A DNA stretch of 64,000 bases from NCBI GenBank assembly GCA_035621235.1, contig CP141731.1, positions 1,798,001 through 1,862,000 on the forward strand, given 5' to 3'. Below the pieces are notes generated by a model. The model was not told the DNA's origin. It did not search any database and saw only the letters and a list, made by a program, of their open reading frames with translations. Below are positions 1-64,000 of the stretch, one piece after another. Position numbers and translations under genes: made by a program. Source of the stretch: Actinomycetaceae bacterium MB13-C1-2. Lineage in GTDB: Bacteria > Actinomycetota > Actinomycetes > Actinomycetales > Actinomycetaceae. The stretch's first letter is position 1. Each line of letters starts with the position of its first letter.

Positions 1-439
1 CCTCAACCATCGAGTCGCCATGAACTTCAAGCACAAATAACTGGCCGGTTCCGGTCAGTCTGGTAGGCAGAGAAAACACATCCTCTACGTTCTGCTCCGC
101 GGTGATTGGCGCGCCTGCCGCGATACGTCCCACTAGAGGCACATCGGATGCGTCTCCCTCTGCGTGGGAGACCGGAATCTCAATCGGTGTCGCGGCCTGA
201 CTATCAGGTTGCGGGGAGTGTTCAGTGGAGCGTAGTGCGCGAGGTCGCCCTGCGACGCGCTCCAATAACCCCAATTTTTCGAGTGCATCAAGGTGGTGTT
301 TGACTGTCGAGGGTGAGGCCAGCCCGACACGCTCACCAATTTCACGAACTGACGGCGGGTATCCGTATTTCTCAATGTTGTCTTGGACAACGTCCAATAT
401 CTGACTCTGACGGGGCGTGATCCGCGTGGTTTCAGTCAT
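1..439 (-). CDS. lexA: LexA SOS repressor (3' end beyond window)
   Basis: SOS repressor that binds operator DNA and self-cleaves when stimulated by RecA filament. About 146 codons are present. Seen: an N-terminal winged helix-turn-helix (residues 1-70, including PPSVREIGERVGL and STVKHHLDAL), a linker, the self-cleavage Ala-Gly in RIAAGAP, and the catalytic serine motif HGDSM at the cut edge. The catalytic lysine lies outside the window. The start is ATG at 437-439, preceded on the minus strand by a good GGAGGG ribosome binding site. The gene is divergent from the LysM gene, with three LexA boxes in the gap, so autoregulation is expected. Identification is very secure from the head and cleavage site. 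Confidence 0.96.
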   Translation of the reverse strand, partial: MTETTRITPRQSQILDVVQDNIEKYGYPPSVREIGERVGLASPSTVKHHLDALEKLGLLERVAGRPRALRSTEHSPQPDSQAATPIEIPVSHAEGDASDVPLVGRIAAGAPITAEQNVEDVFSLPTRLTGTGQLFVLEVHGDSMVE

Positions 440-498
440 TGTCGTCCCTCCGGTCTTCCGCTACCTCTCCTTGAAGCGTAGGCGAAAGTACGCCGTAA

Positions 499-514
499 TC
501 AAACATATGTTCGA
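499..514. promoter_or_regulatory. LexA box 1 (lexA-proximal)
   Basis: TCAAACATATGTTCGA fits the Gram-positive SOS box CGAACNNNNGTTCG with one mismatch in the left arm. It lies about 60 bp upstream of the lexA start, so it probably serves lexA autorepression. Confidence 0.75.
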
Positions 515-546
515 GCGAGTCTTCATTTTGTCGGACCCCGGTGTTA

Positions 547-562
547 TCGTACAAGTGTTCGA
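547..562. promoter_or_regulatory. LexA box 2
   Basis: TCGTACAAGTGTTCGA matches the SOS box with one mismatch in the left arm. It directly abuts the third box, so two LexA dimers could sit side by side upstream of the LysM gene. Confidence 0.75.
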
Positions 563-577
563 CGAACAGATGTTCGA
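562..577. promoter_or_regulatory. LexA box 3 (full consensus core)
   Basis: ACGAACAGATGTTCGA contains the full CGAAC-N4-GTTCG core. It is 60 bp upstream of the LysM gene ATG and is likely the main operator for that gene. Confidence 0.85.
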
Positions 578-637
578 CTAGATCAAAGGGTAGTGCATTC
601 TCTGGGCCGATTGGCCTTGGGCAGTGGAGGTAGAACA

Positions 638-1177
638 ATGAGTGCGGTAACGGCATACGTGGGAATTGATTCCAATATCGGCACCGCCGACAGAGAGCGT
701 CAGCGCTTGGCTCCGGTAATTGATATCGCTGAAGCCCGAGATCGCAGGGTGCGGGCAGAGTCGAGGTCCGCGCATCTTTCCCAGAGTGATCGAATGGAAC
801 TTGAGAAAGCTATCCGTCGTCATCCGGCTTCTCAGACTTTGCGAAGCCCTCATAAGTCTCCTCAATCGGAACCACAAACTGCTTCGGTTCGCTACGTCAC
901 GCGGGTTCCGACCTACGCGAAAGTTCTCGGTTGGACGGCTGGAGTCATGCTTGCAGTCGGAGGGGGAGTGGGTCTCGGATCGGCTTTGAATCCGGGAACC
1001 TATCAGGGGGACACCTGGACCCATACTGTGGCCTCGGGTGACTCGCTCTGGGGAGTTGCCGCTTCCCTGAACTCCGGTCGCGGACTGGAGGATGTTGTCG
1101 AGGACATCCGGATGCTAAACGGACTGGTTGACGCAACGCTGATTCCCGGGCAAGAACTCTTGGTTCCCGTCGACTGA
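638..1177 (+). CDS. SOS-controlled LysM-domain membrane protein (Rv2719c/YneA/DivS-like division inhibitor)
   Basis: Predicted 179-residue single-pass membrane protein. Seen: a hydrophilic N-terminal half, one membrane segment at about residues 96-116 ([20 protein letters not shown]), then one LysM domain at about 129-177 ([13 protein letters not shown] to IPGQELLVP) that would bind peptidoglycan outside the membrane. The start is ATG 638 because GGAGG at 626-630 is 7 bases upstream; an earlier ATG at 593 has no such site. Known: a LysM protein next to lexA is the SOS division inhibitor in Bacillus (YneA) and Mycobacterium (Rv2719c), and the mycobacterial order lexA, LysM gene, nrdR is the same as here. 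Inferred: DNA damage relieves LexA, and this protein delays septation. There is little sequence identity to judge by, so the role rests on domain, context and the LexA boxes. Confidence 0.85.
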
Positions 1178-1533
1178 GGCTTGGGGTTCGCCGCGCTGGT
1201 TTGGTGGGATTCGCCTTTTTCTTAGAACCGGCATCCGCTTTCTTCTTTGGACCGGAGTCAGCTTCGTATTTCACCGCGTCTGTTTTGTCTGATTCGTTTT
1301 CTTTTTGGGTTCGTACCGATTGCTATTTCACCGGGTTTGTTGAGCGGACTCAACCTCTTCCTTGGACCAGTATCCGGTTGGTATTTGACCGGGTGTGTTG
1401 TGCGGATTCAGCCTCTTCCTTGGACCAGTGTTCGGTTGGTACTTGGCCAGGTTTGCTTTGCGGATTCAGCCTCCACTTTGAGTTAGCGCCAAGTCGGACT
1501 ACGGTTTCCTTACCCGGTATTTGGGAGGAAACC
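1178..1533. other. 356-bp gap before nrdR, mostly degenerate repeat
   Basis: No convincing gene. An open frame continuous with nrdR exists but encodes Phe/Ser-rich repeat sequence with no ribosome binding site at its start. Most of the gap is a degenerate 58-bp tandem repeat. The nrdR promoter presumably lies here, but I could not pick a good one. Confidence 0.6.
1229..1482. repeat. Degenerate 58-bp tandem repeat, about 4.4 copies
   Basis: Units start near 1229, 1287, 1345, 1403 and 1461 (partial). The copies at 1345 and 1403 are closest to each other, sharing CTCTTCCTTGGACCAGT and CGGTTGGTA. The copies at 1229 and 1287 are more diverged but keep the phase (TATTTCACCG and similar at the same offset). 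The plus strand is T-rich. Confidence 0.7.
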
Positions 1534-2004
1534 TTGCGCTGCCCCTTTTGTCAGCATGACGACACTCGTGTAGTCGACACCCGTGTTACCGACGACGGCA
1601 CCACTATCCGCCGTCGTCGTGAATGCAGTGAGTGCCATGGGCGCTTCACAACTACTGAGACTGCGAGCTTCTCGGTCGAGAAACGATCTGGTGTAGTCGA
1701 GCCATTCTCACGAGACAAGATCACCACCGGAGTTCGCAAAGCCTGTCAGGGGCGCCCGGTCTCGGAACGGGAACTGGCATATCTCGCTCATCAGGTCGAG
1801 GATGCCCTAAGAGCCACCGGACAGGCTACCGTCTCGGCTGACGAGGTTGGCAAAGCTATCCTGCCGTTTCTTCGTCAGCTCGACGAGGTCGCCTATCTGC
1901 GCTTTGCGTCGGTTTACTCGTCATTCCAGTCCCTCGATGATTTTGATCTGGCAATCGCTGAGCTTCGCGCAGATCAGACCCGGGAGGATTCCACGGCAGG
2001 CTAG
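1534..2004 (+). CDS. nrdR: Transcriptional regulator NrdR
   Basis: Repressor of ribonucleotide reductase genes that senses ATP/dATP. 156 residues, normal for the family (about 150-160). Seen: an N-terminal zinc ribbon (RCPFC at residues 2-6, ECSECHGRF near 31) followed by an ATP-cone (residues about 46-140, with [10 protein letters not shown] and [11 protein letters not shown]). The start is a TTG at 1534-1536: GGGAGGAA lies just upstream and the next residues RCPFC are the invariant NrdR N terminus. The same frame stays open far upstream, but that part is repeat-encoded. NrdR follows the LysM gene as in mycobacteria. Identification is secure; the TTG start is well supported. Confidence 0.95.
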
Positions 2005-2040
2005 AAGTCGTGAGACTTCTTCCGGTGGTGACAGCTACCG

Positions 2041-2230
2041 TGTGAACCAGTCTGTCCTTTACCGGACCTGCTGGTTTCGGGCCGAGTCCGCTCTTTTGGC
2101 GGCTTTACCGCTGTTCTGGCCCGGTTCGTTCTTCTGCGCTGGACCCGGTCTGAAGCTAGTTTGGCTTTCTGCCGGTTTGCTACAGTTCTGGCCCGGGTTT
2201 GTTCTTCTGCGCTGGACTCGGTCGCTGTTG
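2041..2230. repeat. Degenerate 72-bp tandem repeat between nrdR and the acyl-CoA ligase gene
   Basis: GTTCTGGCCCGG at 2113 and at 2185 head two 72-bp-spaced copies that share TTCTTCTGCGCTGGAC; a weaker copy precedes them from about 2041. Motifs (CTTCT..TGGACC, GGTTCG) resemble the 58-bp repeat on the other side of nrdR. This fills most of the 228-bp convergent gap. Confidence 0.6.
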
Positions 2231-2232
2231 AA

Positions 2233-4182
2233 CTAGTCTGCGTCCGTAGAGTGCTCAATCTCCGTCGTTTCTTCACGCTGCTCGCTGGTTACCTCAGACT
2301 CATGTTCCTCAATGAGGTCCGAGTCATCCGTGCCGGCCGAGGCCTGCTTGATGAACTCGGTGGCCTTCGATCCAAGCCCAGAGGCAATGTCCGAGGTGGC
2401 GGCTGCCGCGCTCGCAAGAGATTCCTTTGCTGCCGTCGTGGCTTGTCCTGCCCGTTCCGCCAGATCAGAAACCTGTTCCGCCACCGCAGCCAGACCGACC
2501 TTCATGCCGTCCTGAATGTCGCTGATTTGCCGCTGGACACGGCGTCTCATGACTTTACCTATCTGGGACTTCGGAAGCTCTTGAACGACGACAATCTGCC
2601 TGGGAAGAGCGTAGTGTGCCAGAGACTTCTCGGCCCACTCGCGAACGTCGGCAAGCGAAATCGAGGCGCCGGCCTCAAGAACCAGAGCGGCGACAACGTC
2701 CTCGCCCGAATTCTTTCCGCTCGGCATTCCGACCACGGCAACGTCTTCAATGCCTGGCATAGATCGAACGGCGTCCTCTACCTGGCTGGGGTAGATGTTG
2801 AAGCCCCCGGAGATAATTAGCTCTTTGCGACGGTCTGCCATGTAGATAAAGCCGTCACGAATCTGGACCAGGTCGCCGGTGTGAAGCCAGCCATCCTTGA
2901 GGACTTCGGCTGTCTCTTCAGAATTCTCCCAATAGCCTCCAAAAACCTGCGGTCCTCGTGCCAGAAGCTCACCAATTTCACCTGCGGGGACATCCACCTC
3001 GGTGTTTTCGGGATCGACAATTCGCACCTCGGTCGAGGGGAAGGGGACTCCCAGAGCACCGGCCCTTTTGAGAGGTGAGACGGGTGAGCCGAGCAAAATC
3101 GGAGACGCCTCACTCATCCCATAGCCCTCGATCATTAGGCCACCGGTCGCTTGCTCCCAACGCTCCATCAGTTCCTGGCTAAGAGGCATCGCCCCGGACA
3201 GCGAGAACGTCATCGAAGTCATGTCTACGGGAATGTTCTCTAGCTCGGCAAGAAGACGATCGAACATTGGAGGTACTCCCAAGAAGAAAGTACAGGGTAG
3301 ACGTCGCTGTGACAGCAGTATCTGGGACGGATCGAACTTAGGGAAGACAGCGATTGTAGCTGCAAGGCGTAGACCAGCGAGTAGTGAGATCGTGAGGCCG
3401 AATGCATGGAAATAGGGAAGCACTGAGTAGAACACCTCGGCGCCCTCGTGAAGCGGAGGAACCCAGGCGACCGACTGATACACGTTTGAGCAGAGATTCT
3501 TGTGGGTCAGGGCCACTGCCTTCGGAACCCCGGTGGTTCCGCCTGTGTGAATAAGCAACGCGACCTGGTCAGCAGCTGAGGGGCAAGTGCCATTCCAAGG
3601 CTTCGCGTTGCTTACGGTCTTGTTCCATGAAACAACCGTTTTTGGAACCTTAGCTCCGAGTTGGTTCTTCCGCTCGCGAATGGACTTGAGAGGAATCTTC
3701 AGTAGAGCGCGGCTGGTGGCCGAGAGATCGTGGGCCAGATTTACCCCGTAGACGCGTTTGCTAGCGTCCAGGAAGTCCATATTCGTTATGGCCTTCTCCC
3801 AGGCAACAACCACGTTCGCCCCGTGCCGTTCAAACTCGTGTCGCAGTTCCTCTGCCGGCGCGAGAGGATTGTGCTCAACAACGATTCCACCGATCAGGGT
3901 CGTAGCGAACAGGGCAACGATATGTTGAGGGCAGTTAGGCATTACGAGCGCCACGCGATCGCCAGGCTTGACCCCGGCCTCGCTTAGTACCGTTGCTGCT
4001 TTAAATACCTGTTGTACGAGGTCCTCGTACGAGGTTTGTTGCGCCAGGAAATCGAGCGCAACCCGCTTCGGGTAAAGCTTTGCCGAGTCGAATAACAGAT
4101 CAATAAGGCGCCGGTCGCCAGAATCGGTCCGATATGGAACCCCCGGTGCGTACTCGGTCCTAAGTTCGTCAGTTAGCGACAT
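2233..4182 (-). CDS. Long-chain fatty acid--CoA ligase (AMP-binding, FadD-like)
   Basis: Adenylate-forming enzyme activating a fatty acid to acyl-CoA, cytoplasmic or membrane-associated. 649 residues. Seen: P-loop-like TGGTTGVPK (213-221), YGMSEASP (354-361), WLHTGD (about 432-437), hinge DRRKELIISGGFNIYP (about 450-465), and catalytic-lysine motif PKSQIGKVMRR (K543). Beyond residue about 555 there is a tail of about 95 residues, first Ala-rich and helical-looking, then very acidic (DDSDLIEEHESEVTSEQ), absent from ordinary FadD proteins. ATG 4182 (MSLTDEL) has GAGGGAG upstream; a TTG 24 bases earlier is less likely. Substrate chain length cannot be told from sequence. The gene is convergent with nrdR and upstream of nothing on its strand, so it is probably monocistronic. 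Confidence 0.9.
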   Translation of the reverse strand: MSLTDELRTEYAPGVPYRTDSGDRRLIDLLFDSAKLYPKRVALDFLAQQTSYEDLVQQVFKAATVLSEAGVKPGDRVALVMPNCPQHIVALFATTLIGGIVVEHNPLAPAEELRHEFERHGANVVVAWEKAITNMDFLDASKRVYGVNLAHDLSATSRALLKIPLKSIRERKNQLGAKVPKTVVSWNKTVSNAKPWNGTCPSAADQVALLIHTGGTTGVPKAVALTHKNLCSNVYQSVAWVPPLHEGAEVFYSVLPYFHAFGLTISLLAGLRLAATIAVFPKFDPSQILLSQRRLPCTFFLGVPPMFDRLLAELENIPVDMTSMTFSLSGAMPLSQELMERWEQATGGLMIEGYGMSEASPILLGSPVSPLKRAGALGVPFPSTEVRIVDPENTEVDVPAGEIGELLARGPQVFGGYWENSEETAEVLKDGWLHTGDLVQIRDGFIYMADRRKELIISGGFNIYPSQVEDAVRSMPGIEDVAVVGMPSGKNSGEDVVAALVLEAGASISLADVREWAEKSLAHYALPRQIVVVQELPKSQIGKVMRRRVQRQISDIQDGMKVGLAAVAEQVSDLAERAGQATTAAKESLASAAAATSDIASGLGSKATEFIKQASAGTDDSDLIEEHESEVTSEQREETTEIEHSTDAD

Positions 4183-4239
4183 CGTTGCCCACTCCCTCGC
4201 CGTCAAAGCTTGCCGGTCTCAGTCTAGGGTGCGTCTTCG

Positions 4240-5451
4240 TCACATTTGCAGGTTCAGGCACCGAGCCGAGACATTTGCGTTTGAGAGCTTAAGCCGTTCC
4301 AGAACTAGAGGGGGCAATGGAGTGGACACATCTGTTATCGCGTAACCTAGTGAGCCCATCGTCGCTAGGCCCTGCCCCTCAACATTGATGTGCGTTGATG
4401 CTAATGCTTCGTTCAGATGAGCCATCACGCCGGGAATGTTGTGGTGCATGAATGTGAGACGGGCAGCGGAAGAGGGAGTGACCGGAAGCGACAGGTTCGG
4501 CACGTTCACGGCCATTGACGTGTTGCCAAGAGTCAGATAGTCAATGAGCTTCTGCGCGACAAAAGCTCCGATATCGTGTTGCGCCTCAATGGTGGAACCC
4601 CCGATGTGCGGAGTAAGAATGACGTTGTCCATTCCCTGAAGCTCAGAGTCAAATGGGTCTCCCGTCTCCTTTGGTTCCTCTGGAAAGACATCCACTGCCG
4701 CGCCGATAAGGTGACCTGAGTCGAGTGCTTCCTTTAGGGCAACCTGATCCACCACGAAACCCCGGGACAGGTTGACCAGAACGGAACCGGGTTTCATCGT
4801 CGCCAGTTCCTCGGCGCCGATCAGGTTCTTGTTGGCGGGATTCCCATTGACGTGAATTGAGACCACGTCGCTTCTTCGCAGCATGTCAGCCATGGACGAG
4901 GCCTTCTCAGCATTACCCAGCGCGAGCTTTTCCTCAATGTCGAAGAAGAGCACTCGCATGCCCATGGCTTCGGCAAGGACCGAGAGCTGCGTACCGATGT
5001 TTCCGTACCCAAGGATGCCTAAGGTGCGTCCCCGAACCTCGTGTGCATTGGCCGCCGTCTTGTCCCACCGCCCTTTGTGCAGTTTCGAGTTCTTGACCGT
5101 GAGACGACGGGTGAGGGCAATGATTTCGCCAACTGCCAGCTCAACGACAGATCGTGTGTTGGCATACGGGGCGTTGAAGACGGGTACTCCTCGCTCAGCA
5201 GCTGCCCCAAGGGCTACCTGGTTGGTGCCGATGCAAAACGCCCCGATCGCCTCCAAAGACGGACTGTGCGCTAAGACTTTGGTCGTCACTTCCGTCTTTG
5301 ATCGGATACCGAGGATCTGGACCCCATCGAGAGCATCGATAAGTTCGTTCTCGTCTAGGCCGCCCTTGACTACGCGGACATTAAGTCCTGCCGACTCAAG
5401 GATCTCGGAGGCAATCTGGTGTGGGTTCTCAAGCAAAAGTACGTTGGTCAC
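4240..5451 (-). CDS. serA: D-3-phosphoglycerate dehydrogenase (short, ACT-type)
   Basis: First step of serine synthesis: 3-phosphoglycerate to 3-phosphohydroxypyruvate with NAD. 403 residues. Seen: nucleotide fold GILGYGNIGTQ (145-155), catalytic Arg in NLSRG (R230), Glu in PEEPKE (E259) and His in TPHIGGST (H282), then a C-terminal ACT domain (about 330-403, HHNIPGVMAHLNEAL) for serine feedback. This is the short E. coli-like layout; many actinobacteria carry a SerA of about 530 residues with an extra ASB domain before ACT. GTG start at 5449-5451, with AAGGA about 10 bases upstream. It is transcribed away from helD with a 42-bp gap, so co-transcription with helD is likely. Confidence 0.93.
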   Translation of the reverse strand: MTNVLLLENPHQIASEILESAGLNVRVVKGGLDENELIDALDGVQILGIRSKTEVTTKVLAHSPSLEAIGAFCIGTNQVALGAAAERGVPVFNAPYANTRSVVELAVGEIIALTRRLTVKNSKLHKGRWDKTAANAHEVRGRTLGILGYGNIGTQLSVLAEAMGMRVLFFDIEEKLALGNAEKASSMADMLRRSDVVSIHVNGNPANKNLIGAEELATMKPGSVLVNLSRGFVVDQVALKEALDSGHLIGAAVDVFPEEPKETGDPFDSELQGMDNVILTPHIGGSTIEAQHDIGAFVAQKLIDYLTLGNTSMAVNVPNLSLPVTPSSAARLTFMHHNIPGVMAHLNEALASTHINVEGQGLATMGSLGYAITDVSTPLPPLVLERLKLSNANVSARCLNLQM

Positions 5452-5493
5452 GGCCCAATGTTCCTTCTTTTGGGGTTTTCGCGTCGCCTGGTT

Positions 5494-7752
5494 TCACCTG
5501 GTGGAGTCGAGGGCCCGCTTCCAAGCCGCTGGCAGGTCTCTAGTTCTGACGGAGTGCAGACGTCTTGTTGAACGCGTCATAGCCACAAATAGGTCTCCCG
5601 CGCCGCCCGCCGCAATCTCGTCGGGCTCGACAATGACTGTTACATCAAACTCCAGGCCCTTAGCCCCGACAACGCGAAGCAAACTGACGCGCTGGTCGAG
5701 AGCGGTGTCGCCCTTAGAGTCGGCTGCCCACATCCGCCCGCGTTCGTCGGAGACCAGGACGCCAATTCGGCCGCTTCCGGGTCCGACCTCAAGGTCCAGC
5801 TTTTCTATTTCCTCGTCCACCACGCGCTGTACCGCCTCCCAGAGGAGATCATCGGAAGGACGCTCGGAGGCGGAGTGAACCTCAATATGGGTGTCCGCCA
5901 GGGCATCGGGTACGTCTCGCGCGGAGGTCAGTGGGAACAGCACCGGATGACCGAGTTCTTCCATCACGGACTGTGCTACCCGTGTGATGGTCTCAGGCGT
6001 GCGGTAGGAGATAGTGAGAACGAACTCTTCTGACAGGCCTCGGGCGGCAGGTCCCAGTGCCTGATACCAGGAAGAAGGCCGGTGGTGTCCGCGCGCCTGG
6101 TCAAGGTCTCCAACAACTGTGAATGATCGGGAGGGGCAGCGGCGCAATAGCGTGTGCCATGCCATGGGGGTGAGGTCTTGTGCCTCGTCAACGACAATGT
6201 GTCCATAGCTCCAGGTGCGATCAGCTAGCGCACGTTCTGCCAGCGGAGCCCATTCTCTCGGTCCTCGTACATGCTGAGCTAGCATTTCAGCGCTCACGAT
6301 TCCGCCGCCCAGATGCTGGCCCTCCATCGCAGTCCTGACCCGCTCTAACTCTTCTTCCTCGCGCCTGCTCTGGGCAGTCGACTCTGAGTTTGCGATGGCT
6401 TCTGAAGTGCCGAGTAGTTCCTCAAGCTCGTCCAAAAGGGGCACGTCAGAGATAGTGATCGGGGAGTCCGACGAACGAGAGACCAGTTCAATGTCCGACG
6501 GAGTTAGACCTCTTGCAACCCGGCGAAGGGTTTCTGGATGTGAGTACAGACGACGGAGCAGGCCGATGGCACTGGTCGGCATCCAACAGAGATTTATCTC
6601 TCGTCTGATGTCACGTTCGCCCCTGACGGATTCCCTCCACCAATCGAGTGTTTCGGGGTCCGCATCGCTCCCGGCCAACTGCTTAGAGAGTGCATCGACT
6701 AGCTCCAGCGCGAAACCATCGCGGGCAACATTGTGGGGCCGACCGGTTCTGCGCGCCCTAGTTCTCGCGTCACGGACCATCTGTGGGCTCAGATGTGCTT
6801 CGCGTCCATCGATGGTGAAGTGCTTGGTTTCGGCGGGAATACGTTGTAGGTCACGCACGGCCGCTCGAAGGGTCTGGGTCCATTCAATCTTGCCCTTAGC
6901 ATGGGCAACTTCGGAGGTGTCTGTGATGTCTGTGCTTATTCCCGGCACCAGTGACCCCATGGTCACGGAAACAACGCCTGCCTCACCCAGCGAAGGTAGA
7001 ACCTGTTCGATATAGCGGAGGAAAACCCGTGAAGGCCCTACAACCAGAACCCCGGAGCGCTCCAGGCGCTCTCTATGGGTGTAGAGCAGGTAGGCGGCAC
7101 GGTGGAGGGCGACAGCGGTCTTTCCAGTTCCCGGTCCTCCCTGAACAACCATGATCCCGTTTCCGTCTGCTCGGATGATGGAATCTTGCTCTGCCTGAAT
7201 GGTCGCAACAATGTCACTCATTCGCCCGTCACGGGCCGAAGCGAGAGCCGACATTAGGGCGCCCTCGCCTTGGAACTGCAATCCTTGTCCCGCCGCGGCC
7301 TGGGCATCGAGAACGTCGTCTTCGATCCCTCGAACCTTGCGGAGGTGGGTGGCTATGTGACGCCTTCGAACAACGTCTCCCGGTTCCGCGGCTGTTGCCT
7401 GATAGAAGGGTCGAGCTGCCGGGGCACGCCAATCGACCAGCAGTCGTCCGCCATCAGAATCGGGAAGCCCCGCCCGCCCGATGTAGTGACTGGACCGGTC
7501 ATTCATGTCGATGCGACCAAAGACCAGTCGATCCTCAATCTGCTCTAGACGCGATGCCTGATCCCCGAAGTGGGCTGCCTTTGCGTCTCTTTCCGTCCGT
7601 GCCTGGGGAGTTCCGTAGCCGCCCTGCGACTCGACTTCGCGCTGGGAGCGTCGATACTCCGTACGCAGGCGTTCAAGTACTTCGTATGCCTGATCAACGA
7701 AACGTTGCTCCCTGGCGATATCGGCCTCGAAATCCTGCGGGGACTCACTCAT
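5494..7752 (-). CDS. helD: HelD-like RNA polymerase-associated helicase (UvrD superfamily)
   Basis: Superfamily 1 helicase-like ATPase, 752 residues. Seen: an N-terminal charged coiled-coil region (about 8-80, rich in Arg/Glu), Walker A GGPGTGKT (205-212), DEAQD motif II near residue 520 (VVDEAQDLTPMAWHTLL), GDLDQ motif III shortly after, and C-terminal motifs VVGAKGLEFDVTVIV and FVAMTRSTRRLH. Known: actinobacterial (class II) HelD uses its coiled-coil arms to clear stalled RNA polymerase. The N-terminal arm and the gene length fit HelD better than UvrD or PcrA. ATG 7752 is preceded by GGGAAAGG. Exact subclass is inferred. Confidence 0.85.
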   Translation of the reverse strand: MSESPQDFEADIAREQRFVDQAYEVLERLRTEYRRSQREVESQGGYGTPQARTERDAKAAHFGDQASRLEQIEDRLVFGRIDMNDRSSHYIGRAGLPDSDGGRLLVDWRAPAARPFYQATAAEPGDVVRRRHIATHLRKVRGIEDDVLDAQAAAGQGLQFQGEGALMSALASARDGRMSDIVATIQAEQDSIIRADGNGIMVVQGGPGTGKTAVALHRAAYLLYTHRERLERSGVLVVGPSRVFLRYIEQVLPSLGEAGVVSVTMGSLVPGISTDITDTSEVAHAKGKIEWTQTLRAAVRDLQRIPAETKHFTIDGREAHLSPQMVRDARTRARRTGRPHNVARDGFALELVDALSKQLAGSDADPETLDWWRESVRGERDIRREINLCWMPTSAIGLLRRLYSHPETLRRVARGLTPSDIELVSRSSDSPITISDVPLLDELEELLGTSEAIANSESTAQSRREEEELERVRTAMEGQHLGGGIVSAEMLAQHVRGPREWAPLAERALADRTWSYGHIVVDEAQDLTPMAWHTLLRRCPSRSFTVVGDLDQARGHHRPSSWYQALGPAARGLSEEFVLTISYRTPETITRVAQSVMEELGHPVLFPLTSARDVPDALADTHIEVHSASERPSDDLLWEAVQRVVDEEIEKLDLEVGPGSGRIGVLVSDERGRMWAADSKGDTALDQRVSLLRVVGAKGLEFDVTVIVEPDEIAAGGAGDLFVAMTRSTRRLHSVRTRDLPAAWKRALDSTR

Positions 7753-7946
7753 TCACGCCGACCTTTCCCAAGCTGGATTTTCCAAGCAATCCATTATTCC
7801 CTATTCGGGGGACGAGGTCATCCTCGCTGCAAGAAGGTTTGATTCTTCATTGTTCCCTGCTGGCTCAATTCGCTCTGCTTCTCTCGATCTTCTTGCGACG
7901 GATGGATACGGTTAGAAGATCAGTGGAGTCCGCAAGGAGGTGCGCG

Positions 7947-9107
7947 ATGGTAAGACCCGAAGATCTGTTTACACCGGGACCAGCCCGTGAGGCCAGGGCC
8001 CCAATTCTTGTCGCCCATCTGGACGGTTCACTTGACGCGGGGGCCGCTGGCGCGCTCGCGGTGGAACAACTGCTGAAGACACTGAATGTTCAGCGAGTCG
8101 CGACCTTTGATTCCGATGAGTTGGTCGACTACCGGTCCCATCGGCCGACAATGCAGGTCGAAGACTGGGTAACCACCGATGTCAGTGAACCTGAGATCGC
8201 GATTGACCTGATCCATGATGACCAGGGGCAGCCGGTTCTGTTGTTGCACGGTCCGGAACCGGACGCGAAGTGGAAGACGTTTACTGAGGCGATCCGTCAG
8301 ATTGCCGATGACGCGGGAGTCGAGGCGGTTTTCACTCTGCACGGACTACCCGCAGCAGTTCCTCATACACGTCCGTCGACCGTTCACGTCCAGAGTACTG
8401 AGGCCGACCTGGTGCCGGACCAACCCCTAATGGCAGGCATCGCCCAGTTCCCCTCCCCTTACACCTCGTACCTGCAGTTCAAGCTCTCGCGTACCGGGCG
8501 CTCCGGTGTCAGCTTGCTTGCCACGGTGCCCTACTACATGTCGGGGACCACATTTCCTCGGGCGTCGTCTGCGCTCATTCGTCGCCTGTCCGAAATGGCC
8601 GAACTTTCGCTTCCTGTCGGTGACCTCGAACGCGGCGCGGATGAGGAGACTGGACAAGTAAATGAGCTAGTGGAACACAACCACGATCTACAAAGTACCG
8701 TGATGGCTCTTGAGAAGCATTTTGATGCGATCGCTTCCGGGCCGACTGACGGGGAGTTTGTCGCAGACGAGGACGGGGTTGATGTTCTCCGAACTGCTGA
8801 AGATACAGATACGGTTGACTGGGATCGGGTCATGGGGGCTGCGCCCCAAGATGGAAGTTTCCCCGAGGTTGAACAGCTAAACGGTGAGACGGATGAGTCG
8901 CTCGCGGATGCCATAGGAGAGGCGATCGAGAGCTATCTGCGAACCCACTCGAAACAGAAGCGCCGGCGCGATGTTGATATTCGACCGGGCGGATCTGTGA
9001 ACTCAGAGAACAAGCACGTTCCGAGACATAGGGCTTCACCGCCGGGAGAAGATGACGAGACTCCGCAGACGCCCACCGCGAACGACGAGGATAGCCAGGA
9101 GGACTAG
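7947..9107 (+). CDS. PAC2-family protein
   Basis: 386 residues; PAC2 (proteasome assembly chaperone 2) fold protein of unknown function, common in actinobacteria. Seen: ILVAHLDGSLDAGAAG near the N terminus, FDSDELVDYRSHRPTM, FTLHGLPAAVPHTRP and LATVPYYMSGT in the middle, typical of the family, then an acidic, low-complexity C-terminal tail after about residue 290 that looks disordered. ATG 7947 is chosen because AAGGAGG sits at 7934-7940; the frame is open much further upstream but overlaps helD antisense. No partner genes give a role. In actinobacteria these proteins are not clearly linked to proteasome assembly. Confidence 0.85.
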   Translation: MVRPEDLFTPGPAREARAPILVAHLDGSLDAGAAGALAVEQLLKTLNVQRVATFDSDELVDYRSHRPTMQVEDWVTTDVSEPEIAIDLIHDDQGQPVLLLHGPEPDAKWKTFTEAIRQIADDAGVEAVFTLHGLPAAVPHTRPSTVHVQSTEADLVPDQPLMAGIAQFPSPYTSYLQFKLSRTGRSGVSLLATVPYYMSGTTFPRASSALIRRLSEMAELSLPVGDLERGADEETGQVNELVEHNHDLQSTVMALEKHFDAIASGPTDGEFVADEDGVDVLRTAEDTDTVDWDRVMGAAPQDGSFPEVEQLNGETDESLADAIGEAIESYLRTHSKQKRRRDVDIRPGGSVNSENKHVPRHRASPPGEDDETPQTPTANDEDSQED

Positions 9108-9139
9108 CTTCCTTCATTCGCGCATTTGCGCGTCATCGG

Positions 9140-9164
9140 CAATGACTGGGCAGTTTGCCCATTG
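9140..9164. terminator. Possible bidirectional hairpin between convergent genes
   Basis: CAATG-ACT-GGGCA-GTT-TGCCC-ATTG can form a short interrupted stem between the PAC2 gene and the oppositely oriented methyltransferase gene. No T-run follows, so terminator function is weakly supported. A second small palindrome, CGCGCATTTGCGCG, is just upstream. Confidence 0.3.
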
Positions 9165-9246
9165 GTGACCATCTCGAAAGTCCCGGTTCTGCTGTCGTGC
9201 GAAGGGCCCTCAGCATACGTCGTCCTCGGGCCGAGGTGGCTGTCAG

Positions 9247-10083
9247 CTAGGCGCTATCACGCGAAGGGTCAACTCCGGCGAGCCAGGTGGCGATTTCGGG
9301 GCGAGAGTAGACCGCGACGGGCAGCGGCAGTCTGCGAACTTGTTGCTCGAGCCACTCTCTGTCCATCTCGCCTCGTTCCCAGGCGGCCAGGGAAATATTG
9401 CCGCGGCGGTCACCTCGCCAGACTTTTCTGTCGGCGATCGCAACAAGCGAGGGAAAGACTGAGAATGCGGCGGCTACATCCGACTTGCTGGTGATAGAAC
9501 CCGCCTGCCCCCTTGTCCAAGAGGAGGTCGCGCCGTGCGCGATGTTCGCTAAATAGGTGCCACCGGGTCGCAGTCTTGAGCGAACCAGTTCGTGCCACCC
9601 CGTAGTCGTGAGCGAACGGGGCGTCGATTCCCCAGCGAATGCGTCCCTCACGATCACGTCGTAGGTGGCTCCGCTTCCTTCAAGGACCTCTCGGGCGTCC
9701 CCGACACGAAGCTTGATTCGACTACGAGGGGAAAGCACCTTCCATTCCTTCAGCATCCCCAACATCTCCGCATCGGTATCGACCGCCACTTGTGACGCGG
9801 CCGGGTACTTCTGGGCCCAGTGGAGGGGAAGGGCGCAGGCTCCGGCTCCGCCGTGCAGTACTCTGAGCCTTTCAGCTTCGCGGTGACGTGATCCGAGAAG
9901 CAGATCAAGATGTTGCATGTACTCGAAATCGAGGACATCCGGCCGATCCAGGTCTAGGCGAGACTGCTCGGTTCCCGCGGTGGTGAGTGTCAGAATTGAG
10001 CCATCAAGACGCAGGATGAGTCCGCCCGCGGTCGCTGCTTCGACCGAATGAGTTTTTCTGCTCGATGCTCTACCCTTTGCCAC
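9247..10083 (-). CDS. Spermidine synthase-like methyltransferase
   Basis: 278-residue Rossmann-fold protein of the SpeE-related group (fused-type spermidine synthase-like proteins in actinobacteria). Seen: motif I VLHGGAGACALPLHWAQ, acidic AVDTDAEML after the next strand, VGDAREVL, and VIVRDAFAGESTP with the conserved Asp of the SpeE catalytic loop. Whether it makes polyamine or methylates something is unknown. The start is uncertain: I chose GTG at 10081-10083, just clear of a 29-bp tandem repeat. A TTG at 10149 would add 22 residues encoded by the repeat itself. No clear ribosome binding site precedes the GTG, so the mRNA may be leaderless. Divergent from dinB. Confidence 0.75.
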   Translation of the reverse strand: MAKGRASSRKTHSVEAATAGGLILRLDGSILTLTTAGTEQSRLDLDRPDVLDFEYMQHLDLLLGSRHREAERLRVLHGGAGACALPLHWAQKYPAASQVAVDTDAEMLGMLKEWKVLSPRSRIKLRVGDAREVLEGSGATYDVIVRDAFAGESTPRSLTTTGWHELVRSRLRPGGTYLANIAHGATSSWTRGQAGSITSKSDVAAAFSVFPSLVAIADRKVWRGDRRGNISLAAWERGEMDREWLEQQVRRLPLPVAVYSRPEIATWLAGVDPSRDSA

Positions 10084-10141
10084 AACTAGACAATGCCATA
10101 TCTGAGAGTCGGAACTAGACAATGCCATATCTGAGAGTCGG
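10084..10141. repeat. Perfect tandem duplication of 29 bp in a divergent promoter region
   Basis: Two identical 29-bp copies, 10084-10112 and 10113-10141, containing GACAATGCCATATCTGAG. They fill almost the whole gap between the methyltransferase start and dinB. The unit is not palindromic and contains no LexA box. Confidence 0.9.
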
Positions 10142-10167
10142 AATGACAAATGAACGGAGGTTTCGTC

Positions 10168-11409
10168 GTGTCAATCTCTCCACGATCATCGTCTGCGAGA
10201 CGAGACTGGGGGACAGATGACTCCGAAACCCCAATCCTCCACGTTGATATGGATAGTTTCTTTGCTTCGGTTGAACTGAAAGAGAACCCCGAGTTGCAGG
10301 GAAAACCCGTCGTGGTTGGCGGCCTGGGGAACCGAGGGGTTGTCACCTCGGCGACCTACGAAGCCCGAGCCCACGGGGTCCGGGCCGGACAGCCAATCGG
10401 GCAGGCGAGACAGTTAGTGCCTGGAGCCGTATTTCTTTCGGGGCGTCACGGACTGTATGCCGAATACTCGGCAAGAGTCATGGATCTGCTCGGTAAGGTC
10501 ACCCCCGACCTAGAGCCGCTGAGTATCGACGAGGCATTCCTCGATGTTTCGGGATCTGTCCGCAGGCTCGGATCACCGCTGACGATAGGTGAGCGGATAC
10601 GCAGAGAGATCCGGGCGCAGATTGGACTTCCCGCCTCCGTTGGCATCGCCTCCACCAAGTCCGTTGCCAAAATCGCCTCAGCCCACGCCAAACCAGACGG
10701 ACTACTGCTTATTCCCAGTGACCGGACAGTCGAGTTCCTACACTCACTTCCGGTCGGAGCGCTCTGGGGCGTGGGAAGGAAGACGGGCCAGATCCTTACC
10801 AGCCGGGGAATCGACACGGTTGGAGATTTGGCGAACACGGAGCTGTCTTTGCTCTCACGCTGGGTCGGCGAGGCTTCTGCGCGTCATCTACTTGAGCTTG
10901 CGTGGGGGCGCGATGCTCGCGCAGTTGGGCCAAGGGCAAGAGAGAAGTCCATTTCGACCGAGCGGACGTTCAGTGAGAATGTGCTTGATAGAAGTGAGTT
11001 GGATCGTTTTGTGCTCTCGGCTTCTCACCAGTGCGCGAAGAGACTTAGGGCCGCTTCGCTGCTCGGTTGGACCGTGGTTCTAAAACTGAGATCGGGTGAC
11101 TTCAAGACCATAACCAGGTCGCGAACGTTAAGCGCTCCGACGGATGTTGGCAGTGTTGTCGCCCACGCTGCCGCGCAGTTGCTGGCCGCTGAGGGGCTTC
11201 CTAGAGGGGGAGTGCGGCTGGCTGGTGTAGGAGTATCGGGCCTGGTCGGGACGGATTCCGGGGTCCCAGTACTGCTAGATGAAGACCCGAGGAAGCGGGT
11301 TACTGAGCAGACAATGGACAGGGCGAGGGAGCGTTATGGGCCACAGGCACTGCTTCCGGCGAGTCTGTTGAGGCGGGCCGAGTCTTTGAATAAGCCTCAG
11401 AGCGACTAA
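10168..11409 (+). CDS. dinB: DNA polymerase IV
   Basis: Y-family translesion polymerase, 413 residues. Seen: HVDMDSFFASVE with the first metal-binding Asp pair (D27, D29), ARAHGVRAGQP, SIDEAFLD (second catalytic acidic pair), SVGIASTKSVAKIAS, the helix-hairpin-helix LWGVGRKTGQILTSRGI, and a little-finger domain. GTG 10168 is the likely start since GGAGG at 10156-10160 is 7 bases away; an ATG at 10150 lies before that site. No LexA box is seen upstream; instead there is the 29-bp tandem repeat. The C terminus lacks an obvious beta-clamp peptide. Followed by the DUF3040 gene and mraZ, a common actinobacterial order. Confidence 0.95.
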   Translation: MSISPRSSSARRDWGTDDSETPILHVDMDSFFASVELKENPELQGKPVVVGGLGNRGVVTSATYEARAHGVRAGQPIGQARQLVPGAVFLSGRHGLYAEYSARVMDLLGKVTPDLEPLSIDEAFLDVSGSVRRLGSPLTIGERIRREIRAQIGLPASVGIASTKSVAKIASAHAKPDGLLLIPSDRTVEFLHSLPVGALWGVGRKTGQILTSRGIDTVGDLANTELSLLSRWVGEASARHLLELAWGRDARAVGPRAREKSISTERTFSENVLDRSELDRFVLSASHQCAKRLRAASLLGWTVVLKLRSGDFKTITRSRTLSAPTDVGSVVAHAAAQLLAAEGLPRGGVRLAGVGVSGLVGTDSGVPVLLDEDPRKRVTEQTMDRARERYGPQALLPASLLRRAESLNKPQSD

Positions 11410-11474
11410 GCTGGAAGAGAGCAAGACCCAAGCCTGCTGATATGCAAGCGGAACTGAAGCTGAGGGGAGGGGCC

Positions 11475-11888
11475 ATGGCACTTTCTGAGTACGAGAAGCA
11501 GATTCTCGCAGAGATGGAACAGCACCTGCGCCAGCAGGATCCTGATTTGGCCGATGCAATGGCTCAAGCCGCCCCTCCGACAGTGGAACCAGCGGCGCCG
11601 AAGTCAAAGCTTTCCCCTCGCCGTATCGCGTTGGGAAGTATCCTTGCGGCCGCTGGATTGGCGATTGTTCTAACGGGTGTGACGATCGGGTTCTCAATTC
11701 TCTCGGTGGTTTTGGGTGCTGTGGGGTTCCTGTTGATGGTCGGTGGGGTGCTGTACGCCCTGAGCGCGGACAAGAACAGCAAGAATACCGAGAACGCCAA
11801 CCTGAAGTTACCTTCTTCGCAGCAGACGACGCCGAAGAAGGCATCGCGAGAGGAAGAACGACGTAAGCGGTGGGAAGACCGCAGATAG
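11475..11888 (+). CDS. DUF3040 membrane protein
   Basis: 137-residue actinobacterial protein of unknown function found beside dinB and mraZ in many genomes. Seen: conserved N-terminal LSEYEKQILAEMEQ, then PRRIALG before two close membrane segments (about residues 50-70 and 74-95), then a charged C terminus ending KKASREEERRKRWEDRR. ATG 11475 follows GGGGAGG. It is followed by a strong terminator, so the dinB-DUF3040 unit ends here. Confidence 0.88.
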   Translation: MALSEYEKQILAEMEQHLRQQDPDLADAMAQAAPPTVEPAAPKSKLSPRRIALGSILAAAGLAIVLTGVTIGFSILSVVLGAVGFLLMVGGVLYALSADKNSKNTENANLKLPSSQQTTPKKASREEERRKRWEDRR

Positions 11889-11927
11889 TCCTCCACATTC
11901 CACCACCGGCTTTGTAGAGCCGCATCC

Positions 11928-11961
11928 AACTCGGACACAGAAGGTGTCCGAGTTTTCTTTT
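11928..11961 (+). terminator. Rho-independent terminator after the DUF3040 gene
   Basis: Perfect 11-bp stem AACTCGGACAC/GTGTCCGAGTT with a 5-base loop, followed by TTCTTTT. It separates the dinB unit from the dcw cluster. Confidence 0.88.
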
Positions 11962-11991
11962 GCCCATTTTTGGACGAGACACGGGGCCAAT

Positions 11992-12036
11992 TTGGCTCGA
12001 AGTGGATGGATATGGGTGAAAGTGGAGTAATGTGGT
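11992..12036 (+). promoter_or_regulatory. MraZ operator: five 10-bp-spaced TGG repeats
   Basis: TTGGC, GTGGA, ATGGG, GTGGA and GTGGT occur at 11992, 12002, 12012, 12022 and 12032, each separated by exactly 5 bases. MraZ is known to bind such TGG-rich repeats with 5-bp spacers upstream of its own gene. The array ends 19 bp before the mraZ GTG, so MraZ probably represses the cluster here. Confidence 0.82.
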
Positions 12037-12055
12037 GCATCAGAGGAGGTGTGCC

Positions 12056-12484
12056 GTGTTTCTTGGAACCTATGAGCCAAAGCTTGATGAAAAGGGACGC
12101 GTTATCCTCCCTGCGAAGTTTCGTGATCAGCTCTCGGCGGGACTTGTCTTAGCTCCCGGCCAAGAACGTTGCCTATACGTCGTTCCGGAAACTGAGTTTG
12201 AGCGGATGGTTACAGAGCTACGTGAGGATTCTGGCAAGCAGCGGAACTCCGGCTATCTACGCGTACTTTTCTCCGGAGCCGAAGACTCTACCCCGGATCG
12301 ACAGGGCCGAGTAACGATCCCACCGCGACTGCGCAAATACGCGAAGCTCGAACGCGACCTGGTTGTAATCGGTGCCGGAACCAGAGCCGAGATTTGGGAT
12401 GCCGAGTCTTGGAATGACTACTTCTCCGGAGTCGAAGATCAATTTGCGAGCACAGAGGAGGAAGTCATTCCGGGCCTCTACTAG
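12056..12484 (+). CDS. mraZ: Transcriptional regulator MraZ
   Basis: AbrB-like ring-forming DNA-binding protein that controls the division/cell-wall cluster. 142 residues, the usual size. Seen: two duplicated half-motifs, [14 protein letters not shown] near the N terminus and [16 protein letters not shown] in the second half. GTG 12056 is set by GAGGAGGT at 12043-12050 and gives the normal N terminus [14 protein letters not shown]; an in-frame GTG at 12032 lies within the operator. First gene of the dcw cluster. Confidence 0.96.
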
Positions 12485-12509
12485 GACCTCGCCGTGTCTG
12501 TGGTCTCGG

Positions 12510-12551
12510 CCGCGGGATCTGAGTTCACTTCCCCGATCTCAGAACCCGCGG
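12510..12551 (+). other. Long hairpin between mraZ and rsmH
   Basis: CCGCGGGATCTGAG pairs with CTCAGAACCCGCGG (two mismatches), loop 14 bases. No T-run follows. It could slow transcription or protect a cleaved mraZ mRNA end; function is not known. Confidence 0.45.
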
Positions 12552-12662
12552 GTGGGGGCCACGGATACGGATGGGACCACCGGGCACCGAGAGAAGAAGC
12601 AGGCAGTTCGCCATAGCAGCGGAAAACAGGGGAGCGGACACACATTTTGGGTAGGAGGAGAC

Positions 12663-13679
12663 GTGGCAACAGAAGCTAGACCGCAAGCCACGGACCTGCC
12701 GTACCCGGACGCCGAAATCGCCTCCCTTCATGCGCCAGTCCTGCTAGAGGCGTGTCTTGACCTTTTGGAACCCTCCTTCGATACCGCCGAGCCGATAATG
12801 ATCGACGCGACACTGGGATTGGGAGGCCACACCGAGGGTGCCCTAAAGCGTTTCGAATCACTGACGGTCATTGGGATTGATCGAGACCCTAGAGCTCTGG
12901 AGCTGGCGTCAAAGCGGCTCGCCCCGTTCGGAGATCGCTTTGTTCCTTTTTACGGAACCTATGACCAGATTCCCGACGCTAGTGGTGGACGAAGTGTTGA
13001 CGGAATTCTTATGGATCTGGGTGTGTCTTCGATGCAACTAGATCTAAATGAGAGGGGCTTCTCGTACTCTAGCGACGCTCCTCTCGACATGCGGATGAAC
13101 CCGGAGGAAGGCATTTCCGCTGCCGAGTTGATTAACACTGCTGACGAGAAGGAACTGGTCCGAATTCTTCGTGAGGGATCGGACGAGAAGTTCGCACCGC
13201 AGATTGCTCGACTGATCGTTGCCCGCAGAGCCGACAGACCATTTGAGAAGACTTCAGAACTCGTTGAGGTGGTTAGGGACGCGATCCCGGCCCCGGCCAG
13301 GCGCAAGGGGGGTAACCCCGCCAAGCGTACATTCCAGGCGATACGGGTTGCTGTCAACGACGAACTCGCGATCCTGAAGAGGGCGCTCCCAAGGGCCCTC
13401 GCGACATTGCGGGTCGGTGGCCGCATCGTGATTGAGAGCTACCAGTCGCTAGAGGATCGAATCGTCAAGGCCACATTCGCCGAGGGAACTAAGACACAGG
13501 GCTCCCAGATTCCCGTCGGTGTACCCGTGGATGCGGCCAGGGCCGAACAGGGGCGGCGATTGGAGCTTTTGACCCACGGAGCGCGCAAGGCAACAGAACA
13601 AGAAATCCAAGATAACCCGCGAGCCGCCTCAGTGCGATTACGGGCCGGCGAACTGATCGCACCCTGGAGTGAACAATGA
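12663..13679 (+). CDS. rsmH: 16S rRNA m4C1402 methyltransferase RsmH (MraW)
   Basis: S-adenosylmethionine-dependent N4-methylation of C1402 in 16S rRNA. 338 residues. Seen: HAPVLLEACLDLL near the start, SAM motif DATLGLGGHTEG, VIGIDRDPRALELA, ILMDLGVSSMQLD, GFSYSSDAPLDMRM, the insert domain, and SYQSLEDRIVK near the C terminus (actinobacterial variant of the HSLEDR signature). GTG 12663 is preceded by TAGGAGGAG. The stop overlaps the next gene by 4 bases (ATGA), showing translational coupling. Confidence 0.95.
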   Translation: MATEARPQATDLPYPDAEIASLHAPVLLEACLDLLEPSFDTAEPIMIDATLGLGGHTEGALKRFESLTVIGIDRDPRALELASKRLAPFGDRFVPFYGTYDQIPDASGGRSVDGILMDLGVSSMQLDLNERGFSYSSDAPLDMRMNPEEGISAAELINTADEKELVRILREGSDEKFAPQIARLIVARRADRPFEKTSELVEVVRDAIPAPARRKGGNPAKRTFQAIRVAVNDELAILKRALPRALATLRVGGRIVIESYQSLEDRIVKATFAEGTKTQGSQIPVGVPVDAARAEQGRRLELLTHGARKATEQEIQDNPRAASVRLRAGELIAPWSEQ

Positions 13680-14122
13680 ATAGCAACAGTGCAGCCAGAG
13701 TGGCACCCTCATACGCGCCGCGTTACACCTCAGCCGCAAGCCGACCGGTTCGCAGATCGTCTCTATCAGAACAAGAAAGCGGTCATCCTCACATCCAGGT
13801 TGTCACCAGGAACGAGACTGCTTCGCCGGGCCGCGCTTGGCCGATTGTTCTTCTTGCGCTTCTTATCTTGACGGTGGCCATCGCTCTGCCTCTGGTTGTC
13901 AACACGCACATGGCTCAGACCTCTTACGCAATCCGTGATCTGCGCGTCGAGTTGGCGGAGGTGAATACACAGTCCACAGTTCTCGAATCCAGGCTGCTAG
14001 AACTCAACGCCGCGCCTGCGCTTCAAGAACGCGCGGAGACCCTAGGCTTCGTGCGTGCCGCAGCTCCGGGTGCGGTATCTCTGGTGGATGGAACGGTGAC
14101 CGGAGGGGAGCCAGCCAAGTGA
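13676..14122 (+). CDS. FtsL-like septum protein
   Basis: 148-residue single-pass (N-in) protein in the ftsL slot. Seen: a polar N-terminal tail, one membrane segment (about 55-76, IVLLALLILTVAIALPLVV), then a heptad-like stretch (about 80-125, IRDLRVELAEVNTQSTVLES) forming the predicted coiled coil that pairs with FtsB in the divisome core. FtsL proteins diverge quickly; the call rests on length, topology and position between rsmH and ftsI. It overlaps both neighbours by 4 bases. Confidence 0.8.
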   Translation: MNSNSAARVAPSYAPRYTSAASRPVRRSSLSEQESGHPHIQVVTRNETASPGRAWPIVLLALLILTVAIALPLVVNTHMAQTSYAIRDLRVELAEVNTQSTVLESRLLELNAAPALQERAETLGFVRAAAPGAVSLVDGTVTGGEPAK

Positions 14123-15867
14123 CTCGTAGCGGCACAGATGCAGCGGGCGTAGCCATGCCCAAAGCGCGCAGCCGCGGGAAAGCGGTGTGGATCATTGCTC
14201 TGATGGCATTGATTGCTTGCGGAGTCCAGCTGTTCAATATCCAAATCGTCCGAGGGGCGGAACTGGCCGAACAGGGGCGGATCGTCCGTACCTCCGCTCT
14301 GCCGGTTGACGCGCCAAGAGGTTCGATCGTGGATGCCGACGGACAGGTGCTTGTCGACACGGTCAAGACCTATCACGTCGCTGTTCGGCAGCAGGTAATC
14401 CCTGAGTTCCGCAACTATGAAGACGGCAAGCTGGTCGGCACGGGGCCGGCTGAAGCCGCGAGACTCTTGGCTCCGATACTGGAGCGGGATCCTTCTGAAC
14501 TCGGCGGAGAACTGGTCGGTGATTCGCAGTATCAATATTTGGCTAAGAATGTTGATTTGCAGACCGCTCGCGAGATTCGATCGCTAAACATCTATGGAAT
14601 TGAGCTAGAGCCAAGCTTCGAACGTCAGTATCCTGCCGGAACGACGGCGGCGACCGTGGTAGGTACCGTCGATTATGAGGGCAACGGCAGCTCAGGACTG
14701 GAACTTACCTTCAATGATCTCCTCACCGGAGTTCCCGGTGAGGAAGCCTACGAGATTGGTCCTACCGGCGCGAGAATGCCCGGCGCAAAAGTTACCACCA
14801 AAGAGGCCGTTCCGGGAGCGACCCTGCACACCAGCATTCATTCAGATCTCCAGTACTCCATTCAAGAGCTATTGGACCAGTCAGTCGCGCAGTGGGGAGC
14901 CGAGTGGGGCTCCGTGGTGATCATGGACGTCGCTACCTCTCGCATCCTGGTGCTTGCGGACTCATTTGAACGCTCACCGCTCGAGGGACCGCAGCCATCA
15001 GCAACGGTGCAGAATCTCTATGAGCCCGGTTCCGTCGGTAAAGTCCTTACTTTTGCCACAGCGCTGCAAAAGGGGACCATAACACCGACCACGCGATATT
15101 CTGTTCCGGCCACGATCGACATTGGTGACCAGAATTTTCATGACTACTATTCCGATCACCCAACCTATGACCTGACTGCTACCGGTGTCCTCGCGATGTC
15201 CTCCAACACGGGAACCATCCAGGTGGGAATGACGGTCAGTGATGAAGACCGATACCAGACCTTCCTTGACTTCGGTCTGGGGCAGTCGACCGGAGTGGAA
15301 CTGCCGGGCGAAACCGCGGGTATGCTAGGCGCTCCTGATTCGTGGGACGGTCGGACAAAGTTCGCCAACATGTTCGGCCAGGGAGTCGGTGTTAACGTTC
15401 TGCAGACCACCGCAATCGGGGCAGTCATCGGGAACGATGGGGTGTGGAATGCTCCCCATCTTGTAGACGGTTGGACCACTGCTGATGGAATCTACCACCA
15501 GAAGGAAACAGCCAAGCCGCGTGAGGCTCTCTCACCCGAGGTCGCCAAAACTCTACGGACAATGATGGAATCCGTCGTTGTCGATGAAATTGGGACGGGT
15601 CAGTTGGCTGCCGTTGAGGGATACCGGATCGCCGCTAAGACGGGTACCGCCGAAGTCGCTGGTGGAGGTATCGTTCCCTCGATCATGGGCATTGTTCCCG
15701 CTGATGATCCACAGATAGTAATCACGGCGATGCTCTATAAACCCTCGAATACCCTGCCTGAGGGAAACACGGTTGGTCCGCTATTCTCTGCATCCGTAGC
15801 CGAAGCAGTGCGGATGCTTGATATTCCGCCGTCTGGAGAACCGGCGAGATTATTCCCATCTGAGTAG
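14119..15867 (+). CDS. ftsI: Septal peptidoglycan transpeptidase FtsI (PBP3, class B)
   Basis: Class B penicillin-binding protein that crosslinks septal peptidoglycan. 582 residues. Seen: a cytoplasmic tail, one membrane anchor (about 22-42), a dimerisation domain with RGSIVDADGQVL near 67-78, then the transpeptidase domain with SVGK (S305, K308), SSN (361-363) and KTGT (507-510). GTG start at 14119 overlaps the FtsL-like stop by 4 bases. The usual next gene, murE, is missing; murF follows after 93 bases. Confidence 0.94.
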   Translation: MTRSGTDAAGVAMPKARSRGKAVWIIALMALIACGVQLFNIQIVRGAELAEQGRIVRTSALPVDAPRGSIVDADGQVLVDTVKTYHVAVRQQVIPEFRNYEDGKLVGTGPAEAARLLAPILERDPSELGGELVGDSQYQYLAKNVDLQTAREIRSLNIYGIELEPSFERQYPAGTTAATVVGTVDYEGNGSSGLELTFNDLLTGVPGEEAYEIGPTGARMPGAKVTTKEAVPGATLHTSIHSDLQYSIQELLDQSVAQWGAEWGSVVIMDVATSRILVLADSFERSPLEGPQPSATVQNLYEPGSVGKVLTFATALQKGTITPTTRYSVPATIDIGDQNFHDYYSDHPTYDLTATGVLAMSSNTGTIQVGMTVSDEDRYQTFLDFGLGQSTGVELPGETAGMLGAPDSWDGRTKFANMFGQGVGVNVLQTTAIGAVIGNDGVWNAPHLVDGWTTADGIYHQKETAKPREALSPEVAKTLRTMMESVVVDEIGTGQLAAVEGYRIAAKTGTAEVAGGGIVPSIMGIVPADDPQIVITAMLYKPSNTLPEGNTVGPLFSASVAEAVRMLDIPPSGEPARLFPSE

Positions 15868-15960
15868 AGCGGGATTATCAAGGTCTGGTCTGGAATAGTG
15901 GAGCAGAGCCCACGAGTCGGATTACTGACCCGGCCGAGGGGCAGTCAATACGGGAGAGTT

Positions 15961-17415
15961 ATGCTACGGAGTCTTGAGTGGGTGGCACAGGCTACAGAAG
16001 GAAGTTTGGTCCTCACCCCGAATGAGCGGATGGAAGAGCCTGAACAGTCGGTCGATCTGTCACTCGTGGTTACGGACTCGCGCGAAGTGTCTGTGGGGAG
16101 CACATATGTTGCTCGAATCGGCGAGAACTCCGACGGACACGACTTCGCTAGATCTGCAGTAGAGCGTGGGGCGTCTCTACTTATCGTAGAGCGCGAGCTA
16201 CCCGAGATACCGGTTGCTCAGATAGTGGTCGACGAAGCTACCTTCGCTCTCGGTAGGCTCGCCAAGGCACACTTAGCTGATCTGCGTCGTAGCGCAGACA
16301 TCAAGGTTATTGGCATCACAGGTTCGGCGGGAAAGACGACCACCAAGGACCTGCTCGGGAGGGTTCTCTCTGGATTTGGGCCGAGTGTGTGGCCTAAGCT
16401 CTCGTTCAATAACGAGGTCGGTTGTCCCATGACCATTCTTCAGGCTAATGAGGCGACTCGTTACCTGGTACTAGAAATGGGTGCGTCTGCCAGGGGAGAG
16501 TTGCGGTACCTGACGAATATCGCTCCTCTTGATATCGGGGTTGTCCTTATGGTGGGACGCGCCCACCTGGGAGGCTTTGGAGGGGTGCAGGGCCTCGCCG
16601 AAGCAAAGGCGGAACTGGTAGAGGGAATCCTTCCCTCGGGCACGGCTGTTTTGAACCTAGATGATGACCGAGTGGTCCCGATGAGTAGCGTTGCCCCGGG
16701 TCACATATGTTGGTTTTCTGCCAAAGGTATCGCGCGGGCCGATGTGCGGGCAGAGAATATCGAGTTCGATGAAGCCGGACGTGCCAGCTTCGATGTTTCT
16801 ACCGATTCGTTTACCTCTCGCTTGCAGCTCGGCTTAGTCGGGAGACACCAGGTGAGTAACGCACTAGCGGCCATTTCGGCCGCTCATGTTCTCGAGTTGG
16901 GCCTCGACAGGGTCACCTCGTTGATTAGCGGTCTTGAGGCTGGTTCTCCACATCGAATGGATGTTCGCGCTCTCGATATTCCACTTGAGGGGCAGAACTG
17001 TTCGGTCCGCCTAATTGACGACTCCTATAACGCGAACCCCGATTCGATGAAGGCCGCCTTCCAAACGGCTCGTCAGCTCGCGGGTAATGGGCGACTGTTT
17101 ATGGTCCTTGGAGAGATGCTGGAGCTCGGCTCAGATAGCGACGAGATTCACCGGGAGGTGGGGGAGGCGGCGTTATCTGTATCTCCCGCCGGGCTGGTAC
17201 TTATCGGGCCTGCAAAAGCCTATGTTCCCGACGCGACCCCCGGAGTCCTTGTGATGCGGGCTGAAGACTCAGACCAGGCGGCAGATCTGCTCCGGAGAAG
17301 ACTTCGATCAGGAGATACTATCCTTGTCAAAGGTTCGAATGGTTCGCGGTCCTGGAAAGTTGCAGACGAACTGGTCCAAATGAATGAGTTCTCCTCGAAA
17401 GCAGAGATGGCATGA
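15961..17415 (+). CDS. murF: UDP-MurNAc-tripeptide--D-Ala-D-Ala ligase
   Basis: Adds D-Ala-D-Ala to the UDP-MurNAc tripeptide. 484 residues. Seen: ATP loop GITGSAGKTTTKD, the MurF-specific SFNNEVGCPMTIL, LVLEMGASARGE, and DDSYNANPDSMKAA which separates MurF from MurE. ATG 15961 follows GGGAG with short spacing and gives the typical MurF start (MLRSLEWVAQATEG); a GTG at 15898 would add 21 residues without a ribosome site. It overlaps mraY by ATGA. Confidence 0.93.
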   Translation: MLRSLEWVAQATEGSLVLTPNERMEEPEQSVDLSLVVTDSREVSVGSTYVARIGENSDGHDFARSAVERGASLLIVERELPEIPVAQIVVDEATFALGRLAKAHLADLRRSADIKVIGITGSAGKTTTKDLLGRVLSGFGPSVWPKLSFNNEVGCPMTILQANEATRYLVLEMGASARGELRYLTNIAPLDIGVVLMVGRAHLGGFGGVQGLAEAKAELVEGILPSGTAVLNLDDDRVVPMSSVAPGHICWFSAKGIARADVRAENIEFDEAGRASFDVSTDSFTSRLQLGLVGRHQVSNALAAISAAHVLELGLDRVTSLISGLEAGSPHRMDVRALDIPLEGQNCSVRLIDDSYNANPDSMKAAFQTARQLAGNGRLFMVLGEMLELGSDSDEIHREVGEAALSVSPAGLVLIGPAKAYVPDATPGVLVMRAEDSDQAADLLRRRLRSGDTILVKGSNGSRSWKVADELVQMNEFSSKAEMA

Positions 17416-18497
17416 TCGGCGTAATCGGTGCGTTTACCATCGCTCTTGTTGTAAGCATTGTGGGAACTCCGATTCTCATCAAATACTTGGTCCAACACGA
17501 GTATGGACAGTTCATCAGGCAGGACGGACCAACCACGCACCATGTCAAACGTGGGACTCCGACCATGGGCGGTCTGGTAATCATCCTTGCCATTGTTGTC
17601 GGGGTGTTCGTGGGATCCGCGATCAACGGGAGCTGGCCCAGGTATTCGGCATGGCTCCTGATCCTGCTGCTGGTGGGCCTAGGTTTCATTGGATTCCTAG
17701 ACGACTTCATCAAAATCAGTAAGCACCGTAGCCTTGGCCTTCACCCCTGGGCCAAGATAGTGGGTCAGATCGCAGTTGGAACGGCCTTTGCAATTCTTGC
17801 GCTGGTGAATCCAAACCCCGATGGTCTTACACCCGGTTCAATGTGGATCTCGTTCACAAACACCCTGTCGATCAACCTGACATTTGCTGGCATCGCCCTG
17901 GGGGTCATTCTCTTCGTACTGTGGGTGAACTTCCTGGTTGCGGCGTGGTCAAATGCCGTCAACCTAACGGACGGTCTGGACGGGTTGGCAACGGGAGCTT
18001 CGATCGCTGCCTTTTCTGGATATACGCTCATCGCCTTTTGGCAGTTTAGTCAGTCGTGCGTGCGGGTCTCTGAACCGTATGTCGGCTGCTATGCCACACG
18101 TGACCCGTTGGCAATAGCAATCGTCTGTGCTTCGGTTGTGGGGGCGCTAATCGGTTTCCTCTGGTGGAACACCTCACCGGCTCAGATCTTCATGGGCGAT
18201 ACGGGAGCTCTGGCTCTGGGAGGCGTCTTTGCCGGCGTCTCGATTCTGACCCACACCGAGTTCATCGCCATTCTGATCGGCGGCCTTTACTTCGTAATCT
18301 TGATGTCTGACGTGATCCAGATCGGGTCCTTCAAACTGCGAGGCAAACGGGTTTTCCGCATGGCACCCCTGCACCACCACTTCGAGTTGAAGGGGTGGAA
18401 GGAAGTAACCATCGTTACTCGATTCTGGATTGTCGCCGCGCTGCTCGTCTTCGCAGGCGTCGGAGTTTTCTACCTTGAGTGGGTTGCGGCGCTCTGA
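17412..18497 (+). CDS. mraY: Phospho-MurNAc-pentapeptide transferase
   Basis: Integral membrane enzyme making lipid I from UDP-MurNAc-pentapeptide and undecaprenyl phosphate. 361 residues with about ten membrane segments. Seen: conserved GPTTHHVKRGTPTMGG early, GFLDDFIK (metal-binding Asp pair), NAVNLTDGLDGLA, GDTGALALGG, and the C-terminal histidine motif PLHHHFE. Overlaps murF at the start (ATGA) and murD at the end (TGATG). Confidence 0.96.
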   Translation: MIGVIGAFTIALVVSIVGTPILIKYLVQHEYGQFIRQDGPTTHHVKRGTPTMGGLVIILAIVVGVFVGSAINGSWPRYSAWLLILLLVGLGFIGFLDDFIKISKHRSLGLHPWAKIVGQIAVGTAFAILALVNPNPDGLTPGSMWISFTNTLSINLTFAGIALGVILFVLWVNFLVAAWSNAVNLTDGLDGLATGASIAAFSGYTLIAFWQFSQSCVRVSEPYVGCYATRDPLAIAIVCASVVGALIGFLWWNTSPAQIFMGDTGALALGGVFAGVSILTHTEFIAILIGGLYFVILMSDVIQIGSFKLRGKRVFRMAPLHHHFELKGWKEVTIVTRFWIVAALLVFAGVGVFYLEWVAAL

Positions 18498-19951
18498 TGA
18501 TCTCTGCGAGTTCCGCGTCCTCACGTCGGCGCGCTGCAGTCCTGGGTGCCGGAATCTCCGGCCTGGCCTCCGCTGAACTATTGCGGACCCACGGTTTTGA
18601 AGTTGCCGTCTTTTCGCAGGCACCCCTAGAAACTGGTTACGAGGTCGTCGTTGATGAGAGTGCCGACTCTTTGGCAAAAAAGGTCACGGATTACGCCCCT
18701 GAACTTGTCGTCGCATCACCGGGAATCCCTGAGCACTCACCGCTGATCCAAGCTCCTCTTTCAGCGGGCATACGGGTCATCGGAGAGGTACAGCTCGCCT
18801 GGGATCTGAGTCATACCTGCGAGGGAGAGCAGGTTGCACCGAAATGGCTCTGCGTCACCGGTACTAATGGGAAGACGACCACGGTCGGGATGACGGCCGC
18901 GATTCTGGCTGCCGCCGGGTATCGGGCTCCAGAAGTGGGGAATATCGGCTATCCAATTACGCGGGCGATTCAGGAACCCGCCGATGTCTTGGTGGTTGAA
19001 CTATCGTCCTTTCAGTTGGCGACTTCCCCGGATTTGGAGCCGAGCGCCGCCATCTGCCTGAATATTGACAGTGACCATATCGACTGGCATGGAGACAGGA
19101 AGAGCTACGCGGCGGCCAAGTCGCGAGTCTACGACCATGTCGACCGGGCCAGAATCTTCTTTGATGATGAACCAGAGACCGAAGAGATGGCTCAAAACGG
19201 CACTGACTCAGAGGGGTCAAGGCTGGTATCACTGAAATTTGGTTCCGCCGTAAAGGGTGCTGTCGGGGTCAAGGATGGGGCAGTGATTGATTGCGCGTTC
19301 ACCGATGATGGCCGCGCCGAGGTGCTGTTCTATTTGGCTGACGTGCCGCTGCTGGCCAGCGCTGATCTTTCAAACCCAGCGAGTGATCCGCTGGTTCGGG
19401 ACGCGCTTGCCGCAGCCGCCCTCGCACGATCCTTTGGGGTGTCGTCGAAGGACGTCCTAAAAGGACTGTCCGACTTTGTACCTCAGGGCCACCGGCGCGC
19501 GCCGGTCCCGACCTCTGACGGCGTTCGCTGGGTCGATGATTCTAAGGCCACGAACGTGCATGCCGCACTGGCCGCCGCCCGTAGCGTAGAACCTGGAACA
19601 CTAATCTGGATTGTCGGGGGCGATGCGAAGGGACAGGATCTTTCGCCCGTCTTTGAATTCGCTGCGAAACAGGCCAAAGCTTTGGTTCTGGTCGGAGCGG
19701 ATCCGGAGCCGCTCATTGCACTCCGGGACACGTACGCTCCTAAGACTGCGATGACGGTCGCGGGGAGCGGCCCGGATGGGGCGTCAGTGTTGCGCAGCGC
19801 CGTGCGCGCCTGCGCAGAAATAGCTGTGCCCGGCGATACGGTATTGCTAGCCCCCGGCTGTGCCTCTTGGGACCAGTTCAACAGCTACGGTGAACGGGGT
19901 GATGCCTTTGCGGAGGCGATCAGAGAGCTTGAGGTAGCGGAGGGGTCTTAG
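18497..19951 (+). CDS. murD: UDP-MurNAc-L-alanine--D-glutamate ligase
   Basis: Adds D-Glu to UDP-MurNAc-L-Ala. 484 residues. Seen: N-terminal Rossmann-like AAVLGAGISGLASAELL, SPGIPEHSPLI, ATP loop VTGTNGKTTTVGM, VVELSSFQL, VPQGHRRAPV and VDDSKATNVHAALAA, all MurD signatures. ATG 18497 overlaps the mraY stop, so translation is probably coupled; no strong ribosome site is seen. Confidence 0.95.
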   Translation: MISASSASSRRRAAVLGAGISGLASAELLRTHGFEVAVFSQAPLETGYEVVVDESADSLAKKVTDYAPELVVASPGIPEHSPLIQAPLSAGIRVIGEVQLAWDLSHTCEGEQVAPKWLCVTGTNGKTTTVGMTAAILAAAGYRAPEVGNIGYPITRAIQEPADVLVVELSSFQLATSPDLEPSAAICLNIDSDHIDWHGDRKSYAAAKSRVYDHVDRARIFFDDEPETEEMAQNGTDSEGSRLVSLKFGSAVKGAVGVKDGAVIDCAFTDDGRAEVLFYLADVPLLASADLSNPASDPLVRDALAAAALARSFGVSSKDVLKGLSDFVPQGHRRAPVPTSDGVRWVDDSKATNVHAALAAARSVEPGTLIWIVGGDAKGQDLSPVFEFAAKQAKALVLVGADPEPLIALRDTYAPKTAMTVAGSGPDGASVLRSAVRACAEIAVPGDTVLLAPGCASWDQFNSYGERGDAFAEAIRELEVAEGS

Positions 19952-19953
19952 GA

Positions 19954-21189
19954 ATGCCTGAGCAGACGTCGCAATCCTCTCGAAAAACCCCGCGGGCAGC
20001 AGGCAAGCGGTTTCGGTTGCCCAAACTGCAGTTCGGATCAAGTGACTCGGGTCCGGCGCTTACGGCGGTACAAACCTTCTACTTCATTTTGGTCCCTGCT
20101 TTGCTACTTGGCGTGTTCGGCCTGATGATGGGCTTTTCGGCCACTTCTGTCACTAATATTGCGGAGGGAGTAAACCCGTACAAGAGTTTCCTGCGGACCC
20201 TCCTGATAGCGTGCGTTGCCCTGGTTCTTGGGGCAGTAGCGACATTCGTTCCGCCGAAGTGGTGGGAGCGATGGTCCTTCTGGATATTTCTGGCCGCGCT
20301 GGCCCTTCAGCTGATGCTCATCCCCTTTGGCGTTTCGAGGGGCGGTAACACCAACTGGATTGAGATTCCCGGCACCGGCGGTCAGACGATTCAGCCATCA
20401 GAGTTCCTGAAGTTGGCGACCGCCCTGGTGCTCGCAAAGGTACTGTCAGGAAAATTCCTCGACGTGAACGACTGGCGCGCAGTCCTGGTCTGGGCCGGAA
20501 TCCCCTCTCTCGCCGCCATGGCCGCAGTGATGGTCGGTGCGGACATGGGCACCATGCTGATCTTTGTCGCGATCGTTGTTGGTGCCCTTTGGATGGCAGG
20601 AATTCCGGGCAGATGGTTGGGTTACCTCGGGGTGCTAGGAGTGGGGGCTCTGGTTTTCCTGGTCTCGATAAGCCCATCCAGAATCAGGCGAGTCATTGAG
20701 TTTCTTCCCGGCTACGGGACCCCGCCATCAACTTCGGCTCCGACACAGACCGACCACGGACTATGGGCCCTGGGTTCGGGAGGATTAACCGGACTTGGTG
20801 CAGGCGCCTCGCGAGAGAAGTGGAACTATCTTCAAGAGGCACATACGGACTTCATCTTCGCGATTATCGGTGAGGAGTTCGGATTGCTTGGCTCGCTCGT
20901 AGTCTTGGCAATCTTTGGAGCCTTGATCTTTGGAATATTCCAGCTTTCGGCCAACACGACATCGGGGTTCATTCGCGTTGCATCTGGCGCAATAGGGGTT
21001 TGGCTTGCGGTCCAGGCATTGATCAATGTCGGTACGGTGATCGGGCTGGTTCCCGTGATCGGAGTTCCGTTCCCCCTGGTGTCCTACGGCGGCTCTTCTT
21101 TCTTATTTACTGCAACATCGGTTGGAGTGCTGCTGTCTTTTGCTAGATATGACATGGCAGTCGCTTCAGGGAACAGGGAGGCTGAATGA
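19954..21189 (+). CDS. ftsW: Septal lipid II polymerase FtsW
   Basis: SEDS-family glycosyltransferase acting with FtsI at the septum. 411 residues; a cytoplasmic N-terminal tail of about 45 polar residues then about ten membrane segments. Seen: SRGGNTNWIEIP, QPSEFLKLATAL (SEDS signature), the large extracellular loop with the catalytic-region Asp (GADMGTMLIF precedes it), HTDFIFAIIGEEFGLLG, and GVPFPLVSYGGSS near the C terminus. Two bases separate it from murD; it overlaps murG by ATGA. FtsW rather than RodA is inferred from dcw position. Confidence 0.94.
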   Translation: MPEQTSQSSRKTPRAAGKRFRLPKLQFGSSDSGPALTAVQTFYFILVPALLLGVFGLMMGFSATSVTNIAEGVNPYKSFLRTLLIACVALVLGAVATFVPPKWWERWSFWIFLAALALQLMLIPFGVSRGGNTNWIEIPGTGGQTIQPSEFLKLATALVLAKVLSGKFLDVNDWRAVLVWAGIPSLAAMAAVMVGADMGTMLIFVAIVVGALWMAGIPGRWLGYLGVLGVGALVFLVSISPSRIRRVIEFLPGYGTPPSTSAPTQTDHGLWALGSGGLTGLGAGASREKWNYLQEAHTDFIFAIIGEEFGLLGSLVVLAIFGALIFGIFQLSANTTSGFIRVASGAIGVWLAVQALINVGTVIGLVPVIGVPFPLVSYGGSSFLFTATSVGVLLSFARYDMAVASGNREAE

Positions 21190-22301
21190 TGCCGTTACGT
21201 GTTGTGCTCGCCGGTGGTGGAACGGCCGGACACGTAAACCCATTACTGGCAACGGCACACGTCCTTAGGGAGCGTGGCCACGGCGTAGTGGTCTTGGGCA
21301 CCGAGGAGGGACTTGAGTCGGATCTGGTGCCTTCGCAGGGCTTCAGGCTCGCGGTGATTCCAAAGGTACCGATGCCAAGGCGTCCATCGCTTCAGATGTT
21401 CTCAGTTCCCGGCAGGCTACATGAAGCGGTCACCCGCTGTATGAAGGTTATTGACGATGCAGATGTCGTGGTTGGTTACGGGGGGTATGTTTCTGCCCCG
21501 GCATACATCGCGGCGAGGAAGCTTGGCGTTCCAGTAGTGATTCACGAACAGAACGTCAGGGCTGGCTGGGCAAACAAGATGGGCGCACGATTCGCCGCTG
21601 CAGTCGCACTTACGTTTCCCAGCACGACACTGCGGGCGAAAAGCGGTAGAACCGAGGTGACCGGGATGCCACTGCGGACCGAAATCATGGAACTGGCGCG
21701 GGTCAGGCAGACCGATGCGGGAACCCGCACCGCCCGACAGGAAGCGGCGCGTTACTTCGGCATGGATCCGGATCTTCCGACCCTGCTGGTGACCGGCGGC
21801 TCCCTCGGGGCGTTGAGGCTGAACAACGCAGTCATTGAGGTAGCTCCCGACCTCCCTCCTGATATCCAAATCCTCCACGTAACGGGCAAGGGAAAGATGG
21901 CTGCGGTCGAGAAGGCTAGTTCGGACCCTGCGGTGAGCGTGCCGTGGTTCGTCCACGAGTACATCACCGAGATGGATCAGGCAATGGCCTGTGCCGACCT
22001 GGTTGTCTGCCGCTCCGGTGCGGGGACCGTCTCGGAGTTGACCGCCATCGGAATGCCAGCCCTCTACGTACCATTCCCAATAGGCAACGGAGAACAGGCG
22101 CTCAATGCCGCAGATCAGGTCAGGGCTGGAGGCGCACTGCTGGTGTACGATCAGGACTTTGGAGGCGCAACGCTCAAGGAGACTGTGTTGCCGTTGCTCC
22201 GGAACCCAGACCGACTTATGGCGATGGGGAAGGCGTCACGCTCGGTGTCCCCGGGTGATGGTGGCGAGAACCTAGTCAAGATGATTGAGATGGCAGCATG
22301 A
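21186..22301 (+). CDS. murG: UDP-GlcNAc transferase to lipid I (lipid II synthase)
   Basis: Membrane-associated GT28 glycosyltransferase that makes lipid II. 371 residues. Seen: VVLAGGGTAGHVNPLLA (first glycine loop), VVGYGGYVSAP, VVIHEQNVRAG, VTGGSLGALRLNNAV (second glycine loop), VVCRSGAGTVSELTAIGMP and FPIGNGEQALNA. Starts at tandem ATGs 21186/21189; the first overlaps the ftsW stop. It overlaps murC by 4 bases. Confidence 0.96.
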   Translation: MMPLRVVLAGGGTAGHVNPLLATAHVLRERGHGVVVLGTEEGLESDLVPSQGFRLAVIPKVPMPRRPSLQMFSVPGRLHEAVTRCMKVIDDADVVVGYGGYVSAPAYIAARKLGVPVVIHEQNVRAGWANKMGARFAAAVALTFPSTTLRAKSGRTEVTGMPLRTEIMELARVRQTDAGTRTARQEAARYFGMDPDLPTLLVTGGSLGALRLNNAVIEVAPDLPPDIQILHVTGKGKMAAVEKASSDPAVSVPWFVHEYITEMDQAMACADLVVCRSGAGTVSELTAIGMPALYVPFPIGNGEQALNAADQVRAGGALLVYDQDFGGATLKETVLPLLRNPDRLMAMGKASRSVSPGDGGENLVKMIEMAA

Positions 22302-23749
22302 ATGACTCAAACGGACCCCGGACCGAACAGCAACAGGTGGGTCTTGATCCCTCGTACCACATGATCGGGATCGGCGGTCATGGAATGTCCGTTGTCGCAG
22401 AGCTACTTCAGGTGCAAGGGGCCCGGGTCAGCGGATCCGACCGCGACGACTCTGAGACGTTGCACCTACTCCAGGGAATGGGAATCGACGCCTACACACC
22501 GCACGGGGCTAAGGAATTCGACGTTGACGCAACGGTGGTTCTCTCATCAGCGATCAAACCTGGCAACGTTGAACTGATAGCAGCCAGGGAGCGGGGACAG
22601 AAAATCATCCACCGCTCGCAGGCGCTGGCGCTCGCGGCGCGCGATCAATCGTTTGTGGCGGTGGCGGGAACCCACGGTAAGACAACCAGTTCAGCAATGA
22701 TTGCTGTCGCCCTGCTTGAGGCGGGAATGGATCCCTCCTTCGCGATTGGATCGTCGATTGACGGCGTTGGTACCGGTGCGAGAAGCGGTACTGAGGTTTT
22801 TATTGCGGAGGCAGACGAGTCCGACCGATCCTTCCTTAACTACAGCCCGCAGATAGAACTGATCACCAATATCGAGCCGGACCATCTTGACAGTTTTGGT
22901 ACGGCGGAAGCCTTTTATGACATCTTCCGACAGTTCGCGGATCGCATCGTCTCCGGGGGGTCACTTGTGTGCTGCGCCGAGGACCGGGGGAGCGTGGAAC
23001 TGGCACTAAAGATGCGAGCCAGGGAAGACATTACGATCCTTACGTATGGCCGCCCCGAGTGCTCGCTCGTTGAACCCGACGTGAGCATTCTTAATGCTGA
23101 GGTGGGGACCGAGGGAACTGTCGCGACCCTCCGCTACCGGGAAGTCGATACCTCTCTTGAACTGGTAGCAACTGGAGAACATAACCTGGTGAATGCCGCA
23201 GGTGCTTGGGCATGCTGTCTGAGTCTGGGCGTCGCCCCGGAAGTCGCTGCAAAGGGACTGGCCGCCTTCAGAGGGACAGAGCGACGTTTCGAGGTTTGCG
23301 GGGTGGATCAAGGACGCACTCTGATAGACGATTTCGCGCACCACCCAACCGAGGTCGCCACGGCCCTTCGCCAGGCGAGGTTGGTTGCAGGAGACAACAA
23401 CGTGATCGTCGTTTTTCAGCCGCATCTATATTCGCGAACCAAGTTTTTCAAACAGGAGTTTGCGGATGCTTTGGCAATTGCTGACACGGCCGTGGTCGCT
23501 GACATAGACGGAGCCAGAGAAGACGCATCTCAGGGTGTTGGAATCACCTCAGACCTGATAGTTGACCTGGCTCCAGATGGAGCAAATCTGATTCTGGGCG
23601 GACCGGCCGTGAACGCGGCTCGAACGGGAGCGGATCTGACCGGCGCGGGCGATCTTTGCATTCTGATGGGTTGCGGCAACATCTATTTGCAGGAGCCGAC
23701 GGTGCTTAAGCGCTGGGCCGAAACTCCGCTTGACACCGATGACAAGTAA
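22298..23749 (+). CDS. murC: UDP-N-acetylmuramate--L-alanine ligase
   Basis: First amino-acid addition to UDP-MurNAc. 483 residues. Seen: MIGIGGHGMSVVAELL at the N terminus, SSAIKPGNVEL, ATP loop VAGTHGKTTSSAM, EADESDRSFL, IEPDHLDSFG, and FQPHLYSRTKFF towards the C terminus, all typical of MurC. ATG 22298 overlaps the murG stop. An 18-base gap leads to ftsQ. Confidence 0.95.
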   Translation: MNDSNGPRTEQQQVGLDPSYHMIGIGGHGMSVVAELLQVQGARVSGSDRDDSETLHLLQGMGIDAYTPHGAKEFDVDATVVLSSAIKPGNVELIAARERGQKIIHRSQALALAARDQSFVAVAGTHGKTTSSAMIAVALLEAGMDPSFAIGSSIDGVGTGARSGTEVFIAEADESDRSFLNYSPQIELITNIEPDHLDSFGTAEAFYDIFRQFADRIVSGGSLVCCAEDRGSVELALKMRAREDITILTYGRPECSLVEPDVSILNAEVGTEGTVATLRYREVDTSLELVATGEHNLVNAAGAWACCLSLGVAPEVAAKGLAAFRGTERRFEVCGVDQGRTLIDDFAHHPTEVATALRQARLVAGDNNVIVVFQPHLYSRTKFFKQEFADALAIADTAVVADIDGAREDASQGVGITSDLIVDLAPDGANLILGGPAVNAARTGADLTGAGDLCILMGCGNIYLQEPTVLKRWAETPLDTDDK

Positions 23750-23767
23750 ACACGGCGGCTACGGTCT

Positions 23768-24562
23768 GTGAGCAGTAAACAACCGCTGATTCCTCCCACA
23801 CGAGGCGGTTCGGGAGGCTCGGTTTCCAGCATTGATGAGCGTCGCGCGGAGAAGAAGCGTGCTGGAAGGCGGCTTTGGCTAGTCCGCGGGGCCATCGCCG
23901 GAGGGGTGGTTGCCCTCATAGCTCTTATTGGTTGGCTACTCCTCGGCTCACCGGCGTTCGCCCTTAGGGCAGACTCGGTCGAGGTTACCGGGGCGGATAC
24001 CGCCTACTCGCCGGATTCCACTCTCGAAACCATCGCCTCATCGACCGATGTGTATGAGGGAACACCACTACTTCGTGTTCCCCTGGACACGCTTGAGTCT
24101 GAGATTATGAAGAACCCAAACGTTGACCAAGTGACGGTCTCTCGCGCGTGGCCCAGGGGACTGTCAGTTGAGGTCATCCCAAGAGTCCCATCAATGATGC
24201 AGAGACTTGAGGAAGGATTCGACCTGCTTGGACCTGACGGTGTTTCGCTCGGGCAGGTTACCGATCCCTACCCGGGTGTTCCGACGGTGGTGCTTTCGGG
24301 GTATGGAACCGATGGAGTTACTCGGGAGGCTGTCGAGGCCGCCGAGGTCTGGGGATCTCTTTCCCAGGGTCTGCGAGACCAAGTTTCCGTCATCAACGTG
24401 AATGGAGCAGACATCACGATGCAGACTACCGGTGGTGCTGAGATCCTTTGGGGCACAACCGATTTGAGCGACGTCAAGAGCCAAGTCCTTGAGGTACTGA
24501 TTGCCGGGCGCGAAGCGAGCATCTATAACGTGATGGATCCGGCCTATCCGTCAACCCGATAG
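23768..24562 (+). CDS. ftsQ: Cell division protein FtsQ
   Basis: Bitopic divisome protein linking the cytoplasmic ring to FtsL/FtsB. 264 residues. Seen: a charged cytoplasmic tail (SIDERRAEKKRAGRRL), one membrane segment (about 38-60), a POTRA domain (about 66-135, with SVEVTGADTAYSPDS and DQVTVSRAWPRGLSVEV), then the FtsQ-specific region ending close to YNVMDPAYPSTR. GTG start 23768. Last gene of this co-directional run before a 333-base gap. Confidence 0.92.
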   Translation: MSSKQPLIPPTRGGSGGSVSSIDERRAEKKRAGRRLWLVRGAIAGGVVALIALIGWLLLGSPAFALRADSVEVTGADTAYSPDSTLETIASSTDVYEGTPLLRVPLDTLESEIMKNPNVDQVTVSRAWPRGLSVEVIPRVPSMMQRLEEGFDLLGPDGVSLGQVTDPYPGVPTVVLSGYGTDGVTREAVEAAEVWGSLSQGLRDQVSVINVNGADITMQTTGGAEILWGTTDLSDVKSQVLEVLIAGREASIYNVMDPAYPSTR

Positions 24563-24895
24563 AATCCGCAACCGGTCTCTGGTGTTTCGCGTCGTGAATT
24601 CGGTCCCTCTCTCACGTCCGAGTCAGCACCTCACGGCAGTGCCCTTGCTTGACTTGCCCCAGAGAATCCTTTGCGCATCTTGCTTTCGATGTGCCGACTC
24701 GTCGCGCGATCTAGGAAACGAGTCTGCGCGCGGGACACGGGGAGCAGTTTTTGAGGCGGTTATTGCTCTCTGTTGCGACACACCGGACGACCTTCCGGAT
24801 CGCTGACCGAACCCCCAATAACCTCTAGGCGCTAACGTAAACAGAAAATGCAACCTTCAACTTTAGCTTTAGAGTTCTAGCATCCGGGGGTACCA
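24563..24895. other. 333-bp ftsQ-ftsZ intergenic region
   Basis: No convincing gene: a 74-codon frame here has no ribosome site and no recognisable similarity. It holds an inverted repeat GACTCGT/ACGAGTC (24694-24730 region) and an AT-richer stretch just upstream of ftsZ (about 24835-24885, AACTTTAGCTTTAGAGTT) where ftsZ promoters are likely. FtsZ expression probably does not depend only on read-through from ftsQ. Confidence 0.5.
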
Positions 24896-26167
24896 GTGGC
24901 CGCACCACAGAACCATCTAGCCGTCATCAAGGTCGTCGGCGTCGGGGGAGGCGGAGTAAACGCTGTCAACCGCATGATCGAGTCCGGGATGAAGGGCGTC
25001 GAGTTCATTGCGATAAACACCGACGCTCAGGCGCTGTTGATGTCCGATGCTGACACCAAGCTGGATATCGGTCGTGAGATCACCAAGGGTCTCGGTGCGG
25101 GCGCCGATCCTGCTGTCGGTCGTAAAGCAGCAGAGGACCACGTCGAGGAAATTTCTGACGCTATCAGCGGCGCAGATATGGTTTTCGTGACGGCCGGTGA
25201 AGGTGGTGGCACCGGAACTGGTGGAGCTCCCACAGTTGCGCGTATTGCCCGCGAAGGCGGCGCGCTGACCGTTGGTGTTGTCACGCGCCCGTTCGCGTTT
25301 GAAGGAAGCCGTCGCTCTCAACAGGCTGAGGCGGGGATTGCTGCCCTTCGCGATGAGGTTGACACGCTCATAATCATCCCGAATGAACGTCTGCTTGAGG
25401 TTTCAGATCAGACACTGTCCATCCTCGATGCGTTCATGGCAGCCGATCAGGTCCTCTACTCTGGCGTTCAAGGAATCACTGAGCTGATTACTATTCCAGG
25501 CCTGATTAACGTTGACTTTAACGATGTCAAGTCGGTTATGAAGGACGCCGGATCAGCGCTGATGGGGATGGGTAATGCTTCCGGGGAAGATCGCGCTCTG
25601 CGAGCGGTTGAGGAAGCGATTTCTTCGCCGCTTCTTGAGGCTTCAATCGATGGTGCCCACGGAGTTCTAATCTTTTTCCAGGGTGGTCCTGACATGGGAA
25701 TCCACGAGATTGACCACGCAGCTACACTGGTTCGTGAGGCCGCGCACCCCGAGGCGAACGTGATAGTCGGCGCCGTGATCGATGACGCACTGGGTGATGA
25801 ACTTCGAGTGACGGTGATTGGTGCCGGATTTGATGTTGTTACGCCGCAGCCCGCCAGTCAACCTCGTGCAGGGCAGACGAAGACTGAGTCCGTCGACCAA
25901 CCGAGGGTGCAGGCGCCGGTTGCCGCTCCGCCGGCCGAACTGCCGACCGAAGGCGACTGGATGAGCGCATCAAGGACTCCTCGTACGGCGCCTCTTCATC
26001 GGGCCGAACCGGAGGTTCCGACGCGAACCGGAGCGGTTCGGATGATTGATCTAGACGAGGCTGAGCAGTCGGTATCCAAGGGCGAGTCGGAACCCGGGTT
26101 CGTGGTACCAAGGATTTTCGAGGACGACTCACAGTCAGATTTGGACATTCCAGACTTCTTGCGCTGA
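24896..26167 (+). CDS. ftsZ: Cell division GTPase FtsZ
   Basis: Tubulin-like GTPase that forms the division ring. 423 residues. Seen: [15 protein letters not shown] near the start, tubulin signature [15 protein letters not shown]-contact [14 protein letters not shown]7-loop region [14 protein letters not shown], a variable linker of about 100 residues, and the C-terminal peptide DLDIPDFLR that binds SepF and others. GTG start with GGGGG upstream. Linker and tail are typical of actinobacteria. Confidence 0.98.
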
Positions 26168-26273
26168 GCCGCAACATGCCGCCCGGCTTCGCCGGTTCAG
26201 GCACGGGGTTGCACTAACTTTAGAGGCAACGCCGGGAAGACAAGGCGACCAAAAAACACTAGACCAAGGGGAC

Positions 26274-26747
26274 ATGATGGCGGAGCGATTCAACCGTGCG
26301 ATGGAGCTCATGGGATGGCGCGTACCGGTCGAGAACGACGACTATGAGGATGTCGATGGGTTCGCGGAAGAAGGCGCCAGAGAATTCACCCTGCAGTCGC
26401 TCCCCGGCGGTGACGTAGACGGACCAAGGACTGAGCATCGCCCCGAGTTCCATTCTGTCTCGTCCACCCCGGCTGGTTCACTCCGCCGGATATCGACGAT
26501 TCATCCGGAGAGCTATGCGGATGCACGCGCAATCGGCGAGGCGTTCCGCTCTGGGATTCCGGTAATTATGAACTTAAGTGATCTTCCCGATTCGGAAGCT
26601 AGGCGCGTGGTTGACTTTGCCGCGGGTCTTGTCTTTGGGTTGCAGGGTAATATCGAACGAGTGACCTCTAGGGTGTTTTTGCTTTCGCCTCGCACTGTCG
26701 AGGTCACCTCAAGCGGAAGTTCCACCTCTTCCGCGATGTTCGGATGA
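26274..26747 (+). CDS. sepF: Cell division protein SepF
   Basis: FtsZ membrane anchor in Gram-positive bacteria. 157 residues. Seen: a short N-terminal helix ([14 protein letters not shown]) fitting the membrane-binding amphipathic helix, an acidic linker, and the conserved core [40 protein letters not shown] and [12 protein letters not shown]. It lies 106 bases after ftsZ; the YlmD/YlmE-type genes often found between them in actinobacteria are absent here. Confidence 0.94.
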
Positions 26748-26804
26748 TAATTGGTTTCCGTCAGAGGAGTTGTCTCTGGCGGTCCTAAAACCCAAGGGAC
26801 CTGA

Positions 26805-27107
26805 GTGGTACTAGTAATAATCGGTTCGATTCTTCAGTGGGCGTCGTCGCTGTATGTGCTCGTCCTACTGGCCCGAGTTGGCTTTGACTGGGCCAGGATC
26901 CTGGCTCCGCGTTGGATTCCTTCAGATGCTGTTCTTCGAATTGCCGACTGGGTCTATCGCCTCACGGACCCGCCCCTTATTTGGATGAGGAAGTATATTC
27001 CCCCGCTGAGGCTTGGAAATGTTGCCCTAGACGTTGGCTTCTTGGTTGTCTTCTTGGCAGTCACGGTAGTGGGACGTTTCGGACAGTTTCTTCAGTATCT
27101 CGGATAG
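26805..27107 (+). CDS. YggT-family membrane protein
   Basis: 100-residue protein with two membrane segments (about 4-26 and 75-97) separated by a loop with the family motif VYRLTDPPLIWMRKYIPPL. YggT proteins commonly lie between sepF and divIVA; their role is thought to be linked to envelope or division but is not settled. GTG start 26805. Confidence 0.88.
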   Translation: MVLVIIGSILQWASSLYVLVLLARVGFDWARILAPRWIPSDAVLRIADWVYRLTDPPLIWMRKYIPPLRLGNVALDVGFLVVFLAVTVVGRFGQFLQYLG

Positions 27108-27211
27108 ACACCGTGCGATTGAGTGCACGACTCTGACCCGTAATCGCGTGGACAAATGTACTTGCTGTGGCACTTGTGGTTAAAGTTGCATAGACAGATG
27201 GCTTCCTGCGA

Positions 27212-27217
27212 TATGAT
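27212..27217 (+). promoter_or_regulatory. Candidate -10 element for wag31
   Basis: TATGAT about 115 bases before the wag31 ATG. The upstream TAGACA (spacer 15) or TTGCAT (spacer 20) are imperfect -35 partners, so this is only a candidate promoter. Confidence 0.35.
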
Positions 27218-27332
27218 CTAGGAGGCTGAACCTGATCTCGGAGTCCCATGGAATCCGGTCCCAGCCGAAACGCTAGACCGGTGAAGCCAACGGAGCTTCG
27301 GAACCTAGAGACACAAAGTAGAGGTGACCACC

Positions 27333-27974
27333 ATGGCGCTGCTTACCGCAGACGACGTACTGAATAAGAAATTCCAGTCCGTCAAGTTCCGCGAGGGATA
27401 CGACCAGATTGAGGTTGATGAGTTCCTTGATGAGGTTGTAGCTACCATCTACAGCCTGACGGTTGAGAACAACGAACTGAAAGAGCAGCTTGCGGCCGCT
27501 GGTGAGCGGATTGAGGAGATGTCCTCCGGCGTCGCGGTGGCTCCAGAAGCCCCGGTCGTCGCGGTTGAGGAGACGGTCGTTGAGGAAGCTCCCGAACCGA
27601 TCGTTGAGCCCGAACCAGAGAGCGCTCCAGAAGCCCCGCAGGCGGTAGAGGCACTCGCTCCTGCACCGGTTGACGATCCTCAAACAGCTACTTCAATGCT
27701 ATCTCTTGCTCAACGTCTGCACGATGAGTACATCGATGACGGCAAGGCTGAAGCGCAGCGGATTATTGGTGAGGCAAACACCAAGGCCGAGGAAATCGTT
27801 GCCGGGGCAAATACCCAGCGCGATGAGGTTCTTTCGCAGCTCGCTCAGGAACAGGGTGGCCTGGAAGAGTCCATCAACCAGCTACGCGAGTTCGAGGGTG
27901 ACTACCGCAAGGCTATCTCTGAACACCTCCAGGGTTTGCTGCAGCAGGTAAACACTGACGTCAAGGGCGAGTAG
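27333..27974 (+). CDS. wag31: Polar growth scaffold Wag31/DivIVA
   Basis: Coiled-coil protein that marks curved membrane at poles and septum and directs cell-wall growth in actinobacteria. 213 residues. Seen: the conserved N-terminal membrane-binding domain LTADDVLNKKFQSVKFREGY and VDEFLDEVVATI, a long Ala/Pro/Glu-rich linker (about 75-120), and a C-terminal coiled coil (about 120-205, AEAQRIIGEANTKAEEIVAG). ATG 27333 is 7 bases after GAGGTGA. Followed by a strong hairpin. Confidence 0.96.
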   Translation: MALLTADDVLNKKFQSVKFREGYDQIEVDEFLDEVVATIYSLTVENNELKEQLAAAGERIEEMSSGVAVAPEAPVVAVEETVVEEAPEPIVEPEPESAPEAPQAVEALAPAPVDDPQTATSMLSLAQRLHDEYIDDGKAEAQRIIGEANTKAEEIVAGANTQRDEVLSQLAQEQGGLEESINQLREFEGDYRKAISEHLQGLLQQVNTDVKGE

Positions 27975-28018
27975 TCTCCTGGACTCAGACCCGCCGAACT
28001 TGGGTTTATAAGAAGTGA

Positions 28019-28054
28019 CTAAGGGTGCCCCGCCATGTGGTGGGGCACCCTTAG
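28019..28054 (+). terminator. Strong hairpin after wag31
   Basis: CTAAGGGTGCCCC pairs perfectly with GGGGCACCCTTAG, with further pairing into the loop. No long T-run follows, but the stem strength and position point to termination of the division block before lspA. Confidence 0.7.
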
Positions 28055-28120
28055 CAGTCAAGGGCTCCCGAACAGGTAGACTCGCTTCGTTGTCCACGGT
28101 GAGCAAGAACGGAGTTACGG

Positions 28121-28705
28121 GTGACTGAGGCGGATCAGACCGGTGCGGATGGTAACAGTTCGGCGACTCGGTCACCGAAGCTTATGGCGCTGGTTGCAGG
28201 GGTCGCCCTCCTTGCCCTGGGGCTAGATCTTGTTACGAAGTGGTGGGCTCTTGGGAACTTGGAAGAGGGCGTGCAGCATTCCTTTGTAGGAAACTTCATT
28301 ACTCTTCAACTCATTTTCAACCCGGGAGCGGCTTTCTCGCTCGGTGAGGGAGTCACCATTGTTTTCACCTGCATAACTGTGCTGGTTATCGGCGCCCTGA
28401 TTTGGTTCTCGACACGAGTTCACGAGGTGATTCCGGCCATCATCGTCGGCCTACTTATTGGTGGAGCCGCAGGTAACCTCTGGGACCGACTTACCCAGCC
28501 TCCCGGTTTTGGTCGTGGTCACGTTGTTGACTTCATCAACTACAACAACTGGTTCATCGGCAACGTTGCTGACATCTGGATCGTTGTGGCAGCTGTCGGA
28601 TTGCTTCTGTGGGTATTGGTAAAGTCCGAGACAGAGCGCCAGGGGGAGATTGCTGATAAACAGGAACTCCAGGTCGATGCCAATAGTGAACCCACAGATG
28701 AGTGA
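28121..28705 (+). CDS. lspA: Lipoprotein signal peptidase II
   Basis: Membrane aspartyl protease that cleaves prolipoprotein signal peptides, for example those of the two lipoprotein binding proteins in this window. 194 residues, four membrane segments. Seen: DLVTKWWALG, FNPGAAFSLG, GNLWDRL (catalytic-region Asp preceded by AGN), HVVDFINY (Asp), and FIGNVADIWI (second catalytic Asp). GTG start at 28121. A polar C-terminal tail of about 25 residues follows the last membrane segment. It overlaps rluD by 8 bases, a very common pair. Confidence 0.95.
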   Translation: MTEADQTGADGNSSATRSPKLMALVAGVALLALGLDLVTKWWALGNLEEGVQHSFVGNFITLQLIFNPGAAFSLGEGVTIVFTCITVLVIGALIWFSTRVHEVIPAIIVGLLIGGAAGNLWDRLTQPPGFGRGHVVDFINYNNWFIGNVADIWIVVAAVGLLLWVLVKSETERQGEIADKQELQVDANSEPTDE

Positions 28706-29618
28706 CACCAGGTTCATTCCGGTCCCAGACGGGCTAGCGGGGGAACGACTGGACGTGGCGCTGTCGCGTCTTTTAGGGCTCTCAAGAAACGTCTGTGCCG
28801 GAATGCTGGATGACGGAGACGTGTCCGTGGACGGGAAGGTCGCAGGTCGCTCTGAACGTATCCGCGTGGGTTCGATGCTCGAAGTAGATCTCCCTTCCAC
28901 CCGGAAGCCACCGGAGCCCACCCTCGAACTAGAGGTGTTGTACGAGGACGACGATCTGATCATCATCAATAAACCGGTAGGGGTTGCTGCTCACACGGGT
29001 CCAGGTTGGGACGGACCTACTGTCATTGGCTCTCTCGAGGGTGCCGGAGTGCGGGTGTCGACCTCTGGCCCTCCTGAACGTAAGGGCATAGTGCAACGAC
29101 TCGACGTTGGAACATCGGGCGCGATGATGGTGGCGAAGTCTGAACGCGCATATTCGAGACTTAAGCACATGTTCCGCGAACGCACAGTGGGCAAGACCTA
29201 TCACGCGGTGGTCGAAGGGCACCCAGACCCTCCTAGAGGCACCGTAGATGCCCCTATAGCGCGTCATCCGTCCCGAACCTGGCGAATGGCTGTGATAGAG
29301 GGTGGAAAGCCCGCTATCACCCACTACGACACGATTGAGCTGCTTCCGGGGGCCGCCCTCCTCGAAATCGGCCTTGAAACGGGTCGAACTCATCAGATCC
29401 GTGTTCATATGTCTGCGGTGGGGCACCCCTGCGTCGGCGATACGTTTTACGGGGCGGATCCGACCAGGGCCGAGGTGCTTGGGCTCACGCGCCAGTGGCT
29501 CCACGCGCGCGTGCTGGAGTTTAGGCACCCGATCACGGAAGAACAGATCAGGGTCGAGGCACCGTATCCGCAAGATCTGACGGAAGCACTCGAGACCCTC
29601 CGCAACCCGATGTTTTAG
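28698..29618 (+). CDS. RluA/RluD-family 23S rRNA pseudouridine synthase
   Basis: Converts uridines to pseudouridine in large-subunit rRNA. 306 residues. Seen: an N-terminal S4-like RNA-binding domain (GERLDVALSRLLGLSRNVC and VSVDGKVAGRSERIR), catalytic-domain strand DDLIIINKPVGVAAH, the active-site Asp in QRLDVGTSGAMM, and ETGRTHQIRVHMSAVGHPCVGDTFYG. RluD-like is inferred; target sites cannot be read from sequence. ATG 28698 lies inside the lspA end. Confidence 0.93.
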   Translation: MSDTRFIPVPDGLAGERLDVALSRLLGLSRNVCAGMLDDGDVSVDGKVAGRSERIRVGSMLEVDLPSTRKPPEPTLELEVLYEDDDLIIINKPVGVAAHTGPGWDGPTVIGSLEGAGVRVSTSGPPERKGIVQRLDVGTSGAMMVAKSERAYSRLKHMFRERTVGKTYHAVVEGHPDPPRGTVDAPIARHPSRTWRMAVIEGGKPAITHYDTIELLPGAALLEIGLETGRTHQIRVHMSAVGHPCVGDTFYGADPTRAEVLGLTRQWLHARVLEFRHPITEEQIRVEAPYPQDLTEALETLRNPMF

Positions 29619-29632
29619 GGCGTATCTCAGAC

Positions 29633-30151
29633 ATGGAAAGCAAGATCACCTGCAGTATCGCGGATACCGATAGTAAACGACTTGAGCAAATGTCGGTGCG
29701 GTGGGATGTCTTTGTAGTCGAACAGGAGGTCGCCCCCGTCCTTGAGATCGACGCGCGAGATTTCGCCGGGACGACAACGGAGTTGATCGCTTCGGACGAT
29801 TCGAAGGGGCGGGTTGTCGGGGCGGCAAGACTGTTGCGAGATGGGGAGATCGCACCGGGCGAAGTGGCCAACTTTCATATCGGCAGGGTTGCGGTACGAA
29901 AGGAAGCTCGCGGACAGGGGATCGGCGAACGACTGATGCGTTTTGCCGAGGAGGTGGCGCGTAGCCAGGTCCCATTCGGTGGCTTCCTGCTCTTGACCCT
30001 CGACGCGCAGGTGCAGGCAGAGGGCTTTTATCGCCGTCTTGGGTACGAACCCACGAAACGCAGGCAGTTCTACGACGCAGGCATCCTGCATCAGGAAATG
30101 GTGAAGACGACCACCGGAACGGACTCTGGTTCCGTCGGGGAGGGTCGGTAG
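29633..30151 (+). CDS. GNAT-family N-acetyltransferase (ElaA-like)
   Basis: 172-residue acetyl-CoA-dependent acyltransferase. Seen: the N-terminal RWDVFVVEQEVAP typical of ElaA-like proteins, the acetyl-CoA loop VAVRKEARGQGIGERLMRFA, and the C-terminal LDAQVQAEGFYRRLGYEP. Substrate unknown. It is 14 bases after rluD and just before dnaE, so it is probably co-transcribed with the lspA-rluD pair. Confidence 0.87.
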   Translation: MESKITCSIADTDSKRLEQMSVRWDVFVVEQEVAPVLEIDARDFAGTTTELIASDDSKGRVVGAARLLRDGEIAPGEVANFHIGRVAVRKEARGQGIGERLMRFAEEVARSQVPFGGFLLLTLDAQVQAEGFYRRLGYEPTKRRQFYDAGILHQEMVKTTTGTDSGSVGEGR

Positions 30152-30161
30152 ACTCTGCTCT

Positions 30162-33100
30162 ATGGCTTCTTCGGGATCTAGCTTCGTTCATCTGCACAAC
30201 CACACCGAGTACTCGATGCTTGACGGGGCCGCGAAGATCAAGCCAATGGTCGCTGAAGCAAAGCGGCTTGAACAACCTGCTCTGGGGATAACGGACCACG
30301 GATACCTGTTCGGCGCCTATGAGTTCTACCGCGAGTGTGTGGCTCAGGGAATCAAACCCGTCATCGGCCTTGAAGCTTATGTGACACCGGGAACCTCACG
30401 CTTTGACAAATCTCGACTTCTTTGGGGTGAGCCCTGGCAGAGAGGCGACGACGTGTCGGCTCGCGGGGCATACACGCACCTAACGCTCGTCGCTCACTCG
30501 ACCGAGGGAGTCCACAACCTCTTCCGCATGGGCTCGGAGGCTTCACTTACCGGACAACTGGGCAAATGGCCACGAATCGACCGCGATTTGATGGAGCGAT
30601 ACCACGAAGGTCTGACCGTTTTCACGGGTTGTCCTTCCGGAGCGGTACAGACGCGAATACGACTCGGTCACTGGGATGAGGCCGTTCGAGAAGCCTCAGA
30701 ACTTCGGGACATTTTTGGCAGAGACAACTTCTACGTCGAGCTCATGAATCACGGGGTCGAGATCGAGAAGAAAACTCGAGATCAACTCCCTGAACTAGCC
30801 AAACTTCTTGATGCTCCCATGGTCGTCACCAACGACTCTCACTACGTCTCAAAGGACGATGCAAAGACTCAGGAAGCGCTACTTGCCCTCCAGTCCGGAA
30901 CAACCTTGCTTGATGAGCCAATGGAGCGCGGCGGCCCCCGGTTCGCGTTCGAGGGCAGCGGGTACTATCTCCGTTCGAGTGAGGACATGCGACAGGAGTG
31001 GGCAGAGTTACCTCGGGCGCTGGATGCAACACTTGAAATCGCCGAGCGCTCAGAAGTGCACTTCCAGACAACCAAAGACGGCGCTAACTTCATGCCGCAG
31101 TTTCCGGTCCCGGAGGGCTATACCGAGGAGTCCTGGTTCATTGAGGAAGTTCGCCGGGGCCTAATAAAGCGCTTCGGAGAAAATGTTCCCGAGCAGGTCC
31201 GCGAAAGGGCGGACTACGAGGAAGGCGTAATCCTCCAGATGGGGTTCCCGGGATACTTCCTGGTCGTCGCCGACTTCATCAACTGGGCGAAGAACCAGGG
31301 AATCCGGGTTGGCCCGGGCCGCGGCTCCGGCGCAGGTTCAATGGTTGCCTACGCCATGGGCATCACCGACCTCGATCCGATTGAACATCGCCTACTGTTC
31401 GAGCGCTTCCTTAATCCTGAACGCGTCTCGATGCCAGACTTCGACGTTGACTTCGATGAGCGTCGCAGGGACGAGGTCATTGACTATGTCCGCCAGAAGT
31501 ACGGGGATGATCGAGTCTCGCAGGTCGTCACCTACGGCCGAATCATGGCAAAGGCGGCGCTAAAGGATGCTGCGCGAGTCATGGGACGCGAATACCGGGT
31601 CGGAGAAGAACTGACCAAGGCGCTTCCCCCCGACATCATGGGCAAGTCAATGCCTCTTTCGGGAATCTTCGACAAAGAACACAAGCGATACGCGGAGGCG
31701 GCCGAATTTAGGAAACTGTACGAGGAGAAACCGGAACTCCACGACGTTTTCGACCTGGCAAGGCGCCTCGAAGGTCTAACCAGGCAGTGGGGAGTCCACG
31801 CCTGCGCCGTGATCATGTCGAGCGAAAAACTAACGGACATCATCCCGCTGATGATGCGTCCCGCAGATGGAGCCATAATCACCCAGTTCGACTATCCCTC
31901 GTGCGAGGAACTGGGACTGCTAAAAATGGACTTCCTGGGTCTGCGTAATCTGACCGTCATCAGTGACACTCTTGCAAACGTTGAGCTTCAGGGTCATGAG
32001 CCGCCCGACATGGAACACCTTGGTCTCGACGATCCCGAGACATTCGAGCTACTCGCACGTGGCGACACTCTCGGAGTCTTCCAAATGGAAGGCTCGGGGA
32101 TGCGAGAAGTACTGCGGCTAATGCAGCCTGACCAGTTCGAACATATTTCCGCTGTCAGCGCCCTGTATCGACCGGGGCCGATGGGGGCCGGGTCTCACAC
32201 CAACTATGCTCTGCGAAAGACCGGACGTCAGGACATTGTCCCGATTCACCCCGAGCTTGAGAAACCACTTGAAGAGATTCTCGGGGAAACCTACGGTCTG
32301 ATTGTCTACCAAGAACAGGTCATGCAGATTGCGCAGAAGGTCGCGGGCTTCACCCTGGGTCAAGCAGACAACCTGCGTCGTGCCATGGGCAAGAAGAAGA
32401 AAGAGGTCCTGGACCGGGAGTTTGAGCCCTTCAAGGAGGGAATGCTAGCGAACGGGTACTCACTTGAGTGCGTTAAGGCTCTGTGGGACATCCTGGTTCC
32501 ATTCTCTGACTACGCCTTCAACCGTTCTCATACGGCGGCCTATGGGCTCGTCTCATACTGGACCGCCTACCTGAAAGTGCACTTTCCCGCCGAGTACATG
32601 GCAGCTCTTCTCACTTCTGCTGCTGCCAACACCGACAGGCGTGCTCAGTACCTGGGGGAGTGCCGACGAATGGGACTAGCGGTCAACCGCCCGGATGTTA
32701 ACCGGTCATTTGGTAACTTCACTGCGGAAGGAGGCGAGGTTCGTTTCGGCCTCGGCTCCATTCGAAATGTCGGAGCAAACGTTGTTGAGGGAATCATCGA
32801 AGCTCGCGAAGAGAAAGGCGAGTTTGCCTCATTCCAGGATTTCCTCGATAAGGTTCCCGTAACCGTTTGTAACAAGAGGACAATGCAGTCCCTGATCAAG
32901 GCCGGAGCTTTCGACAGCTTCGGACACTCTCGGCGAGCGCTACTGGCCCGTAGCGACGATGCAGTTGACTCGGTCATAAGTCTGAAGAAGAACGAGGCTG
33001 ATGGACAGTATGACCTGTTTGCGGGCCTCGGCGGCGAGTCCTCGGCTTCCACTTTCACGGTTGAGATCCCCGATATTGCCGAGTGGGATCGGCGTGAGAA

Positions 33101-33719
33101 GCTGGCGCTAGAGCGAGAGATGCTAGGACTCTACGTTTCTGATCACCCGCTACGTGGTGCTGAGCGTTCGCTGGCGAAACACCAGGACACTCAGATTGGG
33201 GACCTGAAGGAAGACCCTCGAAAGCACGATAACAACACCGTTCGAATTGCCGGGTTGATTACGCATCTGGAGACGAAACTGAACAAGAGCGGCCAGCCGT
33301 GGGGTGTGGCCACAGTGGAGGATTTCTCGGGCTCCATTGATGTCTTTTTCTTTGCGCGCCAATTTGAGAAGGTCGCTGAGTTCCTCAAGACCGACCAGGT
33401 CATTCAGTTGAACGGACGTGTGGGCATCAGGGATGACTCGGTTTCAATCACCGCTCAGGGGGCCTCCGCAATCGAGGTGATGGACCGCAGCGATAGGCCA
33501 TTGGAGCTAACCCTTTACGCAGGTCAGTGTACGGCGGCGATCCTTGAAGGTATTCGGGAAGCTCTGTCGAGCCGTCCCGGAGCAACCAGGGTCAAAGTAG
33601 CGTTGAAGGACAAGCTGAAGACTACGCACATCGACCTCGGGGATGCGCTGAACGTTGATGTCGATGCGTCCCTCTATGCCGATCTCAAGGCCCTGCTGGG
33701 CCCTGACGCAGTCAACTAA
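30162..33719 (+). CDS. dnaE: DNA polymerase III alpha subunit
   Basis: Replicative polymerase (C-family, DnaE1-like), 1185 residues, the usual length. Seen: an N-terminal PHP domain (FVHLHNHTEYSMLDG, GITDHGYLFGAYEFY), the catalytic palm with GPGRGSGAGSMVAYA and PDFDVDFDERRR (catalytic Asps near 425-430), GVHACAVIMS, FQMEGSGMREVL, FNRSHTAAYGLVSYWTAYLK, helix-hairpin-helix region near 840, and a C-terminal OB-fold domain (TVRIAGLITHLETKLNKSG). Position after lspA-rluD is usual in actinobacteria. PHP metal ligands look intact at the N terminus, so proofreading by PHP is possible. Confidence 0.97.
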   Translation: MASSGSSFVHLHNHTEYSMLDGAAKIKPMVAEAKRLEQPALGITDHGYLFGAYEFYRECVAQGIKPVIGLEAYVTPGTSRFDKSRLLWGEPWQRGDDVSARGAYTHLTLVAHSTEGVHNLFRMGSEASLTGQLGKWPRIDRDLMERYHEGLTVFTGCPSGAVQTRIRLGHWDEAVREASELRDIFGRDNFYVELMNHGVEIEKKTRDQLPELAKLLDAPMVVTNDSHYVSKDDAKTQEALLALQSGTTLLDEPMERGGPRFAFEGSGYYLRSSEDMRQEWAELPRALDATLEIAERSEVHFQTTKDGANFMPQFPVPEGYTEESWFIEEVRRGLIKRFGENVPEQVRERADYEEGVILQMGFPGYFLVVADFINWAKNQGIRVGPGRGSGAGSMVAYAMGITDLDPIEHRLLFERFLNPERVSMPDFDVDFDERRRDEVIDYVRQKYGDDRVSQVVTYGRIMAKAALKDAARVMGREYRVGEELTKALPPDIMGKSMPLSGIFDKEHKRYAEAAEFRKLYEEKPELHDVFDLARRLEGLTRQWGVHACAVIMSSEKLTDIIPLMMRPADGAIITQFDYPSCEELGLLKMDFLGLRNLTVISDTLANVELQGHEPPDMEHLGLDDPETFELLARGDTLGVFQMEGSGMREVLRLMQPDQFEHISAVSALYRPGPMGAGSHTNYALRKTGRQDIVPIHPELEKPLEEILGETYGLIVYQEQVMQIAQKVAGFTLGQADNLRRAMGKKKKEVLDREFEPFKEGMLANGYSLECVKALWDILVPFSDYAFNRSHTAAYGLVSYWTAYLKVHFPAEYMAALLTSAAANTDRRAQYLGECRRMGLAVNRPDVNRSFGNFTAEGGEVRFGLGSIRNVGANVVEGIIEAREEKGEFASFQDFLDKVPVTVCNKRTMQSLIKAGAFDSFGHSRRALLARSDDAVDSVISLKKNEADGQYDLFAGLGGESSASTFTVEIPDIAEWDRREKLALEREMLGLYVSDHPLRGAERSLAKHQDTQIGDLKEDPRKHDNNTVRIAGLITHLETKLNKSGQPWGVATVEDFSGSIDVFFFARQFEKVAEFLKTDQVIQLNGRVGIRDDSVSITAQGASAIEVMDRSDRPLELTLYAGQCTAAILEGIREALSSRPGATRVKVALKDKLKTTHIDLGDALNVDVDASLYADLKALLGPDAVN

Positions 33720-33738
33720 GGTTTTCGACCAGATTATT

Positions 33739-33775
33739 GGGGCCGCGACCCGATTTTTCGGCGTATCGCGGCCCC
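33739..33775. terminator. Bidirectional hairpin between dnaE and the peptide transporter operon
   Basis: GGGGCCGCGA pairs perfectly with TCGCGGCCCC, loop 17 bases, placed between two convergent genes. Neither side has a strong T-run. Confidence 0.6.
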
Positions 33776-33796
33776 ATACAGCGGGATAGGGAACTA

Positions 33797-35770
33797 TCAG
33801 CCGATTCCTAAGGGGATTGAGGCTCCCGGCACTGCGTTGATTAGTTCTTGGGTGTATGCCTGCTTTGGATTGGCAAAGAGTTCCTCCGATGTGGCGGCTT
33901 CGACAATCTTCCCGTTCTCCATCACCACAACGTCGTCGGCAACCAAACGAACAACGGCCAGGTCGTGAGTGATGAAGATGTAAGTCAGGCCCAGGTCGGC
34001 CTGCAGATCATTGAGCAACTTCAGTATCTGGTCTTGGACCAACACGTCCAGAGCCGAGACTGCCTCATCCAGTACGACGACCTCCGGGCTCAAAGCCAGT
34101 GCTCGTGCGATGGCGACCCGTTGGCGCTGTCCGCCCGACAGCTCGTTCGGGTAACGACGCATCGCGGAACGGGGGAGTGACACCAGATCGAGTAGTTCGG
34201 CTACTCGCTTCTCGCGTTCCTTCTTGGTTCCGACCTTATGCACCCTCAATGGTTCCTCGATGATACGGAAGACCGAGTACATTGGATCGAGGGAACCATA
34301 CGGGTTCTGGAAGACGACCTGAAGTTTGTGTCTCAGATTGAAGAGTTCTTTACTGTTCAGACTTGAAAGATCGCGGCCACGCATATAGACCTTGCCGGAG
34401 GTCGGGTCCAACAGGTTCAAGATGATGTTCGCGACCGTGGACTTGCCCGATCCGGACTCCCCAACGATTGCCATTGTGGTTCCGGTGCGAACGCCGAACG
34501 TCACATCATCGACCGCGCGGAGTGTCTTGTTCTCGCCCTTTGCTCCACGGATGTCGAACTCCTTGACCAGGTTTTCGACGCGGATGATCTCTTCTGTTGC
34601 CGTCGAGCCAGCCCCCGAACCGGTCAGTTCTTCCTCGGTGGTCTGTACACCGTGCTCATGAGCGACTGAGATGCGTTTGGACGCTAGGGAAGGGGCCGCC
34701 GCTACCAGACGCCTGGTATAGGGGTGTTGTGGATTCTGTAGGATTTCCAGTGCTGGACCTGATTCGACGACCCGGCCGCGGTGCATAACGACAAGCTGCT
34801 CCGCACGTTCCGCGGCGAGTCCTAGGTCATGGGTAATGAACAGAACCGCTGTGCCCATATCGCCTGTCATTGTCTCCAGGTGGTCCAATATCCGCTTTTG
34901 AACGGTTACGTCCAGTGCAGATGTCGGCTCGTCAGCGATCAGTAGTTTCGGGTGAGCGGCGAGACCGATGGCAATGAGAACGCGTTGACGCATTCCTCCA
35001 GAGAACTCATGTGGATACTGTTTCGCGCGGCGTTCAGCATCGGGAAGTCCCGCTTCTTCAAGAAGCTCAGCAACGCGCTCTCCCACCTTTGAACGAGGTA
35101 CGACGTTATTTGCCTTGAGGGCTTCAGCCACCTGTGTTCCGACTCGCCAAACCGGGTTAAGGTTCGTCATCGGGTCCTGCGGGACCATGCCGATCTCACT
35201 GCCCCGATAGGCAACCCACTCTTTGGAGGACAGACTCGCCAGGTCTTTGCCCTGGAACTCGATTGAACCGCCCGTGATCTTTCCGGTTCCGGGGAGCAGA
35301 CCGATGATCGCGGCCGCAGTGGTTGATTTACCCGATCCAGATTCGCCAACGATCGCGACGGTCTGGCCCGGGTAGATCGTAATGTTAGCCTCGCGAACCG
35401 CAGGAACCATGCCGGTAGAGGACTCGAAGGCAACACTAAGATCCTTCAGTTCCACCAGGGGCTTCATCGGATCCAGACCCAGAGACTGAGCGGTCTTTGT
35501 GGCGACCGCGTCTTCGATCAGGGTCTCTTGGTAGCTGGTCTCGTCGACGGCAAGGTCAGGGTGCTGAGCGGCGGCCTCTTCCATTGCCTTGCGGTCCGCG
35601 CGATCAGTTAGCACGCCCGGAGCGTCGACGTCGTTCTCATAGTTCGCGAGCGGGTCGGCTCCCGGGAAGAACGAGTCCTCGTTTGGTCCTACCTGTCCTT
35701 CTTTGTCGTCCTTGGACTCAGTGGCGCGTTCCAGATTCTTGTCGTCCGGAATAAAACTCATGTCTGTCAT
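33797..35770 (-). CDS. Oligopeptide ABC transporter, fused double ATPase (DppD-DppF type)
   Basis: One 657-residue chain carrying both nucleotide-binding domains that are usually separate proteins. Seen: first ATPase with Walker A GESGSGKST (142-150), signature FSGGMRQR (257-263), DEPTSALD (280-287); second with Walker A GESGSGKST (437-445), signature LSGGQRQR (about 548) and DEAVSALD. Each ends with the oligopeptide-specific extension (NPQHPYTRRLVAAAP and NPKQAYTQELINAVPG). An acidic extension of about 100 residues precedes the first domain, a feature I do not expect in this family. ATG 35770 overlaps the dppC-like stop. Powers peptide uptake with the two permeases and the lipoprotein encoded upstream. 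Confidence 0.92.
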   Translation of the reverse strand: MTDMSFIPDDKNLERATESKDDKEGQVGPNEDSFFPGADPLANYENDVDAPGVLTDRADRKAMEEAAAQHPDLAVDETSYQETLIEDAVATKTAQSLGLDPMKPLVELKDLSVAFESSTGMVPAVREANITIYPGQTVAIVGESGSGKSTTAAAIIGLLPGTGKITGGSIEFQGKDLASLSSKEWVAYRGSEIGMVPQDPMTNLNPVWRVGTQVAEALKANNVVPRSKVGERVAELLEEAGLPDAERRAKQYPHEFSGGMRQRVLIAIGLAAHPKLLIADEPTSALDVTVQKRILDHLETMTGDMGTAVLFITHDLGLAAERAEQLVVMHRGRVVESGPALEILQNPQHPYTRRLVAAAPSLASKRISVAHEHGVQTTEEELTGSGAGSTATEEIIRVENLVKEFDIRGAKGENKTLRAVDDVTFGVRTGTTMAIVGESGSGKSTVANIILNLLDPTSGKVYMRGRDLSSLNSKELFNLRHKLQVVFQNPYGSLDPMYSVFRIIEEPLRVHKVGTKKEREKRVAELLDLVSLPRSAMRRYPNELSGGQRQRVAIARALALSPEVVVLDEAVSALDVLVQDQILKLLNDLQADLGLTYIFITHDLAVVRLVADDVVVMENGKIVEAATSEELFANPKQAYTQELINAVPGASIPLGIG

Positions 35771-36759
35771 CGTTTGCGGGCCTTTGGATCGAGTGCATCA
35801 CGGACGACATCGCCCATCATGATGAAGCTAAGAACGGTAAGTGCGAGGGCGATTGCCGGGTAGAACAGCACCATCGGCTGTGTCCGCAGTGCCGCTTGAG
35901 CAGCGCTGATGTCACCACCCCAAGAAACGATGTTCGAGGGAAGACCCACGCCCAGGAACGACAGGGTTGCTTCCGCCACGATAAACGTACCCAGCGCGAC
36001 CGTGGCATAGACGATGATCGGCGCAGCGGCATTCGGAAGGATATGCGAGGTGACGATCCGCCAGCGTGACGCGCCAGTGGCCCGGGCAGCAGTAATGTAT
36101 TCCTCGTTCTTTCCGGACATGACTGCTCCACGCGCGATGCGTGCAATGGACACCCACCCAAAAACTGACAGGATGAAAACAACCATTACAACGGTGCGGT
36201 TGTCGCGGAACAGTTGCATGAAGACGATTGCGGCTAGAACTAGTGGAATCGCGAAGAAGATATCGGTCAGACGCGATAGCAGAGAATCGATCCAACCACC
36301 AAAGTATCCGGCAAGAGTTCCGATGACGGTCCCGATGATCGTGACTACCAGCGTGGTCAGTACGCCCACCGAGACCGACGCGCGGGCTCCGTACACGACG
36401 CGGGAGTAGATGTCGCAGCCCTGGCGGTCAAAGCCGAACGGATGTCCGCCCTCTGGCGATGCCAAGGACTTTGACAGCTCGCAGTAGCGCGGATTCTGGC
36501 TTGTGAACAACTGTGGGAAGACCGCTAGAAGCACTGCTAGCAGGATGATTGCCGCAGCGACCCAAAATAGCGGTCGGGTGCGCAGATACTTCCATGCCTC
36601 GCCCCACATTGAGGACGGTGCGGAGTCGTCGGCGACAGCATCTACGGCCCCCAGGCCCGTTTCGTCGGTTTCCGCGACGAAGTGTTCCTGGCGCGGCCTA
36701 GGAGTAACGGCGCTAGTAGGGCGCTCGTTCTGGGAGTGAATGTTAGGAATGTTAGACAT
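35767..36759 (-). CDS. Oligopeptide ABC transporter permease (DppC-like)
   Basis: 330-residue inner-membrane permease. Seen: a polar N-terminal tail of about 65 residues, the OppC/DppC N-terminal domain (GHPFGFDRQGCDIYSRVVYGAR), about six membrane segments, and the EAA loop YITAARATGASRWRIVTSHILPN. ATG 36757-36759 (MSNIPNIH) overlaps the dppB-like stop; longer starts run into the upstream gene without a ribosome site. It overlaps the ATPase gene by 4 bases. Confidence 0.92.
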   Translation of the reverse strand: MSNIPNIHSQNERPTSAVTPRPRQEHFVAETDETGLGAVDAVADDSAPSSMWGEAWKYLRTRPLFWVAAAIILLAVLLAVFPQLFTSQNPRYCELSKSLASPEGGHPFGFDRQGCDIYSRVVYGARASVSVGVLTTLVVTIIGTVIGTLAGYFGGWIDSLLSRLTDIFFAIPLVLAAIVFMQLFRDNRTVVMVVFILSVFGWVSIARIARGAVMSGKNEEYITAARATGASRWRIVTSHILPNAAAPIIVYATVALGTFIVAEATLSFLGVGLPSNIVSWGGDISAAQAALRTQPMVLFYPAIALALTVLSFIMMGDVVRDALDPKARKR

Positions 36760-37678
36760 AGCGAATCCTCGGGTCCAGGACCGCATAGAGCAGGTCGACC
36801 AGCAGGTTGGCAACGATGAAGACCAGGACTAAGACCGTGGTGATCGAAACGACGGTGCCGGGTTCACCGCGGATAATGCCTTGCCACAGCGTTCCTCCCA
36901 CGCCCTTAATACCGAAGATTCCCTCGGTAACGATCGCGCCACCCATCAAGGCGCCTAGGTCGGCACCGATAAAGGTGACGACGGGAATCAGCGAGTTGCG
37001 CAGAATATGTCTGGACATGACGCTGCCACTTCCCATGCCTTTGGCGCGCGCCGTACGGACGAAGTCGGCGCTTGTGGTCTCAGAGACCGACTGGCGAGTG
37101 AGTCGAATAACGTATGCCAGCGAAACTGCCCCTAGGACTATCGCGGGCATCAGCAGTGCCTTGAATGACTCGTCCGCCACAACGGTGGTCGGCAATATTC
37201 CCCATTTGACGCCCACAAAGAACTGAAGCAGGAAGCCAAGGACGAAGGTTGGCAGGGAGATCAGCACCATCGAGAAAACAAGAATCGTGGAGTCGAACCA
37301 GGTTCCCTTGCGCATCCCAGCAATGACTCCAAAGAGTATGCCGAAGACGGTTTCAAAGACGATGGCCATTAGAGCTAGCTTGATAGTTACCGGAAAGGCG
37401 CTCGCCATAACCTCACCGACTGGTCGGCCTGAGAATGTCTTGCCGAAGTCAAGCGTGACGACACCCTTCAGGTACAGCAGATACTGCATCCAGAAGGGTT
37501 TATCGAGGTTGTACTCCTCGCGGATGCGCTCTGCGACAGCCTCAGAGACACCTCGATCACCGCCAAGAGCTTGAACGGGATCACCTGGCATCAGGTAAAC
37601 CATCGCGAAAATAAGGAAGGTGGCGCCAAAGAAGACCGGAATGGTCTGGAGCAATCGGCGACCAATATATCTAGGCAT
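36752..37678 (-). CDS. Oligopeptide ABC transporter permease (DppB-like)
   Basis: 308-residue inner-membrane permease. Seen: MPRYIGRRLLQTIPVFFGAT at the start with its first membrane segment, VYLMPGDPVQAL, six membrane segments, the EAA loop DFVRTARAKGMGSGSVMSRH and IVTEGIFGIKGVGGTLWQ. ATG start preceded by GAGGATTCC-like sequence. It is separated from the binding-protein gene by a perfect 15-bp hairpin. Confidence 0.93.
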   Translation of the reverse strand: MPRYIGRRLLQTIPVFFGATFLIFAMVYLMPGDPVQALGGDRGVSEAVAERIREEYNLDKPFWMQYLLYLKGVVTLDFGKTFSGRPVGEVMASAFPVTIKLALMAIVFETVFGILFGVIAGMRKGTWFDSTILVFSMVLISLPTFVLGFLLQFFVGVKWGILPTTVVADESFKALLMPAIVLGAVSLAYVIRLTRQSVSETTSADFVRTARAKGMGSGSVMSRHILRNSLIPVVTFIGADLGALMGGAIVTEGIFGIKGVGGTLWQGIIRGEPGTVVSITTVLVLVFIVANLLVDLLYAVLDPRIRYV

Positions 37679-37727
37679 AAAGGAATCCTCGGCTGGGCCT
37701 ACGAGATTACTGGACTATAACGCAGAC

Positions 37728-37760
37728 TCGGGATGGCAGGGTAACCCTGCCATCCCGAGG
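37728..37760 (-). terminator. Perfect 15-bp hairpin between the binding-protein and permease genes
   Basis: CTCGGGATGGCAGGG and CCCTGCCATCCCGAG with a 3-base spacer. No T-run on the minus strand. Such hairpins commonly protect the binding-protein mRNA and let only part of the transcripts continue into permease genes. Confidence 0.6.
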
Positions 37761-37779
37761 ACGTGCGCTATGGCGTCAA

Positions 37780-39429
37780 CTACTTGGTGATGTCGTAGTA
37801 AAGCGGAACGGAGTTCCAACCGAACACTACGTTGTCGACCTTCTCAGAGAAGCCGCCAGTAACGTTTGCATACCACAGTGGAACAGCCGGGAGCTCTTCG
37901 AGCAGGATCTCTTGAGCTTCCTGCAACTTCGCGTTGCCTTCTTCAACTGTCTTGGCTGCAGCTGCGTCGTTGAACAGAGCGTCGACTACAGGATTCGAGT
38001 AGTCGCCGTCATTTGAGCCAGCGCCGGTTCCGTATAGTGGGCCGAGGAAGTTACCCAGTGCCGGGTAGTCTGCCTGCCAGCCCGTGCGGAATGCGGTCTG
38101 AATAGTGCGATCGGTAACTTCGCTACGCAGGGTCTTGAAGTCCGGGTACGGAGCACCCATCGCATCAATTCCGAGGTTGTTGACCAACTGGTTCGCAACA
38201 GCGTCCGCCCAAGCCTGGTGTCCACCGTCAGAGTTGTAAGCGATCTCGAAGGTTCCGCTCCAGGGGCTGATTGCGTCAGCCTGGGCCCACAGGTCCTTGG
38301 CGCCTTCTGGGTCAAAATCGACGTTTACGGCGTTCTTCAGGTTCGCGTCGTATCCGGAGATAACCGGTGAAGTGAAGTCACGCGCAGGGGTGCGGGTGCT
38401 GGAGAAGATCGCATTGGTGATCTCTTCGCGGTTGATTGCACGCGAGATGGCTTCACGACGCAGGATGCCCTCTTCACCCGAGAAGTGCTCCAGGCGCTCC
38501 GGAATGGTGAAGGACTGGAAAACGGCGGCCGGCTGGTTCACAGCTCGATCACCTAGCTCTTGTTCGAACGACGCTAGCGCCTCGTCCGGAATAGCGTCCA
38601 GGACATCCAGTTGGTTGGAAAGCAAGTCTGCGTAAGCAGCCGACTGAGTCGGGTAGAAGATGAAGTCGATGCCAGCGTTCTTTGCCTGGCGATCACCCTT
38701 GTATGACTCATTGGGGATCAACTCGATGCTCTCATCGTGAACCCAACCCGCGTCACCAACCTTGTATGGTCCATTGCCAATCGGACTCTCGCCGCCTGCG
38801 ACGGGATCATCAAGAGTGGACTGGGGGAGGGGGAAGAACGCGGAGTAGCCGAGTCGTAGTGGGAAGTCAGATTCGGGCTGCTTCAAGGTCACCTTGAAGG
38901 TGGTGTCGTCGACAACCTCCAGGCCAGACATTGAGTCTGCCCCGTCCTCAAGTTCTCCGTCATCGTTGGTGCCAGCGATGGGTGCGAAGAAGTAGGCGGA
39001 CAGATCCTTGTTCTTTGAACCCAGGGTCCAAGCGTCGACGAAGGAACTCGCGGTCACCGGAGTGCCATCCGAGAAGGTCTGGCCGTCCTTGATCTTGATG
39101 GTGTAAACCTGCGAGTCTTCGGTTTCGATGGACTCTGCCATGTCATTCTTGACCGAGCCGTCAGCCGCGTAGTAGGTCAGACCGGCGAACAATAGATCAA
39201 CAAGCTTTCCGCCGCCGACCTCATTTGTATTGGTTGGAATCAGGGGGTTCTGCGGCTCAGTGTTGTTAGCAATGATCTTCTCACCCGATGCCGCAGGTGT
39301 TGCCTCTTCACTCTGGGTACCGCTGGACTCGCCAGACTCGCTGCTTGTGTTTCCACCAGACGAGCAGGCTGTCAGCGAGAGTGCTAGGACGGCCGGAACG
39401 GCCAGCCATGAGCTCCTCTTAAGCTTCAT
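37780..39429 (-). CDS. Peptide ABC transporter substrate-binding lipoprotein (family 5)
   Basis: 549-residue extracellular lipoprotein. Seen: signal peptide with lipobox LTAC (Cys22), a Ser/Gly/Glu-rich linker, then the SBP_bac_5 fold: NTEPQNPLIPTNTNEVGGGK, FSDGTPVTASSFVDAWTLG, FKVTLKQPESDFPLRLGY, and C-terminal LEELPAVPLWY. The GNGPYKV stretch near residue 222 is the conserved family motif. ATG 39429 is preceded by GGAGGGACC. First gene of a four-gene minus-strand operon. The bound peptide class cannot be told. Confidence 0.93.
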   Translation of the reverse strand: MKLKRSSWLAVPAVLALSLTACSSGGNTSSESGESSGTQSEEATPAASGEKIIANNTEPQNPLIPTNTNEVGGGKLVDLLFAGLTYYAADGSVKNDMAESIETEDSQVYTIKIKDGQTFSDGTPVTASSFVDAWTLGSKNKDLSAYFFAPIAGTNDDGELEDGADSMSGLEVVDDTTFKVTLKQPESDFPLRLGYSAFFPLPQSTLDDPVAGGESPIGNGPYKVGDAGWVHDESIELIPNESYKGDRQAKNAGIDFIFYPTQSAAYADLLSNQLDVLDAIPDEALASFEQELGDRAVNQPAAVFQSFTIPERLEHFSGEEGILRREAISRAINREEITNAIFSSTRTPARDFTSPVISGYDANLKNAVNVDFDPEGAKDLWAQADAISPWSGTFEIAYNSDGGHQAWADAVANQLVNNLGIDAMGAPYPDFKTLRSEVTDRTIQTAFRTGWQADYPALGNFLGPLYGTGAGSNDGDYSNPVVDALFNDAAAAKTVEEGNAKLQEAQEILLEELPAVPLWYANVTGGFSEKVDNVVFGWNSVPLYYDITK

Positions 39430-39749
39430 GGTCCCTCCTTCAGGGGTCTAATGCTGGGCACATCTAGTGCCCGGTTTTCAGAGACGACAGTAGATAGGAC
39501 GTGAGTCCCCGGGGTAGGAGTACCAGAATACGAACACACTATTGACTGAGTTGTGCTAGATAACAGCAGGTCATAAGGTGTTTGAGGGTTTTGTTGCAGT
39601 ATGGTCTCGACCCCCTTGATGTTAGGTGTCTCACACGAATGTCATTTGCGTGTTGATAGCGGACACACGAATCCCGCAGACGGGGTGATACATGGCCGAA
39701 GGGCGGTCGGCGCCGTCCCCTCAGTCCAAGCCCAAATAGGATTGTCTGC
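39430..39749. other. 320-bp divergent promoter region
   Basis: Contains promoters for the peptide transporter (minus) and the his cluster (plus). A perfect palindrome GGGCACATCTAGTGCCC (39456-39472) lies 27 bases upstream of the lipoprotein start and could be an operator or leader hairpin. TAGGAT at 39737-39742 is a good -10 for hisD-hisC. No supported gene. Confidence 0.5.
39737..39742 (+). promoter_or_regulatory. Candidate -10 for a leaderless hisD-hisC mRNA
   Basis: TAGGAT is followed by 7 bases and then the GTG start at 39750, which places the expected first transcribed base at the start codon. No Shine-Dalgarno sequence is visible, consistent with a leaderless message. Confidence 0.45.
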
Positions 39750-42227
39750 GTGAGAGTAATCAATCTGCGTGACCAGAAGCCTGCCGATCTCGACGGGGTG
39801 CTTCCGCGCCCGGAGTTGGACATCAGCGCCGCCGTGAAAGTCGTCGAGCCGATCATCGAAAAGGTTAGAGATCATGGAGGCCGCGGCCTGCGCGAACTCT
39901 CGGAGAGATTCGACGGGATCGTTCCTCACAACCTTCGAGTCCCGCGTCAGGCCATGAAGGACGCTCTAGCTGAGCAGCCACAGGAACTAACCGATGCGCT
40001 AGAGGTGGCGATAACTAACGCTGTCAGAGCACATCGGGCCCAGCTTCCAGACGAGGTTGTCTCCGAGGTCGTGCCGGGAGGTTTTGTCTATCAGCGCTGG
40101 GTTCCGCTTAGTCGTGTCGGACTCTATGTTCCCGGCGGCCTCGCCGTCTATCCCTCGTCCGTGGTGATGAACGTCGTGGCAGCGCAGGTGGCGGGAGTCG
40201 GATCACTGGTCGTCGCCTCACCCCCACAGAAAGAGTTTGGGGGCCTACCCCACCCGTCAGTTCTTGCGGCCTGTGAGATGCTCGGTATTGCTGAGGTGAT
40301 CGCGGTCGGTGGCGCTCAGGCAATTGCAGCAATGGCGTATGGATTCACTGACGGCGACTACATCTGCGAGCGGGTCGATAAGGTGACCGGTCCTGGAAAC
40401 ATTTATGTGGCGGCCGCAAAGAGGGCCATCCAGGGCGTGTGCGGGATCGACGCTGAAGCGGGAACCACTGAGATTGCGATCCTTGCCGATGGCGGAGCGA
40501 ACCCCTCGTTCGTTGCAGCAGACCTTATTTCCCAGGCGGAGCACGATCCGGCAGCGGCATCGGTGTTGGTGACAGACAGCTGCGACCTTGCTGACGCGGT
40601 TCAGAAAGAACTGACCGGTCAGGTCGATGCCGCCCCGAACAGAGACCGAATTCGACAGGCGCTAGAGGGTCCACAGTCAGCGATCGTTCTGACTTCGGAC
40701 ATAGAGCAGGCAACCGCCGTTGTTGAGCGTTACGGGCCGGAGCACCTTGAGGTGGTCACCAAAGATGCACTCGAGCGCTCATTATTGATCAGAAACGCCG
40801 GAGCCATCTTTGTTGGCGACTATTCGCCGGTTCCGCTCGGTGACTATGTGGCCGGGTCAAACCACGTTCTACCAACCGGGGGAACAGCCAGGTACTCGTC
40901 TGGACTGAACACTACTGCCTTTCTTCGTAGTGTCCAGGTAATCGACTATGGCCGTGATGCTCTCGATGGGTTAACCGGATCACTGGTGACGCTTGCAAAG
41001 GCGGAGGGACTGCCCTCGCACGGAACTGCGGCCACGATCCGGCGAGAGTCCAGTTCGCGCAAGCAGGAACCAGCAGCACAGGAGGTATCACTGCCCGTTC
41101 GAGAGGACCTCCGCGATGTGGAACCGTACGGCGCCCCGCAACTCGACGTGCCCGTGAGGCTCAATGTCAACGAGAACCCGTACCCGCCAAGTGACGAAGT
41201 GATCGCTTCTATCGCCGAGTCCGTCAGGGCCGCATCTGATCGCCTTAATCGCTACGCCGATCGCGATGCGTTGGGGCTACGTGAAGCACTGGCAGAGTAC
41301 GTCTCGCAAGAATCCGGAGTTCCGGTTGATCCCGCGCATGTCTGGGCGGCCAACGGATCAAACGAAATAATGCTTCAGATGCTCCAGGCGTTCGGGGGCC
41401 CCGGTCACAACGCCCTGGTGGAGGCGCCCACGTACTCGATGTATGAGGAGTACGCCCGCGATACCTTCACCTCTTTCGTGACGGTCGAGTCTCCCGACCT
41501 GGAGTTCGATGTTGATCTACTGATTGGAGCCATGCGGAATGAGAGACCGGCGGTTCTGTTCCTCCCGAGCCCGAACAACCCAACTGGAACGGCGATTTCC
41601 ACGGTGGATTTGCTCCGAGTTCTAGACGCGGCGAAGGAAACCGGGCCGCTAAGACGGATGCTGCTCACGGGATCAAAACCGCCCGTTGCCTCGAAAGGCC
41701 CTACCTCAACCATCGTTATCGTCGATGAGGCATATGGGGAGTTCCGCGAGCCAGGAGAACCCTCCGCCATTGAGCTGGTCGCCGACAATCCACACTTAGT
41801 TGTCACCCGAACCATGTCAAAGGCCTTTGCAGCTGCCGGTCTTCGTCTCGGGTACATGGTCGCTTCCACCGAGGTTATCCGCGAGGTAATGAAAGTCCGT
41901 CTGCCCTATCACCTCTCACTCGTTACTCAGGCTGCCGCTATCGCCGCCCTCGGATCGGCCGAGTCACAGCTGCAGCAGGTGGATTCGATTCGCGCGGCTC
42001 GTCAGCTACTTGTAAAGGAACTGACCGGCATGGGTTTGAAGGTGCTTCCCTCATCCTCAAACTTCCTTTTGTTTGGCACGTTTGAGGACCGCCATGCCAC
42101 TTGGCAAAAGCTCCTGGATCGAGGGGTACTTATTCGCGAGGTGGGACCCACCGGTTTCCTGCGGGTTACAGTTGGAACAGAGCAAGAAAATAGACAGTTC
42201 CTCGACGCCCTCAAGGAGGCGCTATGA
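39750..42227 (+). CDS. Fused histidinol dehydrogenase / histidinol-phosphate aminotransferase
   Basis: 825 residues holding two histidine-pathway enzymes in one frame. HisD part (about 1-425): [28 protein letters not shown], catalytic E264/H265 in QAEHDPAA, and H372 in [10 protein letters not shown] linker of about 30 residues ([12 protein letters not shown]) leads to the HisC part (about 455-825): [44 protein letters not shown] lysine K691 in [10 protein letters not shown] and GLRLGYMV. No stop or frameshift lies between the parts. Known: these are separate adjacent genes hisD and hisC in most actinobacteria, so this looks like in-frame fusion of neighbours. It catalyses the amination step and the final two oxidations. 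HisB follows with ATGA overlap. Confidence 0.95.
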
Positions 42228-42832
42228 GTGATCAGAACCGGACGGCATCGCTCGGGCGAAGGACGAGCGAGTCCGAGGTGAGCGTCAAGATCGACCTTGA
42301 CGGGACCGGGAGGTCCAGTATCGATACTGGCGTTCCCTTCTACGACCACATGCTTACGGCGCTTTCTAAGCATTCCCTGATAGACATGGAGATTAAGGCC
42401 GTCGGCGACACTGAAATTGACGTACACCACACGGTCGAGGACACCGCGATCACACTGGGACAGGCCTTTTCTCAAGCTCTGGGCGACAAGGTTGGAATCC
42501 GTCGCTACGGCACCGGATTTGCCCCACTGGACGAATCACTCGCCCGATGCGTTGTGGACGTCTCCGGTCGTCCCTACTGCGTGGTACGAGGCGAGCCCGC
42601 CGGACAGGAATACCACCTAATTGGCGGTCACTACACCGGTGCGTTGACCCGGCATGTTCTGGAGTCTTTCGCCTTCAATGCTGGCATCTGCCTTCACATG
42701 GAGTTGCTATACGGTCGCGACCCGCATCATATCGTTGAGGCTCAGTTCAAGGCGTTGGCGCTGGCGCTTCGCGAAGCCGTAGCTCCAGACGCCCGCGTCG
42801 AGGGAATCCCCTCCACGAAGGGATCACTGTGA
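42224..42832 (+). CDS. hisB: Imidazoleglycerol-phosphate dehydratase
   Basis: 202-residue monofunctional dehydratase of histidine synthesis. Seen: [23 protein letters not shown]-type motif as [33 protein letters not shown], and the C-terminal metal ligands [20 protein letters not shown]. It overlaps hisD-hisC at its start and the next gene at its end by 4 bases each, so the run is tightly coupled. Confidence 0.96.
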
Positions 42833-43458
42833 GTTCCAAAGAACCTGATCCAGACGAGAGCTCTGACACCTCCTTTTCGGATGAGGAGTTTTGGGCGTTG
42901 GCAGAACTTGCCTCCGGGTCCAACGACAGCGACGTGACCCCGGGCGACCCCGATGAACCCGAGGTGGCTAAAGGGATAGCACGCGCATTGGTTCTCTCAC
43001 AGATTGATGCCCCCGCAGCCCTCAGTGCCGGTCTGAGCATGGTCGGCGCGTCGGCGCCGGTCATTCAGGTCTCCCAGGGATCGGCCGTCATTATGGAGGT
43101 CGAACAGAATGGTCCCTCCGATGAAGAAGAACTTGCCATGCTGCTCGGGGACGACAGGCCAATCCCTGACAGCGTTGACAAGATGGCTTCTCTGGTCTCA
43201 AAGATGACAGAGGGAGGAGCCGTCGCGCTCACTTCCTGGACTTCATCAGAAAAAGAGGGAACGGAGGGCACCATCGTTGCCCGCCGCTACATAAACGGAA
43301 AACCGGAACAAAAACTCTCTGCCGGTCTGGTACTGGCGGGCCTGGACCCCGTGTGTGAGGAGCTACTTCTAGGCAGGCTTACCCCGGAGGAAGCCGACGC
43401 CATTTCCAAGCGAGGCCGATGGACCGGCTGGATGAGAGGACCCGGTTTCAGGCCATAG
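42829..43458 (+). CDS. Unknown protein in the hisH position
   Basis: 209 residues; I do not recognise a named family. It starts at GTG 42829, overlapping hisB by 4 bases, and ends 41 bases before hisA, so it is surely translated with the his genes. The N-terminal 50 residues are acidic and Ser/Asp-rich; the rest is mixed alpha/beta-like with [19 protein letters not shown], a central Glu/Asp-rich stretch, and a C-terminal basic end ([15 protein letters not shown]). No signal peptide or membrane segment. It lacks the Cys-His-Glu glutaminase signature of HisH, so it is not simply a diverged HisH. Confidence 0.75.
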
Positions 43459-43499
43459 CCGGACTACGCCGCCCAGATTCTAAGGACAGTAAGAACAAC

Positions 43500-44246
43500 A
43501 TGACCCATAACGCCCTGACACTCTTGCCCGCTATCGACGTTGTTGCCGGAAAGGCCGTACGCCTAACCCAGGGGGAGGCGGGTACGGAATCAGAATACGG
43601 AGACCCAAGAGAGATCGCACAGCAGTTCGCCGAGGCCGGGGCAAGCTGGATCCATCTGGTGGATCTGGATGCCGCATTTGGTAGGGGCGACAATGCCAAA
43701 CTGTTGGAGGAAGTGGTGACCTCCACGACGCTTAGCGTCGAACTCTCTGGTGGAATCAGGGGCGAAGATTCCCTGCGTCGCGCTCTTGACCTGGGAGCCA
43801 CACGAGTGAATCTGGGAACCGCGGCGCTGGAGGATCCTGACTGGACGGAGACTGCGATTGCGCGGTTTGGAGACCGGGTGGCTGTTGGTCTAGACGTTCG
43901 TGGATCGACATTAGCCGCTCGCGGATGGACACGCGAGGGTGGCAATCTGTGGGAGGTCCTCCGCCGACTGAACATGGCTGGGTGCTCTCGCTACGTGGTA
44001 ACTGACGTTAACCGTGACGGAATGCTGAATGGACCCAACCTGGATCTTCTTGAAAAGGTCTGCGGTGCAACGGATGCACCCGTAGTTGCCTCGGGCGGGG
44101 TGTCCGTTCTAGATGACCTCGCAGTGCTACGAACACTGGTTCCGATCGGGGTTGAGGGCGCCATAGTCGGTAAGGCGCTGTACGCAGGACAGTTCACCCT
44201 TGAACAGGCTCTCGAAGTCGCAGAAGGACCGACGGACCGGGTCTGA
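43500..44246 (+). CDS. hisA: ProFAR isomerase HisA (PriA-like)
   Basis: (Beta-alpha)8 barrel isomerase of histidine synthesis, 248 residues. Seen: [19 protein letters not shown] with the catalytic Asp, [47 protein letters not shown], the second Asp in [15 protein letters not shown], and [11 protein letters not shown]. In many actinobacteria this enzyme is PriA and also does the TrpF reaction; the ARGW stretch and genome context fit PriA, but the dual role is inference. ATG 43500 gives the normal N terminus; a longer frame overlaps the upstream gene. The ribosome site is weak. Confidence 0.93.
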
Positions 44247-44251
44247 ACGAT

Positions 44252-45076
44252 ATGAACGAGACAAAAGGGCAGAATCTTCGCCCCGACGAACAGTTCACTC
44301 AGGCAATGAAAGATCGCCTGGCAATGAGACTGCTGATGCGACCGGATAGGCGCGACACCGGAGAAGAATTACCAAAGACCGCTGCGGCATGGGCTCTTCC
44401 CGACGGTACCCCGGAGTTGGCCGCCGAGCGAACCCGACAACTGGTTCTGGCGCTGGGAGAGGAACGTCTAATCGTTCCCGTCAGCGTTGAAGCCGATCCT
44501 GACGATCCCGACCATAAGCCCCTCGACCCAGCCGCCTCACCGTTGAAGACCGCCGACAGCCCGTATGGCAACAGCGTTGTTGGCTTCACATCGGCCGAAG
44601 AACTGAAGCGATGGGACTCGAATGGTCGTCCAATGACCATAAAGACTTACCGTGTTGCGGTGGGGGCGCTTACGGGGCATGGCTCGGGCACGATAACGCT
44701 CAATCCGGGCTCTGGAAGGCGGACGCTAATTCCTCGTCCGGCGGTGCTGGCACTCGCGTCGGGCGACAGCTGGCTTCCGGCATGGGAGGATCGGGAGTTG
44801 CGTGACGAGCTCACCGCCTTAGCGAAGGAAGAATGTCCGGGCATCGTTAGAATCGGGCTTCGCCCGGGAGCCGCGTATGGCGCGGCCTCATGGGATGGGG
44901 GAGTCGCGGTAGACATTGCCTTTGATATGGGGGCCATGATTGGTGCCGCCGGCGGGAACGAGTCAAAGGCTCGCGCAATGTTCGCTGGAATGATGAAGCG
45001 AGTCAGTGAGAATTCCAGACTCCGCGAGGCGGCTCAACAGGTCGAGTTGGTTCCGCGCCCTGTCGCTACCTCATAA
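44252..45076 (+). CDS. SseB-family protein
   Basis: 274-residue actinobacterial protein with SseB-like region (VGFTSAEELKRWD, IPRPAVLALASGDSWLPAW). Function unknown. It follows hisA after 5 bases. A gene of this type between hisA and infC is common in actinobacteria, where infC follows directly; here three extra genes intervene. No signal peptide or membrane segment. Confidence 0.85.
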   Translation: MNETKGQNLRPDEQFTQAMKDRLAMRLLMRPDRRDTGEELPKTAAAWALPDGTPELAAERTRQLVLALGEERLIVPVSVEADPDDPDHKPLDPAASPLKTADSPYGNSVVGFTSAEELKRWDSNGRPMTIKTYRVAVGALTGHGSGTITLNPGSGRRTLIPRPAVLALASGDSWLPAWEDRELRDELTALAKEECPGIVRIGLRPGAAYGAASWDGGVAVDIAFDMGAMIGAAGGNESKARAMFAGMMKRVSENSRLREAAQQVELVPRPVATS

Positions 45077-45121
45077 CGGGACTCTTTCGCAGAAGCTCGA
45101 GTACTCCTCATAGAGACTGAA

Positions 45122-45151
45122 TGGTCAAATAGACCAAGTGGTCGGTATAGT
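45122..45151 (+). promoter_or_regulatory. Palindromic operator overlapping the PAP2-gene promoter
   Basis: TGGTCAAATAGACCA and the overlapping GACCAAGTGGTC form two interlocked inverted repeats. A -10 TATAGT follows at 45146-45151, with TGGTCA at 45122 as possible -35. The repeats lie across the spacer, where a repressor would block RNA polymerase. The regulator is unknown. Confidence 0.6.
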
Positions 45152-45195
45152 CATCTCACATAGAGTTTGACAGCCTTAGATCAGAGGGGATCTCC

Positions 45196-46176
45196 ATGAG
45201 CGAACCCGGACTAGAAGTAGCCCCTAACGGGGTTGATCGCCCGCTGATTTCCCGAGTAAACGCGATGGTTCTTGGTGGAATAATCGTCGCTTTGGTTCTA
45301 GTCGGGAGCTTTTGGGACCTGCAGATATCCGAGTTACTCTTTGACCCAACTGTGCTCTCGGATCCTAGGCACGCCAATGTTTTCGGCGTGTTTGGCGCCG
45401 CGTTCGGCGAGGTTCCTTTGGGCCTGGCAATGGTCACCGCCGGGACGCTGTTCATTGCTTACAGAGAGCGAAACAGGACGTGGACGATGATCCTCCAGTT
45501 GGTTGGAGGAATACTGCTGTTTTTGGTAGGAACGCTGCTAGTAATGTACTTGCCGTCGAGGTATCTGCCTATATCGCTTGTTGCTACGACCATAATCGGA
45601 GCGGTGATAGTCGTTGCTGTCACGTGGGGTGTTCTGAAGTTAGCATCCGGGGCCGATGGAAAACTGGCACTCCGCGTCGCTCTGGTCCTGTTCGTGGTGG
45701 CGGTGGTTGAACTCGTCCTAGTCAATGTGATCAAGATCGGTTGGGAGCGTCCCCGGATGAGAATGCTTGAGGAAATGGCCGGGGAAGGAATCGATGGTCT
45801 CGGTTTCAACTCCTGGTGGCAGATCGGAGATGCCGCTAAGGCTGAAGTAACCGGTACCGGGCTGATCGAACACGAGGAGTTCAAATCCTTCCCGTCGGGG
45901 CACACGGCTAACGCGGCACTGCTAATAATGCTGACTGTTCTCCCCGTTTTGCGCCCCGCTCTGGAGAAATGGAAGGGAGCGTTCTTCTGGATTGGGGCTG
46001 TATGGGCGTTCATGGTTGCGTTCTCCCGAATGGTTATGGGCGCTCATTTTCTGACCGACACTATGTTCGGACTGACGGTGACGTTCATAACGATCCTGGT
46101 CGTGTACCGGCTTGTTTTTCCTAATGGCTTGACCACCGATATCGAGTCACTGCCAGACCGTCCGAGAAAGGTGTGA
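45196..46176 (+). CDS. PAP2-family membrane phosphatase
   Basis: 326-residue membrane protein with about six to seven membrane segments and the three-part phosphatidic-acid-phosphatase site: KIGWERPRM, FPSGHTAN and SRMVMGAHFLTD (catalytic His residues in the last two). Likely dephosphorylates an isoprenoid or phospholipid substrate on the outer face; which one is unknown. ATG 45196 follows AGAGGGGATCTCC. Only 4 bases separate it from the first GH3 gene, so the three genes 45196-51410 look like one operon. Confidence 0.88.
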   Translation: MSEPGLEVAPNGVDRPLISRVNAMVLGGIIVALVLVGSFWDLQISELLFDPTVLSDPRHANVFGVFGAAFGEVPLGLAMVTAGTLFIAYRERNRTWTMILQLVGGILLFLVGTLLVMYLPSRYLPISLVATTIIGAVIVVAVTWGVLKLASGADGKLALRVALVLFVVAVVELVLVNVIKIGWERPRMRMLEEMAGEGIDGLGFNSWWQIGDAAKAEVTGTGLIEHEEFKSFPSGHTANAALLIMLTVLPVLRPALEKWKGAFFWIGAVWAFMVAFSRMVMGAHFLTDTMFGLTVTFITILVVYRLVFPNGLTTDIESLPDRPRKV

Positions 46177-46180
46177 GCGC

Positions 46181-48628
46181 GTGAGCACAACCGTTAGCCA
46201 TCCCGACCTAATCGATCAGATGACTCTCGACGAGAAGGCGGCGCTGATGTCCGGGGCCAACTTCTGGAACACGAAGAGCATCGACCGACTGGACATTCCG
46301 TCGATCATGCTCACCGATGGACCACACGGTCTGCGAAAGCAAGCGGGTGCGGCCGACCATCTCGGACTAAACGCGTCCGTCCCGGCGACGTGTTTCCCGA
46401 CCGCTGCGACGTTAGCGAACACTTGGGATCGCGATCTACTGTTCGAAATTGGAGCAGCACTGGGAGCTGAGGCGGCAGCCGAAAACGTTAGTGTTCTTCT
46501 AGGCCCCGGCATGAACATCAAGCGCAACCCGCTTGGAGGAAGAAACTTCGAGTACTTTTCTGAGGATCCGTTGCTGTCGGGTGAACTCGCTGCGGCATTC
46601 GTAATGGGGGTGCAGTCTAAGGGTGTCGGCGCGTCGGTTAAGCACTTCGCAGTTAACAGTCAGGAAACGCACCGGATGAGTGTTGACGAGGTGGTCGATA
46701 CCCGCGCACTCCACGAAATCTATCTTGAGGGCTTCCGCATAGCGATTGAGAAAGCCAAGCCCTACACGGTCATGTCAGCGTACAACCGAGTGAACGGGGA
46801 GTACGCGAACGAGAGCCAGGAACTAATGACTGATGTCCTCCGCAACCGGTGGGGTTACAAGGGCCTCGTGGTAACCGACTGGGGTGGAAGTAACGACCGA
46901 GTGGCTGGAATCCTGGCGAGCAATGCACTTGAGATGCCGTCGACGGGCGGAATCACGGACGCGGAGATTGTCGATGCCGTAAAGACGGGAGCCTTGGACG
47001 AAAGAATCCTTGATCAGCGAGTCGACGAGCTCCTGACTCTTATTGATCGCACAGCGACCGCCCGCATACCTGGCGTTGCTCCCGACCTTGAAACAAACCA
47101 CGTCCTTGCTGAGCAGGGCGCGCTGGAGGGGCTAGTTCTTCTAAAGAACCACGACGGAGCGTTGCCACTCAAACCGGGGATCCGCGTTGCCGTTGTCGGT
47201 GAGTTTGCGCAGAAAATCCGGATTCAGGGCGCTGGAAGTTCTCTGGTGAATCCAACTCGGGATACTTCGCCGCTCGAAGAAATGGAGGCGGCCGGAGTCA
47301 ACGTGATCGGATTCGCCCCCGGTTATAGGCGACACGGTGGCTGGTCGCAGCGCATGAGAGAAGAAGCAAACCAGTTGGCTAGGCGAGCGGACCGGGTTAT
47401 TTTCTTCGCCGGGCTCGACGAATCAAGTGAGGGCGAATGCGCTGATAGGCGTCACATGCACCTCCCGAAGAATCAGTTGATTCTGCTACGAGATCTGATT
47501 CGTGCCGGTCATAGGATTACCGTGGTTCTAGTTGGGGGATCGCCAGTCGAACTGCCGTTTGAGCCAGCCGTCGACTCCATCCTTGGCGGCTATCTCTCGG
47601 GGCAGGGCGCGGCTCACGCTATCGCCCAGGTACTGATGGGAAAGTCAAACCCTAGTGGACACTTGGCGGAGACCTGGCCCCTGACGTACGAAGACGTGCC
47701 CTCGTCGAGCGACTTTGGCTTGGGCGAAACCACGCAGGAGCACCGCGAGAGCATCTACGTCGGCTATCGCTACTATGACAAGGTCCAAGCGCCCGTCAGA
47801 TACTGCTTCGGGCACGGCCTGAGTTACACCTCGTTTACCTTTACCGACATGGTTGCAGATAGTGAGGGGGCGACGGTGAGCGTGCAGAACACCGGTGATC
47901 GAGACGGTGCCGAAGTGGTGCAGGTATACCTTCGTCCCCCAACGGAACTAGGTTTTGTAGCGCCTCAGTCACTTCAGGGCTTCATTAGAATTCGTCTTGC
48001 AGCGGGAGAGACGAAGACGGTTCAGATTCCTTTCGCCGAACACGCGTTTGATGTTTTTGACGTTGCGGGGGACGACTGGCGTCGGATCGGAGGGACGTAC
48101 GAGGTTCTGATCGGGTCTTCCTCACGAGACATTCGATTGCGAACGACCATCGAGGTCAAGGGCGAGGAAGCTAAGCTCCCGTATGAACCTTCGGCTCTGT
48201 CCAGTTACTACTCAGGGTGGGTGAAGAGGGCTTCAGACCAGGAGTTTGCCACGCTGCTTGGTCGAGAACTCCCCGAGCTCCACTGGGATCGGACAGCTCC
48301 TTTGAACAGGTTGAGCATTCTGGCCGAAACGAAGGGGCGAGGAGGACTGGCCAGCGGTGTGCACGGTCTGTTGTCCGCCACCCAGAAGGCCCTCGGAGTA
48401 GCGGGGCGCCCCATCGATGCCAATCAGATCAATTTCGCGTTGGATTTACCTTTGCGGAACCTTCCGAGATTCTCTGCTGGGGCGTTCAGTGAGGCGGCAC
48501 TCGATGTGCTACTAGATGCTCTCAACGGTGAGTGGCGACGGGTTTTTGCACGCGCTCGCAACCTGCCAAAGCGACTGAAGACCAGATCAAGTTCAAGGAC
48601 CCAAGAAATGGGCACAAGCGAAAGATAG
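46181..48628 (+). CDS. GH3 beta-glycosidase (standard domain order, cytoplasmic)
   Basis: 815 residues, no signal peptide or membrane segment. Seen: GH3 N-terminal barrel (about 10-285) with LTDGPHGLR, GPGMNIKRNPLGGRNFEYFSE in two parts, KHFAVNSQETHR and the nucleophile D233 in VVTDWGG; GH3 C-terminal domain (about 305-515) with candidate acid/base E417 in SSEGECADR; a FnIII-like domain (about 560-660); then a C-terminal part of about 150 residues I cannot name. Likely a beta-glucosidase or beta-xylosidase; sugar preference is not readable. GTG start at 46181. It precedes a second, permuted GH3 gene by 4 bases. Confidence 0.92.
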   Translation: MSTTVSHPDLIDQMTLDEKAALMSGANFWNTKSIDRLDIPSIMLTDGPHGLRKQAGAADHLGLNASVPATCFPTAATLANTWDRDLLFEIGAALGAEAAAENVSVLLGPGMNIKRNPLGGRNFEYFSEDPLLSGELAAAFVMGVQSKGVGASVKHFAVNSQETHRMSVDEVVDTRALHEIYLEGFRIAIEKAKPYTVMSAYNRVNGEYANESQELMTDVLRNRWGYKGLVVTDWGGSNDRVAGILASNALEMPSTGGITDAEIVDAVKTGALDERILDQRVDELLTLIDRTATARIPGVAPDLETNHVLAEQGALEGLVLLKNHDGALPLKPGIRVAVVGEFAQKIRIQGAGSSLVNPTRDTSPLEEMEAAGVNVIGFAPGYRRHGGWSQRMREEANQLARRADRVIFFAGLDESSEGECADRRHMHLPKNQLILLRDLIRAGHRITVVLVGGSPVELPFEPAVDSILGGYLSGQGAAHAIAQVLMGKSNPSGHLAETWPLTYEDVPSSSDFGLGETTQEHRESIYVGYRYYDKVQAPVRYCFGHGLSYTSFTFTDMVADSEGATVSVQNTGDRDGAEVVQVYLRPPTELGFVAPQSLQGFIRIRLAAGETKTVQIPFAEHAFDVFDVAGDDWRRIGGTYEVLIGSSSRDIRLRTTIEVKGEEAKLPYEPSALSSYYSGWVKRASDQEFATLLGRELPELHWDRTAPLNRLSILAETKGRGGLASGVHGLLSATQKALGVAGRPIDANQINFALDLPLRNLPRFSAGAFSEAALDVLLDALNGEWRRVFARARNLPKRLKTRSSSRTQEMGTSER

Positions 48629-48632
48629 TGCG

Positions 48633-51410
48633 TTGACAGACCAAGCAGAGATTCCCGAATCGGCTGGATCAGTATCCGAGTCTGTGAGGCGGAGTCGCAA
48701 AGAGATAAAGCGTGACGCAGTAGCGGCCGCGCGAGAAGAAAAAGACGCAAGGATAGCGATTAAGGCGTTGCCTCCAAAAGAGCGTAAGGCAGCGGAGAAC
48801 GCAGCAAAAGAAACCAACAAGCGAGAAAAGACGGCGCGGCAAGCGGCACGAAAGCAAATGCCTCGTTCTGAGCGGAAAGCGGACAAACGCGAAGCTCGCA
48901 TTTTCCGCAAGGTTGCGCATCGTCGTCGTAGAGCAGTCGGATGGGGAATTGTTGCAGTCGTAGTGGTGGGAGTAGCAGTGGCCGCCGCCCCCTACGTGTC
49001 GGACATCAGGCGCCTGTTCAGCATTACTGCCAACTCAGAAACTGCTGAAGGGCAGGCCGCGCGTGAAGCGGGAATGCGGGTTGCGAATCAGGTCTCGGAC
49101 GAGGGACTTGTGCTACTAAAGAACGATGGTGACCTGCTGCCGGTCCGAGATGGAAAGATTAACGTCTTCGGTTTCGCCTCGTTCAATGTGCGCTACGGCG
49201 GCGGCGGGTCGGGCGGAGCTGATCTCTCACAGGCCGTTAACCTATATGACGCTCTTCAAGGTGCCGGTATCGAATACAACCCGGAGCTGTTCAAGACGAT
49301 GCAGGACAACGGAGCCTCGCTCAACACGGCTAACTCCACCGGATTGGTCCAGGTCGTAAAGTCGTTCGTCCTGCCGACCAAGGAAGATGAAAAAGCCCCG
49401 ACGTACCTGACGGATGAAGTCATGGAACAGGCGGCTCAATTCTCAGATGTTGCTCTGGTGGTGATTGGAAACGATGGGGTTGAGGCTCAAGACTTCGCTC
49501 CCGAACAACTGCGACTTACCCAGGTTCAGCGTGACCTGCTTGATCGCATTTCTTCTAAGTTCGAGAACATCGTTGTCATCATTAACTCTGGTAATCAGAT
49601 GGAACTTGGGTTTCTCGACGAGTACCCGCAGATCAAGAGTGCCTTATGGATTGGTACCCCCGGTCCGTTCGGCACGGTCTCACTGGCGGATACGCTCGCA
49701 GGAGATATCAACCCATCAGGACGCCTGAGCAACACGTACGCATACGACGTCGAGACGGCCCCTGCAACCGTCAATTTCGGTGACTACAAGTACGAGAACG
49801 CCAAGCGGGCATTCCTCAACTACCAAGAGGGGATCTACGTCGGATACCGCTATTACGAAACACGGTATGAGGCGGACGAGGCCGGGTACCAACAGGCGGT
49901 TCAGTTCCCGTTTGGCTATGGTTTGAGTTACACAGACTTCGAATGGAAGGTCTCAGAGCCGGTTATTGACGCAGATCAGATTGCGATTGTTGTCGAAGTG
50001 ACCAACAGCGGCAGCCGCGCGGGGAAGGACGTTGTTCAGGTCTACTACACCCCACCATGGAGCGAGGGTGGAATCGAGAAGTCCTCGAAGAACCTGGTGG
50101 CGTACCAGAAGACCTCTGAGATTGCCCCTGGAGACACCGAAACGGTGAAGTTGGTGTTCCCAGTGCGCGACATGTCCTCGTGGGACGAGTCTGGCGGCGG
50201 AGGATACGTACTTGATGCCGGAGGTTACAAGATCCACGTGAGTAGCGACGCTCACAACTCCGTTGCCGCGTTCGACTATGTCGTTCCTACGAGGGTCGAG
50301 TATCGACAAGACGAGGTAACGGGCACGGAGCTTATGAACCTGTTCCCCTATGCGCACGGTGATTTTTCCTATCTATCACGCGGTGACTGGGAGGGCACGT
50401 ATCCAAATCCCGACGACAGGAACTATGTCGCAAGTCAAGAGTTACTGGATGCCATGTTCCCAAAGGATATTCCGGCCGAGGGAGAACTCCCGATCTACGG
50501 TGCGGACAACGGGATCATGCTCGCTGATCTCAAGGGTCTTTCCTTCAATGACGCCAAGTGGGATCTGTTCCTTGACCAACTTACTAAGGAGGAGCAGGTC
50601 AATCTGTTCTCCCGTGGTGGTTGGAAGACTGAGTCGGTGGATCGACTGGGAATTCCCTCCACCGTACTGCTCGATGGGCCAGCGGGTCTCAACTCATTCT
50701 TCAGCAACGTGACTGCAGCGTCGTATCCGACAGCGGCAACAGTGGCGTCGACCTGGAATGACGAACTGGCCCAGACCATCGGTGACGCGGTCGGTGAGGA
50801 AGCAAACGCCTACGGAGTTCAGGGATGGTACGCGCCGGGGATGAACATCCAGCGAAGCGCACTTGGCGGACGCAACTTCGAGTACTACTCTGAGGACCCG
50901 CTTCTGTCAGGCAAGATGGGTGCCGCAATGGTGCGCGGAGCAGAGAATCAGGGCATCGTCACGTTCATGAAGCACTTTGTGCTGAACGATCAGGAAATCA
51001 ATGCGCGGAGCGGCGTTAATGTCTTCGCGAACGAGCAGGCAATGCGTGAGCTCTATCTACGTCCCTTCGAAATCACGGTTAAGGAGGGCGGCGGGACAGG
51101 CGCAATGTCCTCATTCATCCATATCGGTCCAATTTGGTCCGGCGGCAACTCCCAGCTATTGCAAGACCTGTTGCGGGAGCAGTGGGGATTTGAGGGTGTA
51201 GTTTCGACCGATGCGGTTCTTGGCGGGTTCATGAACCCCACATTTGCAGCGCTGAATGGAAACGACCTGATGCTTTCGGCAATGGGTAGTGCCACAGCGA
51301 AGACCACGATGAACGCGGTCAACCACGATCCGGTCGGTGTTGGGAATGCCCTGCGTGAACGAGTTCACCAAATCTGTTACATGGTTTTGGAATCGAACTT
51401 GTTTGACTAG
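48633..51410 (+). CDS. Membrane-anchored GH3 glycosidase with circularly permuted domain order
   Basis: 925 residues. Order seen: a very charged Lys/Arg/Ala-rich cytoplasmic region (1-100), one membrane segment (about 101-120), then the GH3 C-terminal domain first (about 145-400, beginning VSDEGLVLLKND and including GDINPSGRLSNTYAYD), FnIII-like domain (about 440-550), and last the GH3 catalytic barrel (about 636-910): LLDGPAGLN, YAPGMNIQRSALGGRNFEYY, KHFVLNDQE and nucleophile-position D860 in VVSTDAVLGG. Ordinary GH3 proteins run barrel, C-domain, FnIII, as does the gene just upstream. Type II topology would put the enzyme outside. TTG start at 48633. The stop codon lies in the flank of a MITE-like element. 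Confidence 0.88.
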   Translation: MTDQAEIPESAGSVSESVRRSRKEIKRDAVAAAREEKDARIAIKALPPKERKAAENAAKETNKREKTARQAARKQMPRSERKADKREARIFRKVAHRRRRAVGWGIVAVVVVGVAVAAAPYVSDIRRLFSITANSETAEGQAAREAGMRVANQVSDEGLVLLKNDGDLLPVRDGKINVFGFASFNVRYGGGGSGGADLSQAVNLYDALQGAGIEYNPELFKTMQDNGASLNTANSTGLVQVVKSFVLPTKEDEKAPTYLTDEVMEQAAQFSDVALVVIGNDGVEAQDFAPEQLRLTQVQRDLLDRISSKFENIVVIINSGNQMELGFLDEYPQIKSALWIGTPGPFGTVSLADTLAGDINPSGRLSNTYAYDVETAPATVNFGDYKYENAKRAFLNYQEGIYVGYRYYETRYEADEAGYQQAVQFPFGYGLSYTDFEWKVSEPVIDADQIAIVVEVTNSGSRAGKDVVQVYYTPPWSEGGIEKSSKNLVAYQKTSEIAPGDTETVKLVFPVRDMSSWDESGGGGYVLDAGGYKIHVSSDAHNSVAAFDYVVPTRVEYRQDEVTGTELMNLFPYAHGDFSYLSRGDWEGTYPNPDDRNYVASQELLDAMFPKDIPAEGELPIYGADNGIMLADLKGLSFNDAKWDLFLDQLTKEEQVNLFSRGGWKTESVDRLGIPSTVLLDGPAGLNSFFSNVTAASYPTAATVASTWNDELAQTIGDAVGEEANAYGVQGWYAPGMNIQRSALGGRNFEYYSEDPLLSGKMGAAMVRGAENQGIVTFMKHFVLNDQEINARSGVNVFANEQAMRELYLRPFEITVKEGGGTGAMSSFIHIGPIWSGGNSQLLQDLLREQWGFEGVVSTDAVLGGFMNPTFAALNGNDLMLSAMGSATAKTTMNAVNHDPVGVGNALRERVHQICYMVLESNLFD

Positions 51411-51573
51411 GTTGTGCCTCCTATATCTCTGCTCGCTGTGGTGATCGGGAAATCCGCGTTTGCTACGTTGTTATCGTTGGCTTTGCCACCAGCAAAGCAA
51501 AGCCTCCTCTTCCGCCTTGCAACCACGAATTTCCCGGGCATCCTCGCCTGAGCACAGATATAGGAGACACGCC
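51411..51573. mobile_element. MITE-like inverted-repeat element with CTAG flanks
   Basis: A 163-bp non-coding element. The two ends are inverted copies: CTCCTATATCT on the left (51418-51428) matches AGATATAGGAG on the right (51556-51566), and similarity continues inward for about 50 bases (CGGGAAAT on the left, ATTTCCCG on the right). The centre holds a small hairpin, CTTTGC/GCAAAG. CTAG occurs directly outside both ends (51407-51410 and 51574-51577), consistent with a 4-base target duplication as in IS5-type elements. No transposase. The left CTAG includes the stop codon of the GH3 gene. Confidence 0.65.
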
Positions 51574-51586
51574 CTAGTTGTGTCAG

Positions 51587-51616
51587 CGGGGTCGTGTGAG
51601 TGATCGCACGGCCCCG
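51587..51616 (+). terminator. Hairpin terminator after the GH3 operon
   Basis: CGGGGTCGTGTGA pairs with TCGCACGGCCCCG (one G-U), loop 4 bases. No strong T-run, but it is the last hairpin before the infC promoter region. Confidence 0.5.
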
Positions 51617-51652
51617 TTGTGGGCTGGCTCCTGCTTCCGAGGGAGGCGCTAC

Positions 51653-51661
51653 TGCTAAAGT
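51653..51661 (+). promoter_or_regulatory. Candidate extended -10 promoter for infC
   Basis: TGCTAAAGT fits an extended -10 (TGN-TAAAGT). The best -35 nearby, TGCTTC at 51632, is poor. It would give a leader of about 220 bases ahead of infC. Confidence 0.3.
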
Positions 51662-51790
51662 TGTCATCGACCGTAAGGGTCACGTCATCAGTCGTGGCTC
51701 GACGTAAGTGGAGAAATCCCACCTGGGTGCCGATATCAGGCCCAGCCGCAAGCGGCAGGGAAGATAAGAAGACAGGCGCCGGGTAACAGA

Positions 51791-51856
51791 CGGAATGCTT
51801 TCGCATGCCGCCTGGATTTCTCCGTTGCCACGTCAAAGGGCACGGAGTTTTTCTTT
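51791..51856 (+). terminator. infC leader hairpins with an intrinsic terminator (attenuator candidate)
   Basis: A small hairpin CGGAATGC/GCATGCCG (51791-51810) is followed by CTCCGTTGCC/GGGCACGGAG (51820-51847) and the T-rich run TTTTTCTTT (51848-51856). The terminator ends 30 bases before the infC start. Together with a long leader this suggests transcription attenuation of the infC-rpmI-rplT operon. Confidence 0.65.
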
Positions 51857-51886
51857 GCCCGAAAGAAGTTTTGGAAGGAGAGTCCC

Positions 51887-52537
51887 ATCAGCGACGAACT
51901 TCGTATTAATGACCGCATCCGTGTACCCGAGGTGCGACTAGTTGGCCCTGCGGGCGAACAGGTCGGAGTTGTGCGCGTTGAAGATGCGCTACGGGTTGCC
52001 GAAGATGCCGGTTTAGACCTGGTTGAGGTGGCCCCAGATGCGCGTCCTCCGGTCGCGAAACTGATGGACTATGGGAAGTTCAAGTACGAGGCCGGACAAA
52101 AGGCCCGCGATGCTCGCCGCAATCAGGCGAACACTGCGCTGAAGGAAATTCGCTTCCGCATTAAGATCGACGAGCACGATTTCGAGACAAAGACCGGACA
52201 TGTTCGCCGGTTCCTTGAGCAGGGGGACAAGGTCAAGGTAATGATCATGTTCCGTGGGCGCGAGCAGCAGCGTCCGGAGGCGGGTATTCGTCTTCTTCAA
52301 CGTCTCGCAGAGCAGGTCGAAGAGATCAGCACAGTGGAGTCTCTACCGCGTCAGGATGGACGCAATATGACGATGGTTCTTGCTCCGACTCGCAGGAAGG
52401 CAGACGCAATGGTTGACCAGCGCGAACGCCGACGCGCCGAGCGGGAAGCACGCCGCGCGAAGCACGAGGAACGGGCTCAGCGAGACACTGCTAGGCACGG
52501 AAAGCCTCAGGCCGACTCACAGACCAACGAACAGTAG
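51887..52537 (+). CDS. infC: Translation initiation factor IF-3, AUC start codon
   Basis: 216 residues from an ATC codon at 51887-51889. Evidence for this start: GGAAGGAG at 51873-51880 is 6 bases away; the following residues [19 protein letters not shown] are the conserved IF-3 N terminus; and no in-frame ATG, GTG or TTG lies in the 100 bases upstream. The next GTG (51932) would remove the conserved RIND segment. Known: E. coli infC starts with AUU so that IF-3 can repress its own synthesis. Other motifs seen: [45 protein letters not shown] and the C-terminal basic tail. First gene of infC-rpmI-rplT. Confidence 0.95.
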
Positions 52538-52611
52538 TAGAACAGACTTCTGCGCGCGGGCCTCTAACGGGGTCTGGATGCGTCGCAGGAAAACGAAATA
52601 GGGAAAAGAAG

Positions 52612-52806
52612 ATGCCGAAGAACAAGACTCACTCCGGTGCTAAGAAGCGCTTTCGCACCACGGGCTCTGGAAAGCTCATGCGCCAGCGCGCTGGTCGCCG
52701 TCACCTGCTCGAACACAAGTCCTCACGCCGTACACGCCGTCTAGAGGGTGACGTTGTCGTTGCAAAGAACGACCAGAAAGAAGTTCGTCGCCTGCTGGGC
52801 AAGTGA
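52612..52806 (+). CDS. rpmI: Ribosomal protein bL35
   Basis: 64-residue basic protein of the 50S subunit. Seen: [21 protein letters not shown] start in family form, and [16 protein letters not shown]. Usual position between infC and rplT; 74 bases after infC. Confidence 0.97.
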
Positions 52807-52835
52807 CGCTGAACTGGAAATAGGAGAGAACTTCA

Positions 52836-53219
52836 ATGGCACGTGTAAAGCGCTCAGTCAACGCTAAGAAGAAGCGTCGCGAGGTACTTGAACAGGCATC
52901 GGGCTACCGCGGACAGCGTTCACGCCTGTACCGCAAGGCGAAAGAACAGGTAACCCACTCAAACGTCTACGCCTACCGCGATCGTCGTAATAAGAAGCGT
53001 GACTTCCGTCGTCTGTGGATCCAGCGCATCAACGCTGCGGCTCGCGCCGAGGGACTAACCTACAACCGCCTTATCCAGGGCCTTAACTTGGCAGGGGTTG
53101 AAGTTGATCGCCGTATGCTCGCTGAGTTGGCCGTCAACGAGCCTGCCAGCTTCTCGGCACTCGTAAAGGTTGCAAAGGACGCGCTGCCCGAGGACGTAAA
53201 CGCCCCTAAGGCCGCCTAG
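52836..53219 (+). CDS. rplT: Ribosomal protein bL20
   Basis: 127 residues; binds 23S rRNA early in assembly. Seen: [20 protein letters not shown]-type start, [36 protein letters not shown], and [20 protein letters not shown]. Follows rpmI by 29 bases, preceded by GGAGAGAAC. In many bacteria L20 (or L35 region) regulates this operon through the leader, which would fit the attenuator upstream. Confidence 0.97.
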
Positions 53220-53242
53220 TTTCGCTTCGTAAGAACGCAAGT

Positions 53243-53315
53243 AGAACGCCCGCTCATGCTCGACAACACCAGGTCCGAACGGATCAGGAAAGTTACGGCG
53301 CTGAGCGGGCGTTCT
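53243..53315 (+). other. 14-bp inverted repeat spanning the start of the SpoU methyltransferase gene
   Basis: AGAACGCCCGCTCA (53243-53256) and TGAGCGGGCGTTCT (53302-53315) are perfect inverted repeats with a 45-base loop. The left arm ends in the first base of the ATG (53256) and the right arm lies in codons 16-20. It may end rplT transcripts and/or hide the start codon. Confidence 0.6.
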
Positions 53316-54059
53316 GCGCGAAAAAAGAGCGGAAGCATCCTGGTCGAAGGCCCTGGGGCAGTGAAAGAACTGGTGCAGTTCCGAGCCGAGTGCATCCTCG
53401 ATGTCTATTTTTCTGAGGAAGCTATTAAGCGCAACGCGGCTCTGTTCCAACTTGCTAACGAGTCAGTGCAGTGGGTTCATGTGGTTTCCCCTGAGGTGTC
53501 CGACAGATTATCGAAAGAGTCACAGGGAGTTGTAGCGGTTGCCCGCAAGGAGGCAATAAACGCTGTCGGGATTGACTCTGAATCGGGTAAATCTGCGTTC
53601 TGGGTCCTACTTCCGAAGACGCAGGACCCGGGGAACCTAGGAACTCTCGTTCGCACCGCCGACGCCATGGGAGCGCGTGGAGTTCTTCTGGGACAGGGAA
53701 CATGCGAGGTGTCTAACCCCAAGGTGATTCGCGCTTCCGCCGGATCGGTGTTCCATCTCCCCGTCGCCTACGGAGACTTTTTTGACGCGGTGACAGAGCT
53801 ACAGCGGAAAAAAGTCGTGGTGCTCGGCACCGCTCTACACACTGATTCAGTCGCTCTTTCGGACCTAATGACTGATACCGTGAGCTCGCTCGACGGACCG
53901 CATGCATGGGTGTTCGGAAATGAAGCGCGGGGTCTGACCGCGCATGAAATGAGCGTCTGTGACCGCCTGGTTCACATCCCGATGCACGGTGAAGCCGAGT
54001 CGCTTAACGTCGCTTCAGCGGCAGCAATGTGCATGTTCGCTTCGAGCCTTGCGGGCTAG
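53256..54059 (+). CDS. SpoU/TrmH-family RNA 2'-O-methyltransferase
   Basis: 267 residues; SPOUT-class enzyme methylating ribose in rRNA or tRNA. Seen: an N-terminal substrate-binding domain with GSILVEGPGAVKEL, then the SPOUT knot: LPKTQDPGNLGTLVRTADAM, SNPKVIRASAGSVFHLP, WVFGNEARGLT and HIPMHGEAESLNVASAAA. RlmB or TsnR-like is possible; target not readable. The gene normally follows rplT in actinobacteria. No Shine-Dalgarno is seen, and the start codon sits at the top of a 14-bp inverted repeat. Confidence 0.9.
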   Translation: MLDNTRSERIRKVTALSGRSARKKSGSILVEGPGAVKELVQFRAECILDVYFSEEAIKRNAALFQLANESVQWVHVVSPEVSDRLSKESQGVVAVARKEAINAVGIDSESGKSAFWVLLPKTQDPGNLGTLVRTADAMGARGVLLGQGTCEVSNPKVIRASAGSVFHLPVAYGDFFDAVTELQRKKVVVLGTALHTDSVALSDLMTDTVSSLDGPHAWVFGNEARGLTAHEMSVCDRLVHIPMHGEAESLNVASAAAMCMFASSLAG

Positions 54060-54082
54060 GATTGAGTCAAGTACCCCACTCC

Positions 54083-54155
54083 GGTTTGCCAATCACATCG
54101 GGAGTCGACACGCCGCAAATTCCGGCCAAAATACCCCCTATCTGATTGGCAAACC
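54083..54155. repeat. Perfect 13-bp inverted repeat upstream of thiL
   Basis: GGTTTGCCAATCA (54083-54095) and TGATTGGCAAACC (54143-54155), spacer 47 bases, ending 16 bases before the thiL start. Could be a leader stem, a paired operator, or the ends of a small foldback element. Confidence 0.65.
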
Positions 54156-54170
54156 CAGAAGACGAGGCGG

Positions 54171-55175
54171 ATGACATTGGCGCAAAGACTCCTGGTTAGC
54201 GACCTTTCCGAGGGACAGATTCTTTCTCGAATCCTTCCAATCCTCCCGCAGGGGAAGTATGCCATCCTCGGTTCCGGTGACGACTGCGCAGTCGTCCAGT
54301 CACCGGGGGGAAGGTTTGCCGTAACAACCGATGTGCTAGTTGAAAACGTTCATTTCCGCCGCGACTGGTCCAATCCCGACGAAATCGGAATGAGGGCTGC
54401 GGTCCAGAATCTTTCTGATGTGAATGCGATGGGGGCGCACACGACGGCGCTGGTGGTTTCGCTGGTACTGCCTCCCGACCTTGAGATTGACTGGCTTGAA
54501 AGGTTCGCTGGGGGACTTGCGGCGGTGGTTGCTCCGACCGGAGCCGGGATCGTTGGGGGCGATCTCAGCAGGGGAGAGGGGCTAGTAATCTCCGTGACCG
54601 CTCATGGGAAGCTATCGAACTCGCCAATCACTCGATCTGGAGCGCGTCCAGGTGACACGCTTGCTGTTGTCGGTAACCTGGGATACTCCGCCGCTGGATT
54701 GGCGGCCCTGTCGAGTGGAGCGGTGTCGGGATCCCTGCATGGCGCTGACGTTCCGGTTCCCTATCGCAGAGCGGTTGCTTTGTATCGCTGTCCAGAGGCC
54801 CCGCTGGAGGCCGGCCCTCTTGCTGCTAGCAGGGGAGCGACGGCGATGCTCGACATCTCAGACGGCCTGGTCGAGGACGGCATCCGTATGGCCGAGGCAT
54901 CCGATGTAACCCTTGATTTGACGCGTAACGCCCTCGCTTCGCGGGTTGAGGAACTCTCGGAGGTCGGAAACGAACTCGGTGTCGATCCGTTGGAATGGGT
55001 GCTATATGGCGGTGAAGATCACGGACTCTTGGTTGCTTTCCCTCCCTATGTCCTAGTTACCGCTCCGTTCACTGCGATCGGAACCATCGGCGAACGCAAG
55101 TTTGCTCGGTCTGAGCTGGTTACCCTAGATCGGGTTCCGCTCGAGCAACGCGGTTTCGATCATTTCCGTTCATAA
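54171..55175 (+). CDS. thiL: Thiamine-monophosphate kinase
   Basis: Last step to thiamine diphosphate. 334 residues of the PurM/ThiL fold. Seen: LGSGDDCAVVQ, TTDVLVENVHFRRDW, AVQNLSDVNAMGA, GIVGGDLSRGEGLVISVTA, GDTLAVVGNLGYSAAGL, MLDISDGLVEDG and LYGGEDHGLLVAFP, all ThiL landmarks with the metal/ATP-binding Asps. I set the start at ATG 54171, preceded by AGACGAGGCGG. No other thi genes are nearby, and I saw no TPP-riboswitch core in the leader. Confidence 0.94.
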   Translation: MTLAQRLLVSDLSEGQILSRILPILPQGKYAILGSGDDCAVVQSPGGRFAVTTDVLVENVHFRRDWSNPDEIGMRAAVQNLSDVNAMGAHTTALVVSLVLPPDLEIDWLERFAGGLAAVVAPTGAGIVGGDLSRGEGLVISVTAHGKLSNSPITRSGARPGDTLAVVGNLGYSAAGLAALSSGAVSGSLHGADVPVPYRRAVALYRCPEAPLEAGPLAASRGATAMLDISDGLVEDGIRMAEASDVTLDLTRNALASRVEELSEVGNELGVDPLEWVLYGGEDHGLLVAFPPYVLVTAPFTAIGTIGERKFARSELVTLDRVPLEQRGFDHFRS

Positions 55176-55234
55176 CAGGGCCATCCGACCTGTTGGATAA
55201 TATGTGCGGAACCCGAACTTAGGTCACTTCTTGA

Positions 55235-55249
55235 TAACGACTGGCGTTA
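55235..55249. promoter_or_regulatory. Possible operator upstream of the sugar transporter
   Basis: TAACG-ACTGG-CGTTA is a perfect 5-bp-arm palindrome 87 bases before the binding-protein gene. A second loose pair, GTAACC/GGTTAC, frames 55276-55318. A LacI- or ROK-type regulator is typical of such operons, but no regulator gene is in the window. Confidence 0.35.
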
Positions 55250-55335
55250 GTGGCGACTGGTCCCGAAGCCCAGATGTAACCTTGCATTAGTCCAGGCTTC
55301 TAAGGTGAGCTTGGTTACAGAAAGGATCTTCAAAG

Positions 55336-56625
55336 GTGAAGAGAATTACTGCACTCAGCGCGGTCGCGGTTGCGGGCGCGCTTTTGCTAAGTGCTTGCGG
55401 TGGTGGCGGCTCCAACACCACCGAGAGTGGCAAAGACACGACGACCCCGGAAGAGGGTGCCACTGGCGATAGTCTCAAGACCTCCATCTCGATTCTTGCG
55501 CCCTCCTACTCTGAATCGTCAAAGAGCGATTGGGAGGCGATCATTGCTGAATTCAACAAGAGCTACCCCGATGTCGAGGTAAACCTGCAGATTGAAGGAT
55601 GGGACGACTTCTCATCCAAGGTCCAGGCTCGAATCCAGGCGAAAGACTATCCGGACATCCTAAATGACAACACTTTCTCCGCTGCGGCCGAGGGGGGACT
55701 GCTCTATCCGATCGATGAAGTTCTTAGTCCCGAGGTAATGTCGGCAATCGAGCCCGCGCTGCTAAAGAACGGTCTGGGCGCCGACGGCACACAGTGGGCC
55801 GCGCCCGATGTGGCGTCCTCACGTCTACTCGCATACAACACGAAACTCCTTGAAGAGGCTGGAGTATCGGAAGTTCCAACGACGTGGGACGGTCTGATGG
55901 ATGCGGCGAAGAAAGTCCAGGCCCTAGGCGGGGACACCTATGGCTACGGACTACCGCTGGGTCGTGAAGAGGCGCAGGTCGAAAGCTCCCTGTGGCTCTG
56001 GGGCGCAGGGGGAGACTGGGACGTCGACGGCAACCTGGTCGCCGACCAGCCAACCGTCGTCGAAGCATTCACTCAGATGAAGGCAATGATCGACGCCGAT
56101 GCGGTGCAACCTGATCCGGGAGCAACCAATCGCCAACAGGCAGCCGATCTGTTCAACAATGGCAAGCTGGGCATGATGGTTAGCCACTCCGGTCTGCTCG
56201 GCGTTACTCGCTCAGATTTCCCGGACGTTGAGTTTGCCCTAGCTCCCGTCCCCTCGAAAGAAGGCGAGCCCGTCGCCATTGGAGTTACTGACTTCATTCT
56301 GGCCTTTGATAACGGCGACGCTGACAAGAAGGCAGCAACGTCCGCATTCCTTGATCTTCTATACAGCGATGCGCTGTATGAGACCTGGTATCAGGGTACC
56401 GGCCTACTCCCGGTAACCAAGTCGATGATCGAGAAGGGCAAAGCTAACGATGCTGACAACGCAACGTTCTACGATGCTCTTGAGTACGTGAAGTTCCTCC
56501 CCGTTGGCAACCCACAGTGGGACTCGCTACAGGCGGCGCTTCAGGGTACCGCCGGGAGCATCCAAAGTGATGGTCCCGAAAGCGTTGTGCAATCGATCCA
56601 AGCTCAGCTTGACGCCGGTATGTAG
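55336..56625 (+). CDS. Sugar ABC transporter substrate-binding lipoprotein (family 1)
   Basis: 429-residue extracellular lipoprotein. Seen: signal peptide with lipobox LLSAC (Cys21), Gly/Thr/Glu-rich linker, then SBP_bac_1 fold: WEAIIAEFNKSYPDVEVNLQ, DYPDILNDNTFSAAAEGGLL, LAYNTKLLEEAGVSEVPTTW, and FNNGKLGMMVSHSGLLG. GTG start at 55336 follows GAAAGGA. It leads a three-gene operon with two permeases. Substrate is likely a sugar or oligosaccharide; exact one unknown. Confidence 0.93.
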   Translation: MKRITALSAVAVAGALLLSACGGGGSNTTESGKDTTTPEEGATGDSLKTSISILAPSYSESSKSDWEAIIAEFNKSYPDVEVNLQIEGWDDFSSKVQARIQAKDYPDILNDNTFSAAAEGGLLYPIDEVLSPEVMSAIEPALLKNGLGADGTQWAAPDVASSRLLAYNTKLLEEAGVSEVPTTWDGLMDAAKKVQALGGDTYGYGLPLGREEAQVESSLWLWGAGGDWDVDGNLVADQPTVVEAFTQMKAMIDADAVQPDPGATNRQQAADLFNNGKLGMMVSHSGLLGVTRSDFPDVEFALAPVPSKEGEPVAIGVTDFILAFDNGDADKKAATSAFLDLLYSDALYETWYQGTGLLPVTKSMIEKGKANDADNATFYDALEYVKFLPVGNPQWDSLQAALQGTAGSIQSDGPESVVQSIQAQLDAGM

Positions 56626-56637
56626 CTATTGACGGTT

Positions 56638-56673
56638 ACGGTGGCACTGGAACAAGGTATTCGGTGCCACCGT
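56638..56673 (+). terminator. Hairpin between the sugar-binding-protein and permease genes
   Basis: ACGGTGGCAC pairs perfectly with GTGCCACCGT, loop 16 bases, no T-run. Same placement as the hairpin in the peptide transporter operon; probably sets the ratio of binding protein to permease. Confidence 0.55.
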
Positions 56674-56706
56674 CTCGGCATGTTCACATTCAACGCGGAG
56701 TAACCA

Positions 56707-57654
56707 ATGTCAAGATCCCCGGCTAGTGAAAATCAAGAGTCTAAGAAGAGGGCGAAAACAAAACAACGAAAGGAAACGTTAGCTGCTCTTCCCTGGCTCA
56801 CCCCGACCCTACTGCTAATCGTTGGCGTCGTCTTGATGCCAGCGGCCCTGCTCATCTATTACTCGTTTGTAAAGTTCAACCGATACGGAATCGCCCAAGG
56901 ATTTACTGGTCTAGACAACTATGTTGGTAAAGCCGGAGCGCTGACATTCCCCGGCGTTCCGATCCAGAGGATTTTTCTCAACACGGTCATCTGGGTAATC
57001 GTGGTTGTCGCTATCACGGTCCTGTTGTCACTCGCGCTGGCACAGTTTCTCAACAAGGATTTTCGGTACCGAAAGTTGATTCGGCTATTCGTTATCCTTC
57101 CCTGGGCAAGTTCGGTGGTTATGACAACGACTGTCTTCAACTACGGGCTGCAGACAGACGTAGGTCTGTTCAACCGACTGTTGGTAGACACCGGAATACT
57201 GGAAAAAGCCTACGGATTCACCAAAGACCCCCAGTCAGCGTTCTGGGTTGCAGTTTTTGTCGCGATCTATGTCTCGCTTCCCTTCACCACATACACGATT
57301 CTTGCTGGTCTTCAGGCGGTGCCCCAGGACGCCATGGAGGCGGCTCATGTTGACGGAGCAGGACCATGGCAGAGGTATTGGCACATTGTGCTTCCATCAC
57401 TGCGGCCAGCCATCGCTGTCGCAGCACTGATAAACATCATTAATGTTTTCAACTCGCTACCAATTCTGAAAATACTTAATGAGACTCCGGGCTACAACGC
57501 CGGCCAGATTACGACGACTTTGGTATTCGAGTACAAAACTCAGCTGGGCCCTGGCGTCGCCAGTGCGTTGTCGGTACTGAACTTCATGTTCTGTCTGGTT
57601 ATCGTTGCGATCTATCTCTATGTGGTCAAGCCAACGAAGGAGGTTGATGCGTGA
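56707..57654 (+). CDS. Sugar ABC transporter permease (MalF-like)
   Basis: 315-residue inner-membrane permease with six membrane segments after a basic N-terminal tail. Seen: LPWLTPTLLLIVGVVLMPAA, the assembly region NTVIWVIVVVAITVLLS, and the EAA loop EAAHVDGAGPWQRYWHIVLP that docks the ATPase. ATG 56707 follows GCGGAGTAACC. It overlaps the next permease by 4 bases. Confidence 0.93.
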   Translation: MSRSPASENQESKKRAKTKQRKETLAALPWLTPTLLLIVGVVLMPAALLIYYSFVKFNRYGIAQGFTGLDNYVGKAGALTFPGVPIQRIFLNTVIWVIVVVAITVLLSLALAQFLNKDFRYRKLIRLFVILPWASSVVMTTTVFNYGLQTDVGLFNRLLVDTGILEKAYGFTKDPQSAFWVAVFVAIYVSLPFTTYTILAGLQAVPQDAMEAAHVDGAGPWQRYWHIVLPSLRPAIAVAALINIINVFNSLPILKILNETPGYNAGQITTTLVFEYKTQLGPGVASALSVLNFMFCLVIVAIYLYVVKPTKEVDA

Positions 57655-58529
57655 TGTCGAACAAAACAGAGAAGAAGACCAAATACAGGGGCACCAGTCC
57701 GATCAATCGGCCTCCAAACCCCTGGCTGACGGCACTAGGTTCAATCCTGATTGTCGTCTTTTTCAGCTTCCCATATGCGCTGATGGTGATCACGTCACTG
57801 AAAACCCAGGCGGACGTGCGAAAGATTCCACCAGAGTTCTTTCCATCGAACCCCCAGTTTTCTAACTACCTAACGGTCTGGGGTTCAAACGTCCAACCCG
57901 GCAAGTCGCTGCTGGCAACCGCAGTCATTGCGTTTGGGGCGACAATCGTGGTTCTGTTGGTTGCGACCCCGGCGGCGTATTACGTGGCGCGTTTTCGGTT
58001 TCGAGGAAGACTAATCTTCCTACTCCTGGTGCTGACCACGCAGATGCTACAGCCGACGGTTTTGGCTGTTGGGCTGTATCAGCAGTTCTCAGGTTGGCAG
58101 GGATATGCGGTTTGGGGTGCCTTGATCTTGATCAATGGTGCATTCAACCTTTCCTTTGCCATCTGGATGATGCAGGCGTTCTTTTCATCGATTCCGAAGG
58201 AGATTGACGAGGCGGCGCTTCTTGATGGGTTGGGTCGAATGCAGACCATGTTCAAGATTTCTCTTCCGCTAGTGTGGCCGGGAATCGTCACCGCGATCGT
58301 GTTCGTCTTTGTGAACACTTGGAATGAGTATGCGGCCGCGTTCATCCTGGTTCAGGACCCGGACCTTCAGCCGCTTACAGTATCGATGCCGAGATTCCTT
58401 GGTCTCTACATCAAGGACTGGCAGTACCTCTTCACCACTGCCGTTATCGCGATTGTGCCTGTTGTCATTCTGTTCGCCATGATTGAGAAGAAGCTGATCG
58501 GGGGCCTGGCCGCTGGGGGGATCAAGTAG
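57651..58529 (+). CDS. Sugar ABC transporter permease (MalG-like)
   Basis: 292-residue inner-membrane permease with six membrane segments. Seen: FSFPYALMVITSLKTQADV, FRFRGRLIFLLLVLTTQML, and the EAA loop DEAALLDGLGRMQTMFKISLP, ending with the typical KKLIGGLAAGGIK. GTG 57651 or ATG 57654 can start it. No ATPase gene follows; a shared MsiK-type ATPase elsewhere is likely. Confidence 0.93.
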   Translation: MMSNKTEKKTKYRGTSPINRPPNPWLTALGSILIVVFFSFPYALMVITSLKTQADVRKIPPEFFPSNPQFSNYLTVWGSNVQPGKSLLATAVIAFGATIVVLLVATPAAYYVARFRFRGRLIFLLLVLTTQMLQPTVLAVGLYQQFSGWQGYAVWGALILINGAFNLSFAIWMMQAFFSSIPKEIDEAALLDGLGRMQTMFKISLPLVWPGIVTAIVFVFVNTWNEYAAAFILVQDPDLQPLTVSMPRFLGLYIKDWQYLFTTAVIAIVPVVILFAMIEKKLIGGLAAGGIK

Positions 58530-58630
58530 GCACAGACGGCCGATTTGTATATTGCGGGGCAGGCATCATTCGGCTTGATCTCCCCGGATGCCGCCCGTAG
58601 CCCGCGACTAGCCTTCCTCCGCATCATCCT

Positions 58631-58658
58631 GCTGGCGTCCAACCCCTTGGACGCCAGC
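58631..58658 (+). terminator. Perfect 12-bp hairpin after the sugar transporter
   Basis: GCTGGCGTCCAA pairs with TTGGACGCCAGC around a CCCC loop. There is no U-run, but it stands between the transporter operon and the ferrochelatase gene. Confidence 0.65.
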
Positions 58659-58727
58659 CTAAAGGCATTAGGCTATGTGGGGTGCAGGGCTACCTGCTAT
58701 GAATTTGGGATGCTTGAGGTGGATTTA

Positions 58728-59732
58728 GTGACGAAGAAACCGGTGGATAAGCCGTGTCTGATTCTGGTGAATCTAGGAAGTCCAGACGAACCAACAACCA
58801 GGTCGGTTAGGAAATACCTCCGAGAGTTTCTCTCTGACCGCCGAGTCGTTGAGACGCATCCCGTGTTGTGGCGTCCCGTCCTTGACGGAATAATCCTGCA
58901 GGTTCGCCCCAAGAAATCTGCCGAGAAGTACGCGATGGTCTGGGGCGAGGTACATCCACCACTGGTTGAGTACACCATTGATCAGGCCGAGGCAGTTCAG
59001 CGCGCCCTAGGGGACACCGCCGAGGTCCGCTACGCGATGCGATATGGAAGTCGCGGCCTGCAGGCCGCTCTTACCAGCGCATACGAGGATGGCTATCGGA
59101 GGGTTGCCGTTTTCCCGCTTTACCCGCAATATTCGGCGTCGTCTCTGGGAACCATTAGTGACGAGGTATTCCGATACGGTCTGAAAGCCCGGGACCAGTT
59201 TGATCTCCGCATCACCCGCTCTTTCCAGACATTCCCGCCGTACATCGAAGCCATGGCAGTGGCTTTGGAACAGTCATGGCAGCAAAACGGGCGTCCGGAC
59301 TTCGCGTCGGGAGACAAGCTCGTCCTGAGCTACCACGGTATTCCTCAGGCGATGGCTCAAAATGGTGATCCGTATCCGGATGAGTGCAACCAGACGACCG
59401 AAGCGCTACGGGTGCGATTGGGTCTTGACGAGTCCGATATCGTGCACGCCTACCAGTCCAAGTTTGGCCCTGCTCCTTGGCTACTCCCGGCAACAATCGA
59501 CACGGTAGGAGCCCTCGGTGCTGGTGGAACCAAAAGGATTGACGTTCTCTGCCCAGGCTTTGTAAGTGACTGCCTCGAGACGCTTGAGGAAATCGAGATG
59601 CTCAATCGTGAGACTTTCGAAGAGGCTGGGGGGCGAGAGTTCAACTACATTCCCTGGGGAAACAACAAGCCGGATTGGCTTGACGCACTTTCCGACCTTT
59701 CCAAGAACGCTCTGGCGGGATGGATTGAGTGA
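58728..59732 (+). CDS. hemH: Ferrochelatase, proteobacterial (protoporphyrin) type
   Basis: Inserts ferrous iron into a porphyrin. 334 residues. Seen: CLILVNLGSPDEPTTRSVRK, AMRYGSRGLQAALTSAYEDG, FPLYPQYSASSLGTISDEV, the active-site His in LSYHGIPQAMAQNGDPYPDEC, YQSKFGPAPWLLPATI, and VLCPGFVSDCLETLEEIEM with the conserved Glu. These match the E. coli HemH pattern (SYHGIP..GD.YP..C), not the coproporphyrin ferrochelatase expected in actinobacteria. GTG 58728 follows GAGGTGG; a longer frame from 58545 is read through the terminator and unlikely. No other haem genes are nearby. It may have been acquired by transfer. Confidence 0.9.
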   Translation: MTKKPVDKPCLILVNLGSPDEPTTRSVRKYLREFLSDRRVVETHPVLWRPVLDGIILQVRPKKSAEKYAMVWGEVHPPLVEYTIDQAEAVQRALGDTAEVRYAMRYGSRGLQAALTSAYEDGYRRVAVFPLYPQYSASSLGTISDEVFRYGLKARDQFDLRITRSFQTFPPYIEAMAVALEQSWQQNGRPDFASGDKLVLSYHGIPQAMAQNGDPYPDECNQTTEALRVRLGLDESDIVHAYQSKFGPAPWLLPATIDTVGALGAGGTKRIDVLCPGFVSDCLETLEEIEMLNRETFEEAGGREFNYIPWGNNKPDWLDALSDLSKNALAGWIE

Positions 59733-59757
59733 TTCCCCTCTTCAAACCGATAATCCA

Positions 59758-59784
59758 CTAAGTTAGGCTTACCTAAGTTATAGT
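59758..59784 (+). promoter_or_regulatory. DtxR/IdeR iron box and -10 for irtA-like gene
   Basis: CTAAGTTAGGCTTACCTAA (59758-59776) matches the iron box TTAGGTTAGCCTAACCTAA at about 15 of 19 positions. A -10 TATAGT follows at 59779-59784. A half-box TTAGGTGAGC (59797-59806) lies just before the start codon. Iron-loaded DtxR would block this promoter. Confidence 0.85.
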
Positions 59785-59808
59785 AATTTTCCTGACTTAG
59801 GTGAGCAT

Positions 59809-62448
59809 TTGAGCGCTAAACAGGCGGCAGCAACGGCTTCGTCAGAAGAAGCCGTTACCACGGAGCACAGGCGGGGTAAACGCGGCTGGGAAGGCGCGAT
59901 GATGCGCTCTTTTGGAGCCGTTGATCACCTGGTTACTGTCACCGGAACCGAGCAGACTGCTCCGCACATTGTCCGCGTTTCAATGTGTTCAAAGACGTTA
60001 CTCGGTGAACTTCCGATCGGTCCCACTAACTGGGTTAGGTTCTGGTTTCCAGATGACAAAGGCTTTGAGCATCAGCGCGCGTACACGCTCATAGATCCTG
60101 ACCCAGAGAGCGGGAAGTTCAGTTGCGACTTTGTGCTCCACACTCCGGCGGGACCCGCAGCCAGTTGGGCTCAGCGTACGAAGCCTGGCGACCGTCTTGA
60201 GGCAATGGTCATGGGATCCCAGCCGTTTGAAGTCTCGGTTGATACTCCCGCCGGATACCTGCTGGCCGGTGACACAGCCTCGTTGCCTGCCATCAATCAG
60301 ATTCTTTCCACGATCCCGGAGCACGTGCCGGTCGAGGTCTACCTCGAACAACACGAGCCGGGCGATCTTGAACTCCCCATAACTACTCATCCAAAGGCAT
60401 CGATTCACTGGATTCCAAGGAATGGAACAAGCTCGCTGACCACCGCAGTAGACTCCCGTGACTGGTCCAATTGGTATGCCTGGATGGCCTCGGAAGCGGG
60501 ATCACTTAAGATGCTCCGTGCGAGTTTGACCGACCGGTTTGGCTTTCCGAAATCTGCCCTATATGGCCGTGCCTACTGGTCCGAGGGAAAGGCAATGGGT
60601 AAAGGGCGTGAGGTTGAACCGAACGGGGCATCCTCCTCCGTAGAAGACTATGGGGCGAAGATCGAGGTAGAAACCCCCACGGTCCTCCCGGAAGGCGAGA
60701 AGGGGCGGTGGAAGTCTCAGGGCGGCACCGAACTACTGAGCCACTTGAAAACAACGTTCTGGATCGCGGGTATCGTTCAGGTATTGGTGACGCTCCTCGA
60801 ACTGGCACCTTTCGTCCTTCTCGCGCACCTCGCGACTCAGATGGCGCAGGGAGACGGCCTCCCGGCGATGCGATCAACCCTGGTCGCCGCAATTCTAACG
60901 ATGCTGGGCGGGACACTATTGGGGATTGCGCTGATGTTCTGGCTCCATTTGGTGGATGCGAAGTTTGAGCGGGACCTGCGTTCTCGACTGCTTACGAAGT
61001 TTGTGCATCTGCCGCTCAGTTGGTTCTCTTCCCGGAACTCTGCAAAGGTAAAACGACTGGTTCAAGACGACCCCCTCTCGCTTCACTACCTGGTAACCCA
61101 CGCGGTTCCGGATGCCGTGGCGGCGGTTGTAGCCCCTCTCATGGTGCTGGTCTATCTATTTGTTGTCCAGTGGCGACTAGCTCTGCTACTGCTAATCCCA
61201 GTTCTGGTCTACCTCGTCATCATGTACGTCATGCTTGTGGTTTCTTCGGAGAAGACGCCGCAGTCGGTGAAGTGGGCCGAGGCAATGGACGGTGAGGCGG
61301 CCGCGTACATCGAAGCGCAACCGGTAGTTCGTGTTTTTGGAGGAGCGAAACGTTCCTCGTTCAACCGGCGACTTGGCGAGTATGTGCGTTTCCTCGGAGA
61401 TTGGCAGCGTCCGTTCTCGTCAAAGAAGGCGCTGATGGATATCGCCACTCGTCCAGCTACCTTCCTCTTGATCATCGTGGTGTTTGGTACCTGGCTAATC
61501 ACCTCTGGGAAGATGCCCGCGGGCGAGATATTGCCTTTCCTCCTGCTAGGTACAACTTTCGGTTCGCGCCTGCTCGGTCTTGGATACGGGCTTGGAGGAC
61601 TACGCGACGGTATGGAGGCGGCGCGGCGGATCAAGAACGAACTGGATCAGCCTGAACTCGAGTTGCGTGAGTCAGTTCCAATGCTGCTTAGCTCGGATAG
61701 CCCCAAGATTTCGCTAAAGAATGTCAGTTTTGAATACGAGGTTGGGGTGCCGGTTCTATCAGACGTCAACCTTGAAATCGAGCCTGGAACGACAGTTGCC
61801 CTGGTCGGACCGTCGGGTTCTGGCAAGTCCACGCTGGCTTCTCTTATCGCCAGATTCAATGATCCGACATCCGGTTCTATTGCGCTGGACGGTACGGACT
61901 TACGCGACATCACATCCGATGATCTGTATCGAACCGTTGGTTTCGTCTTCCAGGACCCGGGACTGGTCAGTGGCACCGCCTTCGAGAACATCGCGTTGGC
62001 AAAGCCCGAGGCAGAACATGACTCGGTAGAAGGCGCCGCCAAGGCTGCCCAAATCCACGAACGAATTGAAGCTATGCCCGGTGGATACCAAATCAAGTTC
62101 GGTCAAGCACCACCGCTTTCTGGCGGCGAGAAACAGCGCGTTGCAATTGCTCGCGCCCTTCTTGCTGACACCCCGATCTTGGTTTTGGACGAGGCGACCG
62201 CCTTCGCGGATCCTGAATCCGAGTACCAGGTGCAGCGTGCGATCAATAAGTTGACTGCGGGTCGAACCGTCATTGTCATTGCTCACCGACTTCAGACCAT
62301 TGCGGGTGCTGACCGCATAGTGGTCATGGACAGGGGAGAAATTATCGAGTCAGGAGATCACGGAGAGCTTTTGAACCTCGGGGGTAAGTACGCCCAGATG
62401 TGGGATGTCGCCAAGCATTCGGCCGATCAAGAAGGGCCGCGAAAATGA
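59809..62448 (+). CDS. Siderophore importer subunit with FAD-binding reductase domain (IrtA-like)
   Basis: 879 residues. Seen: an N-terminal siderophore-interacting (FAD) domain (about 35-265) with HQRAYTLIDPDP and GYLLAGDTASLPAINQ; ABC exporter-type membrane domain (about 310-590, six segments); ATPase with Walker A GPSGSGKST (about 666-674), signature LSGGEKQR (about 770) and VLDEATAFADPES. This is the IrtA plan: import of ferric siderophore by an exporter-fold ABC dimer, with iron reduced by the fused domain on the cytoplasmic side. TTG 59809 follows TTAGGTGAGC; the site overlaps the iron half-box. Overlaps irtB-like by ATGA. Also loosely like YbtP. Siderophore type is unknown. Confidence 0.9.
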   Translation: MSAKQAAATASSEEAVTTEHRRGKRGWEGAMMRSFGAVDHLVTVTGTEQTAPHIVRVSMCSKTLLGELPIGPTNWVRFWFPDDKGFEHQRAYTLIDPDPESGKFSCDFVLHTPAGPAASWAQRTKPGDRLEAMVMGSQPFEVSVDTPAGYLLAGDTASLPAINQILSTIPEHVPVEVYLEQHEPGDLELPITTHPKASIHWIPRNGTSSLTTAVDSRDWSNWYAWMASEAGSLKMLRASLTDRFGFPKSALYGRAYWSEGKAMGKGREVEPNGASSSVEDYGAKIEVETPTVLPEGEKGRWKSQGGTELLSHLKTTFWIAGIVQVLVTLLELAPFVLLAHLATQMAQGDGLPAMRSTLVAAILTMLGGTLLGIALMFWLHLVDAKFERDLRSRLLTKFVHLPLSWFSSRNSAKVKRLVQDDPLSLHYLVTHAVPDAVAAVVAPLMVLVYLFVVQWRLALLLLIPVLVYLVIMYVMLVVSSEKTPQSVKWAEAMDGEAAAYIEAQPVVRVFGGAKRSSFNRRLGEYVRFLGDWQRPFSSKKALMDIATRPATFLLIIVVFGTWLITSGKMPAGEILPFLLLGTTFGSRLLGLGYGLGGLRDGMEAARRIKNELDQPELELRESVPMLLSSDSPKISLKNVSFEYEVGVPVLSDVNLEIEPGTTVALVGPSGSGKSTLASLIARFNDPTSGSIALDGTDLRDITSDDLYRTVGFVFQDPGLVSGTAFENIALAKPEAEHDSVEGAAKAAQIHERIEAMPGGYQIKFGQAPPLSGGEKQRVAIARALLADTPILVLDEATAFADPESEYQVQRAINKLTAGRTVIVIAHRLQTIAGADRIVVMDRGEIIESGDHGELLNLGGKYAQMWDVAKHSADQEGPRK

Positions 62449-64000
62449 TTCGGACATTCCTCGAACTACTGCCGTCCGAAAGCCGATCCGAGCTTCGATC
62501 ATACGGGTTTTGGAGCGCCATTAGTGCACTACTGCGAGCAGTAGCAACGCTGATGGTGATTCCCTTGATTTCAGCCCTGTTTGGCGGAAATCCTGGGGAG
62601 GCGTGGCCCTGGGTTGGACTTGTGGCTCTGGCGACTGTTCTTGGCTGGTTTGTCGATAAGCTGGCTGCGAACCTCGCTTTCGATATAGGTTTCTCACTAC
62701 TGGAAAACGCGCAGGGTAAGGCTGCCGGTCGACTTTCCGGAGTCGAGCTTGGCTGGTTTGGTCAGAAAAAGTCGGCTACTTCCCGGCAGGCCATTGCCGC
62801 CATCGGTCCAGACATGGTCGGATTAGTGGTCTACCTGTTTACGCCGTTGATTGCATCGGTATTGGTTCCCCTGATAGTTGCGGTGGGACTTCTGTTTGTT
62901 TCGTGGCCGTTAGGCCTCGCCGCACTGCTGTTCCTGCCGCCCCTAATCGCCGTGTACTTTGCCGGGGCCTCATTCTCTCGAAAGGCCGAACGAGACGCAG
63001 AGACAACAAATGAGGAGCTGTCTTCCAGCCTGTTGGAGTTTGCGAGGACGCAGGCAACACTACGAGCTTCCCGGCGGGTGGAGGGTGAAAACAGCCGGGT
63101 GGCGGGAGTACTTGAGAACCAGCACCGGGCAATGCTCGGCCTGGTCAGTGCGCAAGTTCCAGGGCAGTTCATGTTTATGGTTGTTAGCCAACTAGCTCTG
63201 TTCACCCTGGTTGGCATATCTGTCTATCTGACGATTTCTGGATTTGTTGGTCTTCCGGTGGGTGTAGCTCTACTCGTTACATCAGTGCGTTACATGGAGC
63301 CGCTTTCGGTACTTGCGATGCTGGCACCGGGGATTGAAACGATCACTTTGACCCTTCGCAGGCTACGCACCGTCCTAAACGCGCCGGTTCGTGAGTCAGG
63401 GTCAATCGCGTTTGCTCCTGATGGCGCACCTCAGATATCTCTGCGTGGAGTCACGTATGCATATGGGGCAGGGGATGACGAAACAGCCGTTATCAGGAAC
63501 CTCGACCTGGACCTGAAAGCTGGGGAGACAACCGCAGTTGTCGGTCCCTCGGGGTCTGGAAAATCAACCCTGTTGAAACTTGCTGCCGGACTGATTGAAC
63601 CAACCGTTGGAACTGTTGTGCTCGACTCGGAGGTGAGACTCGCTGACCTGGATCAAGATTCCCGAGAGGACCTGATTTCGGTTGTGTTCCAGGAACCGTA
63701 CTTGTTTGAGGGAACGCTACGGGACAACGTGCTTCTTGGTAGGCCAGAAGCAGGCTCGGAGCAGCTGGAGGAAGCGGCATCAAGAGCCCGTCTCCAGACG
63801 GTCCTCGAACAGGTTCTCGGCGGATGGTCGGCTCGGATTGGGGAGGGTGGAGCGACTCTTTCGGGAGGCGAGCGTCAGAGGGTATCGATTGCAAGGGCGC
63901 TGATCAGCAAAGCGCCGATCCTCCTGCTTGATGAGGCAACCAGCGCCCTGGATCCGGAGAACGAGGTGGCACTGATGGATGCCGTGCGTTCAGATGAGGG
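62445..64000 (+). CDS. Siderophore importer subunit IrtB-like (3' end beyond window)
   Basis: 518 codons present, no stop before the window edge. Seen: membrane domain with six predicted segments in about residues 15-320, then ATPase with Walker A GPSGSGKST (about 366-374), Q-loop VFQEPYLFEGT, signature LSGGERQRVSIARAL and Walker B ILLLDEATSALDPE. It starts at ATG 62445 overlapping the irtA-like stop by 4 bases, so the two half-transporters are made together. It lacks the FAD domain, as IrtB does. Only the end of the ATPase (H-loop) is missing. Confidence 0.92.
   Translation, partial: MIRTFLELLPSESRSELRSYGFWSAISALLRAVATLMVIPLISALFGGNPGEAWPWVGLVALATVLGWFVDKLAANLAFDIGFSLLENAQGKAAGRLSGVELGWFGQKKSATSRQAIAAIGPDMVGLVVYLFTPLIASVLVPLIVAVGLLFVSWPLGLAALLFLPPLIAVYFAGASFSRKAERDAETTNEELSSSLLEFARTQATLRASRRVEGENSRVAGVLENQHRAMLGLVSAQVPGQFMFMVVSQLALFTLVGISVYLTISGFVGLPVGVALLVTSVRYMEPLSVLAMLAPGIETITLTLRRLRTVLNAPVRESGSIAFAPDGAPQISLRGVTYAYGAGDDETAVIRNLDLDLKAGETTAVVGPSGSGKSTLLKLAAGLIEPTVGTVVLDSEVRLADLDQDSREDLISVVFQEPYLFEGTLRDNVLLGRPEAGSEQLEEAASRARLQTVLEQVLGGWSARIGEGGATLSGGERQRVSIARALISKAPILLLDEATSALDPENEVALMDAVRSDE

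Follow-up and report, generated by a model that had tools for sequence, protein, structure and literature searches.

The permuted GH3 enzyme encoded at 48633-51410 of the 64,000-nucleotide window, the whole stretch of DNA that was analyzed, belongs to a rare clade that is present in two phyla; its members have a basic N-terminal tail, a changed active site, and a gene partner that is conserved with them. What is new is the tailed clade, the alanine at a sugar-stacking position of its active site, and the company that its genes keep; permuted GH3 enzymes themselves are known. The members are probably tethered, outward-facing exo-glycosidases with an altered sugar specificity that work together with a cytosolic GH3 enzyme of standard domain order, a reading drawn from predicted topology, activity, specificity, partner location, and tail function. 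Coordinates of the features are collected in Table 1.

Table 1. Features of the tailed GH3 locus, in coordinates of the window
Feature	Position	Strand	Basis
PAP2-superfamily membrane protein gene	45196..46176	+	Pfam PF01569, E 9.5e-21
Standard-order GH3 partner gene	46181..48628	+	815 aa; barrel, C-domain, Fn3-like by Pfam
Tailed permuted GH3 gene	48633..51410	+	Complete ORF, 925 aa from TTG 48633; alternative start GTG 48684
Predicted cytoplasmic tail, residues 18-102	48684..48938	+	Net +20, 52 percent charged
Predicted single transmembrane segment, peak residues 101-119	48933..49007	+	Hydropathy; basic flank inside, acidic domain outside
GH3 C-domain, (alpha/beta)6 sandwich, residues 159-405	49107..49847	+	PF01915 E 1e-31; fold match
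Glu284, predicted acid/base	49482..49484	+	Aligns with GlyA1 Glu143 (5k6l); identical in 13/13 tailed
FnIII-like domain, residues 466-539	50028..50249	+	PF14310 E 1e-13
GH3 catalytic barrel, about residues 641-925	50553..51407	+	PF00933 E 3e-28 at 660-862; fold match
Phe828 at the GlyA1 Tyr677 place	51114..51116	+	Alignment; Phe in 13/13 tailed
Asp860, predicted nucleophile, then Ala861	51210..51215	+	Aligned to GlyA1 Asp709, Trp710

The PAP2 gene, the standard-order GH3 gene, and the permuted GH3 gene follow one another in series with gaps of 4 bases, a spacing that suggests a single operon. Promoter- and terminator-like sites are no more frequent here than in shuffled sequence. Two start codons come into question for the permuted gene. 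TTG 48633 sits 4 bases past the stop of the partner gene and therefore remains a candidate, while GTG 48684 seems a good alternative because two of the three same-family relatives (L024 and L026) have no in-frame start upstream of the equivalent of residue 18; the third, L025, has two earlier GTG codons. The tail would measure 85 residues from the GTG and about 102 from the TTG. A first-pass annotation had proposed a highly charged tail of about 100 residues, of which the charge stands and the length depends on the start.

Pfam and hydropathy place the elements of the permuted chain in the order charged tail, transmembrane (TM) window, GH3 C-domain, FnIII-like domain, and barrel, as the first-pass annotation had read it, and the upstream gene has the standard order GH3_N, GH3_C, Fn3-like that was attributed to it as well. 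The presence of sandwich, FnIII-like domain, and barrel in one chain assigns the protein to the permuted (ABS-FLD-ABB, GlyA1-type) GH3 subfamily. An AlphaFold model of residues 133-925, built from 27 rows, reached a pLDDT of 76.1 and a pTM of 0.84, with 125 of its 793 residues below a pLDDT of 50. Residues 133-925 are predicted to form one complete GH3 fold, because in VIA-align 2 this model superposes end to end on the solved permuted enzymes 5wug (Z 38.3, rmsd 3.0, 704 residues) and 5k6o (Z 32.0, rmsd 3.1, 708 residues). Non-permuted GH3 structures among the best 50 VIA-align 2 entries match the barrel side or the sandwich side alone, and the same six permuted entries take the top ranks in Foldseek. 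Two incomplete GH3 fragments unable to assemble an active site, the outcome that the first reading had named as its refutation, are not what the model shows, as it matches the solved permuted enzymes over 704-708 of 793 residues. Permutation as such was rejected as a novelty: that some permuted GH3 enzymes were known had already been noted, and the subfamily, defined with GlyA1 in 2016 (PMC5104943), has solved structures and is described in PMC5104943 and PMC11233000.

In GlyA1, Glu143 serves as the acid/base and Asp709 as the nucleophile, and glucose stacks on Trp710 (PMC5104943). By alignment the catalytic pair, a Glu in the sandwich and an Asp in the barrel, is present in all 13 tailed proteins, and an inactive enzyme was rejected as unlikely on that ground. 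Eight positions are identical across the 13 (E284, D287, D681, R747, K780, H781, R792, and D860). Five of these reproduce glucose-pocket residues of GlyA1, with Asp532, Arg597, Lys630, His631, and Arg641 corresponding to D681, R747, K780, H781, and R792, the last of which is placed directly by the 5wug alignment and one residue off by that with 5k6l. The Trp710 and Tyr677 of a GlyA1-type glucosidase pocket are replaced by Ala861 and Phe828 in 13/13. Alanine at the Trp710 place is found in every tailed protein and in 0/9 other permuted GH3 enzymes, which have Phe (five), Tyr (two), Trp (one), or Met (one). Phenylalanine at the Tyr677 place is also common outside the clade (6/9) and was discarded as evidence for it. 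Since solved GH3 xylosidases have Tyr (7zb3) or Cys (7vc6) where GlyA1 has Trp710, the loss of Trp, a single residue, would point away from a plain beta-glucosidase. With Ala861 in place of the glucose-stacking Trp, the sugar bound at subsite -1 is probably other than plain beta-glucose, perhaps a pentose or a substituted sugar. When beta-glucoside hydrolysis was considered through NCBIfam, eight models matched, each below its curated cut-off.

The window at residues 101-119 is the only one in the permuted protein with a hydropathy above 1.6. It separates the basic tail from an acidic region, which in the tailed proteins carries a net charge of -46 to -79. The positive-inside rule fits a basic tail inside and an acidic domain outside. 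Cysteines after the TM segment number 0-1 in all 13 tailed proteins and 3-6 in the 12 partners, a difference that would be expected of exported as against cytosolic domains. Hydropathy, charge, and cysteine counts thus agree on a predicted type II topology with the catalytic domain outside, in keeping with the anchor first proposed. Membrane tethering does not by itself distinguish the tailed enzymes: of nine other permuted GH3 proteins examined, six show a hydropathy window close to each end. The combination of permutation, anchor, and charged tail had been called unusual; the first two are shared with other enzymes, and it is the tail that marks one clade spanning two phyla.

A search for the same architecture recovered 13 tailed proteins, four from Actinomycetota, eight from Bacilli, and one from a contig titled Bacteroidales. 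A maximum likelihood tree built from 21 rows of the catalytic region (the frame-broken L064 left out, and with long branches for L031, L060b, and L029) separates all 13 from the rest by a branch supported at 100/99. The window protein belongs to the clade both by this branch and by its tail, which matches profile A2 at E 1.1e-37, a value that is not independent because its own row is in A2. Tail searches used a threshold of E 1e-8; since most of these sequences are themselves part of the profile, their own E-values are likewise not independent. The tail is rare. Within the family 4 of 213 genomes have it, as do 1 of 396 genomes drawn from the phylum (the host genome itself), 3 of 398 drawn from the class to which the Metabacillus genome G060 belongs, and 2 of 80 from the family of G060, which is counted in both. 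Among 345 genomes from the class of the Bacteroidales metagenome-assembled genome (MAG) that MAG alone has it, and 0 of 341 genomes from the class of a Clostridia MAG do, a set that held no positive control. A scan of named genomes of close relatives gave L053-L059, seven relatives that have the tail, and L060, which lacks it. In viral contigs, two scans turned up one full-length and one partial GH3.

Across the 13 proteins the tail spans 85-93 residues with a net charge of +16 to +25, figures that depend on the starts chosen for L025 and for ORF 48633-51410. Between the four actinobacterial and the eight Bacilli proteins the tails have a mean identity of 33 percent, compared with 48 for the sandwich, 52 for the FnIII-like domain, 42 for the linker, and 55 for the barrel. 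Tail likeness exceeds composition alone in the seven of 12 relatives tested, whose local alignments score z 3.5-14.6 against 2000 shuffles of equal composition; for the weakest, L083, 10 of the 2000 shuffles score as high, and for the other six none do. Two [LM]PxxER motifs lie 30 residues apart, at residues 46 and 76 of the window protein; the pair is clear there and in L026, and approximate or single in the others. A full-length AlphaFold model from nine rows is poor (pLDDT 50.3, pTM 0.35) and served only as a hint of tail helices, at residues 22-44, 48-74, and 78-95 (pLDDT there about 58-75). No Pfam family scored above its cut-off in the tail of the first member, and the tail profile found no match in the PDB. 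Pfam matches with E 0.001-1 were scattered, none of them shared by more than 4 of 11 members, and were taken as chance. The host genome contains a single match to the tail profile. L071, a membrane protein from the same order that is unrelated, has a basic helix before its TM segment and matches the tail profile weakly (E 1e-4), and L072 is a second weak match.

A whole standard-order GH3 gene adjoins 12 of the 13 tailed genes, and the remaining one (L053) adjoins a fragment fitting a standard-order GH3 at the edge of its contig. The partner lies upstream of the tailed gene in the window, L061, L062, L063, and L053, and downstream in the eight Bacilli loci. The 12 whole partners form one clade (SH-aLRT 99) in a quick tree that has SH-aLRT support values only and takes as its comparison set the loci gathered beforehand; L003, L007, and L040 (dropped by the program), L016, and the L053 fragment are absent from it, and five other rows are under half filled. 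Because this clade divides into the same four and eight, the tailed enzyme and its partner appear to have stayed paired despite the differing gene order. Pairing itself is not special to the tailed clade, since the other permuted GH3 genes L013, L027, and L028 also adjoin standard-order GH3 genes. The window partner has no hydropathy window and three cysteines and is likely cytosolic; none of the 12 partners has a hydropathy window near the N-terminus, and three have an internal one at 1.62-1.88. Among NCBIfam models, exo-alpha-(1->6)-L-arabinopyranosidase fits the partners in the window and in L054 best, but their scores of 696 and 748 bits fall short of its cut-off of 1300 and assign no activity.

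Taken as a mechanism, the favored reading would place the basic helical tail inside, pass the chain once through the membrane, and set the complete enzyme of sandwich, FnIII-like domain, and barrel outside, with Glu284 and Asp860 removing a terminal sugar through the retaining mechanism that is usual for GH3. The products would enter the cell, to be finished by the cytosolic standard-order GH3 from the neighboring gene. The tail would hold something on the inner face, as a first guess the partner GH3 and as a second guess anionic lipid. An inside partner for the tail, suggested in the first-pass annotation, would fit the gene pairing; docking of the partner GH3 by the tail is a conjecture. Electrostatic docking on specially acidic partners is unsupported, as a charge comparison found the partners no more acidic than other standard-order GH3 proteins.

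The ordinary acidity of the partners and the weak match of L071 mean that the tail may merely set topology or bind lipid. As a device for topology and retention alone, it would be a polybasic helix that has no protein partner, keeps the N-terminus inside, and adheres to anionic lipid, an explanation that is possible and has to be taken seriously. The high positive charge beside the TM segment fits such a role, and so does the occurrence of a basic helix before the TM segment of an unrelated protein of the same order. A length of 85-93 residues, however, would seem to exceed what topology requires, sequence and length are kept across phyla, and several members have the two motifs at their spacing of 30. 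Moreover, other permuted GH3 enzymes have TM windows, yet their genomes give no further match to the tail profile. If the tail were such a device alone, the protein would still represent a pocket variant of a subfamily whose structure is known, with Ala following its nucleophile.

The neighboring genes bear on what is cut. A PAP2 gene stands upstream of the pair in three of the four actinobacterial loci (the window, L061, and L062, the latter two of the same genus), and permuted/standard GH3 pairs elsewhere adjoin a GtrA-like gene (L065) or a sub-threshold GtrA match together with a family 2 glycosyltransferase (L066), so that the substrate could be the envelope glycans of the cell itself and not nutrients. 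This is unlikely in view of the Bacilli loci, in all eight of which an AraC-type HTH gene lies directly upstream. In six of the eight it carries a C-terminal GH39 domain, and the GH39 part in L054 matches beta-xylosidases of solved structure, with 2bs9 as the best (E 5e-81), which suits nutrient use; five further upstream Bacilli genes, from loci scanned in part, gave no PAP2 match. The two AraC-type genes without GH39 align with the L054 AraC-GH39 protein at 22-23 percent.

Two further constructions are of low probability. In one, the protein would be a hydrolase-receptor in which an outer GH3 with a reshaped pocket is joined through the TM helix to a conserved helical tail that recruits or regulates the dedicated cytosolic GH3, and which in Bacilli cooperates with the AraC-GH39 regulator. 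This is quite doubtful; if true, cutting outside and processing inside would be physically coupled across the membrane. In the other, the outer GH3 would bind and perhaps slowly cut a glycan while the tail reports inside, with AraC-GH39 as the regulator in Bacilli. The altered subsite -1, the conserved cytoplasmic tail, and the AraC-type gene in every Bacilli locus agree with a sensor. Such a role is nevertheless improbable, as both catalytic residues are kept throughout the clade, Pfam finds no signaling domain in the tail, and the AraC-GH39 fusion might sense sugar by itself. Nor was an AraC match found among the flanking genes scanned, in part, around the four actinobacterial pairs, where a TetR-type gene lies near the L061 pair and a WhiB-type gene near that of L063. 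It is very improbable that the protein is an ordinary secreted permuted beta-glucosidase whose hydrophobic segment would serve as a signal peptide and be cleaved off, given that the Ala-X-Ala closing this segment in the window protein is missing from that place in 12/12 relatives and that an N-region of 85 residues is unlike a Sec signal.

A tethered exo-glycosidase working with a cytosolic partner remains the preferred account. Many Gram-positive bacteria must couple the cutting of glycans outside to the use of sugars inside, and the tailed clade, with its dedicated and probably intracellular sister enzyme, offers a concrete and testable case of such coupling. Among the open-licence literature matches listed there is no description of a tailed permuted GH3 clade, of Ala at the stacking position, or of this gene company.

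Known permuted enzymes share parts of this arrangement. The ruminal beta-glycosidase GlyA1 (PDB 5k6l-5k6o) has the same sandwich-FnIII-barrel order (PMC5104943), its acid/base Glu and nucleophile Asp align with those of the tailed protein, and most of its subsite -1 residues are kept. It differs in having an extra C-terminal domain (PMC5104943) and in its Trp710 and Tyr677, which are Ala and Phe in the tailed protein; the word transmembrane is absent from the main text of PMC5104943. The beta-glucosidase of Paenibacillus barengoltzii (5wug/5wvp) is the best whole-length fold match (Z 38.3, with 32 percent identity over 704 residues). Its aligned part, however, begins at 5wug residue 27, too early for such a tail and anchor, and it also has an extra C-terminal domain (PMC11233000). 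The rumen enzyme BrGH3A has the permuted order without the extra C-terminal domain, as the tailed protein does; unlike the latter it is a protein of 814 aa that lacks a signal peptide and for which an intracellular location is proposed (PMC11233000). Other GH3 proteins from the same genome and order, L013, L027, L028, L029, and L030, are permuted and have a TM window towards the N-terminus. Their genomes contain no tail-profile match beyond that of the window protein; in four of the five a further TM window lies close to the C-terminus, and the residue after the nucleophile is Phe or Tyr in these proteins and Ala in the tailed enzyme.

A tailed permuted GH3 also occurs on a 3.9-kb contig (L053) whose title assigns it to Bacteroidales UBA9300. 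Among 345 genomes drawn from the class of this Bacteroidales MAG, a scan with the tail profile detected the tail in one, that of L053 itself, and because this is the sole tailed case the contig may be foreign to its MAG. Outside GH3 proteins, the profile gave a weak match (E 1e-4) to a short basic helix preceding the transmembrane segment of a membrane protein that is thioredoxin-like by appearance (L071).

A permuted GH3 encoded on a 20-kb IMG/VR contig is without the tail, its match spanning only residues 142-922 of the reference protein. A Clostridia MAG carries a second permuted GH3 that is possibly inactive, since its aligned residue at the acid/base position is Ser. The genome holding the window has a third permuted GH3, apparently frame-broken, with its start in a 172-aa frame and the remainder in an overlapping 885-aa frame. 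In a genome of the same genus (G004), similarity to the reference protein is limited to short GH3-barrel frames of 346 and 191 aa, perhaps remnants.

Coordinates of the loci discussed
Locus	Position	Feature
L064 (own genome, C1 1008000-1027900)	about 2925-6048	third permuted GH3
G004, C34	169156-170729	short GH3-barrel frames
L060	ORF through 304-3054	second permuted GH3
L085	4001-6556	permuted GH3, IMG/VR contig
L071	1363-2370	membrane protein
L065	4933-11083	GH3 pair and GtrA-like gene
L066	7248-16956	GH3 pair and following genes
Window	58545-62448	other ORFs

Elsewhere in the window lie ORFs that, by appearance only, resemble a ferrochelatase and a siderophore-interacting/ABC-exporter fusion. 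Two other loci hold a permuted GH3 paired with a standard-order one: in L065 a GtrA-like gene adjoins the pair, and in L066 the genes after the pair include a sub-threshold GtrA match and a family 2 glycosyltransferase, as well as genes encoding a GHKL kinase and a response regulator of the LytTR type.
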